Assembly (NCBI RefSeq): GCF_019801145.1
Contig: NZ_JAHVJQ010000010.1
Coordinates: 62,001-126,000 of the forward strand
DNA from: Leisingera aquaemixtae
Lineage (GTDB): Bacteria; Pseudomonadota; Alphaproteobacteria; Rhodobacterales; Rhodobacteraceae
Direction: 5' to 3'
Length of the DNA stretch: 64,000 nucleotides
The notes under the pieces are model-generated. The model was not told the origin of the DNA. It saw nothing but the letters and a program-made list of their open reading frames with translations, and made no database searches. A program made the position numbers and the translations under genes. Positions 1 to 64,000 of this stretch are shown here, in pieces (within the stretch, counting starts at the first letter, position 1; every line of letters starts with the position of its first letter).

Positions 1-565
1 CCTCTGCGTCGATGGAGATCACGTTGCAGGCGGCGCGGCGGTCGACTTCCTCCTGGCTCATGGCGCGGACGCCGTACTGGGCGATGCGGATGCCATCCTC
101 CTCGGCCAGCAGCTGCATCACTGAGGCGTGGGAGTGGCGTTCGTCCTGATAGGCCTTGCGCAGATCGGCGTGGGCGTCGATCTGGACGATGCCGACGGGG
201 CGGCCCAATGCCCGCGCAACGCCGCGCACCGCACCGTAGCTGAGTGCGTGCTCGCCGCCCAGCGTCACCGGCACCGCGCCTGCGGCCACGGCGGCCTCGG
301 TGCGGGCGGCGATGCGCTCCATCACCTGGGGCAGTGGGCCAGTGCAGTCGACGGCGTCCTGAGTCACGATGCCCGCGGCGCAGGGTTCAGCATCGCGGTA
401 GAGGCGTTCCAGCTCGACGCTGGCCTCAAGAATGGCCTCCGGGCCGCCCTCCGTGCCGCCGCCGTAGGAGACGGTGCGCTCCAGCGGCACCGGAATCACC
501 CGGAAGCGGGCGGTGGCTGGATCGCGTTCGGCGTCGCTCAGTTCGCCTTCGAGGAAGTAGGTCAT
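1..565 (-). CDS. speB: Agmatinase family ureohydrolase (partial, 3' end outside window)
   Basis: Hydrolyses agmatine to putrescine and urea in the cytoplasm. Only the first ~188 codons are in the window. The translation shows the ureohydrolase metal-site signature DAHADLRKAY and an upstream VTLGGEHALSYG segment, which supply the His and Asp ligands of the Mn2+ pair in this family. The start is the ATG at 565; it overlaps the TGA of the preceding nspC gene (ATGA), implying translational coupling. It is the last visible gene of the speA > synthase > nspC > speB operon, so the operon can make both agmatine and putrescine. An arginase or guanidinobutyrase is possible from sequence alone, but speA in the same operon favours agmatinase. 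Confidence 0.85.
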   Translation of the reverse strand, partial: MTYFLEGELSDAERDPATARFRVIPVPLERTVSYGGGTEGGPEAILEASVELERLYRDAEPCAAGIVTQDAVDCTGPLPQVMERIAARTEAAVAAGAVPVTLGGEHALSYGAVRGVARALGRPVGIVQIDAHADLRKAYQDERHSHASVMQLLAEEDGIRIAQYGVRAMSQEEVDRRAACNVISIDAE

Positions 566-1734
566 GACAGGCGGTCCTTGAAATCGTCATAGGAGGGGGT
601 GCGCAGGAGTTTCAGCGCGTCGGTATCGGAGTTCCACAGCGCAATTGCGGGCAGGGGAACGCCGTTGAAGGTGTTGGTCTTGACCATCGAGTAATGCGAC
701 TGGTCGAGGAAGGCGATGCGGTCGCCGGGCTGCGGCGGGGTTGCAAAGCCGTAATCGCCGATCACATCGCCCGCCAGGCAGGACGGCCCGCCCAGCCGGT
801 GCGGCGGCACGTCTGTGACTTCGCCCAAGAGGTCGGGGCGGTAGGGGGCCTCGATCACGTCGGGCATGTGGCAGGTGGCGGAGATATCGGTGATCGCTAG
901 CGGCATGCTGTTTTCCGCCACATCCAGGATCTCGCCCACCAGGATGCCGGAATGCAGCGCCACCGCCTCGCCCGGCTCGATGAAGACCTCGACGCCGTAG
1001 GTTTCGCGGATATGGCGGATCAGGGCGATCAGCCCGTCGCGGTTGTAGTCCGGCATGGTGATGTGGTGGCCGCCGCCGAGGTTGATCCATTTCAGCTGCT
1101 TGAGGCGGCCGCCCATTTTCTCTTCCAGCGCGGCAAAGGTGCGCTGCAGCGGCTCGAACAGCTGTTCGCAGAGCGTGTGCATGTGCAGGCCTTCGACGCC
1201 GTCCCAGTCCTGATCGTTCAGCTGCGACACCGGCGTGCCGAGGCGCGAGCAGGGGGCGGTGGGGTCGTATTTCTCGTTCCATCCTTCGGAATGCTCCGGG
1301 TTCACGCGCAGGCCGATGGAGATGCTCTCGCCTTTCGCGCGGGCGTCGGCGATCAGCGGCGCAAAGCGGCGGTGCTGGGCCGGGGAGTTGAAGATCAGGT
1401 GATCCGACAGGCGGATGATTTCCGGCAGGTCGTCTGCCTTGAAGCCGGCGGAATAGGTGGTGACCTCACCGCCGAATTCCTCGCGCGCCAGCCGCGCCTC
1501 GTACAGGCCGGAGGCACAGGTGCCGGACAGGTAGCGCCGCACCAGCGGAGCCACGGCAAACATGGAGAACGCCTTGAGCGCCAAGAGGACGTTGGCACCG
1601 GAGGCATCCGCGACCTGTTTCAGGATCGTCAGGTTGCGCTCCACTGCGACCTCATCCACCACAAAACAAGGGGAGGGCACGCGGTACAGGTCAAATTTAG
1701 CGAAGCTGTCGGTAGAAAGCGCTTTGATGTCCAT
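562..1734 (-). CDS. nspC: Carboxynorspermidine/carboxyspermidine decarboxylase
   Basis: PLP-dependent fold III decarboxylase (390 aa) that removes CO2 from carboxyspermidine or carboxynorspermidine to give spermidine or norspermidine. The likely PLP lysine is Lys54 in LLALKAFS. The glycine-rich phosphate loop NLGGGHHIT, the FIEPGEAVAL segment and a C-terminal CLAGDVIGDYGF block are all typical of NspC. The start ATG at 1734 gives the normal family length. It lies 144 nt downstream of the carboxy(nor)spermidine synthase gene and overlaps speB by 4 nt. With aspartate semialdehyde as aminopropyl donor this is the alternative spermidine route, which replaces the SAM-dependent SpeD/SpeE pair. Spermidine is the expected product because the operon makes putrescine. 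Confidence 0.92.
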   Translation of the reverse strand: MDIKALSTDSFAKFDLYRVPSPCFVVDEVAVERNLTILKQVADASGANVLLALKAFSMFAVAPLVRRYLSGTCASGLYEARLAREEFGGEVTTYSAGFKADDLPEIIRLSDHLIFNSPAQHRRFAPLIADARAKGESISIGLRVNPEHSEGWNEKYDPTAPCSRLGTPVSQLNDQDWDGVEGLHMHTLCEQLFEPLQRTFAALEEKMGGRLKQLKWINLGGGHHITMPDYNRDGLIALIRHIRETYGVEVFIEPGEAVALHSGILVGEILDVAENSMPLAITDISATCHMPDVIEAPYRPDLLGEVTDVPPHRLGGPSCLAGDVIGDYGFATPPQPGDRIAFLDQSHYSMVKTNTFNGVPLPAIALWNSDTDALKLLRTPSYDDFKDRLS

Positions 1735-1804
1735 GGGTTTCTCTGATCCAGAGGCCCGGTAAGCACAACAGAGCTGAGCGGCTGCCCGGGCGGGGGCGGA
1801 ACGC

Positions 1805-1822
1805 GCCCGCCGTGGGGCGGGC
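1805..1822. other. Perfect 7-bp hairpin in the synthase-nspC gap
   Basis: GCCCGCC (1805-1811) and GGCGGGC (1816-1822) form a perfect stem around GTGG. It sits in the 144-nt gap between two genes of the polyamine operon. There is no U-tract, so it is more likely an intercistronic RNA structure than a terminator. Function unknown. Confidence 0.25.
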
Positions 1823-1878
1823 AGGCGCGTGCCAGCCGCTTGCGCGACTGGCGTTTGTGCAAGGAAAGCCGAAGCTGA

Positions 1879-3090
<1,212 letters not shown>

Positions 3091-3166
3091 ATGTTTGTTC
3101 CTTTGCAGAAGGGGCCGAGACCCCGGTGTTCCGATGTGCCCCTGGGTCGTCTTCCGGGGGGCGGCT

Positions 3167-5056
3167 TCAGTCGAAATAGGTGCTGCCGGCAAGGCTGTCC
3201 TTGTAGGCGGCAATCATCTGGCGGCGCTCCGCGGCGTTGACCTTGCCGGATTTCACGGCGCGCTCCACCCGCTTGCGGAAGGTCTCCAGGCACTGGCGCG
3301 GGTCGTATTCGACATAGGACAGCACCTCAGCGATGGTATCGGCCTCGGTCTCGTGCTCGATATCAAAGCCGCCCTGGCCGTCCAGAGAGATGGTGACCAC
3401 GTTGGCATCGCCAAACAGGTTGTGCAAGTCGCCGAGCGTTTCCTGGTAGGCGCCGACAAAGAACACGCCGATCAGGTAATGCTCATCCTCGCGCAGGTCA
3501 TGCACCGGCAGCGCATTGGATGTTCCGTCGGCGAGGATGAAGTGATCCAGCTTGCCGTCGCTGTCGCAGGTGATGTCGGTGATCATCGCGTTGCGGGCGG
3601 GGGCCTCGTTCAGGCGCTGCAGCGGCATCATCGGGTGCAGCTGGTCGATCGCCCAGACATCCGGCAGTGACTGGAACAGCGAGAAGTTGCCCTGGTAGTG
3701 GTCGGTGAAGGCGCCAAGGGCGCTGGCGGCCTCTGTCAGGCTGTCGTCGCCGCGGGCAGCGGATTTGAACAGGCCGGCCAGATACAGGAAGCCCTGTTCG
3801 GCGCGCGACAGCTGCTCCAGCCCGATCTGGCCGCGGCGGAACAGCGCCCGCAGCTCGTCCCGGTAATAGATCGCGTCGTTCAGCGCCTCCTGGAAGCGCG
3901 GTGCGCCGATATAGGCCTCTACCGCCATGAGGTCGGAGACCAGGTGGTGGTCGTCGGGCTGCACCTCCGGTTTCTGCGGCGCATCGTACAGCGTGGCGCC
4001 CAGCACCTCGAAGATGAAGATCGAGGAATGCGCCACCACGAAGCGGCCGCTTTCGGTGACGATGGTGGGGTGGGGCAGACCCGCCTCATCCAGCGCATAG
4101 CGGACGGTTTCGACGATATTGGTGCAGTATTCGTTGACGGTGTAGTTGACCGAGTTGTCGTCCGGGCGGCGGGCGCCGGTGTAGTCGACGCCCAGGCCGC
4201 CGCCGAGGTCCATATGGGTCAGCGGCGCGCCCATGCGGGTGAGTTCCACAAAGAATCGGCAGGCCTCATCCGCGGCGCGGCGGATGTCGAAGATGTTGGG
4301 CACCTGGCTGCCCAGGTGGCTGTGCTGCAGCACCAGGCAGTCGAGGAAGCCGCTGTCGCGCAGGCGGCCCATCAGCGTCACCAGATCATGGGCGCCGAGC
4401 CCAAAGGTGGAGCGGTCGCCGGAGCTGGCCTGCCATTTGCCGGTGACGCGCTCGGTCAGCTTGACCCGCACGCCCAGAAGCGGCCGGATGTCCAGATCCT
4501 CCGCCACCCGGCGGATGATGTCGAACTCCTCAAGTGTTTCGATCACGATCACCGTGTTGTGGCCCAGCTTGCGCGACAGGATCGCCAGCCGGATAAAGGC
4601 CTCATCCTTGGAGCCGTTGCAGATCAGCAGCGCGTCCTCAGGAAGGGGCTGCGACAGGGCAATCATCAGCTCCGGCTTGGAGCCGGCCTCCAGCCCGTAA
4701 TTGAACTGCTGGCCCGCGGTCATCAGGTGGCCGATCACCTCGGCCTGCTGGTTCACCTTGATCGGGAACACGCCGCGGTAGCGGCCCTTGTAGCCCGCGG
4801 CCTCAATCGCTCCGTTGAAGGCGTCATGCAGCTGTGTCAGCGACTGTTCCAAGAACTGCTGCACCCGCAGCACCACTGGGGCAGAGATGCCGCGCGCCTC
4901 GATTGCCGCGATGACCTCCGGCAGCGGGGTCGGCTTGGCGCCGGGCGCCTGCGGCAGCCGCAGCGCCACGGCACCGTCCGGGGTCACTTCCAGCATGCCG
5001 CTGCCCCAGGCGTCGAGGCCATAGAGGCCCTCGAATGTCTCCGCGCCGCCGCTCAT
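3167..5056 (-). CDS. speA: Biosynthetic arginine decarboxylase
   Basis: Decarboxylates L-arginine to agmatine, the first step of the putrescine branch encoded by this operon. It is 629 aa, close to SpeA of enterobacteria (about 658 aa). The PLP lysine is Lys100 in GVFPIKVNQQ. Other SpeA marks are GLEAGSKPEL, LQHSHLGSQVPN, MDLGGGLGVDY and the late ESGRFVVAHSS segment. It is the first gene of the minus-strand polyamine operon. The next gene starts 76 nt downstream, and agmatinase is encoded at the operon end, so the two enzymes act in sequence. A separate agmatine deiminase gene (60449-61507) could compete for the same agmatine. Confidence 0.95.
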   Translation of the reverse strand: MSGGAETFEGLYGLDAWGSGMLEVTPDGAVALRLPQAPGAKPTPLPEVIAAIEARGISAPVVLRVQQFLEQSLTQLHDAFNGAIEAAGYKGRYRGVFPIKVNQQAEVIGHLMTAGQQFNYGLEAGSKPELMIALSQPLPEDALLICNGSKDEAFIRLAILSRKLGHNTVIVIETLEEFDIIRRVAEDLDIRPLLGVRVKLTERVTGKWQASSGDRSTFGLGAHDLVTLMGRLRDSGFLDCLVLQHSHLGSQVPNIFDIRRAADEACRFFVELTRMGAPLTHMDLGGGLGVDYTGARRPDDNSVNYTVNEYCTNIVETVRYALDEAGLPHPTIVTESGRFVVAHSSIFIFEVLGATLYDAPQKPEVQPDDHHLVSDLMAVEAYIGAPRFQEALNDAIYYRDELRALFRRGQIGLEQLSRAEQGFLYLAGLFKSAARGDDSLTEAASALGAFTDHYQGNFSLFQSLPDVWAIDQLHPMMPLQRLNEAPARNAMITDITCDSDGKLDHFILADGTSNALPVHDLREDEHYLIGVFFVGAYQETLGDLHNLFGDANVVTISLDGQGGFDIEHETEADTIAEVLSYVEYDPRQCLETFRKRVERAVKSGKVNAAERRQMIAAYKDSLAGSTYFD

Positions 5057-5423
5057 CGGATGCGCGCCTGTGCAGGGCGTTTCGGGAAATCTGAGAGGGG
5101 GAGGCGGTGCGGCATCGCGGGGCCTTTCTGTCCAGAGTTCGAGGGGCTGGGAGGTGCAAAGCTGACGGTTCGGGTCGAAGCCTTATCAGGTGCAGGACCG
5201 TGCGGTGGCCGCTTCCTTACAATCGGGGGTCCGCTGCATCAAGAGGTTTTCTGCAGACAGGCCGGTGATTTGCGCGCCTTCGCCGGGCGGCCGCAGCAGC
5301 TGGCTGCCGTGGCGGCAGCGAAATGGCGCATCTGGACTTTTGCAGCACGTGCCGGTAAGCCCCCCCTTGATTTTCAGCAAGCCTTCGCAGCCAGCCGAAT
5401 TCCATCTCATCAGAGGACAGGAA
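5057..5423. other. Divergent intergenic region speA / siderophore ABC
   Basis: 367 nt between two divergent start codons; it must hold promoters for both operons. I see no convincing ORF, RNA gene or riboswitch. A cobalamin riboswitch was looked for because of the FecCD-type transporter and its conserved blocks are not present. An SD-like AGGACAGGAA precedes the start at 5424. Confidence 0.5.
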
Positions 5424-6335
5424 ATGGCACATTGGAAGGTTTTGCAACTGGCGGCGCCGGTTTTTTTCGCCATGGCGGGTGCGGCATCGGCGCAAGGCGT
5501 GGCGGTGGAGACCGCGCGGGGCAGGGTGGACCTGCCTGAAATCCCTGAGAGAATCGTGGTTCTGGACGTGGCCGCGGCGGATACGCTGGACGCGCTTGGG
5601 GTGCAGCCCGTGGGCGTGCCGGCGCAGATGTTTGTGAGTTACCTGGACGATCTGCAGCAGGGGGCCGACTCCGTCGGCACGCTGTTTGAGCCGGATTTCG
5701 AGGCAATTGCCATGCTGGCGCCGGACCTGATCGTGGCGGGCGGGCGGTCCTCCACCCAAGTTGAGCCGCTGGCGGAGATCGCGCCAGCCATCGACATGAC
5801 GATCTGGGGCACCGATCTGGCCGCGCAGGCGCTGGCGCGATTGCGCACCTATGGGGAGCTGACGGGGCGCGCGGACCGGGCGGCGGAGCTGGAGGCGGCG
5901 TTCGAGGCCAAACTGGCAGAGGCCCGCGCGGCGGTGGCCGGGCGCGGCGATGCGCTGATCGTGATGACCAACGGGCCGAGGGTCTCGGCTTATGGGGCGC
6001 AGTCGCGGTTCGGCTGGCTGCATCAGGCGCTGGAACTGCCGGAGGCGGTGCCGGATCTGGATGCGCAGACCCATGGCGAGGCGGTCTCGTTCGAGTTCAT
6101 CGCCGCCGCCGATCCCGACTGGCTGATCGTTGTCGACCGGGCGGTGGCGCTGGGGCAGGGCAATCAGGCCGCCGCAGTGACGCTGGACAATGCGCTGGTA
6201 GCAGGAACCAAGGCCTGGTCGCAGGGCCGGGTGATCTATCTGAACCCGGCCAATATCTATGTTGCGGGCGGCGGCATCCAGTCGATGAGCGCGACACTGG
6301 ACGAAATCCGGGCCGGGTTTGCGTCAGGTGAGTGA
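5424..6335 (+). CDS. Iron-siderophore ABC transporter, periplasmic binding protein
   Basis: Periplasmic binding protein of the FatB/CeuA/YclQ type, 303 aa. An N-terminal signal peptide (about residues 1-23, ending ASAQG) is followed by a Fe3+-siderophore binding fold with RIVVLDVAAADTLDALG, the conserved opening of this family, and a long central helix (AELEAAFEAKLAEARAAV). It presumably delivers ferric siderophore to the two permeases encoded immediately downstream. The ATG at 5424 has AGAGGACAGGA upstream and gives a clean signal peptide; the reading frame continues upstream to 5190 without one. The stop overlaps the next start. The siderophore is unknown; petrobactin- or catechol-type importers are the closest organisational match. 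Confidence 0.85.
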   Translation: MAHWKVLQLAAPVFFAMAGAASAQGVAVETARGRVDLPEIPERIVVLDVAAADTLDALGVQPVGVPAQMFVSYLDDLQQGADSVGTLFEPDFEAIAMLAPDLIVAGGRSSTQVEPLAEIAPAIDMTIWGTDLAAQALARLRTYGELTGRADRAAELEAAFEAKLAEARAAVAGRGDALIVMTNGPRVSAYGAQSRFGWLHQALELPEAVPDLDAQTHGEAVSFEFIAAADPDWLIVVDRAVALGQGNQAAAVTLDNALVAGTKAWSQGRVIYLNPANIYVAGGGIQSMSATLDEIRAGFASGE

Positions 6336-7314
6336 CCCCGCCGTTTCCCAAGCGCGCGCACCGCGCCGCCGGCTGCTGCTGGTGGCAGTGCTCTTGGTGC
6401 CGCTGGCACTGGTCAGCCTGCTGGTGGGGGCCGGGCCGCTGCCGCTGGGCACGCTGCTGAGCGACCCGCAGGCGCTGCAGGTGCTGGCGGTCAGCCGTAT
6501 CCCGCGCACCGCTGCGGTGCTGCTGACCGGCGCCGCGATGGCAGTGGCAGGCGTCATCATGCAGCTTTTGGTGCGCAACAGGTTTGTCGAGCCGGGCACC
6601 ACCGGCACCAGCGAGGCAGCGATGCTGGGCCTGCTGGCGGTGACGCTGCTGGCGCCCGGCGCGCCGATTCTGGTCAAGATGCTGGCCGCCGCCGGGGCGG
6701 CGCTGGCGGGCACCGGGGTCTTCATGCTGCTGGCCCGCCGCATCCCGCCGCATCAGGTGCTGCTGATCCCGCTGTCGGGGCTGGTCTATGGCGGGCTGCT
6801 GATGGCCTGCGCCACCTTCATCGCCATCGAGGCCGGGCTGCTGCAATACCTTGGCGTCTGGATGAGCGGCGAGTTTTCCGGCATTCTGGCGGGCCGGTAT
6901 GAGCTGCTGTGGCTGGCAGGCGGGCTGGCGCTGCTAGCCTATTTTGCCGCCGATCAGTTCACCATTGCCGGACTGGGCCGGGATGTCAGCCTGAACCTGG
7001 GTCTGCGCTACGGGCGGGTGCTGGGGTTCGGCATTGTCACCGTGTCGCTGGTGTCGTCCCTGGTGATCGTAACGGTTGGGATGCTGCCCTTTATCGGCTT
7101 GGTGGTGCCCAATCTGGTGTCGCGGCTGATGGGCGACAACCTGCGCGAAAGCCTGCCAGTGGTGGCCGCTGCCGGGGCCGGGCTGCTCTTGGTCTGCGAT
7201 ATTCTGGGGCGCGTGCTGCGCTACCCGTATGAGATCCCGGCCGGCACCGTTTTCGGCATCTTCGGGGCAGCGGTATTCTTGTATCTTCTGCTGGGGCGGC
7301 AGGCCAATGGCTGA
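6328..7314 (+). CDS. Siderophore ABC transporter permease 1 (FecCD family)
   Basis: Polytopic inner-membrane permease of the FecCD/BtuC type, about 328 aa, with some eight to ten hydrophobic segments beginning RRLLLVAVLLVPLALVSLLV. The conserved cytoplasmic coupling region is visible around MLPFIGLVVPNLVSRLMG, where family members contact the ATPase. The start is uncertain: GTG at 6328 overlaps the previous stop (GTGAGTGA), while TTG at 6319 is three codons earlier. I prefer the GTG because of coupling. The gene overlaps the second permease by 8 nt. Confidence 0.85.
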   Translation: MSDPAVSQARAPRRRLLLVAVLLVPLALVSLLVGAGPLPLGTLLSDPQALQVLAVSRIPRTAAVLLTGAAMAVAGVIMQLLVRNRFVEPGTTGTSEAAMLGLLAVTLLAPGAPILVKMLAAAGAALAGTGVFMLLARRIPPHQVLLIPLSGLVYGGLLMACATFIAIEAGLLQYLGVWMSGEFSGILAGRYELLWLAGGLALLAYFAADQFTIAGLGRDVSLNLGLRYGRVLGFGIVTVSLVSSLVIVTVGMLPFIGLVVPNLVSRLMGDNLRESLPVVAAAGAGLLLVCDILGRVLRYPYEIPAGTVFGIFGAAVFLYLLLGRQANG

Positions 7315-8251
7315 CCGGCGGCTGATCGCGCTGGGTTGCCTGCTGGCGGCGGCGGCGGCGCTGTTCCTGTTCTGGGGCTTGCGCGGTCCGACCGCCTATA
7401 TTCTGGAATTGCGGCTGGTTAAACTGGCGGCTTTGCTGGCGGTCGGCGCCTCTGCCGGGGTGGCGACGGTACTGTTCCAGACCATCAGCCAGAACCGCAT
7501 CCTGACGCCCTCGATCATGGGCTTTGATGCGCTGTTTCTGCTGCTGCAGACCGGGCTGGTGGCGGGTCTGGGGGCTGCCGGGGCCAGCCGGATCAGCGGC
7601 CTGCCGGGGTTCGCGCTGGAGACCGCGGTGATGCTGGGCGCAGCGTTGGTGCTGTTCACCAGCCTGCTGGGCCGTACCCGACACGACATCCAGCTGATGG
7701 TGCTGGCGGGCGTGGTGCTGGGGGTGATGTTCCGCACCCTGACGGTCTTTTTGCAGCGGCTGATGGAGCCGTCGGAATTCACCATGGTCGAGGCGCGGAT
7801 GTTTGCCCAGTTCAGCGGCATCGACCGCTCCGCGCTGATGGCGGGACTGGGGCTGATGGCGCTGGCGGGCCTGTGGCTGGTCCGCAACCACCAAGTGCTG
7901 GACGTGGCCGCTCTGGGCCGTACGCCGGCGCGCAGCCTTGGCGTGGCCTACGACGGGCTGCAACTGCGGGTGCTGTGTCTGATTGCGGCGTTGGTCTCAG
8001 TCGCGACGGCGCTGGTGGGACCGCTGGCCTTTCTCGGCCTTCTAGTCACCAGCCTCGCCCACAGCCTGATGCAGAGCCACCGTCACGCGCTGCTCTTGCC
8101 CGCGGCGGCGCTGATCGGGGCGCTGATCCTGGTGTCGGGCCAGACCGTGTTTGAACGCCTGCTGCATCTGCAATCCACCCTGGCGGTTGTCATCGAGTTC
8201 TGCGGCGGATTGTTGTTCCTGGTCCTGCTGGTGAAAGGAAAAATCCGGTGA
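7307..8251 (+). CDS. Siderophore ABC transporter permease 2 (FecCD family)
   Basis: Second FecCD-type permease, 314 aa, expected to pair with the preceding one in a heterodimeric channel, as in CeuBC/YclNO systems. It starts at ATG 7307 (MADRRLIALG) inside the end of permease 1. Multiple transmembrane helices are evident, and the late VGPLAFLGLLVTSLAHSLMQ segment matches the family's conserved cytoplasmic loop, with Ala-His replacing the more usual Pro-His. The last codons overlap the ATPase start (GTGA). Confidence 0.85.
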   Translation: MADRRLIALGCLLAAAAALFLFWGLRGPTAYILELRLVKLAALLAVGASAGVATVLFQTISQNRILTPSIMGFDALFLLLQTGLVAGLGAAGASRISGLPGFALETAVMLGAALVLFTSLLGRTRHDIQLMVLAGVVLGVMFRTLTVFLQRLMEPSEFTMVEARMFAQFSGIDRSALMAGLGLMALAGLWLVRNHQVLDVAALGRTPARSLGVAYDGLQLRVLCLIAALVSVATALVGPLAFLGLLVTSLAHSLMQSHRHALLLPAAALIGALILVSGQTVFERLLHLQSTLAVVIEFCGGLLFLVLLVKGKIR

Positions 8252-9006
8252 TTCAAGTCTCGAACCTCAGCTTTGGTCCGGCGGCGAACCCTATTTTGCA
8301 AGGCATAGATGCCGAGATCCCCGCAGGCCGGGTGACAGCGCTGATCGGCCCCAACGGCGCGGGGAAATCGACGCTGCTGAAGCTGATCGCCCGGCAGCTG
8401 ACGGCCAGCAGCGGCCGTATCCGCATGGACGGGATGGACTTGGCGCAGACGGTGCCCGCGCAGCTGGCGTGCAAGATGGCTGTGGTGGCGCAGCATCTGA
8501 GCGTTGCCAGCCGGGTGCGGGTGCGCGACCTGATCGGCTTTGGCCGCTGGCCGCACAGCGCGGGGCGGCTGGGGGTGGCCGATCATGCGGCCATTGCGAA
8601 TGCGGTTGAGCTGTTTGATCTGGGAGATTTGCAGACGCGGTTCCTGGATGAGCTGTCGGGCGGCCAGCGGCAGCGGGCCTTTATCGCCATGGCCTATGTC
8701 CAGGACACGGACTGGCTGCTGCTGGACGAGCCGCTTAACAACCTCGACCTGCACCACGCCCGCAACCTGATGGCGCAGCTGCGGCATCTGACGGAGCTGC
8801 AGGGCAGGGGCATCGTGATCGTAGTGCATGATCTGAACTATGCGATCAGCTGGTCCGATCATGTGGTGGCGCTGCGAGACGGGAAAGTGGCCTTTCAAGG
8901 TCCGGTGGCAGCGGCAGCCACCGCCGAGCGCCTGAGCGCGCTCTATCAGACGCCGGTGGCAATCACCCGGCTGGGCGGCCAGCCCTTTGCCCAGTATCAC
9001 CGCTAG
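8248..9006 (+). CDS. Siderophore ABC transporter ATP-binding protein
   Basis: FepC/YclP-type ATPase, 252 aa. Walker A is GPNGAGKST (residues 34-42), the ABC signature is LSGGQRQRAF, Walker B is WLLLDEPLNNLD and the switch histidine is in VVHDLNYAI. It energises the importer formed with the two upstream permeases and the binding protein. The start is GTG at 8248, overlapping the permease stop. It is the last gene of the four-gene operon; the aldehyde dehydrogenase that follows has its own upstream region and belongs to the PQQ regulon. Confidence 0.92.
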   Translation: MIQVSNLSFGPAANPILQGIDAEIPAGRVTALIGPNGAGKSTLLKLIARQLTASSGRIRMDGMDLAQTVPAQLACKMAVVAQHLSVASRVRVRDLIGFGRWPHSAGRLGVADHAAIANAVELFDLGDLQTRFLDELSGGQRQRAFIAMAYVQDTDWLLLDEPLNNLDLHHARNLMAQLRHLTELQGRGIVIVVHDLNYAISWSDHVVALRDGKVAFQGPVAAAATAERLSALYQTPVAITRLGGQPFAQYHR

Positions 9007-9038
9007 CCAAGGGCGCCTCCCGCCCGGCGGCCGGCAGG

Positions 9039-9052
9039 GACTTTGGTCGAAT
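9039..9052 (+). promoter_or_regulatory. PQQ-locus repeated element, copy upstream of aldehyde dehydrogenase
   Basis: GACTTTGGTCGAAT, followed by ACCGC. This is one of six gapless copies of GAC[CT]WWNGKCSAAT found upstream of genes of the PQQ oxidation locus (also 15312, 17256, 21609, 26344, 26386). It lies 120 nt before the start codon and in the same orientation as the gene. It is a candidate binding site for the LuxR-type regulator encoded at 14559-15254. Confidence 0.55.
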
Positions 9053-9171
9053 ACCGCGGCTTTTGCCGATGGTCTAAGCCTTTAGGCAGCACCGGACCGA
9101 GTGCCTGCAATCGAAGGTGCATGGCCGCCAGTTCCGCTGCATTTCTTGGATCAATTCTTGGGAGGAATGGC

Positions 9172-10716
9172 ATGAACATCCACACGAACGGGCTGGCCAA
9201 CGCGGCACTGGACACGGCGCATCTGGGCGTCGATTTTCCGTTCAAGCCGCGTTATGGCAACTTTATCAACGGCGAATTCACCGAGCCCCGCTCGGGCCAG
9301 TATTTCGAAAACACCACTCCGATCACCGGCGATGTGATCTGCGAGATTGCCCGGTCCAACGCGGAGGATGTCGAGGCAGCCCTGGATGCGGCCCATGCGG
9401 CGTTTCCGGCCTGGGGCAAGACCTCGACCACCGAGCGCGCCAACATGCTGCTGAAGATCGCCGATATCATGGAGGAAAACACCCAGCTGCTGGCGGCGGC
9501 AGAGACGCTGGACAACGGCAAGCCGATCCGCGAGTCGATCCACGCCGACCTCGCTCTCTGTGTGGATCACTGGCGCTATTTCGCGGGCTGCATCCGCGCC
9601 GAGGAAGGCCATATCTCCGAAATTGACGCCGACACCTATGCCTATCACATTCCGGAACCGCTGGGCGTGGTCGGGCAGATCATCCCGTGGAATTTCCCGC
9701 TGCTGATGGCGGTGTGGAAGCTGGCGCCGGCGCTGGCGGCGGGCAACTGCGTGGTGCTGAAACCGGCGGAACAGACACCGGCCTCGATCATGGTGCTGGC
9801 GGAGCTGATCGCCGGAGTGCTGCCGGCAGGCGTCCTGAACATCGTCAACGGCTTCGGGCTGGAGGCGGGCAAGCCGCTGGCCTCGTCGAACCGGATCGCC
9901 AAGATTGCCTTTACTGGTGAGACCACCACCGGGCGGCTGATCATGCAGTATGCCAGCCAGAACCTGATTCCGGTGACGCTGGAGCTGGGCGGCAAGTCCC
10001 CGAACATCTTCTTTGAGGATGTGATGGCCGCCGATGACGCCTATTTCGACAAATGCTTGGAAGGCTTCACCATGTTTGCCCTGAACCAGGGCGAGGTCTG
10101 CACCTGCCCCAGCCGGGCGCTGATCCAGGAGTCGATCTACGACGACTTCATGGCCCGCGCCATCGAACGGGTGAAGGCGGTGAAGCAGGGCAACCCCCTG
10201 TCGATGGACACGATGATCGGCGCTCAGGCCTCGACCGAGCAGAAGGAGAAGATCGCCTCCTACCTGCAGCTGGGCAAGGATGAGGGCGCCGAGCTGCTGA
10301 CCGGCGGCAATGTCTCTGCCCTGGAAGGGCTGGAAGGCGGTAACTATATCGAGCCGACGGTGTTCAAGGGCCACAACAAGATGCGGATTTTCCAGGAGGA
10401 GATCTTTGGCCCGGTGCTGTCCGTCACCACCTTCAAGGACGACGCCGAGGCGCTTGAGATCGCCAATGACACGCTTTACGGGCTGGGCGCCGGCGTGTGG
10501 ACCCGCGACACCAACCGCGCCTTCCGCTTTGGCCGCGACATTCAGGCGGGCCGGGTCTGGACCAACTGCTATCACGCCTATCCGGCCCATGCGGCCTTTG
10601 GCGGCTACAAGCAGTCGGGCATCGGGCGGGAAACCCACAAAATGATGCTGGATCACTACCGGCAGACCAAGAACCTGCTGGTCAGCTACAGCCCCAATGC
10701 GCTGGGGTTCTTCTGA
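9172..10716 (+). CDS. NAD-dependent aldehyde dehydrogenase (acetaldehyde type, ExaC-like)
   Basis: Oxidises the aldehyde produced by the PQQ alcohol dehydrogenase to a carboxylate, probably acetaldehyde to acetate. It is 514 aa with the ALDH superfamily landmarks: [10 protein letters not shown], the nucleotide loop FTGETTTGR, general base Glu271 in LELGGKSPN and catalytic Cys310 in [11 protein letters not shown]. The start at 9172 has a strong GGAGGAA SD (9161-9167); the longer upstream frame has none. A copy of the PQQ-locus element lies 120 nt upstream. It is followed by an intrinsic terminator and then DUF779, an arrangement common for acetaldehyde dehydrogenases. In pseudomonads the equivalent enzyme ExaC works beside ExaA. 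Confidence 0.9.
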
Positions 10717-10732
10717 ACAGCCGTGTGACAGG

Positions 10733-10764
10733 CGGCCCCGGGTTTCCGGGGCCGTTTCTTTTTC
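10733..10764 (+). terminator. Rho-independent terminator after aldehyde dehydrogenase
   Basis: A perfect 9-bp stem, CGGCCCCGG (10733-10741) with CCGGGGCCG (10746-10754), encloses a GTTT loop and is followed by TTTCTTTTTC. It is the clearest intrinsic terminator in the window. It lies only 17 nt after the aldehyde dehydrogenase stop and 22 nt before the DUF779 start, so DUF779 is either expressed by read-through or from a promoter not recognised here. Confidence 0.85.
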
Positions 10765-10785
10765 ATTCAGCCGGGGGAGTGTGCA

Positions 10786-11133
10786 ATGACCGGGGCAACA
10801 GGCATGACCGTGACGGCCACAGAAGCGGCGCTGCAACTGATCGGCGAGCTGAAGGCGCGCTTCGGGCCGGATCTGCTGTTTCACCAGTCCGGCGGTTGCT
10901 GCGACGGGTCCGCGCCGATGTGCTTTCAGCAGGGCGACTACATCGTCGGCGGCAGCGATGTGCTGGTGGGGGAGATCGGCGGGGTGCCGTTTTACATGAA
11001 TGCCGATCAGCACGCGCGCTGGCAGCACACCAATCTGGTGATCGACGCGATCGACGGCATCGGCGGGATGTTCTCGCTGGAAAACGGCAGCGGCAAGCGG
11101 TTCCTGACCCGCTCCGACGTGTGCCTGCGCTGA
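10786..11133 (+). CDS. DUF779 family protein
   Basis: Small cytoplasmic protein of 115 aa matching the DUF779 family, which is repeatedly found next to acetaldehyde dehydrogenase genes. Visible family marks are FHQSGGCCDGSAPMC, rich in cysteine and possibly metal-binding, and YMNADQHARWQHT. The ATG at 10786 follows a GGGGGAG SD. A strong terminator separates it from the aldehyde dehydrogenase. The biochemical role is unknown. It ends 17 nt from the convergent hybrid kinase gene. Confidence 0.85.
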   Translation: MTGATGMTVTATEAALQLIGELKARFGPDLLFHQSGGCCDGSAPMCFQQGDYIVGGSDVLVGEIGGVPFYMNADQHARWQHTNLVIDAIDGIGGMFSLENGSGKRFLTRSDVCLR

Positions 11134-11150
11134 GGCGCGCCGCGCCTTGG

Positions 11151-13352
11151 TCAGGACAGCGCGCGCTCCAGGAAGCCGCGCAGTTCGCCGGTGTCGATCG
11201 GCTTGTGCAGCAGCGCCGCGTTCAGCCCGGCGCAGGCCGCCGCCAGATCCGGTGAGCGGTTGGCGGTCACCAGGCAGGCCGGAACCGGGCCGTGCTGCGC
11301 CCGGAGTGCGGCGATCGCATCGGTTCCCAGCGCGCCGTCGTCCAGCTGGTAATCGGCGATGATCGCATCCGGGCTGATGTCGATTTCCAGCAGCAGCGCA
11401 AGGGCGTCGGCGCAGCTGGCGCAGGGCAGCACGTTCAGCCCCCAGCTGTCGAGCGTGATCTCCAGCGCTGCCCTGAGGCCGGCGTCGTTCTCGATCAGCA
11501 CCACGATCCGGTTTTCGAACGGGACCGCGGCGCCGGTGCCGGGGCCGGGCAGCGGCGATGGCGCGCGCGTAACCGTGCTCAGCGGCAGCTCCACCGAAAA
11601 GCAGGTGCCGCGGCCGACCTCCGAGGTGAGGTTCAGCGGATGTTCCAGCAGCCGGCAGGCCCGCTCGACAATGGCGAGACCCAGCCCCATGCCGTCCGAC
11701 GGGCTGGCCTTGGCGTTGAGCCGCTGAAACTCCTGGAACACCCTGTCCTGATGCTCCGGCGGGATGCCGGGGCCGGTGTCGCGGACTTCGAGCAGCACCC
11801 GGCCGCGGCGTTGTCGCACCCCGATCAGCACCTTGCCGCTGGTGGTGTAGCGCACCGCGTTGGAGGCGAGATTCTGCAGGATTCGACGCAGGTAGGCGGC
11901 GTCGCTTTCCACCACCGCGCCGCTGCGCACGACCCGGAATTCCAACCCCTTGAGCCGGGCGACAGGTTCCAGTTCGTCCTTCAGCTGGTCCAGCATGCTG
12001 CCCAGGCTGATGGCGGTCCGGTCGATTGCCGCCAGGCCGGAGTCGAGCTTGGAAATGTCCAACAGGGCGCCGAGGATGCGCTCGACCGCGACCAGCGCGT
12101 TGCCGGCCTTGGCCGCCCGGTCCCTGAAGCCCGCATCCTGCAGGTCGTCCTCCAGCGAGCCGACATAGAGTTTGGCGGCGGACAGCGGCTGCAGCAGGTC
12201 GTGGCTGGCGGCGGCGACGAACCGCGACTTGGAGGCATTGGCGCGCTCCGCCTCCGACAGCGCGTCCTCCAGCTCCAGCGTCCGTTCGGCCACCCGCTGC
12301 TCCAGCGTTTCGTTGACCTGGGAAATGGTGCGGACCGCGGCGCGTTCAGCGGTGACATCGGTAAAGCTGATGACAAAGCCCTTGTCCGGCATCTGCTGCG
12401 CAAAGACCGCCAGGATTCGGTCGCGGCCCAGTCTGATCTCGAACGACAGGGGTGCCCGCTTGGCGGTGCTGGCTACCCAGGCCTCGACCTCTTCCGGCCG
12501 GGTGCCGCCGAGCAGGCGGATGCTGTCCGCTGCCTGGCGGTAGAGGGTGGCGAAATACATGCCCAGCTGGAACTTGCCCGCGGGCATCGACAAGAGCTCT
12601 CCGGCGCGGCGGTTCCAGCCGACCAGGCGGTTCTGGGCGTCGAAGATGCAGACCCCCTGGTCGAGATGCTCCAGCGTTGCCTTGATCACCCGCGACTGGT
12701 CGTCGAGCAGCCGCTCGCGCTCCTGCCGCTCCAGCCGCATCATGTCGGTGATATCGGTCTGCAGGATTACGGTGCCGCCGTCCGGGGTGCGGTGCTCGCT
12801 GACCTGCAGCCAGCTGTTGCCGGCCATCATCACGTTGAACACCGCGTGATCGTCCTTGTGGCGGGCGATCCGGTAGGCCTCCCAGTCGGCGGCGGTCTCC
12901 CCCTCCGGCAGCGCCAGATGGGCGCTGGTTGCCACCAGGTTCACGTAATCGGCGAATTTCAGCCCCGGCCGCAGTAGATGGTAGATATCGGCCATGTGCT
13001 TGCCGAACCGGGTGTTGCACATGACCAGCACGTCCTGTGCGTCAAACAGCGCAAAGCCTTCCTGCACCGTCTCGATCGCATTGGCCAGGTTGGCGCGGGC
13101 GGCCTCGGTCTCGGCATTGGCCAGCGCCAGCCGGGCGTTCGACTCGTTGAGCAGGTCCAGCGCGTGCTCCAGCTCGCGGGTGCGCAGGCGCACCTCCTCC
13201 TCCAGCATCACCGCGCGCTGGAACTGGGCGTAGGCCTCGTCGGAGGCTTCCGAGCTCTGCTCGGCCCGGCGCATCAGGGTCTCGACGATTTTCAGCAGCT
13301 TCTGGTTCTGACGCTCCGGCGGGTCGCGGGGGTCGATCAGCTCATGCACCAT
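11151..13352 (-). CDS. Hybrid sensor histidine kinase with two PAS domains and receiver
   Basis: Soluble 733-aa hybrid kinase. In order: coiled coil (about 12-90), PAS (about 92-205), PAS (about 222-335), a second coiled coil, HisKA with His384 in AAASHDLLQPL, HATPase with RRILQNLASNAV, VRDTGPGIP and GMGLGLAIV, and a C-terminal receiver (from about 612) with Asp667 in AIIADYQLDDG and Lys717. No transmembrane segment is evident, so it senses a cytoplasmic cue. This architecture is close to the ErcS/ErcS'/NahK-type kinases of the pseudomonad ethanol-oxidation network. It is the last gene of the regulator > FIST > kinase operon, 3 nt after the FIST gene, so the FIST protein may present a ligand to it. 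Confidence 0.85.
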   Translation of the reverse strand: MVHELIDPRDPPERQNQKLLKIVETLMRRAEQSSEASDEAYAQFQRAVMLEEEVRLRTRELEHALDLLNESNARLALANAETEAARANLANAIETVQEGFALFDAQDVLVMCNTRFGKHMADIYHLLRPGLKFADYVNLVATSAHLALPEGETAADWEAYRIARHKDDHAVFNVMMAGNSWLQVSEHRTPDGGTVILQTDITDMMRLERQERERLLDDQSRVIKATLEHLDQGVCIFDAQNRLVGWNRRAGELLSMPAGKFQLGMYFATLYRQAADSIRLLGGTRPEEVEAWVASTAKRAPLSFEIRLGRDRILAVFAQQMPDKGFVISFTDVTAERAAVRTISQVNETLEQRVAERTLELEDALSEAERANASKSRFVAAASHDLLQPLSAAKLYVGSLEDDLQDAGFRDRAAKAGNALVAVERILGALLDISKLDSGLAAIDRTAISLGSMLDQLKDELEPVARLKGLEFRVVRSGAVVESDAAYLRRILQNLASNAVRYTTSGKVLIGVRQRRGRVLLEVRDTGPGIPPEHQDRVFQEFQRLNAKASPSDGMGLGLAIVERACRLLEHPLNLTSEVGRGTCFSVELPLSTVTRAPSPLPGPGTGAAVPFENRIVVLIENDAGLRAALEITLDSWGLNVLPCASCADALALLLEIDISPDAIIADYQLDDGALGTDAIAALRAQHGPVPACLVTANRSPDLAAACAGLNAALLHKPIDTGELRGFLERALS

Positions 13353-13355
13353 TGC

Positions 13356-14543
13356 TCAGCCCTCGTCCGGCGGGTAGATCGCCACCCCGGTCAGGGTCTG
13401 GTTGACATGCATCGAGTTGATCTGTTCGCCATAGGTCGAAAAGCCGACCACCCTGTTGTCGCGCAGGATGCGGGAAATGTCCTGCGAGACCTGCTTCTGC
13501 TGCGCTTCCAGCCGCCTCAGGATGCAGTCGCAGGCCAGGATGATCTCGGGGCGGCGCTTGGCGCTGAGCGCGGCCATCTCGCGCTCCAGATGGGTCACCA
13601 TGTCCTCCGGCTCGGCCAGGGTCAGCACCACGCCCTCGTCGATGGCGGAGAAGAACACCAGCTCGTCATTGTCGGCGACCCGCTGGATGGCGCGCACATG
13701 GTGCTGGTCGCCGAATTGCACCGCGACGGGATGCGCGGCAAAGGTGAAGGCGGTCAGCTGCTCCGGGTCCTTGCCCAGCACCCGGGCGTATTCGCGGGCG
13801 GCGGGTTCGGCATTGATCTCATGCACCACCCGGCGGGCGGGATCGGCCCCGGTCACCACCATGCGTTTCTGCGACGGGATCAGGTGGTCGGTCTTGAACA
13901 CCTTGATCGGGCAGCGGCTGCGGACCTGGATCAGAATGGCGGCGTTGGAATGGGCCTGGCCGCCATGCAGCACATAGGTCTTGCCGAAGTTGGTGCCGTC
14001 GCCCGCCGAGCCGCCGAAAAAGGCCACCGGCCCCAGCCCCACCGCCAGTTGCGAGGTCAGCGCGTCCTCCTTGGTGGAGAGCCCGTCGACCAGCAGGAAG
14101 GTGAAGTCGGAGATCCAGCCGCCGGCCTCCTGTGCCATGTGGCTGCGGTTTCGGATCATCCGCTCGATCACGCTGTGCGGATCGAAGCTGCCGAGATCCT
14201 CGATCAGGATGGTGCGGGTCTGGAAATGCGACTGGGCAAAGCCGATGGCGACGATTTCGCCCTCGACATAGCCGGCTGCCGAAATCTCCCCCGCGGTGGT
14301 GCAGCCGACAACCTGCGCCGGGGCGAACCGCCGTTGCGCCTCGCCGATCAGCCGGTCAACGTCGGTGTCCGGCGACAGGAACAGCACCACCAGCGACAGG
14401 CCGTTCGGGTTCAGCGCCTGGGCCAGCTGTTCGACAGCGTCCGGCGCCCGGCAGTCGACCGAGCCGGACCGGACAACCTGCGGCTCCGCCACGGGCGCGC
14501 CTGACGGGCCATCGACAGGGTCCATCCTCTTTCTCCTCCCCAA
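13356..14543 (-). CDS. FIST-domain sensory protein
   Basis: 395-aa cytoplasmic protein with FIST_N (about residues 20-220, including VGCTTAGEIS and FFGGSAGDGTNFG) and FIST_C (about 220-380). FIST domains are proposed to bind small ligands such as amino acids and commonly sit next to kinases. It lies between the LuxR-type regulator (15 nt) and the hybrid kinase (3 nt), so these three likely form one signalling module for PQQ-dependent alcohol oxidation. No enzymatic motif is seen. The ligand is unknown. Confidence 0.85.
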   Translation of the reverse strand: MGRRKRMDPVDGPSGAPVAEPQVVRSGSVDCRAPDAVEQLAQALNPNGLSLVVLFLSPDTDVDRLIGEAQRRFAPAQVVGCTTAGEISAAGYVEGEIVAIGFAQSHFQTRTILIEDLGSFDPHSVIERMIRNRSHMAQEAGGWISDFTFLLVDGLSTKEDALTSQLAVGLGPVAFFGGSAGDGTNFGKTYVLHGGQAHSNAAILIQVRSRCPIKVFKTDHLIPSQKRMVVTGADPARRVVHEINAEPAAREYARVLGKDPEQLTAFTFAAHPVAVQFGDQHHVRAIQRVADNDELVFFSAIDEGVVLTLAEPEDMVTHLEREMAALSAKRRPEIILACDCILRRLEAQQKQVSQDISRILRDNRVVGFSTYGEQINSMHVNQTLTGVAIYPPDEG

Positions 14544-14558
14544 ATTCCGCCCGTCAGA

Positions 14559-15254
14559 CTAGGCGGGCGGCGGCGCGTCTTGCAAGACGTTTGCAAAGCT
14601 CGCCTGCTTGGCGGCCAGCACCGCCTGGGTGCGGCTTTGCACCCCCAGCTTGCGCATGATGGCGGTGATATGGGCCTTGACCGTGGTCTCGGCGATCGAC
14701 AGCTCGTAGGCGATCTGCTTGTTCAGCTTGCCTTCGCAGATCAGCTGCAGGATCCGGGCCTGCTGATTGGTCAGCTGCGACAGCCGCTGCAGCACGTCGT
14801 CGCTGCTGCCGGCCTTGTCATCGAGCAGCACGCAGCCGTCGGGCAGGAACACCTTGCCCTGATTGATTGCTTCCACCGCCTTCTGGAACACGTCGCGCTG
14901 GCTGTGCTTGGGAATGAAACCGTTGGCGCCGGCATGGATCACCGAGCTGACGATGCGGTTGTCGGCCATAGAGGAGACCACCAGGATCGGGCAGTCCGTC
15001 ACCTTGCGCAGCCGCAGCAGCCCGTCCAGCCCGTTGACGTCGGGCAGGTTCAGGTCCAGCACCACCAGGTCGATGCGGATGCCGTCGGCGATCATGTCGA
15101 GCGCGGCCTGCAGGGCCGGCGCGGTGTGCATGCTGCTGATTGCGGTGACCGCCTGCAGTGTCATCGCCAGGGCGTCGCAGAACAGCGGGTGGTCATCCAC
15201 CAGCAGCGCCGCGTGGAACCCTGGGGTGGTCGGCGTGTCCGTGTGTGTCGGCAT
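14559..15254 (-). CDS. LuxR-family response regulator of the PQQ locus
   Basis: NarL/FixJ-type regulator, 231 aa from the ATG at 15254. A receiver domain (phospho-acceptor Asp in VVLDLNLPDVNG, acidic pair in LLVDDHPLF) is followed by a LuxR HTH (LTNQQARILQLICEGKLN and the recognition part AETTVKAHITAIM). Counterparts such as AgmR/ErbR/ExaE and FlhR control PQQ-dependent dehydrogenases in other bacteria. A copy of the PQQ-locus element lies 58 nt upstream, which suggests autoregulation. The start is uncertain: TTG at 15293 adds 13 residues; neither start has a good SD. Partner kinase: the hybrid kinase of the same operon. Confidence 0.85.
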   Translation of the reverse strand: MPTHTDTPTTPGFHAALLVDDHPLFCDALAMTLQAVTAISSMHTAPALQAALDMIADGIRIDLVVLDLNLPDVNGLDGLLRLRKVTDCPILVVSSMADNRIVSSVIHAGANGFIPKHSQRDVFQKAVEAINQGKVFLPDGCVLLDDKAGSSDDVLQRLSQLTNQQARILQLICEGKLNKQIAYELSIAETTVKAHITAIMRKLGVQSRTQAVLAAKQASFANVLQDAPPPA

Positions 15255-15311
15255 ATCTGCACCAGAGCTGTTGTTTTCCTGCCAGCTTAGCAAGCGGGCG
15301 GCAGCAGCGGT

Positions 15312-15325
15312 ATACGCCTAAAGTC
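15312..15325 (-). promoter_or_regulatory. PQQ-locus repeated element, copy upstream of response regulator
   Basis: On the minus strand GACTTTAGGCGTAT followed by ACCGC. Including flanks it matches the aldehyde dehydrogenase copy at 17 of 21 positions. It lies 58 nt before the ATG at 15254, oriented toward the regulator gene, consistent with autoregulation. Confidence 0.5.
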
Positions 15326-15396
15326 GCATATGGAGGGCGCGCCCCCGCAGGAGGCGCGCCCGGGTTTGTTGCCTGCGGCCCGCAGCCGGGGCGGGG

Positions 15397-17163
15397 TCAG
15401 TCCGCCTGCGCCAGCTGGCGGGGCAGGCGGAACGTCCAGACCATGCCGCCCTGGTTCAGGTAGTTGACCTTCTTGGCGACCTCGCCGCCCCACAGCGGCA
15501 CCGCGCCGCCCCAGCCGGACACGACCGAGACATACTGCACGCCGTCCTGTTCCCAGGTGACCGGCTGGCCGACGATGCCGGAGCCGGTCTGGAACGACCA
15601 CAGCTCCTCGCCGGTCTCGTCGTCAAAGGCGATGAAGCGGCCCTCGGGAGTGCCGGTGAACACCAGCCCGCCCGCGGTGGTCATCACCCCGGCCCATAGC
15701 GGCGCGTCGTTCTTGTATTCCCACTTGATCTCGCCGGTGTCCGGGTCGATCGCCTTGAGGCTGCCGATATGGTCCTCGTAGTTCGGCTTGATGGTGAAGC
15801 CCGCACCCAGGTAGGCGGCGCCCTTCTTGTAGCTGATCGGCTCGTTCCAGATGTCCATACCCCATTCGTTCGAGGGCACATAGAAATTACCGGTGTTTTG
15901 CGAGAACGCCATCGGCATCCAGTTCTTGCCGCCCAGGAACGACGGCGAGGCAAAGATCACCTCCCCCTTGTTGCCATCGGCTGCGTCCGCCGGGTTTCCG
16001 GGGCGGTTTTCCTCGACAAAGACCGGGCGGCCGGTGTCGTCGATGCGCTCGGCCCAGGTGATGTCCTTGACGAAGGGCGTTGCGCTGACGAATTTGCCGT
16101 CCTCGCGGTTCAGGACATAGAAAAAGCCGTTGCGGTCGGCGGTGGCGAAGCGCTTGTTGCCGCTGCGGTCGGTGTAGGCGACCACCTCGTTGACGCCGTC
16201 ATAGTCCCAGCCCTCGCGCGGGGTGGTCTGGAAGTGCCACTTGATCTCGCCGTTGGAAGGGTCGATGCCGATGCGGCTGGCGGCATAGAGGTTGTCGCCG
16301 GCGTTGCCCTCCACCGGGGTGCCGGCGTTGCGCAGGTGGCTGTTCCAGGGCGCCGGGTTGCCGGCGCCGAAGACCAGCGTGTCGGTCTCCGCATCATAGG
16401 AGCCGCCGAGCCAGGTGGCGCCGCCGCCAGTCTTCCACATGTCGCCCGGCCAGGTGGCGTTCAGGGTGCCGGTCATGGTGCTTTCCTCACCCTTGAAGGT
16501 GCCCATGTGGCCCTCGATCACCGGCCGGGTCCAGACCAGCTCGCCGGTTTCGGCGTCGCGCGCCTGCACCTCGCCGACGATGCCGAACTCGCCGCCGGAG
16601 TTGCCGGTGATCACCAGCCCGTTGACGATCAGCGGCGCCGCGGTCAGCGAATAGCCGGCCTTGTAGTCGGCCACCTTCTTGCGCCACTTCACGTCGCCGG
16701 TCTTGAGGTCCAGCGCCACGATGCGGGCGTCCAGCGTGCCGAAATAGAAGGTGTCGCCATAGATCGCGCCGCCGCGGTTCACCACGTCGCAGCAGGGCAG
16801 GATGCCTTCGGGCAGCCGGGCGTCGTACTGCCAGATCTCGCGGCCGGTCTCGACGTCGATGGCATAGACCCGGCTGTAGGAACCGGTGATATACATGATG
16901 CCGTCATAGATCAGCGGCTGGGTCTCCTGGCCGCGCTGCTTTTCGCCGCCGAGGCTGAAGGCCCAGGCGGGTACAAGGTTTGCGACGTTGTCCCTGTTCA
17001 GCGTGTCCAGCGGGCTGTAGCGCTGCAGGTGGCGCCCCATCCCGTTGGTCACCACCTGGGTGGTGGTTGTCTGGTCGTTCCTGAGGTCGTCCTCGGTGAC
17101 CCCGGCGTGGCTGACGCCCGCCATCATGGTCCCTGCGGCGACCGCCGTGATGAAGCGGTTCAT
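15397..17163 (-). CDS. PQQ-dependent alcohol dehydrogenase with lanthanide-type metal site
   Basis: Periplasmic quinoprotein of the methanol/ethanol dehydrogenase family, 588 aa. A signal peptide (about 1-20, ending SHA) precedes an eight-bladed propeller. The adjacent Cys124-Cys125 (ILPCCDVV) form the vicinal disulfide over PQQ. Metal ligands are expected at Glu192 (SGGEFG) and Asn269 (GNPAPWN), and the catalytic base is Asp320. Asp322 in [11 protein letters not shown] is the extra aspartate that marks XoxF/PedH/ExaF-type lanthanide enzymes; calcium enzymes carry Ala or Ser there. ATG 17163 has a strong GGGAGGAG SD; the frame upstream to 17874 is a shadow of the permease gene. There is no C-terminal haem, so it must pass electrons to a separate cytochrome, probably the one at 21720. 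Confidence 0.93.
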
Positions 17164-17255
17164 TGGGCTCCTCCCTTTCATTGGATCATCAACAGCCACT
17201 GCCCGGTGCGGGCTGCCGGCCTGCCACAGTATCCAAGGCGCGCCGGAAGAGCGGT

Positions 17256-17269
17256 ATTGCACAATGGTC
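17256..17269 (-). promoter_or_regulatory. PQQ-locus repeated element, copy upstream of quinoprotein dehydrogenase
   Basis: On the minus strand GACCATTGTGCAAT, preceded by TTAC and followed by ACCGC. With flanks it matches the pqqA copy at 18 of 24 positions. It lies 93 nt before the start at 17163 and is oriented toward that gene. Confidence 0.55.
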
Positions 17270-17396
17270 GTAAGCGGAGGGCGGCAGGGGCAGGGGGGAG
17301 GGCCCGGCACGGCAGCGCCCGGCGCCTTGCGGCCCGGATCTACGGTGCAAGTCCCGCGCTGCGTCAGCCTGCGGCGCGGAGCGGGGCGGTTCAGCC

Positions 17397-18191
17397 CTAT
17401 TTCGCGGCCTTGCGGATCAGCCCGCGCGCCGGGTCGTAGCCCCAGACCGCCAGTCCCAGCCAGACCAGCCCGGACAGCAGCACCCAGGCCAGCGCGGCGG
17501 TGTTCAGCTGCTGATAAAGCGCAAAGCGGATCAGCTCGACCGCCTGGCTGAAGGGGTTCACGGCGCAGATATCGTGCAGCAGCGCCGAGCTTTCGGCCAT
17601 TTTCCACAACGGGTAGAGCGCGGTGGACAGGAAGAACATCGGGAAGATCACGAAATTCATCACCCCGGCGAAATTCTCCAGCTGGCGGATCACCGAGGAC
17701 AGCGCCAGCCCCAGCGCCCCCAGCATCAGCCCGGCCGGGACAAGGGCGGGCAGCAGCGCGGCATAGCCGCCCCAGCCGAAGCGGATGCCGAAAATCGCCG
17801 CAAGCGCCAGGAACACATAGACCTGCAGGATAGAGATCGCGGTGCTGGCGAGCAGGCGGCAGACCAGCAGCCACCAGCGCGGCAGCGGACAGGTCAGCAG
17901 CAGCCGCATCGAGCCCATTTCCCGGTCAAAGACCATCGACAGCGAGCTTTGCATGCCGTTGAACAGAAGGATCATGCCGCACAGGCCTGGAACGATATAG
18001 ACTTCGTAGGTGGTGTAGGTGGCGTAGGGCGGGGTGATCGACAGGCCAAGCGCGGCGCGAAAGCCCGCGGCAAAGACCACCAGCCACAGCATCGGCCGCA
18101 CCAGCGCCGCGACGAAGCGGGCGCGCTGGCCGATGAACCGCAGCGCCTCGCGCTGCGTGATTGCCGCCAGGGCTGCGAGCCAGGCGGTCAT
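17397..18191 (-). CDS. ABC-2 type permease, PQQ-linked system
   Basis: Inner-membrane permease of 264 aa with six hydrophobic segments, beginning [19 protein letters not shown], and the ABC-2 signature region around [21 protein letters not shown]. Its partner ATPase is encoded just upstream with an ATGA overlap. ABC-2 permeases are usually exporters, yet this operon also encodes a periplasmic binding-type protein. This odd set recurs in PQQ-dependent alcohol oxidation loci. Substrate unknown; a role in maturing or supplying the quinoprotein system is an inference from context. The 233 nt after its stop carry the promoter region of the dehydrogenase gene. Confidence 0.85.
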
Positions 18192-18907
18192 GCCGGCTCT
18201 CCTGTCAGCCTGAGGAAGTGATCGGCCAGCCCGAGCCCGCCGCGCAGCTGGCGGGCCTTGCCGTCTTGCGCCAGCTTGCCGCGGTGCAGGATCAACAGCT
18301 GGTCGGCGTCTTCGATCTCGTCGGTGAGATGGGTGGCCCAGAGCACCGTCAGCCCCTTGCGCCGCGACAAGTCGTGCACATGGGCGGTGATCGCGCGCCG
18401 GGTTGCCGCGTCCAGCCCCACTGTCGGCTCGTCCAGCAGCAGCACCTTGGGATGGTGGATCAGGCTGCGGGCAATCTCCAGCCGGCGGCGGTGTCCGCCA
18501 TTGAGGTCGCGCACCCGCTCACCCAGCCGGCCGGGCATCTCCAGCCGCTCCAGAGCGGCCTCGATCCGGGCCTGCGCCCTGGCGCCGTGCAGACCGTGCA
18601 GGGCTGCGAAATAGCTGAGATTGCGCTGCACCGTCAGGTCTAGGTCCAGCGTCGGCTGTTGGAACACCACCCCCATCCGGCGCAGCGCCTTGCGCGGGGC
18701 GCGGGCCATGTCGTGGCCGTCGATCTCGATCCTGCCCTGCGGCGCGGTGAACAGCCGGGTGAGCAGCGCAAACAGCGTCGACTTGCCTGCGCCGTTGGGG
18801 CCGAGCAGGGCGCAGAAGGTGCCGGGTTCAACCCGGAAGCTGACTGCGTCCAGCGCCTGCCGGGCGCCGTAGGCATAGCTCAGGTTTTCCAGCCGCAGCC
18901 CGGTCAT
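18188..18907 (-). CDS. ABC transporter ATP-binding protein, PQQ-linked system
   Basis: Cytoplasmic ATPase of 239 aa. Walker A is LLGPNGAGKSTLF, the Q-loop is VFQQPTLD, Walker B is VLLLDEPTVGLD and the H-loop is WATHLTDE. The signature is degenerate: LNGGHRRRLEIAR in place of LSGGQ. It belongs to the family recognised as the ATPase of PQQ-dependent alcohol dehydrogenase systems. It overlaps the genes on both sides by 4 nt, so its expression is coupled to them. Confidence 0.88.
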   Translation of the reverse strand: MTGLRLENLSYAYGARQALDAVSFRVEPGTFCALLGPNGAGKSTLFALLTRLFTAPQGRIEIDGHDMARAPRKALRRMGVVFQQPTLDLDLTVQRNLSYFAALHGLHGARAQARIEAALERLEMPGRLGERVRDLNGGHRRRLEIARSLIHHPKVLLLDEPTVGLDAATRRAITAHVHDLSRRKGLTVLWATHLTDEIEDADQLLILHRGKLAQDGKARQLRGGLGLADHFLRLTGEPA

Positions 18908-19362
18908 CGGATGGTAATCTCCAACCGCTGGGTGTCGCCGGTGGAGCCGGGCACCTTGAGGTGGTAATTCCCCGGTTTCAGCGCGATAAATCCGATCTCC
19001 ATCTCGCCGGCCTCGTCGAATTCGATGCTGTCGAGCCCCAGCGGGCGGATCTCGAGGCCCTCCACCACGATCTCGTCGATCCAGATGGCGCGGAAGAACT
19101 CCGCCCCCGTCAGCGCCAGTTCCTGGCTGCCGTCGCCCTGGATCTCGAACTCGTAATATGTGCCGGAGTTCAGCACCCAGGGTGCATCGGCCAGCGGCAT
19201 TCCCGCCGACAGGGTGATGGGCGGCAGGTCCTCCTTGTTGGCGGCGGACAACAGCCCGGCAAGGCCAAAGCCGGCCTTGCCCGGATCATCACCGTCAGCG
19301 GCCAGGGCGGCGGCCGGCAGCGCAAGGCACAGCGCCGCGGCGAAAAGGCAGGTTTTCAGCAT
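18904..19362 (-). CDS. Conserved periplasmic protein of PQQ oxidation loci, function unknown
   Basis: 152 aa with a signal peptide (about 1-22, ending ALAADG). The mature part is small and beta-rich, with acidic patches, and ends KPGNYHLKVPGSTGDTQRLEITIR. I do not recognise a catalytic motif. It is translationally coupled to the ATPase and lies 49 nt after the beta-propeller gene, so it belongs to the PQQ-linked ABC operon and may be its periplasmic partner. A cupredoxin-like fold is possible but I see no clear Cys/His copper ligand set. Confidence 0.75.
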   Translation of the reverse strand: MLKTCLFAAALCLALPAAALAADGDDPGKAGFGLAGLLSAANKEDLPPITLSAGMPLADAPWVLNSGTYYEFEIQGDGSQELALTGAEFFRAIWIDEIVVEGLEIRPLGLDSIEFDEAGEMEIGFIALKPGNYHLKVPGSTGDTQRLEITIR

Positions 19363-19411
19363 CGGGGATCCTCCTGTCAGGATGCGCCGCGCCGCCGGGG
19401 CGCGGCAGGTC

Positions 19412-20389
19412 TCAGGGGCGCAGCGCCGCGCCCCAGGGAAAACGGCCGACCTTGATCGACTTCAGCGCCTGGCGCTTGGCGGTGTCGATCACGGTGACAT
19501 CGCCGGACACGCCGTTGGTGGTGAACAGCAGCGACTTGTCGGGCGAAAACGCTATGTGCCAGACCCGGCGGCCGACCAGGATGTAATCCTCCACCTCCAG
19601 CGTCTCAGCATTGACCACTGCCACATGGTTGGAAGGCCCCAGCGCCACAAAGGCGGTCTGTTCGTCTTCGGTGAAGGCAAACCCTACCGGCTGCACCCGG
19701 TCGGGGTGCACGCCCTTGACATCAAAGGTTATCTTGCCGGTCTCGGCCTGGGTGGCGGTGTCGAATACGGTGATGGTGCCGCCGATCTCGGAGGAGACCC
19801 ACAGCGCGCTTCCGCCGGCGGTGAATTCTGCGTGGCGGGGGCGGGCGTCGACCAGGGTGTTGGCAAACAGCTGTTGCGTCTGCGTGTCGATCCAATGCGC
19901 CATGTTGGTGGTCTCGGAGGTGGTGATTGCGATCCGGCCATCGGGCGAGACCGCCATGCCCTCGGGCTCGATCCCGACATTGATCTGGGCAACCACCTTG
20001 CGGGTTTCCGTATCCACCACCGTGGTCACGGCGTCGTCCTCGTTGGCGATGTAGAGATGCCGGTCGTTGGGATGCAGCACGAATTGCTCGGGATCCTCGC
20101 CGGAAGGCAGGTCGTGCAGGATCTTGCCGGTGGCGGCATCCAGCACCTGAACCGTGTCACTGTCGGAGGCGCAGACATAGACCCGGGAGAAATCCTTGGA
20201 GAAGGTGATGCCGCGCGGCCGCTCCCCCGTTGCGATGGTGCGGACCACCTCAAGCGTGGCGATGTCGATCACGCTGATGGTGTCGTCCTTTTCATTGGTC
20301 ACCCAGATTTCCGCGGCGCCTAGGGGCGGCGCCGGGGCCAGCAGCGCCGAGAGGGCGAGGGCGGCAAGGGATTTTGCAGCAAATGTCAT
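19412..20389 (-). CDS. PQQ-catabolism-associated beta-propeller protein (YVTN repeats)
   Basis: 325-aa exported protein. The signal peptide (about 1-25) is followed by about seven propeller repeats of the YVTN type, e.g. AEIWVTNEKDDTISVIDIAT and RHLYIANEDDAVTTVVDTET. It belongs to the family of propeller proteins encoded beside PQQ-dependent dehydrogenases and is probably periplasmic. It carries no PQQ ligand or cysteine pair, so it is not itself a quinoprotein. It overlaps the preceding binding-protein gene by 4 nt. Its molecular role is unknown. Confidence 0.85.
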   Translation of the reverse strand: MTFAAKSLAALALSALLAPAPPLGAAEIWVTNEKDDTISVIDIATLEVVRTIATGERPRGITFSKDFSRVYVCASDSDTVQVLDAATGKILHDLPSGEDPEQFVLHPNDRHLYIANEDDAVTTVVDTETRKVVAQINVGIEPEGMAVSPDGRIAITTSETTNMAHWIDTQTQQLFANTLVDARPRHAEFTAGGSALWVSSEIGGTITVFDTATQAETGKITFDVKGVHPDRVQPVGFAFTEDEQTAFVALGPSNHVAVVNAETLEVEDYILVGRRVWHIAFSPDKSLLFTTNGVSGDVTVIDTAKRQALKSIKVGRFPWGAALRP

Positions 20390-21549
20390 TGGAAGGCTCC
20401 GCAGCGGCTTTCGGGCGCATCAAGGCCCAGAGTGTCGAGTTCGCTGTGCTGGTGCAGGAAGCCGGGCAGGGGCGCCTGCGCCGCCAGCGCGCGGGGAGTG
20501 GCAAGCGGGATCGGTTGGCGCAGCTGGCCGTTCCAACTGCGGTAGCTGAGCGGGCGGCCCTTGAAGCCGGCTAGCTCGAATGCGTCCGACAGCAGGTAGC
20601 GGCGCAGGACGCCCGCGTCGGCCGAGCCAGTGCGGGTCACCGCCTCGCCGATGCTGCGTACCGCGGCCCAGGCGGCGTAATCCCGCGCCAGCATCTTGCG
20701 CCCGGCAAGCTCCTGGAACCGCGACTGCAGCTGCGCGGCGCCCCATTGCTCGACCACCGGCGCCCAGGCGGCGGGCACCAGGCCCTCGGATCCGGCGACC
20801 GGCCGCGGCAGCCAGGTGTTGTAGGGCAGATAGCGGGCGAAATCCTGCAGCTCATCGGCGACCAGCAGCAGATCGTGGCGGCCCAGGCCCTGTGACATGA
20901 GCGGCACCTCCTGGGCGGCGTTGCGGCGCATGTCGGCGCCATAGTCCCAGGTCCGTTCGGCGGCGATTTCCAGCCCGAACTTGGCGGCGCTCTGGCGCAA
21001 GGCACCGGCAAAGGCCTGGTCCTGCGGGTTCTTGCCGGTGATCAGCGCCAGCCCGGTCCAGCGCTTGGACAGCGCAAACTGCATCAGCGCATCGCTGCGC
21101 ATTAGGTCCGAGGGCAGGGTGTGCAACAGGTTGCGGCGGCAGTCGCCGCTGCGCAGGCCGGTGTCCGGGCTGGCGGTGTTGAACAGCAGCGCCTCCTGCG
21201 CCTCCGGCAGGGCGGCGGCGGCCAGCAGCGCCGGTTTGGGCGCATCCAGGATCAGCAGCGCGCTGCGTGCCAGCGCTGCCCGCGCCGCAGCGGCAAAATC
21301 GCCGCCAGGCGGCACTGCCACTGTCTCCAGGCTGTAGCTGTGGCCAAGGAAGCTGCCGGTGGTCCGGTTGTCCGCCAGCCCCAGCCGGGCGCCGGTCTCG
21401 CCCAGGTCCGCGGGCTGAGGGTCGAGATTGGAGAGGGTGGGGGGCTGCTGCTCCTGCTGTTTCAGGTAGATGACCGGCACCTCGATCCCGGCGGCCGTGG
21501 CAAAGGCGGCGGGGCAAAGGGCCATCAGGAGTGTGATCAAAAAGCGCAT
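20386..21549 (-). CDS. PQQ-linked ABC transporter substrate-binding protein
   Basis: 387-aa periplasmic protein of the type-I (branched-chain amino acid-like) binding fold. The signal peptide (RFLITLLMALCPAAFATA) gives the start at 21549; the upstream extension to 21618 lacks one. Typical segments are CRRNLLHTLPSDLMRSDALM and LLLVADELQDFARYLPYNTW. It heads the operon binding protein > propeller > unknown > ATPase > permease. A copy of the PQQ-locus element lies 60 nt upstream. The ligand is unknown. Confidence 0.85.
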   Translation of the reverse strand: MRFLITLLMALCPAAFATAAGIEVPVIYLKQQEQQPPTLSNLDPQPADLGETGARLGLADNRTTGSFLGHSYSLETVAVPPGGDFAAAARAALARSALLILDAPKPALLAAAALPEAQEALLFNTASPDTGLRSGDCRRNLLHTLPSDLMRSDALMQFALSKRWTGLALITGKNPQDQAFAGALRQSAAKFGLEIAAERTWDYGADMRRNAAQEVPLMSQGLGRHDLLLVADELQDFARYLPYNTWLPRPVAGSEGLVPAAWAPVVEQWGAAQLQSRFQELAGRKMLARDYAAWAAVRSIGEAVTRTGSADAGVLRRYLLSDAFELAGFKGRPLSYRSWNGQLRQPIPLATPRALAAQAPLPGFLHQHSELDTLGLDAPESRCGAFQ

Positions 21550-21608
21550 CGTGGCACCCGGTTCTGGCTGCATGGGCCGAGCGTACTGCCGCCCGCAGCT
21601 CCGCGGCC

Positions 21609-21622
21609 ATTGGACCAAGGTC
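21609..21622 (-). promoter_or_regulatory. PQQ-locus repeated element, copy upstream of PQQ-linked ABC operon
   Basis: On the minus strand GACCTTGGTCCAAT, preceded by CTAC, 60 nt before the binding-protein start at 21549. It matches the copy at 26344 at 12 or more of the 14 core positions, and both are followed by GGC. Confidence 0.55.
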
Positions 21623-21645
21623 GTAGGCCGCCGGGGCCGGAGGCC

Positions 21646-21661
21646 GACTTAAGTCGCGTAT
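21646..21661 (+). promoter_or_regulatory. Degenerate PQQ-locus element upstream of cytochrome c
   Basis: GACTTAAGTCGCGTAT keeps the GACTT and CGTAT ends of the regulator-gene copy but carries 2 extra bases in the middle. It lies 59 nt before the cytochrome start and is oriented toward it, the same geometry as the other copies. It is listed tentatively. Confidence 0.3.
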
Positions 21662-21719
21662 CGGGGCAAGGCCTGGGCTGGCTATGGTTGCGGCAAGCTC
21701 AAACTTACGGGAGGAACTC

Positions 21720-22397
21720 ATGTTCAAATTGCCTCTTGCGGCCCTCGGGCTCGCGGCTCTTGCCACAACGGCGCAGGCCCACGGAGACGTCGCGCCGCAG
21801 CCTGTGAATACCGATGCCCTGCCCGAAGTGGGCGAAGAATGGCTGACCGAAAACCCCTATCGCGGCCAGGAGGCGGAAGTCTGGCAGGCGGCGATCGACA
21901 TCGGCGGCAGCGGCTACAACCAGAACTGCGCCCGCTGCCACGGGCTCGGCGGCGTCTCCGGCGGGCTGGCCCCCGATCTGCGCTACCTGGAGGCAGAAGA
22001 AATGGGTGACGAATGGTTCGTGGAACGGTTCCGCACCGGCTACACCCAGAACGGCATCACCAAGATGCCCGCCTTCGGGGAACTGCTGGGCCAGAAGGCC
22101 GCCTGGGCCATCCGCACCTATTTGGAAACCCGGCCCGATGACGGCGCGCTGGACGAGGCCACCGGCCGGCTGCTGGAAATCCGCGATGAGCTGGCCGCCC
22201 TGGCCGGCGGCAGCGGCGGGGATGCGGCGGCGCTGCAGGCGGAGCTGTCGCAGATTGCGCAAGCGGTTGAAACCGGGTCCGGCGCGCCGGTAGCCGACAG
22301 CGCGGCCTACCGGGCGGCCAGCCTGATCGGCGGCGCGCAGCCGGACTTCGCCGGTGCCGCGGAGGCCCTGACCGTCGGCCTTTCGGCGGCGCACTGA
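21720..22397 (+). CDS. Cytochrome c (PedF/c550-like) electron acceptor of the quinoprotein
   Basis: Exported mono-haem cytochrome, 225 aa. A signal peptide (1-20, ending AQA) is followed by one CXXCH site, Cys70-Ala-Arg-Cys73-His74, with a likely distal Met in TKMPAFGELL. The C-terminal 80 residues are an Ala/Glu-rich helical extension beyond the haem domain. The start is the ATG at 21720 with a GGGAGGA SD. In PQQ ethanol oxidation a c550-type cytochrome accepts electrons from the dehydrogenase; adjacency supports that role here. It is transcribed with the MoxJ-like protein 18 nt downstream. Confidence 0.88.
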   Translation: MFKLPLAALGLAALATTAQAHGDVAPQPVNTDALPEVGEEWLTENPYRGQEAEVWQAAIDIGGSGYNQNCARCHGLGGVSGGLAPDLRYLEAEEMGDEWFVERFRTGYTQNGITKMPAFGELLGQKAAWAIRTYLETRPDDGALDEATGRLLEIRDELAALAGGSGGDAAALQAELSQIAQAVETGSGAPVADSAAYRAASLIGGAQPDFAGAAEALTVGLSAAH

Positions 22398-22415
22398 CAC
22401 GGAGGGGCGCGGCAT

Positions 22416-23318
22416 ATGAGACAGCAGCTGGCCGGGCTTCTTGCGATTGCCGCGCTGGCCTGCGGCTGGGCGCAGGCGGGGCAGGCCCGCTGTGCGGATC
22501 ATGTGCCGCAGCCCAAGCCGCAGAACGCCTCGCGCGATATCGTCGGTCAGGATCTTGAGACTATCCTCGAACGCGGTTTCATCACCTTTGCGGCCTATGA
22601 GGATTTTCCCCCTTGGTCCTATCAGGAGGCGGGCCGCATCAAAGGCGCCGACATCGACCTGGCCCGGCTGATTGCGGCGGAGCTGGGGGCCGAGGCCCGG
22701 TTCACGCTGGTTGCGGCGGGCGAGACGCTGGATGCGGACCTGCGCAACTGGATCTGGAAGGGGCCGGTCGTGGGCGGCAGCGTGGCCAACGTCATGCTGC
22801 ATGTGCCCTATGACAGCGAATTTGCCTGCCGGGTCGAACAGGTGGTGTTCACCGGCCAGTACCATGTCGAGGAGGTGGCCATCGCCTACCGCCGGGACGC
22901 CTATCCCGAAGACCCGCCGGTGCCGGCCTATTTCCGCTTCGACAGCGTCGCGGTGGAGAACGACTCGATTGCCGATTTCTACCTCTCGTCCTTTCCGGGC
23001 GGCCAGCTGAGCGGCAATATCCGCCGCTATCCGACGGCGGCAGCGGCCATGGCGGGCCTGGACCGGGCCGAGACCAAGGCGGCGATGGGGCCGCTGGCGC
23101 AGCTAGAGGCCGGGCTGACCGCGCAGACAGCCGTTCACACGCCGCCGCTGCCCGGGTTTTCCGCAGGCACCTGGACCGCCGGTGTGGCGGTTCATTTTTC
23201 CTATCGCCCGCTTGCTTATGCGGTGGAGGACGCCATTGCCGCCGCGCTGCAGGACGGCCGGATTGCCGCCATCTTTGCGGCCCACGGCCTGAGCCACCGG
23301 CCGCCGGAGCTGCGCTGA
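22416..23318 (+). CDS. Quinoprotein dehydrogenase-associated periplasmic binding protein (MoxJ-like)
   Basis: 300 aa with a signal peptide (about 1-21) and a family-3 solute-binding fold; LETILERGFITFAAYEDFPP is the usual opening. MoxJ/XoxJ-type proteins accompany methanol and ethanol dehydrogenases and are thought to help maturation or electron transfer to the cytochrome rather than transport. It is co-transcribed with cytochrome c and ends 6 nt from the convergent ApbE gene. No dedicated permease is encoded beside it, consistent with a non-transport role. Confidence 0.85.
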   Translation: MRQQLAGLLAIAALACGWAQAGQARCADHVPQPKPQNASRDIVGQDLETILERGFITFAAYEDFPPWSYQEAGRIKGADIDLARLIAAELGAEARFTLVAAGETLDADLRNWIWKGPVVGGSVANVMLHVPYDSEFACRVEQVVFTGQYHVEEVAIAYRRDAYPEDPPVPAYFRFDSVAVENDSIADFYLSSFPGGQLSGNIRRYPTAAAAMAGLDRAETKAAMGPLAQLEAGLTAQTAVHTPPLPGFSAGTWTAGVAVHFSYRPLAYAVEDAIAAALQDGRIAAIFAAHGLSHRPPELR

Positions 23319-23324
23319 TCCTGT

Positions 23325-24227
23325 CTACTCCAATGTTTTCACGCTGCCATCCCACGCCAGCAGGGTGACACTGGCACTGCCCGGAAGGCGCGCCAGCGCG
23401 GCGGTGATTTCCCATTCACTCATCAGGCAGAAGGCGGTGGAGGCCGCATCCGCCAGTGCGGCGCTGGCGGCCTCGGTGCTGACGGTGGCCCACTGCGGCC
23501 GGCGGTCGAGGGCAGGGTGCAGGATATGCGCCGCGCCCCGAAGCTGAAGGGCGCCGGGGCTGGAGGTGGCGATGGCGCCACCGGTCAGGCTGCGGGCGGC
23601 AAAGACGCCGCGCTCCGGGTCGGCCAGGCCGATACGGAACGGGCCGCCAAGGGCCGCAAACTCCCCGGTATTGACCAGAACCCGCTCCAGCCCCAGGCGG
23701 TTAAGTGCTGCGCGGACCATGTCGGTGGCAAAGCCCTGGGCAATGCCATTGAAGGTCAGCGCCTGGCCCGGTGCCAGCCGGATTTCCTGCGCTGTCACGG
23801 ACAGCTTGTGCCAGCCGGTGAGCCGGGCGGCCCTGCTGATGCCGTCTCCGCGCGCAAGGGCCTGCCACAGCGGCTGCACCGTGGGGTCGAATACGCCTGC
23901 CGTTGCCGTGTGCACACGGGTGCAGAGCCGGGCCAGATGCAAAAACGGCGGCGGCGGGCTTTTCAGAACCCCGGTCCGGTTCAGCCGGGACAGGACTGAC
24001 GCCGGATCATAAAGGCTGAACAGCTGTTCGGCCTGCCGCAGCTGCGACAGCGCGGCAGCAATTGCCCGGTCTGCCAGCCGCGGCGGCGCGTGGATGGTCA
24101 GGCGCGCCTCGGCGCCGAGGGCAAACCCGTGCCAGGTAACGGGTGCGGCCCGCGCCGCCGGCGCCGCGGCGCCAAGCGCGGCGGCAGAGATTGCCAGGAA
24201 CCGGCGGCGTGTCAGTTGTGCGCTCAT
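23325..24227 (-). CDS. apbE: FAD:protein FMN transferase (ApbE family)
   Basis: Transfers FMN from FAD to a threonine or serine in target proteins. About 300 aa from the ATG at 24227, which overlaps the TGA of the upstream NosR-like gene. An N-terminal twin-arginine-like signal (LTRRRFLAISAAALGAAAPA) indicates periplasmic action. Family motifs are FDPTVQPLWQALARG, LTFNGIAQGFATDMV and VNTGEFAALGG. The obvious substrate is the NosR-like protein of the same operon, which carries DGVSKAT. About 300 aa is within the usual size range. Confidence 0.88.
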   Translation of the reverse strand: MSAQLTRRRFLAISAAALGAAAPAARAAPVTWHGFALGAEARLTIHAPPRLADRAIAAALSQLRQAEQLFSLYDPASVLSRLNRTGVLKSPPPPFLHLARLCTRVHTATAGVFDPTVQPLWQALARGDGISRAARLTGWHKLSVTAQEIRLAPGQALTFNGIAQGFATDMVRAALNRLGLERVLVNTGEFAALGGPFRIGLADPERGVFAARSLTGGAIATSSPGALQLRGAAHILHPALDRRPQWATVSTEAASAALADAASTAFCLMSEWEITAALARLPGSASVTLLAWDGSVKTLE

Positions 24228-26308
24228 TCCGCGGCCTCCAGATGTTGTTTCCGGCGCGCCGCCAGGATCAGCGGCACGCAGCGGGCCGGATCGTCGTGGA
24301 TCGACACGCAGTCGAGGCAGCCGAAGCATTCGTCATACCGGACCGCTCCGGATGGCCCGATCGCGCCATAGGCGCATTTCACCCGGCACAGCTGGCAGGG
24401 GCTGCCGCAGGCGGCGCGCCGGGCAATCCAGTTGCGCTGCCGCAGCAGCCCGCCAGCCGCCATGGCCGCGCCCAGCGGGCACAGATAGCGGCAAAAGGGC
24501 TTGAACAGCACCAGCCCCGCCGCCAGCCAGAAGACCGCATAGGCGGTGAAATACCACTCGCGCAGGAAGTAGGTGGTGATCGCGGTCTTGAAGGGTTCGA
24601 CCTCGGCCGCGGTGTCCACATGTTCCGGCGCCAGGAAAACCAGCGATACCAGCCCGGCCAGCACCCCGTACTTGAGGTATCTGAGCCGCCCGTCCCAGGC
24701 CGGCGGAAGGGCGGTCCGCGGCAGACCCAGCCTGCGGCCAAGATGGTGCGCGAATTCCTGCAGCGCGCCGAACGGGCACAACCAACCGCAGAACAGGGCC
24801 CGCCCCCACAGGACAAGCCCGAGGATGGCAAAGCCCCAGAGCAGCAGCGAAAACGGGTCATAGGCAAGAAAGGCAAAGCTGCCGCCCTCGGCCGCGGCGC
24901 GCAAAACGCCCAGCACTGTGACGATGGACAGCTGGCCCTGCCCCCACCAGCCGGCAAACAGGGTGACAGCTGCCAGCACTGCGAGTCGCAGCGGTGTCAG
25001 TGTCTTGCGGGCGGCGATCCGGCCTTGGCCCAGCAGCAGCGCGGCGGTCAGCGTGGTCAGCAGCAGCGCCAGCAGGATCAGGTCGGTGCTGCGGCTGCGC
25101 AGCGCCTCCAGCCAGGGCGGCACCGGCGCCGGGGCCTCATCACGCAGGAAAAACCGTTCGGGGGTCCGGTGCGTGACAGGAAATTCCACGGTGCCTGTCT
25201 CGGGCTGGAACATGCCGTGCGCGCGCACCGCCTGGGCGTGCAGGGTCCACTCCCGCGCCGGGTCAAAGCCGAGGCGGCGGTCGGCCCGCAGGATCATCGC
25301 CGTGCCTTCGTGCAATGGGCCGGGCAGATCCGGCGACAGATCCACCAGCAGGTCGCTGTCCCGCAGCGCCACCGGCAGCCCGTTCTGGGTGGCAAACACC
25401 CGGTCCGGCGCGGTGTTGCGGATGAATTCCAGGCTAACCAGCCCGTGGCGGCCGGTCTCGACCAGCAACAGCGGCTCATCATCGGGGGAGATCGCCAGGA
25501 AATCCTGCAGCTCGTTGTAACCGTCGCGAGAGAGGACCGCCTGCGCAATTGAAGGCGGGCCGAGGTCGACAATCCAGAGATCCAGATAGGGCGCCTCAGG
25601 GTGCTGCTGCGCCTCCGGATCGTCATCCGCCCACAGGGTGCCGGCAAAGGCCGCATCAACCTCCGCGTTGGAGACGGTGGCGCGGGCGGCCAGTCCCTGA
25701 TCCGCCAAGGCCGCCCAGTCCAGCGGCTCGCTGTGGTCCGGGTCAGGCCGGGCCGGAGGCGTGGTGATGACGCCGTGCATCTTCTCGCGCGCGACCGCCA
25801 GCGCTGCCGCCATTACCGAGTCATGCGCGATCCGCACTGACGCGGTCGCCTTGCTGACCCCGTCGAGATAGACTAGCGATGAGCCGGAACCGGTCTTTCC
25901 GTAGGGGGTGCCGACGGTGATCACCGAAAAGACCGACAGGCCAGGGTACTGCTCGAAGAACCTGTGGAACGGGGCGGGGCCAAGCCCGGAGACAAAGACC
26001 GGCTCGTTATGGCTGATCAGCCGGACATCCAGAAATTTGCCGTCGAGATCCATGAGCACCAGCAGGTTGACCGGTGCGCCGGAAAACCCGGGCAGCGGGG
26101 CCAGGGGTTCGGTTTCAAAGGCATAGCCTGCCTCCGCGCCGCCGGAGTTCAGCAGCGTGTAGACGCCCTTGCCGTTCACCGGCTCCCCCAGGGAGAATGG
26201 CGGCATGATCAGGGCGCTGATCTCCTCACGCGGCAAGGGCGACGCTGACAGAGCGCCAGCCGCAAGCAGCCAGGCCTGAATCAGAAGTATGGATAGGAGG
26301 GCGCGCAT
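24224..26308 (-). CDS. NosR-like flavinylated membrane iron-sulfur protein
   Basis: 694-aa inner-membrane redox protein. Signal (1-21), an FMN-binding domain with the ApbE acceptor motif DGVSKAT (Asp149-Thr155, flavin predicted on Thr155), an unassigned periplasmic domain (about 200-420), then several membrane helices with NosR/NapH-type CGWLCPFGALQEF and CRYLCPLGAAM motifs, and a C-terminal cytoplasmic ferredoxin part (CQLCRVKCAYGAI and CFGCLDCVSI). Such proteins move electrons across the membrane between the quinone pool and periplasmic partners. The start at 26308 gives the signal peptide. A PQQ-locus element lies 36 nt upstream and pqqA diverges from it, so a role in PQQ oxidation, not nitrous oxide reduction, is inferred; no nos genes are present. 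Confidence 0.85.
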   Translation of the reverse strand: MRALLSILLIQAWLLAAGALSASPLPREEISALIMPPFSLGEPVNGKGVYTLLNSGGAEAGYAFETEPLAPLPGFSGAPVNLLVLMDLDGKFLDVRLISHNEPVFVSGLGPAPFHRFFEQYPGLSVFSVITVGTPYGKTGSGSSLVYLDGVSKATASVRIAHDSVMAAALAVAREKMHGVITTPPARPDPDHSEPLDWAALADQGLAARATVSNAEVDAAFAGTLWADDDPEAQQHPEAPYLDLWIVDLGPPSIAQAVLSRDGYNELQDFLAISPDDEPLLLVETGRHGLVSLEFIRNTAPDRVFATQNGLPVALRDSDLLVDLSPDLPGPLHEGTAMILRADRRLGFDPAREWTLHAQAVRAHGMFQPETGTVEFPVTHRTPERFFLRDEAPAPVPPWLEALRSRSTDLILLALLLTTLTAALLLGQGRIAARKTLTPLRLAVLAAVTLFAGWWGQGQLSIVTVLGVLRAAAEGGSFAFLAYDPFSLLLWGFAILGLVLWGRALFCGWLCPFGALQEFAHHLGRRLGLPRTALPPAWDGRLRYLKYGVLAGLVSLVFLAPEHVDTAAEVEPFKTAITTYFLREWYFTAYAVFWLAAGLVLFKPFCRYLCPLGAAMAAGGLLRQRNWIARRAACGSPCQLCRVKCAYGAIGPSGAVRYDECFGCLDCVSIHDDPARCVPLILAARRKQHLEAAE

Positions 26309-26343
26309 GTTCGGAAGTTTGCCGGGGGCCGCGCCAGCGTGCC

Positions 26344-26357
26344 ATTGGACCAAAGTC
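26344..26357 (-). promoter_or_regulatory. PQQ-locus repeated element, copy upstream of NosR-like gene
   Basis: On the minus strand GACTTTGGTCCAAT, 36 nt before the start codon at 26308 and oriented toward it. It is the best match to the consensus. Confidence 0.55.
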
Positions 26358-26385
26358 TGAGGCCGCGCAATGACCCTGTCCCTAC

Positions 26386-26399
26386 GACCAAAGGCCAAT
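26386..26399 (+). promoter_or_regulatory. PQQ-locus repeated element, copy upstream of pqqA
   Basis: GACCAAAGGCCAAT, preceded by CTAC and followed by ACCGG, 60 nt before the pqqA start. The divergent copy at 26344 is only 28 bp away, so the nosR-like and pqq promoters could be controlled together. Confidence 0.55.
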
Positions 26400-26458
26400 A
26401 CCGGGGCCGGGGACGGGGGGCTAGGCTGACGGGATTAGAGCCAGCAAAGGAGGATGAA

Positions 26459-26566
26459 ATGGCCTGGTCTGCCCCGAAACTGAAAGAAATCAACTGCGGC
26501 ATGGAAATCAACATGTACTCCCCGTCCGAGGACGAGGGCCGCGAATACGAACCCGATCTGTTCTGA
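26459..26566 (+). CDS. pqqA: PqqA precursor peptide of PQQ
   Basis: 35-residue ribosomal precursor whose Glu and Tyr side chains become PQQ. The core EINCGMEINMYSP holds Glu16 and Tyr20 with the required three-residue spacing, after the usual MAW..P opening. AAAGGAGG (26446-26453) is a strong SD for the ATG at 26459; a second ATG at 26454 is out of frame. PqqA peptides are usually 22-30 residues; this one has an acidic 15-residue tail (SPSEDEGREYEPDLF) after the conserved Tyr. It heads pqqABCDE, 21 nt before pqqB. Confidence 0.92.
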   Translation: MAWSAPKLKEINCGMEINMYSPSEDEGREYEPDLF

Positions 26567-26587
26567 TCGCGAAACAGGAAGACGGCC

Positions 26588-27472
26588 ATGCGGTTTCTGG
26601 TTCTTGGTGCGGCAGCGGGTGGCGGCCTGCCGCAATGGAATTGCGGCTGCCGGAACTGCCGGGACGCGCGTCTCGGCAGGATCGCTTCCGCCACCCAGTC
26701 CTCGTTGGCCGTGACACTGGACGGGCAGAACTGGGCGGTTTTGAACACCTCTCCCGATATCCGTGTTCAGCTGCAGAACTGCCCGTCCATGCACCCGCAA
26801 TCGCTGCGCCACAGCCCGCTGCGCGCGGTGCTGCTGACCAATGGCGACATTGACCACATCGCGGGTCTGCTGTCCTTGCGGGAACAGTCGCCTTTCAGCC
26901 TGTTCGCCACGGCGGGGCTGCTGGAATTGCTGGCGGCGAACCCGGTGTTCAACGCGCTTCCGGCGGCTGTCGGCCGCCATCCGGTGCGGCTGAGCGAGGG
27001 TTTCGAGCTGCTTCCGGGGCTGCAGGCAACGGTTTTCCCGGTGCCGGGCAAGGTGCCGCTGTTCATGGAGGACGGGCAGGTGCAGACGGATGTGATGGGG
27101 GAACAGACGGTCGGCGTCCGGCTGAGCGACGGTGCGAAATCCGCCTATTACATCCCCGGCTGCTCCGGTGTGTCGGGCGGCCTGCTGGAGATGCTGTCGG
27201 ATGCCGATCAGATCTTCTTTGACGGCACGCTCTGGCACGACGAGGAGATGATCCAGAGCGGGACGGGCAGCAAGACCGGCCAGCGGATGGGGCATATCTC
27301 CATCAGCGGCCCCGAGGGCTCGATCGCCGGTTTGCAGGCCGTGGATGCCGCCAAGACGTTCATTCACATCAACAACACCAACCCCGTCTGGCAGCCTGGC
27401 AGCGCCGAGCGCGCGCAGGTGCTGGCCGCCGGGTGGACAATTGCAGAGGATGGAATGGAGATCGCGCCATGA
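26588..27472 (+). CDS. pqqB: PQQ biosynthesis protein PqqB
   Basis: Metallo-beta-lactamase-fold protein of 294 aa that acts as an iron-dependent hydroxylase on the excised Glu-Tyr intermediate during PQQ formation. Family marks are the opening FLVLGAAAGGGLPQWNC, the zinc-type cysteine cluster CGCRNCRDAR and the metal-site segment NGDIDHIAGLL. The stop overlaps the pqqC start (ATGA). Full length. Confidence 0.95.
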   Translation: MRFLVLGAAAGGGLPQWNCGCRNCRDARLGRIASATQSSLAVTLDGQNWAVLNTSPDIRVQLQNCPSMHPQSLRHSPLRAVLLTNGDIDHIAGLLSLREQSPFSLFATAGLLELLAANPVFNALPAAVGRHPVRLSEGFELLPGLQATVFPVPGKVPLFMEDGQVQTDVMGEQTVGVRLSDGAKSAYYIPGCSGVSGGLLEMLSDADQIFFDGTLWHDEEMIQSGTGSKTGQRMGHISISGPEGSIAGLQAVDAAKTFIHINNTNPVWQPGSAERAQVLAAGWTIAEDGMEIAP

Positions 27473-28221
27473 ATGCACACACCCGGAATACGTCTGCGAG
27501 CGGGCCCCTGGAGGCCCGTCTGCGCGCCATCGGCGCCGCCCGTTACCACGACAAACATCCGTTCCATCACAGGCTGCACGGCGGCGAGTGCTCCCCTGAC
27601 CAGGTCCGCGCCTGGGTGATCAACCGCTGGGCCTACCAGGCGGCGATCCCGATGAAGGATGCTGCCTTTCTGTCCCGCTGCGCTGATCCAGCCATGCGCA
27701 GGGTCTGGCGCAGCCGGATCGAGGACCATGACGGCGGCATCAGCGAGGGCGGCGGCATCCGCCGCTGGCTGCGGCTGGCCGAAGCGGTCGGGCTTGACCC
27801 GGACTACGTGGCCTCTGGCCGCGGGGTTCTGCCGGCCACCCGGTTCGCTGTCGATGCCTATATCCGCTATGTGCGCGACATGCCGCTGCTGCAGGCGGTG
27901 GCCTCGTCGCTGACGGAACTGTTTGCGCCTGCCATCCACGAACAGCGGATCGAAGGCCTGCTGCAGCACTACGACTTTGCCAACACTGCCAGCCTGTCCT
28001 ATTTCCGCAAACGGCTGACCGAAGCGCCGAAGGATGTGAAATTCGGCCTGGCCTGGGTTCTGGAAAACGCAGACACCCCCGAAAAAGAAGACGCCGCCTG
28101 CGCGGCGCTTATCTTCAAGACCGATGTTCTGTGGGCGCAGCTGGACGCGCTTTGGGGCGCCTATGTGGAGCCGGGGCGGATCCCGCCGGGCGCATGGCAG
28201 CCGGGGGAGGGACTGGCATGA
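27469..28221 (+). CDS. pqqC: Pyrroloquinoline-quinone synthase PqqC
   Basis: Cofactor-less oxidase (250 aa) catalysing ring closure and eight-electron oxidation in the final step of PQQ synthesis. The helical TenA/haem-oxygenase-like fold is recognisable by [38 protein letters not shown] and the C-terminal [11 protein letters not shown] chose the ATG at 27469, which overlaps the pqqB stop. It overlaps pqqD by 4 nt. Confidence 0.95.
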
Positions 28222-28505
28222 AGCTGGCGCTGGCCCCCTCCGACCGCCCCTTTCTGCCGCGCGGCGTGCGCCTGGCGGCGGACAAGGTGCGGGGCGGCAC
28301 GGTGCTGCTGTGCCCGGAAAAGGCCATTGCGCTGGACGCCATAGGCGAGGCGATCCTGTCGCGGGTGGATGGCAGCACATCGTTCAAGGAGATTGTTGCC
28401 GCTCTGGCGGTAGCCTACGACGCCCCGGCAGAGCAGATCGCCGGAGACGTGCAGCGCTTTCTGGCTGGCCTGCGGGCGCGGATGTATCTGGCGGTGCGGC
28501 CATGA
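28218..28505 (+). CDS. pqqD: PqqA-binding chaperone PqqD
   Basis: 95-aa winged-helix peptide chaperone (RRE type) that presents PqqA to the radical SAM enzyme PqqE. Recognised by [35 protein letters not shown] and [10 protein letters not shown]. It is coupled on both sides by ATGA overlaps with pqqC and pqqE, and remains a separate gene; it is not fused to pqqC as in some Methylobacterium. Confidence 0.93.
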
Positions 28506-29587
28506 CCGTGCCTCCGCCCATCGCGATGCTGGCCGAGCTGACGCACCGCTGCCCGCTGGCCTGCCCCTATTGCTCCAACCCGCAGGACCTGCTGGGCCGC
28601 GAGGCGGAGATGACAACCGGCGAATGGGCGGATGCCTTCCACCAGGCTGCGGAGCTGGGCGTGCTGCAATTGCACCTGTCCGGCGGCGAGCCCGCCGCGC
28701 GCCCGGATCTGGCAGAGCTCACCGCGGCGGCACAGGGCTGCGGCCTGTATACCAACTTGATCACCAGCGGTATCGGCCTGACGCCCAGGCGGCTGGATGC
28801 GCTGGAGGCAGCGGGGCTGGACCATATCCAGCTGTCCCTGCAGGGCACCAGCGCCGGGCTTGCCGATTGGATCGGCGGCTACAAGGGCGGGTTTGACCGC
28901 AAGATGAAGATCGCGGCGGAGATCAAGACCCGGGGAATTCCCCTGACGCTGAACGCCGTCATGCACCGGCACAATCTGGACGATCTGGAACGCACCATCG
29001 AAATGGCTGTCGAAATGGGCGCCCGGCGGCTCGAAGTGGCCAGCGTGCAGTTCCACGGCTGGGCGTCCCGCAACCGGGCCCAGCTGCTGCCGACGCGCGC
29101 GCAGACAGAGGCCGCCAAACGCATCGTCGCAGAGGCTGAGCAGCGGCTGCGCGGTGTGCTGGCCTTCGACTTCGTGCCGCCTGACTATTATGCGGATTAT
29201 CCCAAGGCCTGCATGGGCGGCTGGGGCACGGCCGGGCTAAACATTGCGCCGGACGGCACCGTGCTGCCCTGCCACGCGGCCCAGACCATCCCGCACCTGG
29301 ACTTTGACAACGTCCGCAGCAAACCGCTGGCGGCGATCTGGTACGAGGGCGCGGCATTCAATTCCTACAGGGGCACAGATTGGCTGCCGCAGCCCTGCCG
29401 CAGCTGCGACCGCAAGGAAAGTGATTTCGGCGGCTGCCGCTGCCAGGCGCTGGCTCTGGCCGGGGACGCAGGCGCAGCCGATCCCGTGTGCCGCAAGTCG
29501 CCCCGGCACCAGGCCGTGCTTGACTTGCTTGAGGCGGGAAGCACCGGGGACGGCGGTGGCTTTGTCTACCGGCGTGCCGCTGGCTGA
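28502..29587 (+). CDS. pqqE: Radical SAM peptide cyclase PqqE
   Basis: 361-aa radical SAM enzyme forming the C-C crosslink between Glu and Tyr of PqqA. The SAM cluster motif is Cys17-x3-Cys21-x2-Cys24 in [10 protein letters not shown], followed by [13 protein letters not shown]. The C-terminal SPASM region has auxiliary-cluster cysteines in [30 protein letters not shown] and GGCRCQAL. The ATG at 28502 overlaps the pqqD stop. It is the last gene of the operon; no pqqF-type protease follows, so cleavage of the PqqA product must be done by a protease encoded elsewhere. Confidence 0.95.
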
Positions 29588-29618
29588 GGAAACCGGCACC
29601 GGCTGCCCGCAAGCGGGA

Positions 29619-29636
29619 AGCGGCCGAGCGGCCGCT
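29619..29636 (+). terminator. Candidate hairpin after pqqE
   Basis: AGCGGCC (29619-29625) and GGCCGCT (29630-29636) form a perfect 7-bp stem around GAGC, 32 nt after the pqqE stop. A TTTTT run occurs only 15 nt further on, so it is a weak terminator candidate. Confidence 0.4.
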
Positions 29637-29671
29637 GCTGCCGCAAGCTTTTTCGGCTCCCTTTAACCAGT

Positions 29672-30184
29672 TTATTGCGGCACGGTGGCTACCGCGCGCA
29701 GGATTGGGCATGGAACCCCCCGGTGCCCACGCGGCCTGCGGCGCTTTCGATGCTCTGGCAGATGACGATAGAACTGTTCCTCGCGGCCATCCTTGGAATA
29801 GGTGAAACGGTAGATCGTCTCGTGGCTGACCCGGACCGGATGACGCTCGAGCCGCATCCGGCCGGCGATCTGCTCAGGTGACCATCCGGCCTTGAGACGG
29901 TCTTCGACCGCTTCTTTCAGTTCCGGGTGGACGATCATCTTCCGCTGGACCGCGCGCCGCTGCTCATACATCTCCTGGGCGGCCACGGCGTGGTATGCGT
30001 TCAGCTCAGGAAGTTCCTTGTCATCAAAGAATTTACGCTTGAGTTCACGGTAGATCGTAGATGATGCGCGGCCCAGCCGTTCTGCGATCTCAGGCACCGG
30101 CATTTTAGCTTCACGCTACTTGGTAATCTTCCGGCGTTCTTCCAAACTCAGGTGAGGGTAATTGCGTCCCGTCAATAGCTCCAT
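29672..30184 (-). pseudogene. IS30-family transposase remnant
   Basis: N-terminal part of an IS30-type transposase: YPHLSLEERRKITK, the HTH PEIAERLGRASSTIYREL and the WSPEQIAGRMRLE/SHETIYRF region. Two defects are visible. The frame from the ATG at 30184 is stopped by TAG at 30116-30118, right after KITK, where IS30 proteins usually have an aromatic residue. The coding region also ends at 29672 before the catalytic DDE domain. The product cannot be an active transposase. It separates the PQQ locus from the glucose locus; terminal inverted repeats were not identified. Confidence 0.8.
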
Positions 30185-30294
30185 GCAAGCATCTGTTTTG
30201 ATACATAATTTGCACTTCGGGTGTGACTCCACCGGCGTCGCTGACAAGACACCTGTAATCTGGATTATGTTAATAAAGATGGTGAAACCGGGCT

Positions 30295-31185
30295 TCAGTG
30301 CTGCCAGCTGAGGGCGGCGCAGCCTTTCAACGCAGCGGCATCATCTAGAATGACGTGAACAGGCGCAGCAATCCGGGCATCCAGCGCAAACGGCTGCTGG
30401 AACAGCTCCGCAAACACCTGCCGTGCCGGGGAGGCCAGCAGGCTGCGGGCCACTGCGCCGGCGAAGTACACACCCCGCGCGGGCAGGAAGGCCAGAACCA
30501 GGTTGCGCGCCAGCAGCGCCAGCAGTTCCGCGTAAAACGTTTGAAAGGCCCGCGTGCCTGCCGCATCCTCCGTAAACTGCGCCCGCACCGCCGCATGGCC
30601 GCGGCCGGAAAACAGATGCTCCACCGTCGGGAATTCTGCCGCGGCATCGCCGGTTCGGCGGCGCAGATGCTCCGCCACGTCCAGCGGCAGGCTGACATGG
30701 CCGTATTCCACGTGGAGGCAGTGAACCTGCCCGCCTGCGTGCAGCACAGGCGACAGGTTGAAACCGGTGCCGATGCCCACCACCAGCCGTTGGCCGTCTC
30801 CACCCGCACTGTCTGCGGGGGCGATCACCGTATCGAGGCAGTCTGCCCCAAGATGCGGGCAGGCCTGCCCAAGGGCTGCGAGGTCGTTGAGCAGATGCAC
30901 GCGTGCGCCGCGCAGATGCTGTGACAGCTCAGCTGCGTCAAAGTGCCAGTCCCGGTTGGTCAGCCGCGCGGTGCTGCCTGTAACAGGCCCGGCGATGGCA
31001 ATGGCGACCTCCGCCACGCCGCCAGGGGCGGCGCCCTGCAGATACTGGTCCATAACCTCCGCAAAACCCTGAAAGGTATCGTTGCGGAAGCTTTGCACCG
31101 TGTCCGCCAGCAGCACGCCGGCCTGCGCCAGCCCCAGCCGCGTATTGGTGCCGCCAACATCGGCGGCCAGCCGCAGCCGGGTCAA
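30295..31185 (-). CDS. glk: Glucokinase
   Basis: ATP-dependent glucokinase of the E. coli Glk type, 296 aa, phosphorylating glucose imported by the adjacent ABC system. Phosphate-binding opening LRLAADVGGTNTRLGLA, catalytic region LTNRDWHFD with VHLLNDLAALG, GIGTGFNLSPVL, and the zinc-free EYGHVSLPL segment. The start is TTG at 31185, overlapping the ATPase stop (TTGA), so it is the last gene of the glucose operon. Lower expression through the TTG start is possible. Confidence 0.9.
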   Translation of the reverse strand: MTRLRLAADVGGTNTRLGLAQAGVLLADTVQSFRNDTFQGFAEVMDQYLQGAAPGGVAEVAIAIAGPVTGSTARLTNRDWHFDAAELSQHLRGARVHLLNDLAALGQACPHLGADCLDTVIAPADSAGGDGQRLVVGIGTGFNLSPVLHAGGQVHCLHVEYGHVSLPLDVAEHLRRRTGDAAAEFPTVEHLFSGRGHAAVRAQFTEDAAGTRAFQTFYAELLALLARNLVLAFLPARGVYFAGAVARSLLASPARQVFAELFQQPFALDARIAAPVHVILDDAAALKGCAALSWQH

Positions 31186-32279
31186 TTTAGACGCTCGCCG
31201 GTTGCGGGCGAGAAATAGGAGACCTTGGAGAGATCAAAGGCTAGGTCCAGCATCTGCCCCGGCTGCGCCCGGGTTTCGGCGTGCAGACGCGCCGTCACTT
31301 GCTTGCCGCCGAGATTGGAGACCACATAGGTGTCTGCACCCGCAGGCTCCACCATGTCGATGAGGCAGGCGGCCTCCTGCACGCCTTCACCGGCGCGGAA
31401 GCCCGCCTCGGCGATGTCTTCGGGGCGCACGCCCAGGATCACGTCCTGCGGCAGGCCGGTGGCGCGGCTGTCCTTCAGCACGATCGGGGCGCTGCCGCCG
31501 CAGGCCATCTCGATCCTTGTGCCCTCGCCGTTCGGCTGCGCACGCGCCGGGATCAGGTTCATCGCCGGGCTGCCCATGAAATCGGCGACAAACAGGTTGG
31601 CGGGCTTGTTGTAGATCTCAGCAGGCGTGCCGATCTGCTGCACTACGCCGCCCTTCATCACCACGATCTTGGTCGCCAGCGTCATCGCCTCGATCTGGTC
31701 ATGGGTCACATAGACCATGGTGGCGCCGAGGTTGTGGTGCAGCTTCTTGATCTCGGTGCGCATCTCGACCCGCAGCTTGGCGTCGAGGTTCGACAGCGGT
31801 TCATCGAACAGGAACAGCTTGGGGTCGCGCACCAGTGCCCGGCCCATCGCCACCCGCTGGCGCTGGCCGCCCGACAGCTGGCCGGGGCGGCGGTCCAGGA
31901 GCGCCTCGATCTGCAGCTGCGCCGCGACCTCCTTCAGCTTGCGCTCCTGCGTCGCGGCATCGGCGCCGCGCACCTTCATGCCAAAGGTGATGTTCTTGGC
32001 GACCGTCATCGTCGGGTAGAGCGCGTAGGACTGGAACACCATGGCAATGTCGCGGTCCTTGGGGCTGACACGCGTCATGTCGCGCCCGCCAATCTCGATC
32101 TGCCCGCCGGAGATCGGCTCCAGTCCGGCGATGCAATTGAGCAGTGTGGACTTGCCGCAGCCCGAGGGGCCGACCAGCACCAGGAAGTCGCCTGGCTCGA
32201 TGCTGACGTTGATGTCCTTCAGGATCTCGGTTGCGCCGTAGTTCTTGCGCAGGTTGGTGATGTCCAGAATAGGTGCCAT
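31182..32279 (-). CDS. Sugar ABC transporter ATP-binding protein (MalK/UgpC family, glucose type)
   Basis: 365-aa ATPase with Walker A GPSGCGKST, signature LSGGQRQRVAMGRALV, Walker B LFLFDEPLSNLD and an H-loop in YVTHDQIEAM. The C-terminal 120 residues form the TOBE/OB regulatory domain of the CUT1 family. It is encoded between the permeases and glucokinase; together with the GtsA-like binding protein this indicates glucose as main substrate. CUT1 ATPases can be shared between importers. Confidence 0.9.
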   Translation of the reverse strand: MAPILDITNLRKNYGATEILKDINVSIEPGDFLVLVGPSGCGKSTLLNCIAGLEPISGGQIEIGGRDMTRVSPKDRDIAMVFQSYALYPTMTVAKNITFGMKVRGADAATQERKLKEVAAQLQIEALLDRRPGQLSGGQRQRVAMGRALVRDPKLFLFDEPLSNLDAKLRVEMRTEIKKLHHNLGATMVYVTHDQIEAMTLATKIVVMKGGVVQQIGTPAEIYNKPANLFVADFMGSPAMNLIPARAQPNGEGTRIEMACGGSAPIVLKDSRATGLPQDVILGVRPEDIAEAGFRAGEGVQEAACLIDMVEPAGADTYVVSNLGGKQVTARLHAETRAQPGQMLDLAFDLSKVSYFSPATGERLN

Positions 32280-32283
32280 GGAT

Positions 32284-33183
32284 TTACCCCTTTACGGATC
32301 CGGCGGTCAGGCCGCGGATGAAGTATTTGCCGGCAACGGCATAGACCAGCAGCGTCGGCAGCGCGGCGATGATCGCGGCGGCCATGTCGACGTTGTATTC
32401 CTTTACGCCGGTGGTCGAGTTGACGATATTGTTCAAAGCCACGGTCACCGGCTGGGTGCCCGCCTGGCTGAAGGAGACGCCGAACAGGAAGTCGTTCCAG
32501 ATCTGGGTGAACTGCCAGATCACGGTCACGACGATGATCGGCAGGCTGAGCGGCAGGAAGATCGACCAGAAGATGCGGAAGAACCCCGCTCCGTCCACCT
32601 TGGCCGCCTTCACCAGATCCTGCGGGATGGTGACATAGAAGTTGCGGAAGAACAGCGTGGTGAAGCCGATGCCATAGATCACATGCACAAAGATCAGCCC
32701 CGGAATGCTGCCCGCCAGCCCCATCAGCCCCAGCATCCGTGCCATCGGCAGCAGAACCACCTGGAACGGGATGAAGCAGCCGAACAGCATCAGCGAGAAG
32801 ATCAGGTTGGCGCCGCGGAACCGCCACTGCGCAATTACATAGCCATTGGCCGCGCCCAGCATGGTGGAGATCGCCACCGCCGGTACAGCGATCACCACGG
32901 AGTTCCAGAAGAACGGGCGCAGGCCCTCGCATTGGATGCCGGTGCAGGCCTCCGACCAGGCGGTGCGCCAGGCGTCGAATGTCACCTCGCGCGGGAAGGC
33001 TATCAGGCTGCCGGTGCGGATTTCCTCCAGGCTTTTCAGCGAGGTGGTGATCATCACAAAGAGCGGCATCAGGTAGAACAAGGCAAACAGGCCCAACAGG
33101 GTGAACAGCGTCCAGCGCAGGGCGAAGTGGCTCCAATTGCGGCTGTTTGCTGCGGCGGCGGGGGTGAGCGTCGCATCAGTCAT
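32284..33183 (-). CDS. Glucose ABC transporter permease (GtsC-like)
   Basis: MalG-type inner-membrane permease, 299 aa, six transmembrane helices. The EAA coupling loop is seen at LVKAAKVDGAGFFRIFWSIFLP. It overlaps the other permease gene by 8 nt and lies 4 nt before the ATPase. It forms the channel with the GtsB-like subunit. Confidence 0.88.
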   Translation of the reverse strand: MTDATLTPAAAANSRNWSHFALRWTLFTLLGLFALFYLMPLFVMITTSLKSLEEIRTGSLIAFPREVTFDAWRTAWSEACTGIQCEGLRPFFWNSVVIAVPAVAISTMLGAANGYVIAQWRFRGANLIFSLMLFGCFIPFQVVLLPMARMLGLMGLAGSIPGLIFVHVIYGIGFTTLFFRNFYVTIPQDLVKAAKVDGAGFFRIFWSIFLPLSLPIIVVTVIWQFTQIWNDFLFGVSFSQAGTQPVTVALNNIVNSTTGVKEYNVDMAAAIIAALPTLLVYAVAGKYFIRGLTAGSVKG

Positions 33184-34048
33184 GTTTGGCCCTCAGCTCA
33201 GAGTAGAGATACGGAACGATGATTGCGAAGACCACGCCCATCATCACCATGGCAGAGCTGGCCGCCTGGCCGATGTCGCCGCGGGAAAAGGCCATCGTGT
33301 ACATGAAAGTGGCGGGCAGGTCGGTGGCATAGCCGGGGCCGCCGCCGGTGAGGGCAATCACCAGGTCGAAGCTCTTGATCGCCAGATGCGCCAGCACGAT
33401 GAAGGCAGACAGGAAGATCGGCGCCATCGAGGGGATGATGATCGCGGTATAGATCCGCCAGGTGGGGATGCCATCGACCTGTGCGGCCTTGATGATCTCG
33501 CCGTCGACCCCGCGCAGGCCCGCCAGGAACAGCGCCATCACAAAGCCGGACGCCTGCCAGACACCGGCGATGACAACTGCATAGATCGCCTTGTCCGGGT
33601 TGATCACCCAGTCGAAGGTGAAGCTATCGAACCCCCAGCCGCGCACCATGGCCTCCAGCCCCAGGCCAGGGTTCATGATCCACTTCCAGGCGGTGCCGGT
33701 CACGATCAGCGACAGCGCCATCGGGTAAAGATAGATGGTGCGCAAAACGCCTTCGGTGCGGATCTTCTGGTCCAGCAGGATTGCCAGCATCAGCCCCAGG
33801 AACATCGAGATCAGGATGAACAGGGTGCCGAACACAAACAGGTTTGACATCGCGGTGTCCCAGCGCGGCGCATTGAACAGGCGCTCGTACTGGATCAAGC
33901 CTTCGATTTCGTATTTCGGCAGCAGGCGGGAGCGGGTCAGCGACACCCAGGCGGTCCAGGCAATGAAGCCGTAGACAAACACCAGCACCGCGGCGAAGGA
34001 CGGTGCCAGCACCATCTTCGGAATATGACGTTCAAGCCATTCAGTCAT
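33176..34048 (-). CDS. Glucose ABC transporter permease (GtsB-like)
   Basis: MalF-type permease of 290 aa with six transmembrane segments. The EAA loop is EIIKAAQVDGIPTWRIYTAI. Segments such as YPMALSLIVTGTAWKWIMNP are characteristic of the glucose/mannose CUT1 subgroup. It lies 58 nt after the binding-protein gene. The order binding protein > GtsB > GtsC > ATPase > glk parallels the pseudomonad gts locus. Confidence 0.88.
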   Translation of the reverse strand: MTEWLERHIPKMVLAPSFAAVLVFVYGFIAWTAWVSLTRSRLLPKYEIEGLIQYERLFNAPRWDTAMSNLFVFGTLFILISMFLGLMLAILLDQKIRTEGVLRTIYLYPMALSLIVTGTAWKWIMNPGLGLEAMVRGWGFDSFTFDWVINPDKAIYAVVIAGVWQASGFVMALFLAGLRGVDGEIIKAAQVDGIPTWRIYTAIIIPSMAPIFLSAFIVLAHLAIKSFDLVIALTGGGPGYATDLPATFMYTMAFSRGDIGQAASSAMVMMGVVFAIIVPYLYSELRAKHD

Positions 34049-34106
34049 GGTAACGGCCCTTGAATAGGTGGCCCCGCATCCCAGGGGACGCGAGGCCCAG
34101 GGAGGA

Positions 34107-35351
34107 TCAGAGAGAGTTGGCGACTGCGTCGGCCAGCATCTGCACGGCCTCAGCCGAGGACATGTCGGAGTTGAAATGCGCAGTCACCACATCGGTGATG
34201 GCACCGGCCTGCGCGCCGCGCAGGGCCATGCCGTGGGCATAGCTGGGCAGCAGCGAGCCATTGTCTGCGCTGTCGCCCATGTCCTTGGCCGACAGATGCG
34301 CGCAGGTGTCAAACGCATCCAGTTTGACGTCCACCCGCGCCGGGATCGAACCCTTGTTGAGGTTGAACACCTCCTGGAACTTCGGCCCGACGATCAGCTT
34401 AGCCAGCAAGTCCTGCCCGGCCTGCTTGTCCTCGCCGTCCACCTCGAACATGGCGAAGCTGTCGACGTTATAGAGGAACCCGTCCCCCGGCACCGAGGCG
34501 CAGAGGAAATCCTTGCCCGGCTCCTTGCCCGCGGCCAGGAACTCGCCCTTGGCCCAGTCGCCCATGATCTGGAACGCCGCCTCGCCGTTCATCACCATCG
34601 AGGTGGCCAGGTTCCAGTCGCGGCCCGGGAAGTTGGCATCCACATAGCCGCGCATCTTGCGCATCTGGTCAAAAACGGCGGCCATCTTGTCCGACTTCAG
34701 GGTGTCCATGTTCAGTTCGACAAAGGCCTTGCGGAAGTATTCCGGCCCAAGGATGCCGAGCGCCACCGCCTCAAAAACGGTGGCGTCCTGCCAGGCCTGT
34801 CCGCCGTGCGCCAGTGGGGTGATGCCCGCGGCCATCAGCTTGTCGGCGGCGGCGTTGAACTCCTCCCAGGTCTGGGGCATCTCGATGCCGTTGGCCTCCA
34901 AGAGCGCGGCATTGGCCCAGATCCAGTCGACCCGGTGCACGTTCACAGGCGCCGCGCACCATTTACCCTCGCATTTCATATGCCCCGCGATCGAGCCGGG
35001 CAGCACGTCCGCCCAGCCCTCTGCCTCCGCGACGGAGGAGATATCGGCCAGCACGCCTTCCTCGTACCATTCCTGGATTGCGGGGCCTTTCAGCTGCACC
35101 GCGGTCGGCGCGTTGCCGGAGAGCACCCGGGCGCGCAACGCGGTCATCGCCGCATCGCCGCCGCCGCCGGCCACCGGCATGTCGGTCCAGATGCCGCCGT
35201 TGTCGGCAAATTCCTGTTGCAAGACTGCAGCCGACTTGGCCTCGCCGCCGGATGTCCACCAGTGCAGAACTTCGGCCTGCGGTCCGGCCGCTGCCGGTGC
35301 CGCACAGGCCAATGCCACGGCCGATACGGCCGCAAAAGCGGTATTTTTCAT
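34107..35351 (-). CDS. Glucose/sugar ABC transporter binding protein (GtsA-like)
   Basis: Periplasmic binding protein of 414 aa. A signal peptide (1-22, ending PAAAG) is followed by AEVLHWWTSGGEAKSAAVLQ, the typical start of the glucose-binding CUT1 group, and HRVDWIWANAALLEANGIEMP. It is the first gene of the minus-strand glucose operon, expressed from the divergent region shared with the two-component regulator. Substrate glucose is inferred from family resemblance, glk and the GltR/GtrS-like pair; other hexoses are possible. Confidence 0.87.
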   Translation of the reverse strand: MKNTAFAAVSAVALACAAPAAAGPQAEVLHWWTSGGEAKSAAVLQQEFADNGGIWTDMPVAGGGGDAAMTALRARVLSGNAPTAVQLKGPAIQEWYEEGVLADISSVAEAEGWADVLPGSIAGHMKCEGKWCAAPVNVHRVDWIWANAALLEANGIEMPQTWEEFNAAADKLMAAGITPLAHGGQAWQDATVFEAVALGILGPEYFRKAFVELNMDTLKSDKMAAVFDQMRKMRGYVDANFPGRDWNLATSMVMNGEAAFQIMGDWAKGEFLAAGKEPGKDFLCASVPGDGFLYNVDSFAMFEVDGEDKQAGQDLLAKLIVGPKFQEVFNLNKGSIPARVDVKLDAFDTCAHLSAKDMGDSADNGSLLPSYAHGMALRGAQAGAITDVVTAHFNSDMSSAEAVQMLADAVANSL

Positions 35352-35480
35352 CGCTCATTCCTCCCTTATGTTCCGGCTGCTCCCCGCAGCCTTCCCCATC
35401 AGCTTGCAAAACCGCGGCACCGCTTTTCAATTGTCCAGCGCCGCCCTGCGCACGCCGGAATGCAGTTTTTCCGCCAAGCT

Positions 35481-35525
35481 GTTACCTGTTGTTACGCAGC
35501 AATTGATTTTGTTGCATGATGTTAC
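35481..35525. promoter_or_regulatory. Phased GTTAC direct repeats between gts-like and gltR-like genes
   Basis: GTTAC occurs at 35481, 35491 and 35521, i.e. spaced 10 and 30 bp, on one face of the helix. They lie in the divergent region between the glucose binding protein (start 35351) and the OmpR-type regulator (start 35579). OmpR/PhoB-family regulators bind direct repeats spaced by about one helical turn, so this is a candidate operator for the adjacent regulator. Confidence 0.45.
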
Positions 35526-35578
35526 AAACAAGCAGCCGGAACAGCCATATCGGCGGTTTCCGGCGAGGAGAGCAACAG

Positions 35579-36313
35579 ATGGCGATTCCGCGGCTTCTGG
35601 TGGTGGATGACGATGCCGAGACGCGCATGATGCTGACCCAGTACCTGCGCCAGAACGGCTTTATCGCCCTGCCCTGCGGCAGCGAGGCGGAGATCCGCGA
35701 CCAGATCGGCGCGGGCCGGATCGACCTGATCCTGCTCGACGTGATGCTGGGTGACGAAAACGGGGTGGAGATCTGCACCCGCCTGCGCGCCGAACAGGAT
35801 GTGCCGATCATTCTGGTCTCCGCGCTGTCCGCCGACCACCAGCGGATGGCGGGCTATGAATCCGGCGCCGATGACTACATCGCAAAGCCGTTCAACCCCG
35901 ACCTGTTGCTGGCCCGCGTCCGTGCGGTGCTGCAGCGGGCGCGGCGGTCGTCCTCGCTGATCTACCGGCGCAGCGTTGCCATCTTCCGCTTTGCCGGCTG
36001 GACCTATGATGCCAAGCGGGATGAGGTGATTTCGCCCGCCGGGGTGCAGGTGGCGCTGTCGCGGCGCGAGACCGGCTTGCTCAAGGTGTTTCTGGCCAAC
36101 CCGCATATTCCGCTGACGCGCGAGGAGATCGCCGCGGCCCTGGATGTGACAGGCGAGGGCGGCAGCGACGAAGGTTCCGGACGCGCCATTGACGTGCTGG
36201 TCGGGCGGCTGCGCTCCAAGATCGAACAAAGCCCCAAGGAGCCGAAGCTGCTGCGCACCGAGCGCGGCACCGGCTATGTCCTGGCGGTGGATGTCGAGAC
36301 CGGCGGGGACTGA
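35579..36313 (+). CDS. OmpR-family response regulator (GltR-like)
   Basis: 244 aa: receiver with Asp in LILLDVMLGDENG and acidic pair VVDDDAE, then a winged-helix DNA-binding domain ending RLRSKIEQSPKEPKLLRTERGTGYVLA. The start at 35579 has GAGGAG upstream; the frame continues 21 codons further without an SD. It is divergent from the glucose importer operon and 5 nt before its kinase gene. In pseudomonads GltR/GtrS control glucose uptake genes; the same organisation suggests that role. Confidence 0.88.
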   Translation: MAIPRLLVVDDDAETRMMLTQYLRQNGFIALPCGSEAEIRDQIGAGRIDLILLDVMLGDENGVEICTRLRAEQDVPIILVSALSADHQRMAGYESGADDYIAKPFNPDLLLARVRAVLQRARRSSSLIYRRSVAIFRFAGWTYDAKRDEVISPAGVQVALSRRETGLLKVFLANPHIPLTREEIAAALDVTGEGGSDEGSGRAIDVLVGRLRSKIEQSPKEPKLLRTERGTGYVLAVDVETGGD

Positions 36314-36318
36314 GGCGG

Positions 36319-37761
36319 GTGGCGCTGCGGCTCAGAACCCGGGGGCTGATCCTGCTGCCGCTGGCCTTTGCCGCCGGGCTGGGCGGCGCTTGGGGCTGGT
36401 TCCACTCCACCGCCAGCTGGCAGGCGCATCTGACCCGCGCCGCCATCGCGGGGATCACCCTGGACGGTACACTGCGCCGCGCCGCGCCGCCGCCTGCGGG
36501 AGTGTCGGTAACGGCTCTGGGGCCGGATCAGGCCGCGTTTCTGGCGGCAGGCGATTACCTGCGGCTGGAGGGAATCGCCAAACCCGCCTTCTTCACCAAT
36601 GTCTCGATCCTGGACAGCGGCCCCGATCCCCTGTCGGGGGAGGTTCTGGCGCTGGTCATCGCCTCCCCTGCCCTGCGCTACCCGGTGGCAGAGCTGCCGC
36701 CAGCGGGTGCAGCCTCCGCGGCAGAGAAACTGGGGGCTGTCACCCGGCTGCTGGCCACCTATTGCAGCGAGCCGGTGGTATTTGCCCGCGCGGGCTACGG
36801 CCCGTGGCAGCGGGTGGACGGCACCGCCGTCTGGGGTTGTTCCGCGGCGCCGCGCGACCTGCGCCTGCCCGCTGTGCTGCTGTCGCTGCTGGCCTTGGCG
36901 GTGCTGGCGACACTGGTCATGGACACCTCGGCCCATTTCGACCGTTTCGCCCGGGCCTTGCGCCACCGCCGCCGCCTGGGCGGGCCGGACGCCTATGCAA
37001 TGCAGGGGCCGGGCGAGCTGCAGGAGATCGTCTCGGCGGTGAACAGCTATCTGGAGACCGAGCGCGAGCAGCTTGCCAGCCGCGCTGCGGTGCTGTCCGG
37101 CGTCAGCCACGATCTGGGCACCCCCGCCACCCGGCTGCGGCTGCGGGCAGCGCTGATCCAGGACGCGGAGCTGCGGCAGAAGTTCGAGACCGACCTCGAC
37201 GCCATGACCGGCATGATCGAAAGCGTGCTGACCTACACCCGCGCCGAGATGAGCGCAGAAACGCCGCGCCGCCTGTCGCTCAGCTCGCTGGTGGAGGCGC
37301 TGGCCGCTGATTACCAGGACACCGGAAAGCCGGTGGAACTGCTGCCGCCGGAGCCGCAGGTGGCGGCGGGCGGGCGCTCGGTTTTCACCTCCGCCCCCGG
37401 CCGCAGCGCGATGCCCGAGGGTCAGCCGATGCTGGTAGTGGCCCGCCCGGTGTCGCTGCAGCGGGCAGTCACCAACCTGATCGACAACGCACTGAAATAC
37501 GGCCGCCGCGCTGCCATCACCCTCAGCGCCACCGCCGATCACGCCATCATCACGGTCGAGGACGAAGGCTCCGGCATGACGGCGGCGGAGATCACCGAAG
37601 TGATTGCCCCGTTCCGCCGCGGCGACAATACAAGGGCCATCGACGGCTTCGGCCTGGGGCTGACAATTGTCGCCACGGTGGCGGAGCAGCACGGCGGGCG
37701 GCTCTACTTCGAGGACGGCCGGCGCGGTCTACGCGCCGTCCTCGAAATTTGCCGTAACTGA
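36319..37761 (+). CDS. Sensor histidine kinase (GtrS-like)
   Basis: Membrane kinase of 480 aa. TM1 is about residues 9-28, a periplasmic sensor domain of ~150 residues follows, TM2 is about 183-201, then a HAMP-like linker, HisKA with His264 in LSGVSHDLGTPATRL and HATPase with NLIDNALKYG, VEDEGSGM and GFGLGLTIV. The start is GTG at 36319 with GAGGCGG just upstream, 5 nt after the regulator stop. It probably senses a sugar or a periplasmic metabolite. It converges with the aminotransferase gene. Confidence 0.87.
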   Translation: MALRLRTRGLILLPLAFAAGLGGAWGWFHSTASWQAHLTRAAIAGITLDGTLRRAAPPPAGVSVTALGPDQAAFLAAGDYLRLEGIAKPAFFTNVSILDSGPDPLSGEVLALVIASPALRYPVAELPPAGAASAAEKLGAVTRLLATYCSEPVVFARAGYGPWQRVDGTAVWGCSAAPRDLRLPAVLLSLLALAVLATLVMDTSAHFDRFARALRHRRRLGGPDAYAMQGPGELQEIVSAVNSYLETEREQLASRAAVLSGVSHDLGTPATRLRLRAALIQDAELRQKFETDLDAMTGMIESVLTYTRAEMSAETPRRLSLSSLVEALAADYQDTGKPVELLPPEPQVAAGGRSVFTSAPGRSAMPEGQPMLVVARPVSLQRAVTNLIDNALKYGRRAAITLSATADHAIITVEDEGSGMTAAEITEVIAPFRRGDNTRAIDGFGLGLTIVATVAEQHGGRLYFEDGRRGLRAVLEICRN

Positions 37762-37764
37762 ACG

Positions 37765-37779
37765 GGCTGAGGCTCAGCC
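37765..37779. terminator. Short hairpin at the convergent kinase/aminotransferase ends
   Basis: GGCTGA (37765-37770) and TCAGCC (37774-37779) pair around GGC, spanning the 12-nt gap and the aminotransferase stop. With no T-run it is at most a weak bidirectional stop. Confidence 0.25.
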
Positions 37780-39147
37780 TAGCACCGCCTTGACCGCGCG
37801 TAGGGTGGCCTCCACCACCTGATCGGCTTCCGCCCGGCTAAGGCAGAAGGGCGGCGCAAAGCCCAGGATATCGCCCTGCGGCATGGCCCGCGCGATCACC
37901 TTGTCCTGCTCCAGGAGCTTGGCGGCGATCTGCGGGCCGATTTTCTCCGCGGCATCAAAGAAGGTGCGGCTGTCCTTGTCTTTCACAAATTCGACCGCAC
38001 AGAGCATCCCCTCGCCGCGCACCTCGCCCACGTTGGAATGGCCCGACAGCGCCTCTGCCATGGTCGCGTTCAGATAGGCACCGGTCTCACCTGCATTGCT
38101 GACAAGGTTCAGTTCATCAATCAGCTTGAGGTTCGCCACCCCTGCTGCCGCCCCGATCGGGTGCGCCGAATAGGTCCAGCCGTGGCCGATCGGGCCGTTT
38201 TCCTCAGTGCCCTGCTCCAGCACCTTCCAGACCTTCTCCGAGACGATTGACCCGGAAAGCGGCGCATAGGCCGAGGTGAGGCCCTTGGCGATGGTGATGA
38301 TATCGGCCTCGATCCCGTAGTGATCGGAGCCGAACATGGAGCCGAGCCGCCCGAAGCCGGTGACGACCTCATCCGCGACCAGCAGGATATCGTGTTTCTT
38401 CAGCACCGCCTGAATGGCCTGCCAGTAGCCCGCAGGCGGCGGCACGATGCCGCCGGTGCCCAAGACCGGCTCGCCGATGAAGGCGGCGATGGTGCCCGCG
38501 CCCTCGCGTTCGATCAGCGCTTCCAGCTCCGCCGCGCAATGGGCGGTGAACTGCTCTTCGGTCTGATCCAGGTCGTCACGGCGGTAGTAATAGGGCGCCT
38601 CGGTATGAATGACCTGTTCCACCGGCAGATCGAATTTCTTGTGGAACAGCTCGAGGCCTGTCAGCGAGCCGGTGACGAGGCCCGAGCCGTGATAGCCGCG
38701 CCAGCGGGAGATGATCTTCTTCTTTTCGGGCCGCCCCAGAATGTTGTTGTAGTACCAGATCAGCTTGACGTTGGTTTCATTGGCGTCGGAGCCGCCAAGA
38801 CCGAAATAGACCTTGGACATGTTGGCAGGCGCCCGGTCTAGGATCATTTTCGCCAGCGTGATCGAGGCTTCGGTGCCATGGCCCACGTATGAATGGTAAT
38901 AGGCCAGCTCCCGCGCCTGATCGGCGATGGCTTCGGCGATTTCCTGGCGGCCATAGCCCGCATTCACGCAGTAAAGCCCGGCAAAGGCATCCAGCAGCCG
39001 GTTGCCGTCCCGGTCCTCGATAAACACGCCGGAGGCAGTTTTAATGACTCGGTTGGGGCTTTCACCGCGGGCGTGCTGGGCCAGATGGGTTGAAGGGTGG
39101 AAAAAGTTCTCGCGATCCCACTGGTCAAGCTGGTCGTTCTTCAGCAT
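37774..39147 (-). CDS. Class III aminotransferase of the ectoine cluster (DoeD-like)
   Basis: PLP-dependent omega-aminotransferase, 457 aa. PLP lysine is Lys288 in IITIAKGLTSAYAPLSG; LLVADEVVTGFGR and FGLGGSDANETNVKL are class III marks. In ectoine catabolic clusters an aminotransferase of this class converts L-2,4-diaminobutyrate to aspartate semialdehyde, which fits its position after doeB. A 188-nt gap with a hairpin separates it from doeB, so it may have its own promoter. General GABA or diamine aminotransferase activity cannot be excluded. Confidence 0.85.
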   Translation of the reverse strand: MLKNDQLDQWDRENFFHPSTHLAQHARGESPNRVIKTASGVFIEDRDGNRLLDAFAGLYCVNAGYGRQEIAEAIADQARELAYYHSYVGHGTEASITLAKMILDRAPANMSKVYFGLGGSDANETNVKLIWYYNNILGRPEKKKIISRWRGYHGSGLVTGSLTGLELFHKKFDLPVEQVIHTEAPYYYRRDDLDQTEEQFTAHCAAELEALIEREGAGTIAAFIGEPVLGTGGIVPPPAGYWQAIQAVLKKHDILLVADEVVTGFGRLGSMFGSDHYGIEADIITIAKGLTSAYAPLSGSIVSEKVWKVLEQGTEENGPIGHGWTYSAHPIGAAAGVANLKLIDELNLVSNAGETGAYLNATMAEALSGHSNVGEVRGEGMLCAVEFVKDKDSRTFFDAAEKIGPQIAAKLLEQDKVIARAMPQGDILGFAPPFCLSRAEADQVVEATLRAVKAVLG

Positions 39148-39296
39148 TGGTCATCCTCACAAATAAGGCGGCGCGCCGCCGGTTGAATTTCGGGAGGAGG
39201 GTTGCGCGGATCCGGCGCAGGTGTTGCGCGGGATGTGCGGGTATCTCCACCCGACCCACAGCAGCAGCGCGCAATGCCTTTATTGCCAGGGTAAGA

Positions 39297-39313
39297 CAGG
39301 CCTATACGGCCTG
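39297..39313 (-). terminator. Candidate hairpin after doeB
   Basis: CAGGCC (39297-39302) and GGCCTG (39308-39313) form a 6-bp perfect stem around TATAC, 23 nt after the doeB stop. On the minus strand TCTTACC follows, a poor U-tract, so termination would be partial. Confidence 0.35.
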
Positions 39314-39335
39314 CCCGGTTATTTCCAGAGTTTGT

Positions 39336-40328
39336 TTATGCCGCCGAGACCCCAATCACCGCGACGCAGTCGCCGGATTTGATCAGCCCGGGAAAGTGGC
39401 GGCTGATCAGCAGCCCGCCCCGGCGGGCGCGGTATTCCACCGGCGGCTGGCCGGTGCGGTCCAGCGGCCAGACCCGCGCCAGCAGGTCCCCCTTGGCAAC
39501 CACTTCGCCCAGATCCGCCATGATCTCGAACATCCCGCCGCCCTCGCTGAACAGAAAGCAGTCATCATCCGGCATCGTCAGGCTGACAGTCTCCTCCAGC
39601 TGCATCTCGCCCTGCAAAATGCCCGCATGGATCAGCACGTTGCGCAGCCCCTTCTTGGCAATTGCATTGCTGCGCGCGGTGGAGGAGCCGCCGCCGCCAA
39701 GCTCCGTTGTGACCAGAACCTTGCCCATCTGCTCCACCGCGGTGTCATACATGCCCGCGCTGTCGATCTCCAAGAGCTCCACCGAATAGGGCGCGTTGAA
39801 CGCTTTCATCGCGGCAAAGCACGCCTCCTGCGTCGGTTTGTCCTCCAGGATATGGGCGGCGGCAAAGGGCACGAAGTCCAGCGTCTTGCCGCCGGAGTGG
39901 AAATCCACCGCCAGATCCGCCAGCGGCAAGAGCGTGCGCTGGAAGTAATCCGCGATCTTCTCGGTCACGGTGCCGTCGGGGCGGCCCGGAAAGGCGCGGT
40001 TCATGTTGCCCCTGTCGATGGGCGAGGTGCGGGTTCCTGCGCGGAAGGCCGGGTAGTTGAAGGCCGGCACGATGATCAGCCTGCCCGTGATGTCCTCAGA
40101 CTTCGTGGTAGCGGCAAGCTCCTGCAGCGCAATCGGACCTTCATATTCATCGCCGTGGTTGGCCCCTGTCAGAAGCGCCGTCGGCCCGTCTCCGTTCCTG
40201 ATCACCGTCAGCGGAATCATTACCGAGCCCCAGGCAGAGTCATCCCGGCTGTAGGGCAGTTTCAGGAAGCCGTGATGCACCCCGTCGCGGTCCAGCGGGA
40301 TGGTCGGGGAGATTGGGTTTTTCTTCAT
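39336..40328 (-). CDS. doeB: N-alpha-acetyl-L-2,4-diaminobutyrate deacetylase
   Basis: Zinc hydrolase of the succinylglutamate desuccinylase/aspartoacylase family, 330 aa, also called EutE. It removes acetate from N-alpha-acetyl-diaminobutyrate, the product of ectoine hydrolase. The metal site is GANHGDEYEG (His58, Glu61) plus the later histidine in DFHSGGK. The gene begins 3 nt after doeA ends. Confidence 0.92.
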   Translation of the reverse strand: MKKNPISPTIPLDRDGVHHGFLKLPYSRDDSAWGSVMIPLTVIRNGDGPTALLTGANHGDEYEGPIALQELAATTKSEDITGRLIIVPAFNYPAFRAGTRTSPIDRGNMNRAFPGRPDGTVTEKIADYFQRTLLPLADLAVDFHSGGKTLDFVPFAAAHILEDKPTQEACFAAMKAFNAPYSVELLEIDSAGMYDTAVEQMGKVLVTTELGGGGSSTARSNAIAKKGLRNVLIHAGILQGEMQLEETVSLTMPDDDCFLFSEGGGMFEIMADLGEVVAKGDLLARVWPLDRTGQPPVEYRARRGGLLISRHFPGLIKSGDCVAVIGVSAA

Positions 40329-40331
40329 GGC

Positions 40332-41519
40332 TCAATCCTTCACGAACATCTTGCGCGGCACATCCGACAGGCAGTCCGGCCTGTCTGCCCCGATGCGGAT
40401 GCTTTCGGTGATCTCAAAACCCCAATCCTCCATCCACAGGCCGGTCATGAAGTGGAAGGTCATGTTTTCCTGCAAGACGGTGGTGTCGCCCGGGCGCAGC
40501 GACATGGTCCGCTCGCCCCAGTCCGGCGGGTAGCTGACGCCGATCGGATAGCCGGTGCGGTTGTCCTTCTCGATGCCGTATGTCTTCAGCACCTTGAAAA
40601 ACGCCTTGGCGATGTCCTCGCAGGTGTTGCCGGCCTTGGCCATTTCGAGGCCCGCCTCCATGCCCTCCAGCACCGCCTTCTCCGCGTCCATGAAGGTCTG
40701 CGTCGGCTTGCCCAGGAACACGGTGCGCGACAGCGGGCAGTGGTAGCGGTGGACGACGCCCGCGATCTCGAAAAACGTGCCCTCGCCGGATTTCATCGGC
40801 ATGTCGTCCCATGTAAGATGCGGCGCGGCGGCGTCGGAGCCGGAGGGCAGCAGCGGCACAATCGCGGGGTAGTCGCCGCCGAAACCCAGCTCCGCATCAT
40901 AGCGCAGGCCTGCGTCATAGATATCCGCCACCAGATCGCATTTGCGCATCCCCGGTTCGATCTTCTCAACAATGCGCCGGTGCATCCGTCCGACGATCTG
41001 CCCCGCCTGCCGCATATACGCCAGCTCCGCCTCGGACTTTACCGCCCGCTGCCAGTTGACCAGCGCATTGGCATCGGCAAAGCGCGCATTGGGCAGGTGC
41101 TTCTGCAAGGAGGCAAAAGCGGCGGCGGTGAAGTAGTAGTTGTCCATCTCGACGCCGATCACGCCGCCGTCCAGCCCGCGGTCTTTCAGCTGCGCAGACA
41201 GGTAGTCCATCGGGTGCCGCTCGGTCGACTGCACGTAGTGGTCCGGGTAGCCGATGATATTCGCGGGATCCATCCAGCAGGTGCGCAGGGCGCCGTTGGC
41301 ATCCTGGCCGCGGCCGTACCAGACCGGCGCGCCGTCCATGCTGACGATAACGCATTGATGCACGTAGAAGGACCAGCCGTCATAGCCGGTCAGCCAGTTC
41401 ATGTTTGAGGGGTCTGTGACGATCAGAAGATCGATGCCGCGGCGGGCCATCTCTGCCCGGGTCTTGCCGAGGCGCGCCTGATACTCCGCGCGGGTGAAAT
41501 ACAGCTTGGGGTCTGCCAT
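40332..41519 (-). CDS. doeA: Ectoine hydrolase
   Basis: M24 (creatinase/Xaa-Pro peptidase-like) enzyme of 395 aa, also called EutD, opening the ectoine ring to N-acetyl-diaminobutyrate. The N-terminal creatinase domain contains TDPSNMNWLTGYDGWSFY; the catalytic pita-bread domain has VHRYHCPLSRT and GERTMSLRPGD. The start at 41519 follows the short gap after eutC; the upstream frame to 41639 is the end of eutC read in another frame. Confidence 0.92.
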   Translation of the reverse strand: MADPKLYFTRAEYQARLGKTRAEMARRGIDLLIVTDPSNMNWLTGYDGWSFYVHQCVIVSMDGAPVWYGRGQDANGALRTCWMDPANIIGYPDHYVQSTERHPMDYLSAQLKDRGLDGGVIGVEMDNYYFTAAAFASLQKHLPNARFADANALVNWQRAVKSEAELAYMRQAGQIVGRMHRRIVEKIEPGMRKCDLVADIYDAGLRYDAELGFGGDYPAIVPLLPSGSDAAAPHLTWDDMPMKSGEGTFFEIAGVVHRYHCPLSRTVFLGKPTQTFMDAEKAVLEGMEAGLEMAKAGNTCEDIAKAFFKVLKTYGIEKDNRTGYPIGVSYPPDWGERTMSLRPGDTTVLQENMTFHFMTGLWMEDWGFEITESIRIGADRPDCLSDVPRKMFVKD

Positions 41520-41538
41520 ATGCGTGGGTCCTGATTGA

Positions 41539-42531
41539 TCAGCTGGTAAAGGTGGCGCCTGCCCCCGCCGCATCAGCGCGGGAGCTTGCAAGGGTTGCGA
41601 TGGCGGTGTCCTGCACGCCGGTGCCGGTGAGGTCGGCAATGATCAGGTCGCTGGCGGACTGGCGGCCTTCGGCCTTGCCAGCAGCAATGTCTCCGAGTTC
41701 GGCAAAGCGGCGGTCCCCGGCGATCAGCCCCGCCGCCACGGCGCTGCGCAGCTCGCCCTTGTCGGCGCATTGCGCTTGGCTGTCGGGCACATAAAGGTCC
41801 GCCTTCGCCAGGCAGGCGGGGTCCAGCTCGCATTTGTGCGCTTGGTCCGATCCCATTGCGATCACCAGCTGCCCCGGCTGCAGCCAGTCGGCCCGGACCA
41901 CGGGCTCCGCCGCGGGGGTTGTGGTGACGACGATATCCGCCGATGCAACCGCCTGGGCGATATCCGTGCTGGCGGTGACATTCATTCCCAGGTCTTCGCG
42001 CAGGCCGGCGGCTGCGGCTTCTGCCTTGGCCGAGTCCCGCGCCCAGATTTCCGCGCTTTTGATGCCGCGCACCAGGGTCATCGCCTTTAGCTGCATCCGC
42101 GCCTGCACGCCCGCGCCGATAATGCAGACACGCGCTGCATCCTCCCGCGCCAAATGGCGCGCCGCGACCGCTCCCGCCGCGGCGGTGCGCACATCGGTAA
42201 GGTAGCCATTGTCCAGAAGCAGCGCCTCCAGCAGGCCGGTCTTGCTGGAAAACACCACCATCAGTCCGGTAGTGCTGGGCAGGCCGAGCCTGGGGTTGTC
42301 GAAGAACCCGGGGCTCATCTTCATGGCAAAGCTTTCGATGCCCGGCACATAGGCGGATTTCACGCAGACCTCGCCGTTATGGTCGGGGACCAGCAGCGTC
42401 ATGATCGGCGGCATCTCCACTCCGCCCCCGGCGAGCGTGGTAAATCCCTGTTCGACGCAGTCGACCGCGCCGGTATCAAGCGGCACCAGTACGCGCAGGT
42501 CCGCCTCGGTCAGGATCTTGATATCACGCAT
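41539..42531 (-). CDS. eutC: Ornithine cyclodeaminase-like protein EutC
   Basis: 330-aa member of the ornithine cyclodeaminase/mu-crystallin family with the NAD(P) site CIIGAGVQARMQLKAM and the KMSPGFFDNP segment. In ectoine clusters EutC is thought to act with EutB in converting hydroxyectoine to ectoine. The ATG at 42531 overlaps the end of eutB by 8 nt, so the two are coupled. Confidence 0.9.
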   Translation of the reverse strand: MRDIKILTEADLRVLVPLDTGAVDCVEQGFTTLAGGGVEMPPIMTLLVPDHNGEVCVKSAYVPGIESFAMKMSPGFFDNPRLGLPSTTGLMVVFSSKTGLLEALLLDNGYLTDVRTAAAGAVAARHLAREDAARVCIIGAGVQARMQLKAMTLVRGIKSAEIWARDSAKAEAAAAGLREDLGMNVTASTDIAQAVASADIVVTTTPAAEPVVRADWLQPGQLVIAMGSDQAHKCELDPACLAKADLYVPDSQAQCADKGELRSAVAAGLIAGDRRFAELGDIAAGKAEGRQSASDLIIADLTGTGVQDTAIATLASSRADAAGAGATFTS

Positions 42532-43531
42532 CCGCGCCACCCCCGCTTTCTGCCGCCATGTCCGCATCCTCGCCATCGATTATGCGCTTGTGCAGGCCCA
42601 TGCCGATGTTCTGGCCGCTGACCAGCACCGCGCAGCGCCCCGGCTCTTTGATCTTGCCCGCCAGCAACGCCGCGATGCCGACACTGCCGGAGCCCTCGAT
42701 CACCTGCCGCTCCTCGAAATAGGCGTGGCGGATGGCGGCGGCGATTTCCGCTTCGGAGACCAGAACCGCATCATTCACCAGCGCCTGCGTCATCTTGAAA
42801 GTATAGGCATTGTCGAGCCCGATGCCGCCGCCCAGCGAATCCGCCAGCGTCGGCAGCTCCTCGACCTGCACCGGCCTGCCCGCCTGCAGGCTGGCGTGCA
42901 TCGCAGCGCCGCGTTCCATGCTGACGCCGATGACGCGGATGTCCGGGTTTGCCGCCTTCATCACCATGCCGACGCCGGAGATCAGCCCGCCGCCCGAAAG
43001 CGGCACCAGCACCGTTTGCAGACCCGGCATCTGCTCCAGCATCTCCAGCGCCACGGTGCCTTGCCCGGCGATGACATCCGGGTGGTCAAACGGCGGCAGC
43101 ATGGTCATGCCTTCGGCGGTCAGCCGCTCCGCCTCTGCTTGCGCGTCATCCTGGGAGCGGCCAATGATGCGCACCTCGGCGCCGTGGGACCGGATGCCTG
43201 CGACCTTGTTCTGCGGCACCAGCTCCGACATGCAGATGACGCAGCGCACGCCGGACTGTGCCGCCGCATAGGCCAGCCCGCGCCCGTGGTTTCCGGTGGA
43301 AACGCCCACCACGCCCGCCGCGCGCTGTTCCGGCGTCAGCGACAGCACCGCGTTCACCGCGCCGCGCAGCTTGAAGCTGCCGGTGATCTGGCTGTTCTCC
43401 AGCTTCAGCGCCACCTGCCCGCCGCAGAGCCGGCTCAGCGTGGGCGAATCCATCATCGCGGTCTGACGGATGCGCCCCGCAATCCGCGCCCGGGCCTGAT
43501 AGCTGTGCTGAAGCGTGATCGTCTCTGTCAT
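42524..43531 (-). CDS. eutB: Hydroxyectoine utilization dehydratase EutB
   Basis: Fold II PLP enzyme of the threonine dehydratase family, 335 aa. The PLP lysine is Lys54 in GSFKLRGA; STGNHGRGLAYAA and the phosphate loop LSGGGLISGVG follow. With EutC it is implicated in hydroxyectoine degradation. A candidate EnuR operator lies about 130 nt upstream, so eutB likely starts the catabolic transcript. Confidence 0.9.
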   Translation of the reverse strand: MTETITLQHSYQARARIAGRIRQTAMMDSPTLSRLCGGQVALKLENSQITGSFKLRGAVNAVLSLTPEQRAAGVVGVSTGNHGRGLAYAAAQSGVRCVICMSELVPQNKVAGIRSHGAEVRIIGRSQDDAQAEAERLTAEGMTMLPPFDHPDVIAGQGTVALEMLEQMPGLQTVLVPLSGGGLISGVGMVMKAANPDIRVIGVSMERGAAMHASLQAGRPVQVEELPTLADSLGGGIGLDNAYTFKMTQALVNDAVLVSEAEIAAAIRHAYFEERQVIEGSGSVGIAALLAGKIKEPGRCAVLVSGQNIGMGLHKRIIDGEDADMAAESGGGADA

Positions 43532-43659
43532 CGGGCTCGTTCTGCAAGGCAGGTGTCAGGAAAGGCCCGCCGCAGCCTGCACCGGAACCCGTGGTTCCGG
43601 CCCGGCCGGCGCGCCCTGATCCAGCCTTGGAAAGACTTGTCCTGCGAGTCAATTTTTTT

Positions 43660-43673
43660 TTGTCGCGTGACAA
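43660..43673. promoter_or_regulatory. Candidate EnuR operator upstream of eutB
   Basis: TTGTC-GCGT-GACAA is a perfect inverted repeat with a 4-bp centre, adjoining the enuR stop and 129 nt before the eutB start. The same half-sites with a different centre occur at the enuR start (45061-45076). A T9 run lies beside it. EnuR is known in Ruegeria to repress its own gene and the catabolic genes, so two sites here fit. Confidence 0.6.
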
Positions 43674-45068
43674 TCAGAAAGCCAGTGCCGCCGCCGCCTC
43701 CGGCGGCTGGCGCAGCATTCCTGCCAGCAGCTCCAGCGCCTGCCGGAACCGGTCCGGATCCTGCACGCTGCCCAGCGAGATCCGCACTGCGTTCTGCGGC
43801 GGCACCCGCGGCGCCAGGAACGGGGTATCCGGTGCCACCGCGACATTCAGCTGCCGCGCGTAGGCCGCGAAGCCCTCGCTGGTCCAGCCGCCCGGCAGCG
43901 TCAGCCACAGGTGCAGCGCCGCCGGGTGGCCCTGCCAGTTCCAGCCCTGAAGCGCCTCCGCGGCGATGGCGTGGCGCTCCGCCAGGGCGCGGCGCTGCCA
44001 GCGGGCCAGCTCCAGCGCGGTGCCGTCCCGAACCCAGCGGCTGGCCAGCTCGCACACCAGCGGAGTGGCCATCCAGCTGAACACCACGATCCGCCCGGTG
44101 AGCGCGGGCAGCAGATGCTCCGGTGCTGCCAGATAGCCCGCCCGCAGCCCCGGCAATGTGCATTTGGTGAAGGTGGTCAGATACACAGTACGCTCCGGCG
44201 CCAGCGCCGCAACCGGCACCGGGCGGTCCTCTGCCACCGGGCCGAAAGCGTCGTTTTCGATGATCAGAAGATCATGGCGGCGGGCAACTTCCACCAGCGC
44301 CCGGCGCCGCGCCTCAGGCATCATCCCGGCAGTGGCATTGGCTAGGGAAGGAAGCAAAAACAACGCCTTGGGATTGTTGTTGCGGCAAAATTCCTGCAGC
44401 GCGTCCGGCAGCATCCCATCGCCATCCATTTCCAGCCCGGCCAGGGTCAGCCCCAGGCTGGCGCAGGCCGAGACCAGCAGGTGATGGGTGATCTTGTCCG
44501 CCACCACGGTGTCGCCGGGACGAGCCAGCGCCGTCAGTGCCGCCGACAGCCCGTGGCTGACCCCGTTGGTCATCAGGATCCGCCCGGCCGGCACCTCCAG
44601 CCCGCAGATCCTCAGCCACTCCGCGCCGGCCTGCCGGTGCGCCTCATGGCCCGCGTTGGGACGGGTGGACAGATAGCAGGACGGATCCAGCCCTTCCGGC
44701 AGCTGCTGCAGCGCCTGCTGGAACCGATCCGCGTGCAGCTGCGCAAACAGCGGCCGCGAAATTGACAAGTCAAAGCCGCCGCCGGTCTCCGATTGCAGCC
44801 GGTAGGGCGGGCTGCCGGCCGCCTCCGGCCCGGTCACAAAGCTGCCGCGTCCGACCTGGCCGTCGATCAGCCGCTGCCGCCGCAGGCTGTCATAGGCCTT
44901 GCTGACGGTGTGCACGCTCAAGCCCAGCTGCTCAGCCATCCGGCGGTGGGTCGGCAGCTGCGCCCCCTTGGCCCAGCGGCCGTCGGAAATTGCCTTGGCA
45001 AGCGCCTGCGCCAGGCTGGCATGCAGCGGAGAGGTCAGGGATTCGGGATCGGGATGCCACATTGTCAT
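43674..45068 (-). CDS. enuR: MocR/GntR-type regulator of ectoine use
   Basis: 464-aa chimeric regulator: an N-terminal GntR winged helix (LPTHRRMAEQLGLSVHTVSKAY) and a C-terminal fold I aminotransferase domain. The PLP lysine is Lys302 in TFTKCTLPGLRAGYL, the same number as I recall for the Ruegeria pomeroyi protein. EnuR represses ectoine genes until N-acetyl-diaminobutyrate or diaminobutyrate reacts with its PLP. The start is ATG 45068 or ATG 45062 (MTM); an inverted repeat covers both. It reads toward eutB, and can be co-transcribed with it. Confidence 0.9.
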   Translation of the reverse strand: MTMWHPDPESLTSPLHASLAQALAKAISDGRWAKGAQLPTHRRMAEQLGLSVHTVSKAYDSLRRQRLIDGQVGRGSFVTGPEAAGSPPYRLQSETGGGFDLSISRPLFAQLHADRFQQALQQLPEGLDPSCYLSTRPNAGHEAHRQAGAEWLRICGLEVPAGRILMTNGVSHGLSAALTALARPGDTVVADKITHHLLVSACASLGLTLAGLEMDGDGMLPDALQEFCRNNNPKALFLLPSLANATAGMMPEARRRALVEVARRHDLLIIENDAFGPVAEDRPVPVAALAPERTVYLTTFTKCTLPGLRAGYLAAPEHLLPALTGRIVVFSWMATPLVCELASRWVRDGTALELARWQRRALAERHAIAAEALQGWNWQGHPAALHLWLTLPGGWTSEGFAAYARQLNVAVAPDTPFLAPRVPPQNAVRISLGSVQDPDRFRQALELLAGMLRQPPEAAAALAF

Positions 45069-45076
45069 GCGACAAT
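45061..45076. promoter_or_regulatory. Candidate EnuR operator overlapping the enuR start codon
   Basis: ATTGTC-ATGC-GACAAT is a perfect 6-bp inverted repeat that contains the enuR start codon. On the minus strand TATGAT, a good -10 hexamer, lies directly upstream (45082-45077), which would place transcription start at or next to the ATG: a short-leader or leaderless mRNA. No SD precedes the ATG, in agreement. Confidence 0.6.
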
Positions 45077-45082
45077 CATAAC

Positions 45083-45398
45083 GGCAGCGGGGGGAGTTTC
45101 CCACCCCCCTTGCGCCGCTCCCGCAACTGCAGGCCCGGCCGCCTCGCACCCGGCACGCGCCGGATGACCGCCGCCTGGCCCGGCGGGATAGGTGCGCAGT
45201 TTAACTAACTTCAAAGCAACTAGCCGACCGCGCGTTAACCCAATGTTTGCTGCCCTTTCGGGACAATTGCGGCGGAAATCGGGCGGATCTGCCCCAATTG
45301 CCCGAATGGGGCCGTGAACATTCCCCATTCCGCCGGCAGCGTTAAGGTCCAGCCGCCCTGTTCCGGCTGCGTCCCTGCTGCCACGAGGAAATGCCAAC
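45083..45398. other. Divergent intergenic region enuR / kinase operon
   Basis: About 315 nt with no ORF I can support. It must hold the promoter of the plus-strand kinase-GTPase operon. The part around 45195-45300 is distinctly AT-richer than the flanking genes (e.g. TTAACTAACTTCAAAGC), and CCCCAATTGCCCGAATGGGG around 45294 is an imperfect palindrome. GAGGA at 45385 is the SD for the kinase. Confidence 0.4.
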
Positions 45399-46721
45399 GT
45401 GCCTCACGACACACCATCTGCCGATCCGGCACCGGTCTGCGAACTGCCCTGCGGCGTCAAGCTGCTCCAGGGCCAGTACCAGATCGAGCGGCCGCTCATC
45501 AGCGGCGGTTTCGGCATCACCTACCTGGCGCGCGACAGCCTGGAGCGGCGGGTGGTGATCAAGGAATGTTTTCCTGCCGGTCTTTGCCGCCGCGATGGCC
45601 ACGAGGTGGCGCCGGCCGCGCCGGAGCACGCCAAATCATGCCGCAACGTGCTGCGTGCCTTCCTGCGCGAGGCGCATCTGCTGGCCCGCGCCGAACATCC
45701 CGGCATCGTCGGTGTGCACCAGGTCTTCAAGGAAAACCAGACCGCCTATATCGCGATGGAATTCATCGACGGGCTGGACCTGCTGACGATCCGCGAGGAG
45801 CAGTCGGAGCGGCTGACCGCGCCGCTGCTGCGGCAGATCCTCGACCAGGCGCTGGAGGCGCTCGGCTGTCTGCACGGGCTGGGTATCCTGCACCGCGACA
45901 TCTCGCCCGACAACCTGCTTCTGGGCAAAGACGGCACCCTGACCCTGATCGATTTCGGCGCCGCGGCCGGCAGCACCCCGCGGGATGACACCGCGCTGCC
46001 TGTGCTGCTCGCGGTCAAGGACGGCTATTCCGCGCATGAGCTGTACAAGCCCGACCTGCCGCAGCGCCCGGCCTGCGATATCTACGCGCTTGGCGCCACC
46101 TTCTATTACCTGATCACCGGCGAGGTTCCGCCCGGCAGCCAACAGCGGCTGACCGCGGTGACGGCCGGCAACCCGGACCCCTGCCCGCCACTTCTGGGCG
46201 GCCCCTGGGCGGCGGATCCGGCGCTGCTGGCGACCGTGGACCAGGCCATGTCGGTGCTGCCGGCCGAGCGTTTCCAGTCCGCCCGCGCCTGGGCCGGGAT
46301 GCTGGCGGAATGCGATGCCGCGGACCCGGCGCTCGCCGCCGCCGCCCAGCCGCAGGCGGCCGCCGCGCTAGAGGACAGTGGCGCACTGGACCTGGCCATC
46401 GCCGATCTGGTCGCCGCCACCAATTCGAGCCTCACCCCAGGCCAGCCGCGCGCCGCCCGCCCGGACCCGGACCCGGCGCCGGAACCGGCTGCGGACAAGC
46501 CCTGCCAGATGGTCAATCTGTTCGGCGAGCCGGTCAGCGATCTGGAGGCCTGGCTGGCAGAGGAGGACGCCCTGGCGCGGCGAAGCAAGAACGCCCCTGC
46601 CGCCGGGCAGCCGCCCGCGGCGGCCGCCCTGGGGGAGGCGCCGCCCAAACCCACATTGGCAGGCCGCCTGCGCAGGATTTTCGGGTTCCAGAACGGCAGC
46701 CCGGCAACGGTTAAGAACTGA
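45399..46721 (+). CDS. Ser/Thr protein kinase (Hanks type), soluble
   Basis: 440 aa. The kinase domain (about 25-290) is intact: glycine loop LISGGFGITYLARD, Lys55 in VVIKECF, HRD at 165-167 in LHRDISPDNLLL, DFG at 185-187 in LIDFGAA. The C-terminal tail is Ala/Pro/Asp-rich and ends in a short basic amphipathic stretch (LAGRLRRIFGF). There is no transmembrane helix or PASTA repeat, unlike PknB. Start GTG at 45399 with GAGGA 9 nt before; an ATG at 45391 is out of frame. First gene of a plus-strand operon with an FHA protein and PP2C phosphatase, so reversible phosphorylation read by FHA is expected. Substrates are unknown. Confidence 0.88.
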   Translation: MPHDTPSADPAPVCELPCGVKLLQGQYQIERPLISGGFGITYLARDSLERRVVIKECFPAGLCRRDGHEVAPAAPEHAKSCRNVLRAFLREAHLLARAEHPGIVGVHQVFKENQTAYIAMEFIDGLDLLTIREEQSERLTAPLLRQILDQALEALGCLHGLGILHRDISPDNLLLGKDGTLTLIDFGAAAGSTPRDDTALPVLLAVKDGYSAHELYKPDLPQRPACDIYALGATFYYLITGEVPPGSQQRLTAVTAGNPDPCPPLLGGPWAADPALLATVDQAMSVLPAERFQSARAWAGMLAECDAADPALAAAAQPQAAAALEDSGALDLAIADLVAATNSSLTPGQPRAARPDPDPAPEPAADKPCQMVNLFGEPVSDLEAWLAEEDALARRSKNAPAAGQPPAAAALGEAPPKPTLAGRLRRIFGFQNGSPATVKN

Positions 46722-46732
46722 AGGAAACGGTT

Positions 46733-48145
46733 ATGAAGTTCATCAAGGATATCATCGGCGAAAAGCGGGAACGGGTCCGGATGGACGCGCCTGCCGCGGA
46801 ACCGGTGCAGCCGCCTCCGCAGGACCCCTTTGCCTCGCTCACCGGCGGGGCCGAGGCGGCGGCAGGCAGCGGCGGCGCGCCGCTCAGCCTGGACCGCGGC
46901 TTCCTGCTGGACCCGGATCCGGAAGAGGACACCGCTGAGGAGTTTTTCCTGCCGGAGGATTTCCTGGAAGACAGCCCCGCGGACTCGGACGAAGAGGACA
47001 CCGAGGCCGCTGCCGATCTGCAGGACATGGCAGAGGACATCACCGGCAGCCTGGACACCGGAGCACCTGAGGAGGACGCTATCGCCGCCTTCTTTGCCCG
47101 CGAGCAGGCCCCGGCGCCCGCCGCGGCCCCGCAGGCCGCCCCCGAGCCCGGGCAGGAACCGGCGCAGCCCGACACATTGGACGGCTTCGGCGCAGCCGCC
47201 GAGGAGCCGGAGCAGGAAGCCTATGCGCCGGAGGACGCTTACGCGGCTGGCGAAGACGAGAATGGCGGTTATCTGCCTGAGGATGAAGAAGATTTCCAGG
47301 ACACCTTCGAAGCGGAGGCCGATTTCGGCCGCCTGCAGCAGCCGGAGGCGGCGGCAGAGCGCCCGGGGGGCTACCGGATTTTCCGCCGCAATGCCGTCCG
47401 CGGCGCCGGCGAGCCCGAAACCGCTCCCGATGGACCTGCCGAAGCTCCGGAGGCGGCCGCCCCGCAGCCGGAAGCCGTGTCCGCGGCGGAGGACGGCCTG
47501 AGCGGGTCCACCCGGCCCGCGGCGCAGCCCGCTCCGCAAACGGCCTGGCAACCGGACCCGCAGGCTGCTGCTGAGGCCCCCCAGCCCGCTGCCCCGCAGG
47601 CACCGCCCGCCGCGGCTGCGCCGATCGACGTGCCCGCGCCCTCGATGGGCCGCGGCGCCAGCCGCGCAGGCCGCGTCAAGACCCGCCTGCTGGGCTTCAG
47701 CCCGGCGCAGGCGCCCGGCAGCGACCCGTTCTCGCGCAGTGCCGAGGGTGCCGCGCCCGGCTACACTCAGTTCCCGGTCGGCTGGCTGGCAGTGGTGCAG
47801 GGCCCGGGCCGCGGTGCCGCCTTCACCCTGTTCAGCGGCGTTTCCGTGATCGGCCGCGGCGAAGACCAGACCGTGCGGCTGGACTTCGGGGACAACAGTA
47901 TCTCGCGCGACAATCACGCCGCCATCGCCTATGACCCGGAGCAGAAGTCCTTTTACATCGGCCACGGCGGCAAGGCGAACCTGGTACGCCGCAACGGCCG
48001 CCCGGTGCTCAGCACCGAGGAGCTGGCGGCGGGCGACGTGATCCGCATCGGCGAAACCACACTGCGCTTCGTGCCGCTTTGCGGCGCTGATTTCGGCTGG
48101 GACCAGCCGCAGCAACGCGATGGCTCCCATGCTGCATTCAGCTGA
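46733..48145 (+). CDS. FHA-domain protein with long acidic linker
   Basis: 470 aa. Residues 1-20 (MKFIKDIIGEKRERVRMDAP) could form a basic amphipathic helix; residues about 20-345 are low-complexity and rich in Ala, Pro, Glu and Asp. The C-terminus (about 350-450) is an FHA domain with the phosphothreonine-reading residues in SVIGRGED and SISRDNHAAIA. It probably binds a site phosphorylated by the upstream kinase and scaffolds the complex. It lies 11 nt after the kinase and overlaps the phosphatase gene by 26 nt. FHA-kinase-PP2C trios also occur in type VI secretion loci, but no secretion genes are seen here. Confidence 0.85.
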   Translation: MKFIKDIIGEKRERVRMDAPAAEPVQPPPQDPFASLTGGAEAAAGSGGAPLSLDRGFLLDPDPEEDTAEEFFLPEDFLEDSPADSDEEDTEAAADLQDMAEDITGSLDTGAPEEDAIAAFFAREQAPAPAAAPQAAPEPGQEPAQPDTLDGFGAAAEEPEQEAYAPEDAYAAGEDENGGYLPEDEEDFQDTFEAEADFGRLQQPEAAAERPGGYRIFRRNAVRGAGEPETAPDGPAEAPEAAAPQPEAVSAAEDGLSGSTRPAAQPAPQTAWQPDPQAAAEAPQPAAPQAPPAAAAPIDVPAPSMGRGASRAGRVKTRLLGFSPAQAPGSDPFSRSAEGAAPGYTQFPVGWLAVVQGPGRGAAFTLFSGVSVIGRGEDQTVRLDFGDNSISRDNHAAIAYDPEQKSFYIGHGGKANLVRRNGRPVLSTEELAAGDVIRIGETTLRFVPLCGADFGWDQPQQRDGSHAAFS

Positions 48146-49133
48146 GCTCGAATACGACGCCGCGACGGCCATCAGCCAGGGCCGCCGCGACCGTCAGGAG
48201 GATGCCGTGGCGGCCGATTTCCTGGCCGGCGCCGGCACCGGCTTTGCGGTGCTGGCCGACGGCATGGGCGGCCATGCGGCGGGTGATGTCGCCGCCAAGA
48301 TCGTGGTCACCGAGGTGTTCAGCGAGCTGAAGCTGCGCGCGGGCGAGCCGGAGCAATTGGAGCCCGCCATCGGCGAGGTGCTGCATAGCGCCGCCGACGG
48401 CGCCAACGCCTGTCTCGGCGAATACGCCAGCCACCAGCCACAGCTGCGGGCCCAGGGCATGGGCGCCACCCTTCTGGCGCCGGTGCTGTTCCGCGACCGG
48501 CTCTACTGGATCTCGGTGGGGGACTCGCCGCTCTACCTGTTCCGCGACGGCGCGCTGATCCGTCTCAACGCCGACCACTCGATGGCAGCGGAGCTGGAGA
48601 AGCTGGTGGCGCGCGGCCGCATGGACCCGGCCGAGGCCGCCGCCCATCCGGACCGCCACTGCGTGACCTCGGTGCTGACCGGCGCCGACATCCCGCACAT
48701 TGACTGCCGCAGCGCCCCGGTGCGGCTGCAGCACGGCGATATCGTGCTGGCCGCCAGCGACGGGCTGCTGTTTCTGGCAGAAGAAGAGATTGCCGAAGTG
48801 CTGGCCGCCGAATGCTGCAGCCCCAGCGCCCGCATCGGCGCCGCGCTGATGCAGCGGCTGGAAGCGCTGGACGCGCCGGAGCAGGACAACGCCGCCTTCT
48901 GCGTGATCAAGCCTTTCGACCCGCAGGCAGCCCCCGAACTGCCCGCCCCGCCGCTCTCCGCCGAGGCCCCGGCGGCCGGGCCGCTGCCTGCGGAAGCGGA
49001 ACCGCTGCCGGGCAGCCAGCCCGCCGCTCCGGCCCGCCCGCGCACCGGCCGCCGGGTGATCACCTTCCTGGCCACCGCAACCTGGCGCGATACGCCTGGC
49101 GGCAGCCGCAGCAAGACGGATGCATCCGCGTGA
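48120..49133 (+). CDS. PP2C-type Ser/Thr phosphatase
   Basis: 337 aa. Metal-dependent PPM/PP2C phosphatase: GRRDRQEDAV with the acidic pair at 27-28, DGMGGHAAGD (47-56), WISVGDSPLYLFRDG, VLAASDGLLF and the final metal site QDNAAFCVI. The C-terminal 70 residues are a Pro/Ala-rich tail ending RRVITFLATATW. It presumably reverses the kinase. The start (ATG 48120, alternative 48129) lies inside the FHA gene; the stop overlaps the GTG of the next gene. Confidence 0.88.
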   Translation: MAPMLHSAELEYDAATAISQGRRDRQEDAVAADFLAGAGTGFAVLADGMGGHAAGDVAAKIVVTEVFSELKLRAGEPEQLEPAIGEVLHSAADGANACLGEYASHQPQLRAQGMGATLLAPVLFRDRLYWISVGDSPLYLFRDGALIRLNADHSMAAELEKLVARGRMDPAEAAAHPDRHCVTSVLTGADIPHIDCRSAPVRLQHGDIVLAASDGLLFLAEEEIAEVLAAECCSPSARIGAALMQRLEALDAPEQDNAAFCVIKPFDPQAAPELPAPPLSAEAPAAGPLPAEAEPLPGSQPAAPARPRTGRRVITFLATATWRDTPGGSRSKTDASA

Positions 49134-50317
49134 GCCTTCCCCAGAGAGACATAAGCCCGCTGGCAGGCCAGCTGGAGCGGACCCTCAGCACCGGCCTGCT
49201 GCCCTCGGAGGTCAGCGGCTGGGGTAGCCAGCTGCTGCAGCGCCTGCGCCAGCCGGTGCAGGTGGCGGTCGCTGGCGCCCCCGGCGCCGGCAAATCCGCC
49301 CTCATCGACATGCTGCTGGGCCGGGTGGTCATCGGCCGCAACGGCAGCGGCCTGCTCGTCGACATCTGCCACGGCCCGCAGGAGGCCGTGGTGTTCGAAT
49401 CCGCTGCCGGCGAGCGCCTGCAGCAGCCGGGCGTGCTCGCCCGCCTGGAGGTGCCGGAAGGCACCCGCCGCGCGCGCCAGATCCTGCCCGACCCGCAGCT
49501 GTGCTGGCACAGCTACCGCGAACTGCCGCTGGCCGGGCCGCAGGAGCGCCGCCACGACCTGCTGCAGCAGGCGGCGGCTTCGGCGGACATCATCCTGTGG
49601 TGCAGCCAGGACTTCCCTGCTGCCGAACAGGCGCTCTGGGCGGCGGTGCCCGACAGCACCAAGGACCACAGCTTTCTAGTGCTCACCATGGCCGACCGCC
49701 AAGTGATGCGCGGCACCCTGCCCGGCCTGATCGAAACGCTGGAGCCGATCGCCGCGGAGGAGTTCCTGGGCGTCTACCCGGTGGCCGCGATCCAGGGGCT
49801 GACCGCCCGCTCCGCAGAGGCGCCGCAGGACGGGCTCTGGCGCTCCAGCGGCGGCAAACAGCTGAGCGGCGACATGCTGCGGCAGGTGGAGCTGGGCCGC
49901 GCCTCGGATGTGGATCAGGCGGAGCTGCTGATCCGGCAGTTCGGAGGCTCGCTTCCGGCGGAAGCCGCGCCGCCGGTACCCGCTGCCGCATCCGCATTCG
50001 CGCAGCCCGCCAGCCTGGCGGCCGCGCTTGACCAGCTGCAGCAGGGCGCCGAGCAGATGCTGGCGGAAGCCGAGGCTGCCGGCGGCCCCCAGGCCGGCCC
50101 GGTGCTGGCCCAGTGCATGGAGCTGATCCGCGGCCTGTCGCAGTCGCTTGGCGCCCTGCCCCCCGGCGCCGCGGCGGATGCCGCCCGCGAGGCGGTGCAG
50201 GACGGCGAGGAGATGCTGATGCTGTGCCAGCTGGAACAGGACGAGGACGCAGCCATCGATGCGGTGACGCTGCTCATACAATTGAAGAAGGAGCTGTCCG
50301 GGGATCCGCCCGGATAA
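49130..50317 (+). CDS. P-loop GTPase-like protein with degenerate switch motifs
   Basis: 395 aa from GTG 49130, which overlaps the phosphatase stop (GTGA). A clear Walker A GAPGAGKSAL (residues 49-58) is followed by a dynamin/TrmE-type order. But no DxxG is found where the G3 motif should be (SYRELPLAGP instead), and G4 is represented only by LTMADRQ. The strand ADIILWCSQDF resembles the one in the GTPase encoded at 52468 (VDSVIWCTHAT), suggesting the two are related. The C-terminal half is helical (EQMLAEAEAA, MELIRGLSQSL, EEMLMLCQLEQDEDA). Hydrolytic activity is doubtful; it may bind nucleotide as a partner of the other GTPases. A hairpin follows it. Confidence 0.7.
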   Translation: MSLPQRDISPLAGQLERTLSTGLLPSEVSGWGSQLLQRLRQPVQVAVAGAPGAGKSALIDMLLGRVVIGRNGSGLLVDICHGPQEAVVFESAAGERLQQPGVLARLEVPEGTRRARQILPDPQLCWHSYRELPLAGPQERRHDLLQQAAASADIILWCSQDFPAAEQALWAAVPDSTKDHSFLVLTMADRQVMRGTLPGLIETLEPIAAEEFLGVYPVAAIQGLTARSAEAPQDGLWRSSGGKQLSGDMLRQVELGRASDVDQAELLIRQFGGSLPAEAAPPVPAAASAFAQPASLAAALDQLQQGAEQMLAEAEAAGGPQAGPVLAQCMELIRGLSQSLGALPPGAAADAAREAVQDGEEMLMLCQLEQDEDAAIDAVTLLIQLKKELSGDPPG

Positions 50318-50328
50318 GGCCCGCCGCC

Positions 50329-50369
50329 CCCTGCCCGCCTGCGCTGCCCTCCGGCGCCGGCGGGCAGGG
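50329..50369 (+). other. Strong intercistronic hairpin inside the kinase-GTPase operon
   Basis: CCCTGCCCGCC (50329-50339) and GGCGGGCAGGG (50359-50369) are a perfect 11-bp inverted repeat with a 19-nt loop in the 93-nt gap before the dynamin-like gene, the longest gap in the operon. No U-tract follows, so it is more likely an RNA stability or attenuation structure than a full terminator. Confidence 0.5.
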
Positions 50370-50410
50370 CAACAGAAGAAACGCCAAAGCAGGACACAGC
50401 AGGTTCCGCC

Positions 50411-52471
50411 ATGAACATGGAAAACCAGATCGAGAGTGCCACCGACATCCGCGCCTCCGCGCGGCCCACCAACCTGAGCGCCGGGCTGGAGCCGCTGGCG
50501 GCCTATGCCCGCAAGGCGCGGCGGCTGGACGGCGCGCTCACCGCCCTGCAGGAGGTTGCAGGCCAGCGGGTCCAGCGCAGCCTCGCCCGTCTGCAAGAGG
50601 AACTGGCCGCCTTCGAGCCCAGCGTCACGCTGCTGGGGCAGGTCAAATCCGGCAAGACCTCGCTGGTCAACGCGATGGCGGGCTGGGCCGACCTCCTGCC
50701 GTCCGACGTGAATCCCTGGACCTCGGTTGTCACCTCTCTGCATTTGGAGCCAGGCGACAGCCGCATCGAAAACAAGGCCAGCTTTCAATTCATGACCGAG
50801 GAGGAATGGGACCGGCTGACCACCAAGGGCGGCCGCATCGGCGAAATGGCGGGCCGCGCCGGCGCCGGCAGCGAGCTGCAGAAGATCCGTGCCCAGATCG
50901 AGGAGATGCGCGACCGCTCCCGCCAGCGGCTGGGCCGCAAGTTCGAGCTCCTGATGGGCCAGAAGCACGACTACGGCTATTTCGACAAGAACCTGATCGA
51001 ACGCTACATCTGCCTCGGCGACGACTTCGACGGCGAGGATCTGGGCGAGGTCGACGAACAGGGCCGCTTTGCCGACATCACCCGCGCCGCCGATCTGTAC
51101 CTGAACTGCCACAGCGTGCCGCACCGTCTCTGCCTGCGCGACACACCGGGCGTCAACGACACCTTCATGATGCGCGAGCAAATCACCATCCAGGCGATCC
51201 GCGACAGCCGCATCTGCGTGGTGGTGCTGTCGGCGGGCCAAGCGTTGACCTCGGTCGACATGGGGCTGATCCGGATGATCTCCAACCTCAAGTCGCGCGA
51301 GGTGGTGATTTTCGTCAACCGCATCGACGAGCTGGCCGACCCGGCAAACCAGATCGCCGAGATCGAAGCCAGCATCCGCCAGACCCTGGAGACCCACCAT
51401 GGGCCGCAGGAGGCCACCATCCTGTTCGGCAGCGCCTACTGGGCCAACAAGGTGTTGACCGGCGGGCTGGAGGATATGGACCCGGCCAGCTCCGCCGCGC
51501 TGATCAACTGGGCCGAGGCGTCGGTCAATGCATCCCACGCCAAGGCCACCGCTCAGAATATGGTGTGGGAGCTGTCGGGGATCCCGGCCCTCAACCGCGC
51601 CGTTTCCGAACGCATTGCCGCCGACCTTGGCGCGCCGCTGCTGGAGCGCATCGCTGCCTCCGCTACCACCGCCGCCACCGGCCAGCAGGCCGCCAATGCG
51701 GTGCTGGTGCAGGGCGAGGGCAGCGGCGGCGGCGCCAACATGCACGACGTCCGCACCGCCTTCGAGGGGATTTGCCAGACCCATATGGAAGCGCTGGAAG
51801 CGGAGCTGAAGCTTGTGCTCGACACCTTCCGCGACCGCGCCGACCGGGCCCATGCCACCTTTACCGACCGGGCCACCCATTCGCTGATCGACCATCTGGA
51901 GAAATGGGGCGAGGACTGCCATTGGGAATATGACCCGGCCGGGCTGCGGATGCTCCTGCGCTCTGCCTACTCGGTGATGGCCAGCCGCCTGCAGTCCGCC
52001 TCCCTGGTCCGCTACGAGGCCGCGGTGCAGGATGTGGCAGAGCTGCTCTATGACGGTTTCGGCCAGGCGGTCGAGGGTATCCAGCTGGCGGTGCCGGAAG
52101 TGCCCCAGCCCGCCTCCCCGGTGGCCCTGGCGCAGTCTATTGCGCTTGATTTCAACGACAGCTGGTGGGCCTCCTGGTGGCGCCGCACCCGCGGCTACAA
52201 GGCCTTTGCCAAACAGTTTCGCAAATTGATCGCAGGCGAGACAGAGGATTTCATGACCCAGCTCAAGACCGTGCAGACGGCGGACGCACGCGCCGCTATC
52301 CTCGCCCGGCTTCAGACCTTCTTCGACGATCAGCGCGACATCCTGCTGGAAATCGCCGACTGCTCCCGCGGCGGCGGCGACATGCAGGCGCTGTTTGCCG
52401 GCGATGAGGCCGGCCGCCGCCAGTCACAGACCGCTACTGCCATGGAAACACTCAGGAGTTTCACCGCATGA
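50411..52471 (+). CDS. Dynamin-like large GTPase
   Basis: 686 aa. GTPase domain near the N-terminus after a helical lead-in: G1 GQVKSGKTS (76-84), G2 in PWTSVVTSLHL, G3 DTPGVND (244-250), G4 NRID (303-306). An insertion of about 120 residues between G2 and G3 holds a helical, charged segment (EIMRDRSRQR-like). After about 400 the chain is mostly helical, with a tryptophan-rich patch DSWWASWWRRTRGY (583-596) that could insert into membranes. This is the layout of bacterial dynamin-like proteins. Translation overlaps the next GTPase gene by 4 nt. It probably acts on a membrane under control of the kinase/FHA/phosphatase module; that link is inferred from the operon only. Confidence 0.8.
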   Translation: MNMENQIESATDIRASARPTNLSAGLEPLAAYARKARRLDGALTALQEVAGQRVQRSLARLQEELAAFEPSVTLLGQVKSGKTSLVNAMAGWADLLPSDVNPWTSVVTSLHLEPGDSRIENKASFQFMTEEEWDRLTTKGGRIGEMAGRAGAGSELQKIRAQIEEMRDRSRQRLGRKFELLMGQKHDYGYFDKNLIERYICLGDDFDGEDLGEVDEQGRFADITRAADLYLNCHSVPHRLCLRDTPGVNDTFMMREQITIQAIRDSRICVVVLSAGQALTSVDMGLIRMISNLKSREVVIFVNRIDELADPANQIAEIEASIRQTLETHHGPQEATILFGSAYWANKVLTGGLEDMDPASSAALINWAEASVNASHAKATAQNMVWELSGIPALNRAVSERIAADLGAPLLERIAASATTAATGQQAANAVLVQGEGSGGGANMHDVRTAFEGICQTHMEALEAELKLVLDTFRDRADRAHATFTDRATHSLIDHLEKWGEDCHWEYDPAGLRMLLRSAYSVMASRLQSASLVRYEAAVQDVAELLYDGFGQAVEGIQLAVPEVPQPASPVALAQSIALDFNDSWWASWWRRTRGYKAFAKQFRKLIAGETEDFMTQLKTVQTADARAAILARLQTFFDDQRDILLEIADCSRGGGDMQALFAGDEAGRRQSQTATAMETLRSFTA

Positions 52472-53436
52472 CGTATCAGACTGCCTCGCAGGCCACCGCT
52501 CCTGCTGCCGCCCCCTTCGCCCCTGAAGCCGCCCTGCCGCGCAAGCCCCGGCTGGCGCTGATGGGCGAATTCAGCGCCGGCAAGAGCACTCTCACCAACC
52601 TGCTGGTCGGCCGCCAGCCGCTGCCGACCCGGGTTACCGCCACCCGCCTGCCGCCGGTGTGGATCTCGCACGGGGCGGAGGGCGCCCGCCTTGTCGGCAC
52701 CGACGGCAGCGAGGCGCCGGTGCCGCTGGAGGATCTGGCCAGCGTGCCGCTGGAAACCACTGCGCTGATCCGCCTGAGCCTGCCCGCCGAGGCACTGGAG
52801 CTGTGCGACCTGATCGACATGCCCGGGATTTCCGATCCCAACATGCCCGCCAGCGTCTGGCAGAACCTGCTGCCGGAGGTCGACAGCGTGATCTGGTGCA
52901 CCCATGCCACCCAGGCCTGGCGCCAGTCCGAAGCCGCCGCCTGGGAGGAGATCGCGGCCCGCCTCGATGCCCCCAGCACCCTGCTGATCACCCATTTCGA
53001 CAAGCTCAAGACCCCGCGTGACCGCGACCGGGTGCTGCGCCGGGTGCAGAAGGAAACCGGCGATGCCTTCAACGCCATCTTCCCGCTGTCGCTCAGCCAG
53101 GCGCTCTCCGCCGGCGAGGACATGGAGGCCTGGAAGACCAGCGGCGCCGACGGGTTCATCGAATACCTGGTCGACCTGCTGCTGAACTGGTCGCAGCCGG
53201 GGCGCGGTAGCACGGCGGCCCGGGATCGGGCTGCGGCGCAGCCGCTGCAGCCCGATCAGGCGCTGCGGGCAGAGGTGCTTGACATCGCCGCCCCCCGCGG
53301 CAGCAGCGCCCAGCCGCCGGTGCCCGCCGAGGCCGAAGGCGGCCCGCGGGTGACGCCGCGCCGGGTGTCAGCCGCCTCGCGGCGCAGCCCGCGGCCGGAC
53401 CGCCTGCCTCCCGAAGCACCGTTTGACAGCGAGTAA
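52468..53436 (+). CDS. Small dynamin/Era-like GTPase
   Basis: 322 aa. G1 GEFSAGKST (about 33-41) after a short Ala/Pro-rich leader, a candidate G2 threonine in TRVTATRLP, G3 DMPGISDP and G4 THFDK. The GEFSAGKST form is typical of the dynamin-like family. The last 90 residues are disordered and Pro/Arg-rich. ATGA overlap with the large dynamin-like gene implies a fixed ratio of the two, as in paired bacterial dynamins. It lies 60 nt before the next gene. Confidence 0.8.
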   Translation: MTYQTASQATAPAAAPFAPEAALPRKPRLALMGEFSAGKSTLTNLLVGRQPLPTRVTATRLPPVWISHGAEGARLVGTDGSEAPVPLEDLASVPLETTALIRLSLPAEALELCDLIDMPGISDPNMPASVWQNLLPEVDSVIWCTHATQAWRQSEAAAWEEIAARLDAPSTLLITHFDKLKTPRDRDRVLRRVQKETGDAFNAIFPLSLSQALSAGEDMEAWKTSGADGFIEYLVDLLLNWSQPGRGSTAARDRAAAQPLQPDQALRAEVLDIAAPRGSSAQPPVPAEAEGGPRVTPRRVSAASRRSPRPDRLPPEAPFDSE

Positions 53437-53496
53437 GGACGCCATGCCGCCACGACCCGTGCCACAGCCCGTGCAGGCCCGCAGCGGAGGGAGCCG

Positions 53497-53877
53497 ATGA
53501 CTCTGGCCCGCCAGCTCGACGATCTGCGCCGCCAGGAGCCCGGCTGCCGCCTGGCTGCCTTCGGCGATCTCGGCGCCAGCATTGTCCTGCGCAGCAGCAG
53601 CGCGTCCGGCCACCCGCAGGAATACCTTGACGATCTCTGCCAGCAGGCCCGGCGCGGGTTCCTGGCGCTGGATGCCGCCGCCCGGGCGGCGGGCACCGCA
53701 GCGGCGGCCCCGGCGGACGACGTGCTGGTGCTGGCCCCGGGCGAGGCACGGCTGTTCCTGCGCGCCGCGGGCGGGACCGGCGATGCGGTGCTCTGCGTTT
53801 GCTCCGATGCCGATGCCGCCACCCGGCTGGCCTTCCCGGCGCGCCAGCTGCTGGCAGCCCTGGACGGGGGGGTGTGA
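53497..53877 (+). CDS. Small protein, possibly Roadblock/LC7-like
   Basis: 126 aa, no signal peptide. The pattern of an N-terminal helix, CRLAAFGDLGASIVLRSS, a central helix with YLDDLCQQARRGF, and two late strands (ARLFLRAAGG and AVLCVCSDADAA) followed by a C-terminal helix resembles Roadblock/LC7 domains, which act as partners of small GTPases (MglB type). That assignment is tentative. The SD GGAGGGAGCCG precedes the ATG; its stop overlaps the next start (TGATG). Confidence 0.5.
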   Translation: MTLARQLDDLRRQEPGCRLAAFGDLGASIVLRSSSASGHPQEYLDDLCQQARRGFLALDAAARAAGTAAAAPADDVLVLAPGEARLFLRAAGGTGDAVLCVCSDADAATRLAFPARQLLAALDGGV

Positions 53878-54647
53878 TGGCGGATCCGGCACATCAGGCC
53901 CCGAAGCAGCAGACCGCCGCGGCAAAGCTGCGTCAGGCGCTGGCCCGGCTGACGGAACCGGCAGACGCCGGACCGGCGGCCGGGCAGGAAAGCCTCAGTG
54001 CCGCCGTGCTGCGGGAAATCAGCGAAACCGTGCTGCCGCGCCAGTTGACCCTGGTGATCGGGCAGCAGCCTGCCGCAAGCCTCACCCTTGCGCAGCGCAG
54101 GCTGGCGGGCCTCAGCCTGGCCGCCGCCGCAGACTCCTCCCCCGCCGCCGAGGATCCGGCCGCAGCGGCGCAGCTGTTTGCCGCCCGCCTGCGCCGCCTG
54201 GAGGCGGCGGCTGAGGCGCAGGGCCGGGGCTTCTGCTTCCGCCGCCGCCCCTGCGCTGCACCGCAGGGGGCCGGCAGCTGCTCGGCCCGGATGCTGGAGG
54301 CCGCGCTCTCTGCCGTCGGCCACGGGCCGCTGGACCGCTTCCGTGCCCAGGCCGCCGACCAGGCCGCTGCCTGGCTTTACTGCCCCCGCGGCAGCGGCTC
54401 CGCCGAATCCGCCGGTCCTGCGCCGCTGCTGGCCCAGCTGGAGGCGGTGCGCAACGCGCTCATCGCCCGCGCCGCCCGCCCCGCCTCTGCCCGGGTGCCG
54501 GTGCCGAAACCCGACTGCCTGCTGCTGCCGGTCTCGCCGCAGCAGCATATCCTTGCGGCCTCCGACGGCGGCGCGCTGCTGCTTCTGGCGCTGCCGCCCG
54601 CCGCGGCCAAGGCCCAGGCCGCCGCCTGGAGCAGCATCTACGGCTGA
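53877..54647 (+). CDS. Unrecognised Ala-rich protein, last gene of kinase-GTPase operon
   Basis: 256 aa from ATG 53877, overlapping the previous stop by one base. I do not recognise a family. It is strongly Ala/Leu-rich and mostly helical, with an N-terminal charged part, a cysteine-bearing middle (GFCFRRRPCAAPQ and GSCSARMLE) and a C-terminus with PDCLLLPVSPQQHILAASDG followed by LLLLALPPAAA, which could be a Roadblock-like strand pair. There is no signal peptide; the late hydrophobic stretch is short. It is included because of the coupled start, GC/codon pattern and continuity with the operon. Confidence 0.6.
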   Translation: MADPAHQAPKQQTAAAKLRQALARLTEPADAGPAAGQESLSAAVLREISETVLPRQLTLVIGQQPAASLTLAQRRLAGLSLAAAADSSPAAEDPAAAAQLFAARLRRLEAAAEAQGRGFCFRRRPCAAPQGAGSCSARMLEAALSAVGHGPLDRFRAQAADQAAAWLYCPRGSGSAESAGPAPLLAQLEAVRNALIARAARPASARVPVPKPDCLLLPVSPQQHILAASDGGALLLLALPPAAAKAQAAAWSSIYG

Positions 54648-54678
54648 GCCCGGGGCGCGCTGCCCAAAAAACAGGCAC

Positions 54679-54697
54679 ACACCCCTGCAGCGGGTGT
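54679..54697 (+). terminator. Candidate hairpin after the kinase-GTPase operon
   Basis: ACACCC (54679-54684) and GGGTGT (54692-54697) pair around a 7-nt loop, 32 nt after the last operon gene, then TTGG. Weak U-tract, so efficiency is uncertain. Confidence 0.35.
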
Positions 54698-54699
54698 TT

Positions 54700-54711
54700 G
54701 GAAACGTTTCC
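54700..54711. promoter_or_regulatory. Perfect palindrome GGAAACGTTTCC, LacI-type operator candidate
   Basis: A 12-bp perfect palindrome with central CG, the form bound by LacI/GalR-family repressors. It lies 89 nt before the GNAT gene. No LacI-family gene is present in the window. Confidence 0.35.
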
Positions 54712-54799
54712 GGGTTTGCCAGCCGCAATTCGGCCGCTACAACCCGGGGACATGCGGCTGCGGCAGCGCAGCCCGCACACAGCCCAATGGACCCCGACG

Positions 54800-55291
54800 A
54801 TGACCGCCACAGCCTCCGCCGCGTTCGACATCACCGCAACCCGCCCCTCGGACCCGGAGGCCGCCGCGCTGATCCGCCGCCACCTGGAGCAGATGGTGGC
54901 GCAATCGCCCGAGGAAAGCTGCCATGCACTCGACGGCAGCGGGCTGGAGGGGCCGGAGGTGAAATTCTTTCTGCTGCGCCGGTCCGGCCGGGCACTGGCC
55001 ATGGGCGCGCTCAAGGACCTCGGCGACGGCGCCCGCGAGCTGAAGTCGATGCACACCTTGGTCGAGGCCCGCGGCAGCGGCGCCGGCCGCGCCATGCTGG
55101 AGTTCCTGCTTGACCTTGCCCGCAGCGAACAGGCCGCCGCGGTCTGCCTGGAAACCGGCTCCACCGATGACTTCTTGCCCTCGCGAAGGCTGTATGAGTC
55201 CTTCGGCTTTGCGCCCTGCCCGCCGTTTGCGGATTACGCCGAAGACCCCTGGTCCGTGTTTATGCGCCTGGATCTGCGCGCCGCGGCTTGA
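54800..55291 (+). CDS. GNAT family N-acetyltransferase
   Basis: 163 aa. The acetyl-CoA site is ELKSMHTLVEARGSGAGRAML, with the usual R/Q-x-x-G-x-A/G form, and SRRLYESFGFAPCPPF is the typical C-terminal end of small GNAT enzymes acting on small molecules or peptides. The start is the ATG at 54800; an earlier ATG at 54786 is out of frame. Substrate unknown. It lies between the kinase operon and tRNA-Arg, apparently monocistronic. Confidence 0.85.
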   Translation: MTATASAAFDITATRPSDPEAAALIRRHLEQMVAQSPEESCHALDGSGLEGPEVKFFLLRRSGRALAMGALKDLGDGARELKSMHTLVEARGSGAGRAMLEFLLDLARSEQAAAVCLETGSTDDFLPSRRLYESFGFAPCPPFADYAEDPWSVFMRLDLRAAA

Positions 55292-55326
55292 CCCCCGGCC
55301 GGAGCCTGTCATAACTGGCGCCAAGC

Positions 55327-55403
55327 GGTCCCTTAGCTCAACTGGATAGAGCAGCTGACTTCTAATCAGCAGGTTGAGGGTTCGAGTCCTTCAGGGATCG
55401 CCA
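55327..55403 (+). tRNA. tRNA-Arg (anticodon TCT)
   Basis: 77-nt cloverleaf with encoded CCA. Acceptor GGTCCCT (55327-55333) pairs with AGGGATC (55393-55399); D arm GCTC/GAGC; anticodon stem GCTGA/TCAGC with loop CTTCTAA, giving anticodon TCT at 55361-55363; T arm GAGGG/CCTTC with TTCGAGT; discriminator G, CCA at 55401-55403. It decodes AGA. Arg tRNA genes are frequent integration sites, and transposition-gene debris follows, but I found no repeated copy of the 3' end in the window. Confidence 0.95.
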
Positions 55404-55565
55404 TTTTCTCCTTTTGTGCCAATTAGGCATAACCTTGCACACTTTGGGGGTATTGATGCACACCCTGTGTCAAGTGGAAAGTGCCAAGTGAAGTTGAGTG
55501 TAGTAAAGGCTCAGATAGAAAACGCTTTCGTTCCTCGACCGGCCCCGGGGGCCAGCAGGCAAATG

Positions 55566-57433
55566 TCAGCTCATGAGCGTGTTCAGGACGGGTGCAACCT
55601 CCTTTTGGAGGTAGATCGGTCCGATAGCCACACCATTCAGCCGGAAAGCTTCAATCCCGTGAGCTGCAAAAGCCGCCAGAATCGTGTTCCGGTGAAGCCC
55701 GGTCTCCTTCACTATCACCGTCGGCGTGGTGAACTTGTCATGGAAAGCAGCGATGTCCGCACCGGACATCCGCCACTGGGAGCGCTTTGTCAGCGGGTGC
55801 AGAACCTCCATCGCAGGCGTATGGCCACCTTCGATCAACGCTTGGAGCGCCCCCTTCTCCCGCACTCCGATTGAGCGGGCAAAGGCAGTTGCGTTCATCT
55901 CCCCTTCCATGGCCGCCATTTTCTGCTCGCGGGAGCGAAGTAACTCCGACTGATCAACTTCGGCAACGTTGACGACGAGTCCGTGATACCCAAACGCCTC
56001 AGCGCGCTTGCCGACCCTCAATCTGCCGTCCCTGATCGCAGCGATAACCTGGCCGACAGAAAGACCCACTCGCTTGTGAACATGCTGGATCGTTTCCCAT
56101 CCTAGCGTACCAGCTTCTAGCAAAATAGCTTTTCGCTCCAACTCCTCGAGCAGGTGCAGCCCATCAGACACCCGCCAGGGAGACTTGATCGTTGCAACTT
56201 TCGTCCTGGGCGCCAGCACGCCGTCAGCTTTTAGAGATTTGAGTTCGACTAGCGTCGCGCCCATAGCTTTGCGCATCGCAATCGGCCCGACCAAAGTCGG
56301 GATCTCCTCCAGAAGGGGTTTGTATTTCTTTGCGTCGAAGGTCTTGCGAGCATCAGCGCGCGTGTCATCAGGAGGGAACGCTCCAGCCTCAGTCAGGAAG
56401 CCGTTGAGGACCGACTTGCCGACCCCGGTTTCCCTGCTTGCCGAGGCAAGAGAATGGAGGCGTCGTTCAGGCACGGTTTGACCGAGAACCTCATCTCCCG
56501 CCTCGACCGGCCAGATCCTCAACAAATGCCGACGTACAATATCGCGAAACCCATCAAAGCTATCATCGCTGCGATAGAGGCGACCAAGTGCCTCGAGCAG
56601 CATCGGCAATGCCTGTTTTGATCCAAAGTATCCCCCTCCCCCGCCAGCAAAATGCCATCGAGCGCACACGTGATTTCCTCAGGCCCTCTCGATGCGGCAT
56701 CAAAGCCTTTGGCCTTCTCAGCACGGTCGTCAGCTTCAAGTTCCTGAGCACGAAGGAGTTCCTTGCCAAGCAACGCACAGCAGGTCATGGCGGCAAACAA
56801 AGGCTGAGTTGCCAGCCACGTTTTGTCCTCACCTTGCGACAGGCGCCGATCAAGCCAGGCGTCATAGGCGGACGGCTCAATCAGATCGCTGTCAAAATTG
56901 CCCGCCAGAAGGTCTGGCAGGATTTCAGCCAATCTGGCACCAGCATCATCACGATTTACAGGCCGCGAGCTTTCCCAAAGTGGCATCAGAGGATGGCAGT
57001 GCCGCAAGCACACATCAACACCGCGGCACAGCCAGTCTCCCGCCATGGCCATGTGCCTCAGCGGAGAGGCTTGTTTTTCTGCCGCCTCACGCAGGCAATG
57101 AGGTCAGCCGCGGATGATAGGGTTGCGTACGGCGCGGGAGACAAAAACTTCCCCGCGAAATTTCATGCGTACGTCCCCGACTGGCTCACCTGTCCATGAC
57201 AGCATGGTGGCCAGCTGACCGGGCGCCAAACCGGATCGGGTGGCAAAAATGTCCATCGCCTCCCGCTCCTGGTTCAGGATCCGCTTGAAACTAAAGCCAA
57301 GATCAAGGGCAAATCCGGTGGCGTCGGTACCATTGATCGCAGCCATGCGCGAAAAGAAGGAGGGAAGTGTCTCACGCTCCGAAGGTTCGACCGCCAGGGG
57401 TAACGTTTCTATCAACGGGGTACTCCGTTTCAT
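55566..57433 (-). pseudogene. tniQ: TniQ-family transposition protein, interrupted by a stop and a frameshift
   Basis: Read through its defects this gives about 622 aa. The N-terminus is a TniQ domain (LPSFFSRMAAINGTDATGF, TMLSWTGEPVGDVRMKF, RGEVFVSRAVRNPIIRG, then PHCLREAAEKQ); several HTH-like segments follow, e.g. SVGQVIAAIRDGRL and VIVKETGLHRNTIL. Lesion 1: TGA at 57104-57106 replaces the Cys of the zinc motif CPHC (a TGC to TGA change). Lesion 2: the C-rich run at 56632-56645 is one base short; restoring one G on the minus strand joins LLAGEGGYFGSKQALPM. TniQ/TnsD proteins select targets for Tn7- and Tn5053-like elements; no TniA/TniB/TnsABC gene is present in the window. The lesions look recent. 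Confidence 0.75.
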
Positions 57434-57435
57434 TC

Positions 57436-57468
57436 TTGCATAACTTTAAGGCAAGATCGCTTATGCAA
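57436..57468. promoter_or_regulatory. 8-bp inverted repeat upstream of tniQ remnant
   Basis: TTGCATAA (57436-57443) and TTATGCAA (57461-57468) are perfect inverted repeats 17 nt apart, just upstream of the tniQ start at 57433. They could be an operator or part of an element end. Confidence 0.4.
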
Positions 57469-57992
57469 ACGCGAGTGTCCAACCCGTGAGGCCCCAGGAT
57501 AGATTCAGGGTGGTATCAACCCCACCGTTGGTTGTGAGTGTGTTGCAAGGTAAGTTCGAGACCATTGCCCCGGCTGTGTGAAAATTTTGAGAAGTTTGTA
57601 ACCCCAGGATTGGGAACAGACATTCGTGTCTGCTCCTTCACAGTAGACAGGACAATATCTGTCTTGCCTCAGGTAGGGCCAAGGTCAGGAATGCGCAGAA
57701 AGGCGCCGCTTCACAGTTGCGAACCGTCTTCGCCCTTCGGAACCTGACGGCCCAATCCAGGCATTCGCCATCGTGGAACCGCTGCGGTGTAACGTCCCCA
57801 GAGCGGCCATCCGCAATCAGGTGCAGCATTTCATAGTAAGCAATGCCCCGCTGCGGGACAATTCTGCCGTTCACTGAATGTCGGCCAACGGCGGTTTCAG
57901 CCGCCATTCCCATGGTGTCCGATGGCGCTGCAGGAAACCGGCCACCGTCTTGAAACCCGTCTCAAATCAGCTTGGTCTCGACTGCTTTTGGG
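57469..57992. other. Gene-poor stretch with one doubtful ORF
   Basis: 524 nt without a gene I can support. The minus-strand ORF 57638-57913 (91 aa, containing IVPQRGIAYYEMLHLIADG) has no SD and no family I recognise; it could be a fragment of a mobile-element gene. Base composition is less GC-rich than the flanking core genes, in keeping with transferred or eroded DNA. Confidence 0.4.
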
Positions 57993-59876
57993 TCAAAACA
58001 TCACGTTAAGCATAACTATTGAAACGGCCAGAAAAAGGACCGTCATGATACCTCCGCTCTTCAAAAAATCTGTAACCTTGTAGCCGGCCGGCCCCATTAT
58101 CAGCGCGTTGACCTGATGCGTTGGGATGATGAACGAATTCGATGTCGATATAGCTACCGTCAGCGCAAAGAGCGCCGGGCTTGCCCCAGCGGCCACGGCG
58201 ATCGAGACTGCCAATGGGACGAGGAGCACCGTTGCGCCGACATTTGACATCACCAAGGAGAATACCGTCGAAAGAATGGCCACGCCCACTTGCAGCGACC
58301 AGACTGGCCATCCGTCAAGAAGGACAAGGATATGCTGAGCAATCCACTCGGCAGTGCCGGTGTTCTGAACGGCTTGCCCGAGCGGGATGAGGCTGGCCAG
58401 CAGAAACACTGTATTCCACCCAACCGCGCGGTAGGCTTCGTCGATGCTCAAAACCCGGCTCAGCAGCATCCCGACCGCGCCGGTCAGGAGACAAAGGGAC
58501 AGGCGCACATCCGTGAACAGGATGAGCGACAGCGAAATTGCAAAAAACAGCAGCGCCCAACCGACTTTGTGCGGCCTCAGCTCCTCTTGCGGAAAATCGG
58601 TGGTCACCACGATGAAGTCCCGGTCGGCCTTGATGCGCATCAGATTGTCCCAGCGGGTATGCGTGACCAGCATGTCGCCGGCCCTGAAAGGCACCAGCCC
58701 GATCTGGGTCGGTTCATGTTCTTCCGTTTTTACGTGGCTCAAGGTTTCCTCGCCCCGGTGGATCGCCATGAGGCTCAGGCCATATGTCTTGCGCAGCAGC
58801 AGCTGGCGCGGGCTTTTGCCGATCAGCTTGGAATCCGGCGGGATGACCAGCTCGGCGACACCGGCGTTCGTGGCGGCAAATTCCTCGACGAAGACATCCA
58901 GTTCAGGGCGGACCGTCAGCCCGTAGCGGTCCGCGAAATTCCGCACCACCTGCCGGTTGCCAATGATGGCCAGCCTGCACGGCGCTGCAATCTCGGCGGT
59001 CAAAATCTGAATCATCGACACTTTGCCATGGTAGAAGGTCGAGATGATGTAGAGATTGTTGTCGTTGTTGATGTCGGCCAGAACCTGCCCCACAAGCGCG
59101 CTGTCTGCAGGCACATCCACCTCAAAAACATCGGCGTGCAAGCCGTAGACACGCTCAAGGTATTCGGAGGTGCCGCCACCGGAAACCAATTCGGCCGGTT
59201 CCCGCGATCCAGGCAGTACCCAGCGGCCAAGAAGCAAAAAATACAGAATGCCCGTGGCCACCAGCGCAACGCCGATGGGGGTGACAGAGAACAGCCCGAA
59301 GGTTGGGATTTTGGCCTCTTCCGGCAGCCCCCGGTTCGCGGTCAGGACCAGATCGTTCAGCAGGATCAGCGGGGAGGAGCCGACCATTGTCATCGTGCCG
59401 CCTAGGATCGCGCAAAATCCCATTGGCATCAGCAGGCGGTTGGACGCAATGCCCGAGCGCACAGATATCCGGTTGACGACCGGCAGGAACAGCGCCGCCG
59501 CGCCAACGTTCTGCAGAAAGCTGGAAATAAAGCCGACCGTTCCCGACACGATCGGAAGCACCCGCGCCTCGGTCGCTCCACCGTGTTTCAGGATGGCCGC
59601 TGCAACCTTGTTCATGATCCCGGTCCGGTCCAGCCCGGCCCCGACAATCATCACGGCAATGATCGATATGACAGCGTTGGAGGCGAAGCCATCGAACAGA
59701 TGGGTTGCATCCGCCAGATTTTCGAGCCCTGGGAGGTAGCTCAGGATACCAACCAGCACGAGAACAAGCAGTGCGGCCAAGTCAATTCGAATGACTTCAG
59801 AGACAAATAGGAAAACCGTAAATCCGAGAAGCCCAAGAACAACTGCCATTTCATCTGTGAATTGTAGAGTTTCCAT
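57993..59876 (-). CDS. SLC13/DASS-type permease with TrkA-C domains
   Basis: 627-aa membrane transporter. The N-terminal half has helices starting AVVLGLLGFTVFLFVSEVIR and a hairpin FLQNVGAAALFLPV; the middle (about 210-400) contains two soluble TrkA-C/RCK_C domains (e.g. DVPADSALVGQVLADINN and VIPPDSKLIGKSPRQLLLR); the C-terminal half has LVMSNVGATVLLVPLAVSIA and SFIIPTHQVNALIMGPAGY. This layout occurs in SAC1-like putative sodium/sulfate or dicarboxylate carriers. Substrate unresolved. It stands alone between two gene-poor stretches and may be accessory. Confidence 0.87.
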   Translation of the reverse strand: METLQFTDEMAVVLGLLGFTVFLFVSEVIRIDLAALLVLVLVGILSYLPGLENLADATHLFDGFASNAVISIIAVMIVGAGLDRTGIMNKVAAAILKHGGATEARVLPIVSGTVGFISSFLQNVGAAALFLPVVNRISVRSGIASNRLLMPMGFCAILGGTMTMVGSSPLILLNDLVLTANRGLPEEAKIPTFGLFSVTPIGVALVATGILYFLLLGRWVLPGSREPAELVSGGGTSEYLERVYGLHADVFEVDVPADSALVGQVLADINNDNNLYIISTFYHGKVSMIQILTAEIAAPCRLAIIGNRQVVRNFADRYGLTVRPELDVFVEEFAATNAGVAELVIPPDSKLIGKSPRQLLLRKTYGLSLMAIHRGEETLSHVKTEEHEPTQIGLVPFRAGDMLVTHTRWDNLMRIKADRDFIVVTTDFPQEELRPHKVGWALLFFAISLSLILFTDVRLSLCLLTGAVGMLLSRVLSIDEAYRAVGWNTVFLLASLIPLGQAVQNTGTAEWIAQHILVLLDGWPVWSLQVGVAILSTVFSLVMSNVGATVLLVPLAVSIAVAAGASPALFALTVAISTSNSFIIPTHQVNALIMGPAGYKVTDFLKSGGIMTVLFLAVSIVMLNVMF

Positions 59877-60448
59877 GTCACGCTCCGCAGCCCTCTATCC
59901 CCAAAACAACGCCGGATCGTGCGAGGAGAACTCGCACGGGCTCTCTAAGTGCTAACATATTTTTTTCATTTGTCTGATTTATGCGTAGCTTCTGATGTAC
60001 GAGGTTGAGTAAACTTCAGACCATGCGTCGCGATGGCCGGAACCAAAAGTTTCTACAAGCGAACATGCCGCGGACGCGAATGACACGGGTTCAATTGAAG
60101 TAACTGGTGCAATCGCAAAATCTACGAGCTCTGTTTTCAATACTTCACTTCAAGTTGCGTGTACTGCGGCAATCGGAAGGCCGGGCTCTAGGCCGTCTTC
60201 ACAAGTCCCAGGTCCGCCAAACGCTTGAACAGCGACTGCAGCGGCCTTATCCGGACCTCTGCTATCTTTAGAATACTGCACTGCGGCTTGTCGTAGGAGA
60301 CAATTGCCAGTGCTCCCTTCACCGCAGTTTGGGTCTCCCAAACGGACATTGCTGCCGCTCGCTGAGTGTCTCAGGCAAGTGTCCAAACCAACAGTTCCAC
60401 GTAAGGCAGAAAGCAGTTCAAGTTGGTCCTTGACGAGGCCAACTCTTA
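59877..60448. other. AT-richer gene-poor stretch
   Basis: 572 nt with no confident gene, upstream of the SLC13 gene and beyond the end of aguA. The first 100 nt are AT-rich (CATATTTTTTTCATTTG) and probably hold the SLC13 promoter. A minus-strand ORF 60188-60349 (53 aa, ending LQSLFKRLADLGLVKTA) resembles the C-terminus of a larger protein and may be a gene remnant; no family could be named. Confidence 0.4.
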
Positions 60449-61507
60449 CTAAGCATACCCGTCAACACCTTTTGGAGCAGCCAGAGTTCCGGCGGGCTGC
60501 TGTTGCGTGATGCAGCCGATACCCCCGCCATCGCGCGCGATAAAAGTGCTGTCCACGCCCACGATTCTGCGGCCGGGGAACAGCTCTTCCAATTCGGCGC
60601 ACGCCTGTTCGTCATCTGCCCCTCCCAGCATCGGGGTGATCAGCGCATTATTGACGGCGTAGGCATTCACATAGGGCACCGGCATGGGCTCCCCATGGGA
60701 CGGATCGGTGTAGGGCAAGCGCGGCATCTCGATCACATCGAGCTTGCGCCCCTTTGCGTCCGTTGCGTCTTTGAGGCGGCGCAGGTTCTCCTGGCACAGC
60801 TCAAAATTCGGGTTCGACGGATCTGTCACCGTTTGAGCCAGCACAACACCGGGCGCGAGGTATTCCACCACGTTGTCGGCATGACCGTCGGTGCCGGCGT
60901 CCTCGACCAGCCCCAGCCCCAACCAGATGACCTTTTCAATGCCGAGGTAATCCCGCAGCAACCCTTCGAGATCGTCCCGCGACACACCGTTATACCGGTT
61001 GGCATTACGCATCACCTGTTCGGTGGTGATCAAGGTGCCTTCGCCGTCGACAGTGATGCCGCCGCCCTCGCAAATGAACGGCGCATGATAAAGCCTGATG
61101 CAGAGATGGTCGGCAACATGTTCAGCAACGCGCATGTCCTTGTCGCAGGCGTATTTTCCGCCCCAGCCGTTAAACTGGAACTGAACCAGTGCGACTTCGC
61201 CCTCATCGTTCTTGACGAAGATCCAGCCGCTGTCGCGCAGCCAAGCGTCGTTGATCGGGATTTCCAGGATCTTGGCATTGCCGCAGCCGGCAAGCGCGGC
61301 CCGCGCGCCGGCCGCGTCGCCGGGGTCGGCGATCACGGTCACCGGCTCAAATTCCGCCACCGCACGGACAACACCGGCATATTCCGCCCGGGACCGCGCC
61401 AGGTCACTTCGGTAGTTCAGCTCGGTCGGCCAGCCGATGTAGGTACGGGCGTGGGGTGCAAACCGGGCAGGCATACGGAAACCGTCAGCGTAGGGTGTTT
61501 TTACCAT
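60449..61507 (-). CDS. aguA: Agmatine deiminase
   Basis: Converts agmatine to N-carbamoylputrescine and ammonia. 352 aa of the peptidylarginine deiminase-like family. Substrate and catalytic elements are NDAWLRDSGWIFV, FNGWGGKYACDKD, CEGGGITVDGEGT, GTDGHADNVVEYL and the nucleophile Cys332 in GGGIGCITQQQP. It is the last gene in a run with a spermidine/putrescine-type importer, so agmatine taken up from outside may be its source. The next enzyme, N-carbamoylputrescine amidase, is not in the window. Confidence 0.93.
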   Translation of the reverse strand: MVKTPYADGFRMPARFAPHARTYIGWPTELNYRSDLARSRAEYAGVVRAVAEFEPVTVIADPGDAAGARAALAGCGNAKILEIPINDAWLRDSGWIFVKNDEGEVALVQFQFNGWGGKYACDKDMRVAEHVADHLCIRLYHAPFICEGGGITVDGEGTLITTEQVMRNANRYNGVSRDDLEGLLRDYLGIEKVIWLGLGLVEDAGTDGHADNVVEYLAPGVVLAQTVTDPSNPNFELCQENLRRLKDATDAKGRKLDVIEMPRLPYTDPSHGEPMPVPYVNAYAVNNALITPMLGGADDEQACAELEELFPGRRIVGVDSTFIARDGGGIGCITQQQPAGTLAAPKGVDGYA

Positions 61508-61534
61508 GGATCTCTCCTGTGGCGGCGGGGTTGC

Positions 61535-61552
61535 GGCGGCGCTGGCGCCGCC
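61535..61552 (-). other. Hairpin between importer and aguA genes
   Basis: GGCGGCG (61535-61541) and CGCCGCC (61546-61552) form a perfect 7-bp stem in the 66-nt gap between the binding-protein stop and the aguA start. No U-tract; a likely mRNA stability element. Confidence 0.35.
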
Positions 61553-61573
61553 ATTGGGTGATCTGCGGCCGGA

Positions 61574-62620
61574 TCAGAAGCCGGCTTTGATCCGCTCGAA
61601 TTCCTTCAGCATTTTCGCAGCCATCTCGTTGGGCACGCGGAAACCGAACAGGCTTTCAGCCATGAAGCTTTCGGGATCGGAATAGCCGTAAGCTCTGACA
61701 GCCTCCTGATCGGCGATCCCATAGGAACCAGCGTTGGCGTGTGCATAGCCCCAAGCCTCGATCAGGTATTTGCCGCTCTCGGCATCCGACAGCGCGTTCA
61801 GGAAGTCATACACGTCCTCATCGCTGCCTTCGCCGTCCTTGAGATGCACATAGCCGCAAGCCCAGCTGGCAACGCCCACCTCAGGGTCACGCACCAGTTT
61901 CACCGGAACATTGTCGAAGATCAGCGCCAGTTCGGTCGCATTCCAGGCCCAGGCGGCATGGATCTCTCCTGACTTGATGGCCGCATCCAACTGCCCTTGA
62001 TCGCTCCAGTAGAAACGCACGTTTTTATGGACAGACCGCAGGAAGTCCGACGCCTCTTGGAATTTCTCATCCGTCATCTCGCTCCAGTCGTTGACGCCAA
62101 CAGCCAGCGCCGCAAAGCCGTAGGCATCTTCGACCACGTCCGGCAGCGACACCTTGCCGGCCAGCGCCGGGTCCGCCAGCATCTTCAGGTCGATATCGCC
62201 TTCGACGAGATCTGTACGGTAGACGAGACCGGTATTTCCCCAATCAAAAGGCACCATCCAGACTTGGCCGTCCGACGACACTTCCGGCAGTTGAGCCAAT
62301 GTAGGAAGCAGTTCGCCCCAGGCATCCAAGCGCGCGGTGTCAATCGGCTTGATCAGGTCGACAGCGCGCATCTTGCCGATCAGCCCACTGCAGGGATGGG
62401 CCAGATCGGCCTTGAAACCGGAACGCAGCTTGTTGAAGCCCTCGTGGTCATCCGCGAAAAACGAAAAATCGGGGGCGCCTCCATGTTCTTCGACATAGGC
62501 GTTAAAGAAGCCTGGATCGTCGTAGCCTGACCAGTCAAACACGGTGATCTGGCCCGCACTGGCGCCAAAGGCGGCCAGCGCTCCCAGGGCCAGCCCGGCC
62601 GAAAGGGATTTGATCTTCAT
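61574..62620 (-). CDS. Polyamine-type ABC transporter binding protein (PotD/PotF-like)
   Basis: 348 aa. Signal peptide 1-22 (ending FGASAG), then ITVFDWSGYDDPGFFNAYVE, the standard opening of the PotD/PotF fold, and VWMVPFDWGNTGLVYRTD. The ATG at 62620 has a strong GAGGAGGAG SD; the upstream frame to 62716 lacks one. It lies between the ATPase and aguA genes, so agmatine, putrescine or spermidine are the likely ligands; the sequence alone does not decide. Confidence 0.87.
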   Translation of the reverse strand: MKIKSLSAGLALGALAAFGASAGQITVFDWSGYDDPGFFNAYVEEHGGAPDFSFFADDHEGFNKLRSGFKADLAHPCSGLIGKMRAVDLIKPIDTARLDAWGELLPTLAQLPEVSSDGQVWMVPFDWGNTGLVYRTDLVEGDIDLKMLADPALAGKVSLPDVVEDAYGFAALAVGVNDWSEMTDEKFQEASDFLRSVHKNVRFYWSDQGQLDAAIKSGEIHAAWAWNATELALIFDNVPVKLVRDPEVGVASWACGYVHLKDGEGSDEDVYDFLNALSDAESGKYLIEAWGYAHANAGSYGIADQEAVRAYGYSDPESFMAESLFGFRVPNEMAAKMLKEFERIKAGF

Positions 62621-62648
62621 GGGTACTCCTCCTCTCAGGACATTCGGT

Positions 62649-63743
62649 TCATTTCTTGGGAAGGGCGACGGCCGCACCGCCGCGAAAGCCTGACCACACG
62701 GCATCACCGATCTCAAAATGGTCGGCCCGTTCGAAATTTGTCACCGAGGCGATCAGCGGATCAGTCCGGCCCTCAAGCTCCAGGTAGTAGTGGATTGTTT
62801 CGCCATAGAAGGCCCGGTCGATCACGCGCGCCGGAACGGCCACATCGGCCCCTTCAGGGCGTTCGCTGCCGATATGAACGCGCTCGGGCCGCAGGCCGAT
62901 CGTGACTGCGGCTCCAATGCCATCCGAAACGCCATGCGCATCGACCGAAAGCTGCCCGAACCGAGGCAATTCAACTTCAAGCCGAGTGCCGCCATTGGCC
63001 TTGATGCTGCCATCGAAGAAGTTCATCCCGCCGATGAAATCCGCGACCTGTTTGGTGTTGGGCTTCTGATAGAGCTCGTGCGGTGTGGCCACCTGTGCGA
63101 GCTTGCCCTCGAACATCACGCCGCAGCGGTCCGAGATCGTCATCGCCTCATGCTGGTCATGGGTTACCATCAGGAAGGTGATCCCAACCGAGCGCTGTAA
63201 TGCCCGCAGTTCCATCTGCATCTGTTCGCGCAGCTTCTTGTCGAGCGCCGACATCGGCTCGTCCAGCAGCAGGACCTTGGGTTCCAGCACCAGGGCCCGG
63301 GCCAGGGCCACCCGCTGGCGCTGGCCGCCGGACAGCTCATGCGCGCTGCGCCGGCCCAACCCCTCCAGGCCTACCTTGGCAAGCATGTCTTCCGCCCTGG
63401 CCCGCTTTTCTGACCGGCTCAGGCCGGAGCGCGCCAGGCCGAAGATGATGTTCTCCTCGACGTTCAAATGCGGAAAGATGGCGTAGCTCTGAAACACCAT
63501 ATTCGTTGGCCGGTGGTTGGCATCAATCCCGGCCATTGGCAGGCCGCCGATGGAGATGGTGCCTTCCGACGGTTCCTCGAAGCCTGCGATCATTCTGAGC
63601 AGCGTGGACTTGCCGCAGCCCGAGGGGCCGAGCAGAGAGAAGAACTCCCCCTCCTTCAGCTGCAGGTTCACGTTCCTGACAGCCCGGAAGCTTCCGAAGG
63701 ACTTGCTGACATTGGCGATATTGACGGCGATCTTATGGTCCAT
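62649..63743 (-). CDS. Polyamine-type ABC transporter ATP-binding protein (PotA-like)
   Basis: 364-aa ATPase: Walker A GPSGCGKST, signature LSGGQRQRVALARALV, Walker B VLLLDEPMSALD and H-loop MVTHDQHEAM, followed by a TOBE domain at the C-terminus. It is encoded 11 nt after the permease stop and 28 nt before the binding-protein start. The order permease > ATPase > binding protein > aguA supports agmatine or polyamine uptake. Confidence 0.9.
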   Translation of the reverse strand: MDHKIAVNIANVSKSFGSFRAVRNVNLQLKEGEFFSLLGPSGCGKSTLLRMIAGFEEPSEGTISIGGLPMAGIDANHRPTNMVFQSYAIFPHLNVEENIIFGLARSGLSRSEKRARAEDMLAKVGLEGLGRRSAHELSGGQRQRVALARALVLEPKVLLLDEPMSALDKKLREQMQMELRALQRSVGITFLMVTHDQHEAMTISDRCGVMFEGKLAQVATPHELYQKPNTKQVADFIGGMNFFDGSIKANGGTRLEVELPRFGQLSVDAHGVSDGIGAAVTIGLRPERVHIGSERPEGADVAVPARVIDRAFYGETIHYYLELEGRTDPLIASVTNFERADHFEIGDAVWSGFRGGAAVALPKK

Positions 63744-63754
63744 GCCGGTAGGTC

Positions 63755-64000
63755 CTACTCGGGTTGCTGTGTGAAACGTTCGCTGCGGCGGCGGAAGCGT
63801 TCGGCCACCAGCAAGAACAGAATGGAAATAAGGATAAGGAGCGAGCCGAGCGCGATCACGTTCGGCAGCTTCGCCGGGAAGCGCACTTGGCTCCAGATAT
63901 AGACCGGCAGCGTCGGGCTGTTGCCGGACAGGAAGAAGGCCAGGATGAACTCATCGAAGGAGACCGTAAAGCTGATCAGCAGGCTGGAAATGATCCCCGG
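63755..64000 (-). CDS. Polyamine-type ABC transporter permease (PotC-like, partial)
   Basis: C-terminal 81 residues of a MetI-type permease whose 5' end lies outside the window. The visible part has SSLLISFTVSFDEFILAFFL and a last transmembrane helix (VIALGSLLILISILFLLVAE), then a basic tail RFRRRSERFTQQPE ending with TAG at 63757-63755. This end is typical of PotC/YdcV-type subunits. A PotB-like partner probably lies further right. Confidence 0.85.
   Translation of the reverse strand, partial: PGIISSLLISFTVSFDEFILAFFLSGNSPTLPVYIWSQVRFPAKLPNVIALGSLLILISILFLLVAERFRRRSERFTQQPE

Follow-up and report, generated by a model that had tools for sequence, protein, structure and literature searches.

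Organization of the locus

Eight genes are found in a row on the forward strand of our window, a 64,000-nucleotide stretch of Leisingera aquaemixtae DNA. They are named kin, FHA, PP2C, GTP1, DYN, GTP2, U7 and U8 (Table 1). All eight open reading frames reported by the initial annotation are real and are present at these positions. Overlaps of 26, 4, 4 and 1 bp are observed at FHA–PP2C, PP2C–GTP1, DYN–GTP2 and U7–U8, respectively, although the gene caller favours a PP2C start at 48129 instead. The GTP1/DYN gap is 93 bp at this locus (median 145 bp) and the GTP2/U7 gap is 60 bp (median 68 bp). Each is 10 bp or less in only 2 of 41 loci, a count that includes three loci excluded from the positional profiles (L091, L095 and L060, whose DYN is interrupted by a stop). 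From these gap sizes, the translational coupling claimed for the whole row holds within FHA–PP2C–GTP1, DYN–GTP2 and U7–U8 but not at GTP1/DYN and GTP2/U7. A promoter scan of the operon finds no internal sigma-70-like site. Four terminator-like sites are found against 3.8 expected, all of them on the opposite strand. A single transcription unit of all eight genes is unproven.

Table 1. Genes and sequence motifs of the eight-gene locus (positions in the window).
Feature	Position	Strand	Description
kin	45399..46721	+	Hanks-type Ser/Thr kinase, 440 aa; GTG start
FHA	46733..48145	+	N-terminus long and rich in Pro/Ala/Glu; FHA domain at the C-terminus
KTRLLGF motif	47678..47698	+	In FHA protein, residues 316-322, upstream of FHA domain
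PP2C	48120..49133	+	Stp1-like protein phosphatase
GTP1	49130..50317	+	Degenerate (pseudo-)GTPase, GTP2 paralogue; GTG start
DYN	50411..52471	+	Dynamin-like GTPase, 686 aa; C-terminal half of 310 residues
WWxxWWxRRRGY motif	52163..52198	+	In DYN, residues 585-596
GTP2	52468..53436	+	Dynamin-type G-domain, then short tail
U7	53497..53877	+	Roadblock/LC7-fold protein (predicted fold), 126 aa
U8	53877..54647	+	256 aa; probable Roadblock/longin-type domain in C-terminal half

Proteins of the operon

The kin protein matches Pkinase in Pfam (9.2e-28). Its catalytic motifs (G-loop, K55, HRDISPDN at 165-172 and DFG at 185-187) are conserved in an alignment of 38 loci. A scan of the kinase of this locus finds no transmembrane-like segment. 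Such a segment is present in 11 of 12 kinases longer than 560 aa. In variant loci the kinase carries such a segment and the neighbours are of LysM or solute-binding type (LysM match 2.7e-7 at L092). The FHA protein carries an FHA domain at residues 372-440 (Pfam, 2.8e-7) with conserved R375, S391 and H395. Of 40 FHA proteins, 37 have a motif of the KTRLLGF class, which is absent from the seven remaining operon proteins; T317 within the motif is a candidate phospho-threonine. The phosphatase matches PP2C_2 (Pfam, 1.8e-11) and NF033484 (1.7e-37, under that model's curated cut-off), and its DGMGGH, SDG and QDN motifs are conserved.

Three dynamin-type GTPases had been described here. Two of them keep the full motif set, but GTP1 is a degenerate G-domain. 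DYN and GTP2 match Dynamin_N in Pfam (2.9e-13 and 6e-10). DYN has the P-loop and DTPGVNDT in 40 of 40 proteins and NRIDEL in 37. GTP2 has GEFSAGKS in 37 of 40 and DxPGxSD in all 40, with TxxDK visible in the alignment. The G1, G3 and G4 motifs are kept in both partners. GTP1 gives only sub-threshold P-loop matches in the Pfam scan. It aligns with GTP2 in hhalign over 213 columns (prob 99.8, E 3.9e-28) while its DxPG is lost throughout (0/40) and a standard P-loop is present in 29 of 40. Judged from these alignments, GTP1 is a degenerate GTP2 paralogue.

The best solved relatives are 5owv_A for DYN (7.4e-10) and 5owv_C for GTP2 (1.9e-17, profile positions 17-232), that is, the Campylobacter jejuni Cj-DLP1/Cj-DLP2 structure, in which two dynamin-type GTPases are likewise found side by side (5owv; available text of PMC6104087). 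GTP2, or its longer form GTP2L, directly follows 78 of 80 DYN genes. Unlike Cj-DLP2 (614 aa), GTP2 has only a short tail after its G-domain and lacks a stalk-length C-terminus; with a median length of 311 aa, it appears too short for neck and trunk helical bundles of the Cj-DLP2 kind. The consensus tail of GTP2L is low-complexity, acidic and Pro-rich. Compared with the Cj-DLP pair as presented in the available part of PMC6104087, the operon adds six genes, including the kinase, FHA, PP2C, pseudo-GTPase and roadblock genes. In DYN, the pattern WWxx[WF][WF]x[RK] is found in 66 of 82 proteins and in 0 of 18 DYNB proteins. The WWxxWWxRRRGY stretch may be regarded as a candidate membrane-contact motif.

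U7 and U8 match no family above threshold in Pfam, NCBIfam or PADLOC, and the U7 profile gives chance matches only against PDB sequences. The AlphaFold2 model of U7 (pLDDT 94.6) has the secondary-structure order HEEHEEEH, which is the alpha-beta-beta-alpha-beta-beta-beta-alpha arrangement of the Roadblock/LC7 fold. Its best Foldseek match is 3kye_C (E 9.3e-6, TM 0.78, prob 1.00), and MglB (1j3w, 3t12) is among the matches. Alignment of U7 with 24 Roadblock proteins by hhalign gives E 1.8e-5 (prob 78, 116 columns). The predicted fold thus confirms U7 as the possible Roadblock protein of the initial annotation. The eighth gene, left there as unknown, is probably related as well. The U8 model has a pLDDT of 87.8 and a pTM of 0.69. 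Its best Foldseek match is MON1-CCZ1 (2.6e-4), but the superposition is poor (rmsd 13 Å), and single Roadblock chains match at about 1e-2. The C-terminal half of U8 aligns with the Roadblock set at 8.8e-4 (prob 23). L066, L068 and L195 were removed by hand from the U8 alignments. With moderate confidence, U8 probably holds a Roadblock-related domain. Control alignments with the same set give 0.7 for FHA, 0.074 for PP2C and 0.38 for GTP1.

In four variant proteins, a GTP2-type GTPase is fused to a small roadblock-like domain. This domain matches Robl_LC7 at 0.034-0.035 in 2 of 6 proteins and in 0 of 7 in a further scan. It aligns with Roadblock proteins at 7e-4 (prob 26), and its identity as a roadblock is weak. 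The small roadblock-like profile has no match among PDB sequences and nothing useful in NCBIfam. Comparisons by hhalign do not show sequence homology of U7 with the small roadblock-like proteins (E 0.015, prob 3; 0.0026, prob 12) or with U8 (0.052 and 0.031). Our roadblock assignment is drawn from the predicted fold and from comparison with genuine Roadblock proteins. The four fusions only suggest contact between the partners; an MglB-like GAP role would be conjectural.

Conservation and association of the two modules

The complete order kin–FHA–PP2C–GTP1–DYN–GTP2–U7–U8, for which a search in other Rhodobacteraceae had been recommended, is found again at 40 of the 80 places fetched, in 38 of 73 genomes of the family. 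The eight-gene order is therefore not chance. A second set of 80 loci from named organisms, which partly repeats the first and is not independent of it, shows the complete order in 63; the remaining loci are cut by contig ends, miscalled or without a gene. The surroundings of the locus vary, with 64 families among 76 upstream neighbours and 59 families among 79 downstream neighbours. DYN itself is patchily distributed, being present in 78 of 295 family genomes, four of which (G022, G059, G147 and G159) were left out of the fetch. In close Leisingera relatives the operon is plasmid-borne.

The operon consists of two separable modules, kin–FHA–PP2C(–GTP1) and DYN–GTP2(–U7–U8). In one genome (G003), kin–FHA–PP2C–GTP1 forms its own unit and the DYN pair is located elsewhere. 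The FHA protein is found in 4 of 10 genomes that have DYN without a complete operon, versus 1 of 35 genomes without DYN (one-sided Fisher 0.006, for hand-picked genomes uncorrected for relatedness), and in two of these four it is sited away from DYN. Kinase and DYN distances are correlated (r 0.80, 0 of 999 permutations, no species-tree control). At 19 of 75 DYN places the fetched stretch contains no trio gene; the dynamin-like protein (DLP) core therefore does not in general depend on phosphorylation. The initial annotation had named, as grounds for refutation, homologs in which the kinase trio and the GTPase genes never co-occur. They do co-occur: the recurrent order, the varied neighbours, the separate unit in G003 and the FHA counts uphold their link, and an association beyond one genome is supported.

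Possible function and alternative readings

These data suggest membrane reshaping under phosphorylation control in the many marine Rhodobacteraceae that keep this gene order. Our leading reading, which we hold tentatively, is that the operon may well encode a phosphorylation-gated dynamin-like membrane-remodelling complex with roadblock regulators and a pseudo-GTPase adaptor. In the mechanism that we infer, the GTPase core would consist of DYN, the large DLP, and GTP2, its G-domain partner. U7 and probably U8 would serve as Roadblock-family regulators or platforms of this core, foremost on GTP2. Kin would phosphorylate the FHA protein, with T317 as candidate site, and perhaps also a GTPase or a roadblock subunit. 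In GarA/OdhI, the FHA domain reads a phospho-mark within the same protein. The FHA domain here could read the mark in this intramolecular way or on a partner, and PP2C would reset it. GTP1 no longer has the hydrolysis motif and accompanies the kinase module; it would be an adaptor that links the DLP core to the switch by mimicry of GTP2. The signal is probably the envelope state, because the variant-locus kinases have a transmembrane-like segment and LysM or solute-binding-type neighbours. With its soluble kinase, the present locus would receive the signal in the cytoplasm. No membrane-binding element is proven, and in GTP2, in contrast to Cj-DLP2, little sequence follows the G-domain; both observations speak against the mechanism.

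A bolder and rather doubtful version is a bacterial dynamin "signalosome", the first DLP pair with its own Hanks kinase, FHA reader, phosphatase, pseudo-GTPase adaptor and roadblock/longin-type regulators. If it is true, an envelope signal would switch bacterial membrane tethering, fusion or fission post-translationally, as is otherwise known for the membrane-traffic GTPases of eukaryotes with their roadblock/longin platforms. The on/off control of bacterial dynamins is largely an open question, and the operon would make it directly testable in cultivable marine bacteria (Leisingera, Ruegeria, Roseovarius). It would also show, in a prokaryote, regulators of roadblock type acting on G-domains of the dynamin family. 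Among open-licence PMC papers, we found no description of the operon, nor any of such regulators on such domains in prokaryotes.

It is unlikely, in our estimate, that the two modules are adjacent independent systems, namely a DLP pair with its roadblock proteins and a trio that regulates another process, kept together only because they are transferred or expressed jointly. In favour of this, separation of the modules is observed (L278, L279, L092 and the DYN places without trio genes), GTP1 and DYN are not translationally coupled, and in close Leisingera relatives the operon is found on plasmids. However, the recurrence of the complete order and the FHA excess, which in two of four genomes involves an FHA gene away from DYN, argue against independence, as does the position of GTP1, a homologue of GTP2, in the kinase module. 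A role in anti-phage defence is improbable. Here phosphorylation would release a DLP acting on the membrane, in comparison with KKP modules and phage-tolerance dynamins. The patchy distribution, the plasmid carriage and the PADLOC matches of kin to kinase models (mad6, 1.1e-42) and of DYN to LeoA would fit, but the kinase matches are generic to Hanks kinases. PHROGs has no match for DYN, GTP2, U7 or U8 at 1e-3. A defence island was set aside: among the 64 immediate neighbours of the 40 complete loci that pass a length and position filter, five PADLOC member matches at 1e-10 from four families are found, with no control set. DYN matches PADLOC LeoA of enterotoxigenic E. coli LeoABC at 5.5e-11, but only over residues 240-413. 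The other matches (DYN to LeoBC 5.9e-4; GTP2 to LeoA 4.6e-4 and LeoBC 5.2e-3) are partial as well, and in place of the three-gene leoABC composition an eight-gene order is observed. KKP, as described in the available text of PMC11341870, is mostly prophage-borne and has a PP2C gene ahead of two kinase genes, of which one carries a cold-shock domain and the other an FHA domain. The operon shares with it a Hanks kinase and a PP2C phosphatase together with an FHA domain. Its gene order is different from that in the same text, with one kinase, a separate FHA gene and five GTPase/roadblock genes. In the DO-GTPase/GAP1 conflict systems, too, two GTPases are paired within an operon of several genes, but the accessible part of PMC7159879 names no dynamin. 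The hallmarks of these systems, zinc ribbons and GAP1, are absent from the Pfam scan of the eight operon proteins.

The type VI secretion system (T6SS) is controlled by a threonine-phosphorylation pathway, PpkA/PppA/Fha, composed of a kinase, a phosphatase and an FHA reader. The operon has the same three components, and its trio might act in trans on a T6SS encoded elsewhere; we regard this as very unlikely. The locus was described as being without secretion genes. This is correct for the operon, in which Pfam finds no tss gene, but TssB-family genes are present on another contig (C5) of the same genome. In favour of control in trans, the 40 kb inspected at that site contain no trio homologue at E <= 1e-3. 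TssB is also weakly enriched among genomes with the operon (13 of 40 versus 6 of 40 others, one-sided p 0.057), where four of the 40 (G061, G269, G025 and G058) are not complete by the gene caller. Of the 40 operon genomes, 27 have no TssB match, with 39 of the 40 at least 90% complete, and T6SS control as a general role is set aside, although the trio may still act in trans in the genome of this window. Such control would moreover give no account of the five GTPase/roadblock genes. A polarity or cell-growth module is about as improbable as defence. The roadblock proteins and G-domains would then form an MglA/MglB-like switch, with DYN as a scaffold and not a membrane remodeller. As in MglA/MglB and other Roadblock–GTPase pairs, U7 is encoded with GTPases and resembles MglB, but its partners are dynamin-type G-domains and not MglA-type small GTPases. 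Six related loci adjoin a gene that is called MreB by Pfam in the five scanned; these loci look like a single clade, however, and the other neighbours vary. In addition, the full dynamin-type motif set and the long C-terminal half of DYN argue against a mere scaffold.

Recurrence and distribution of the eight-gene order

The operon comprises eight ORFs encoding, in order, a Hanks-type Ser/Thr kinase (kin), an FHA-domain protein (FHA), a protein phosphatase (PP2C), a degenerate GTPase (GTP1), a dynamin-like GTPase (DYN), a dynamin-type G-domain with a short tail (GTP2) and two small proteins, U7 and U8. Pfam matches are found for the kinase, FHA and PP2C, and for Dynamin_N in DYN and GTP2; in the same scan P-loop matches of GTP1 stay below threshold and U7 and U8 have none. 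Of 295 Rhodobacteraceae genomes, 78, the window's own among them, encode a DYN homologue (E <= 1e-5). The initial annotation had described an eight-gene operon, and this observation stands: the ORFs are confirmed, and among 80 places in 73 of the other 77 DYN genomes (genes called by our own script) the order is complete at 40, in 38 genomes. A further 14 places have 5-7 of the genes in a run, contig ends cutting several of these short, and the last 26 have runs of 0-3. Two genes deep on each side, the neighbours of the 40 complete loci represent 64 families among 76 upstream and 59 among 79 downstream, and no family is seen in more than five loci. Since these families vary, the unit starts at kin and ends at U8. 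In a named collection, which shares part of its genomes with this survey, the order is complete in 63 of the best 80 of 543 stretches encoding a DYN relative.

In close Leisingera relatives (DYN identity 91-93%) the operon is carried on plasmids. The Leisingera aquaemixtae plasmid record NZ_CP041163.1 (L091; 32,785 bases, labelled linear) has the entire operon aboard. Across the phylum, the DYN profile matches 9/398 genomes at 1e-10 (eight of the same family, the window's own included, and one of another family of the class), and within the class it matches 2/385, both of the same family; the GTP2 profile likewise matches 9/398. The lone genome outside the family (G649) has a GTP2-like gene and one resembling DYNB, a further GTPase of variant loci, and the remaining operon parts are absent from the 20 kb fetched there. 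Because profile matches elsewhere in phylum and class are few, the system is nearly confined to Rhodobacteraceae at the sensitivity used.

The genes had also been said to stand in translationally coupled order. Judged joint by joint from overlaps and from spacings at 41 loci, this holds for the first block and often for DYN-GTP2 and U7-U8, but fails at GTP1/DYN and GTP2/U7. Overlaps in the window are 26 bp (FHA-PP2C), 4 bp (PP2C-GTP1 and DYN-GTP2) and 1 bp (U7-U8), and a spacing of <=10 bp is seen at 41, 39, 21 and 22 loci, respectively, and at 13 for kin-FHA. The GTP1/DYN gap is 93 bp in the window (median 145 bp, <=10 bp in 2/41) and the GTP2/U7 gap 60 bp (median 68 bp).

GTPases, small proteins and variant loci

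Across the 40 complete loci the GTPase motifs of DYN are retained, the P-loop in 40, DTPGVNDT in 40 and NRIDEL in 37, and so are those of GTP2, GEFSAGKS in 37 and DxPGxSD in 40. GTP1 has a standard P-loop in 29/40 and DxPG in 0/40. Profile comparison aligns GTP1 with GTP2 over 213 columns (prob 99.8, E 3.9e-28), and DYN more distantly with GTP2 (77 columns, prob 83, E 9.1e-6). By sequence, GTP1 is a homologue of GTP2 and a pseudo-GTPase. The closest solved structures are 5owv_A (7.4e-10), then 2j68 (4.1e-9), for DYN and 5owv_C (1.9e-17) for GTP2, i.e. the two partners of the Campylobacter dynamin-like protein pair, described as a lipid-binding and lipid-tethering 2:2 tetramer (PMC6104087). Unlike that pair, GTP2 here stops shortly past its G-domain. 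The aromatic-basic motif WWxxWWxRRRGY in the C-terminal half of DYN is a candidate membrane contact; WWxx[WF][WF]x[RK] is present in 66/82 DYN proteins versus 0/18 DYNB proteins.

U7, annotated initially as a possible Roadblock protein, is one: its predicted structure (pLDDT 94.6; helix-strand-strand-helix-strand-strand-strand-helix) best matches the Streptomyces Roadblock/LC7 domain 3kye (E 9.3e-6, TM 0.78) and MglB, and hhalign scores it at 1.8e-5 (116 columns, prob 78; controls 0.074-0.7) with a profile built from 24 PF03259-matching Roadblock proteins. The last gene, left as an unknown, probably encodes a relative of Roadblock proteins. The C-terminal half of U8 (pLDDT 87.8, pTM 0.69) shares the element order of U7 and reaches 8.8e-4 with the same profile (79 columns, prob 23; whole U8 0.0062). 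Its top structural matches are MON1-CCZ1 complexes (2.6e-4 and 6.6e-4, with a poor rmsd of 13-15 A), followed by Roadblock-type chains at ~1e-2.

DYN is directly followed by GTP2 or its longer form GTP2L in 78/80 cases. Among 75 DYN places, at least one gene of the kinase-FHA-phosphatase trio is present at 56, GTP1 at 54 and both at 52. Trio-less places often read DYN-GTP2L-DYNB-GTPB, GTPB being another GTPase of variant loci; this set is seen in L079, L083-L087, L196, L199, L235 and L237, whose fetched stretches lack the trio. In Rhodobacter sp. CZR27, NCBI names all four GTPases 'dynamin family protein'. Trio-less loci also contain a small conserved protein (~118 aa) whose resemblance to Roadblock is weak (Robl_LC7 0.034-0.035 in 2/6, no match in 7 others scanned; hhalign 7.1e-4, prob 26). 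Four proteins join this roadblock-like domain to the C-terminal end of a GTP2-type GTPase, natural fusions which suggest that GTP2 contacts roadblock-type proteins. Two loci have a P-loop protein of 405-452 aa, with weak AAA/ABC matches only, which may replace GTP1 or GTP2.

Coordinates of the operon, neighbouring features and variant-locus proteins
Feature	Location	Strand
Eight-gene operon	window 45399-54647	+
Ornithine cyclodeaminase-like, PALP-type and GntR/aminotransferase (MocR-type) gene row	window 41539-45149	-
tRNA-Arg(tct)	window 55327-55403	+
367-aa ORF after tRNA-Arg(tct)	window 55566-56669	-
GTP2-type G-domain + C-terminal roadblock-like fusion	L090:11085-12488	
GTP2-type G-domain + C-terminal roadblock-like fusion	L202:6862-8124	
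GTP2-type G-domain + C-terminal roadblock-like fusion	L204:6335-7843	
GTP2-type G-domain + C-terminal roadblock-like fusion	L205:6822-8243	
P-loop protein between U8-like and DYNB genes	L206:7606-8964	
P-loop protein between U8-like and DYNB genes	L207:7586-8803	

Kinase module, its input and competing explanations

Catalytic residues of kinase and phosphatase are conserved. The segment KTRLLGF (residues 316-322) lies upstream of the FHA domain in 37/40 FHA proteins, and none of the seven other operon products contains it. On the model of GarA and OdhI, its T317 may be the phosphorylated residue. Of the 12 kinases that exceed 560 aa, 11 have a TM-like segment; four of these belong to loci with all eight genes (L046, L048, L054, L058). 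The TM scan finds no such segment in the window's kinase. Some variant loci encode extra proteins annotated as substrate-binding, of which one has a LysM domain (2.7e-7) and another a sub-threshold SBP_bac_3 match (0.0026). Together with the kinase segments, these suggest input from the envelope.

The kinase module can stand alone: one 3.56-Mb contig of G003 carries kin-FHA-PP2C-GTP1 at 3.39 Mb but its DYN pair at 0.30 Mb, and in G221 kin-FHA-PP2C and DYN are on separate contigs. Yet it keeps company with DYN, and the two modules associate even unlinked. Among 50 hand-picked genomes, the FHA profile matches 5/5 with the operon, 4/10 in which DYN is present but the examined places show no complete operon, and 1/35 without DYN (5 of the 35 deemed DYN-less by absence from the DYN homologue matches); the single last match is weak (1.1e-24) and lacks the KTRLLGF part. 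For 4/10 against 1/35, one-sided Fisher is 0.006, uncorrected for relatedness. That trio and GTPases are independent neighbours is thus rather unlikely, given this company and an order that recurs in varied surroundings. Sequence distances of kin and DYN correlate (r 0.80, 0/999 permutations), which may reflect common descent, as the comparison has no species-tree control.

Control of type VI secretion by the trio would fit the presence of such a system in the window's genome and a weak excess of TssB (13/40 operon genomes against 6/40 others, one-sided p 0.057). It is not the general role, because 27/40 operon genomes have no TssB match; the 40 kb examined at the system of the window's genome contain no trio homologue. 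A defence system is improbable, less credible still than independent neighbours; PADLOC on 64 immediate neighbours gives five member matches at 1e-10, a count without a control set. The initial reading, a phosphorylation-controlled membrane-remodelling or trafficking machine, gains partial support from the recurrent order and module association, and is extended by the pseudo-GTPase GTP1, Roadblock protein U7 and its probable relative U8. The components are of known kinds, and we found no description of their combination in open-licence PMC papers. The remodelling of membranes, the signal and the phosphorylation of individual partners are inferred.

Surroundings of the operon

Upstream, the gene row on the opposite strand is presumably an ectoine-degradation cluster. 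Downstream, the tRNA gene precedes the 367-aa ORF, which has no Pfam or PHROG match and is perhaps a mobile-element remnant. In six related loci (L059, L060, L061, L062, L069, L192) the gene directly after U8 is MreB by Pfam in the five scanned, and the genes beyond it fit mreC, mreD, PBP2 and RodA by size only.
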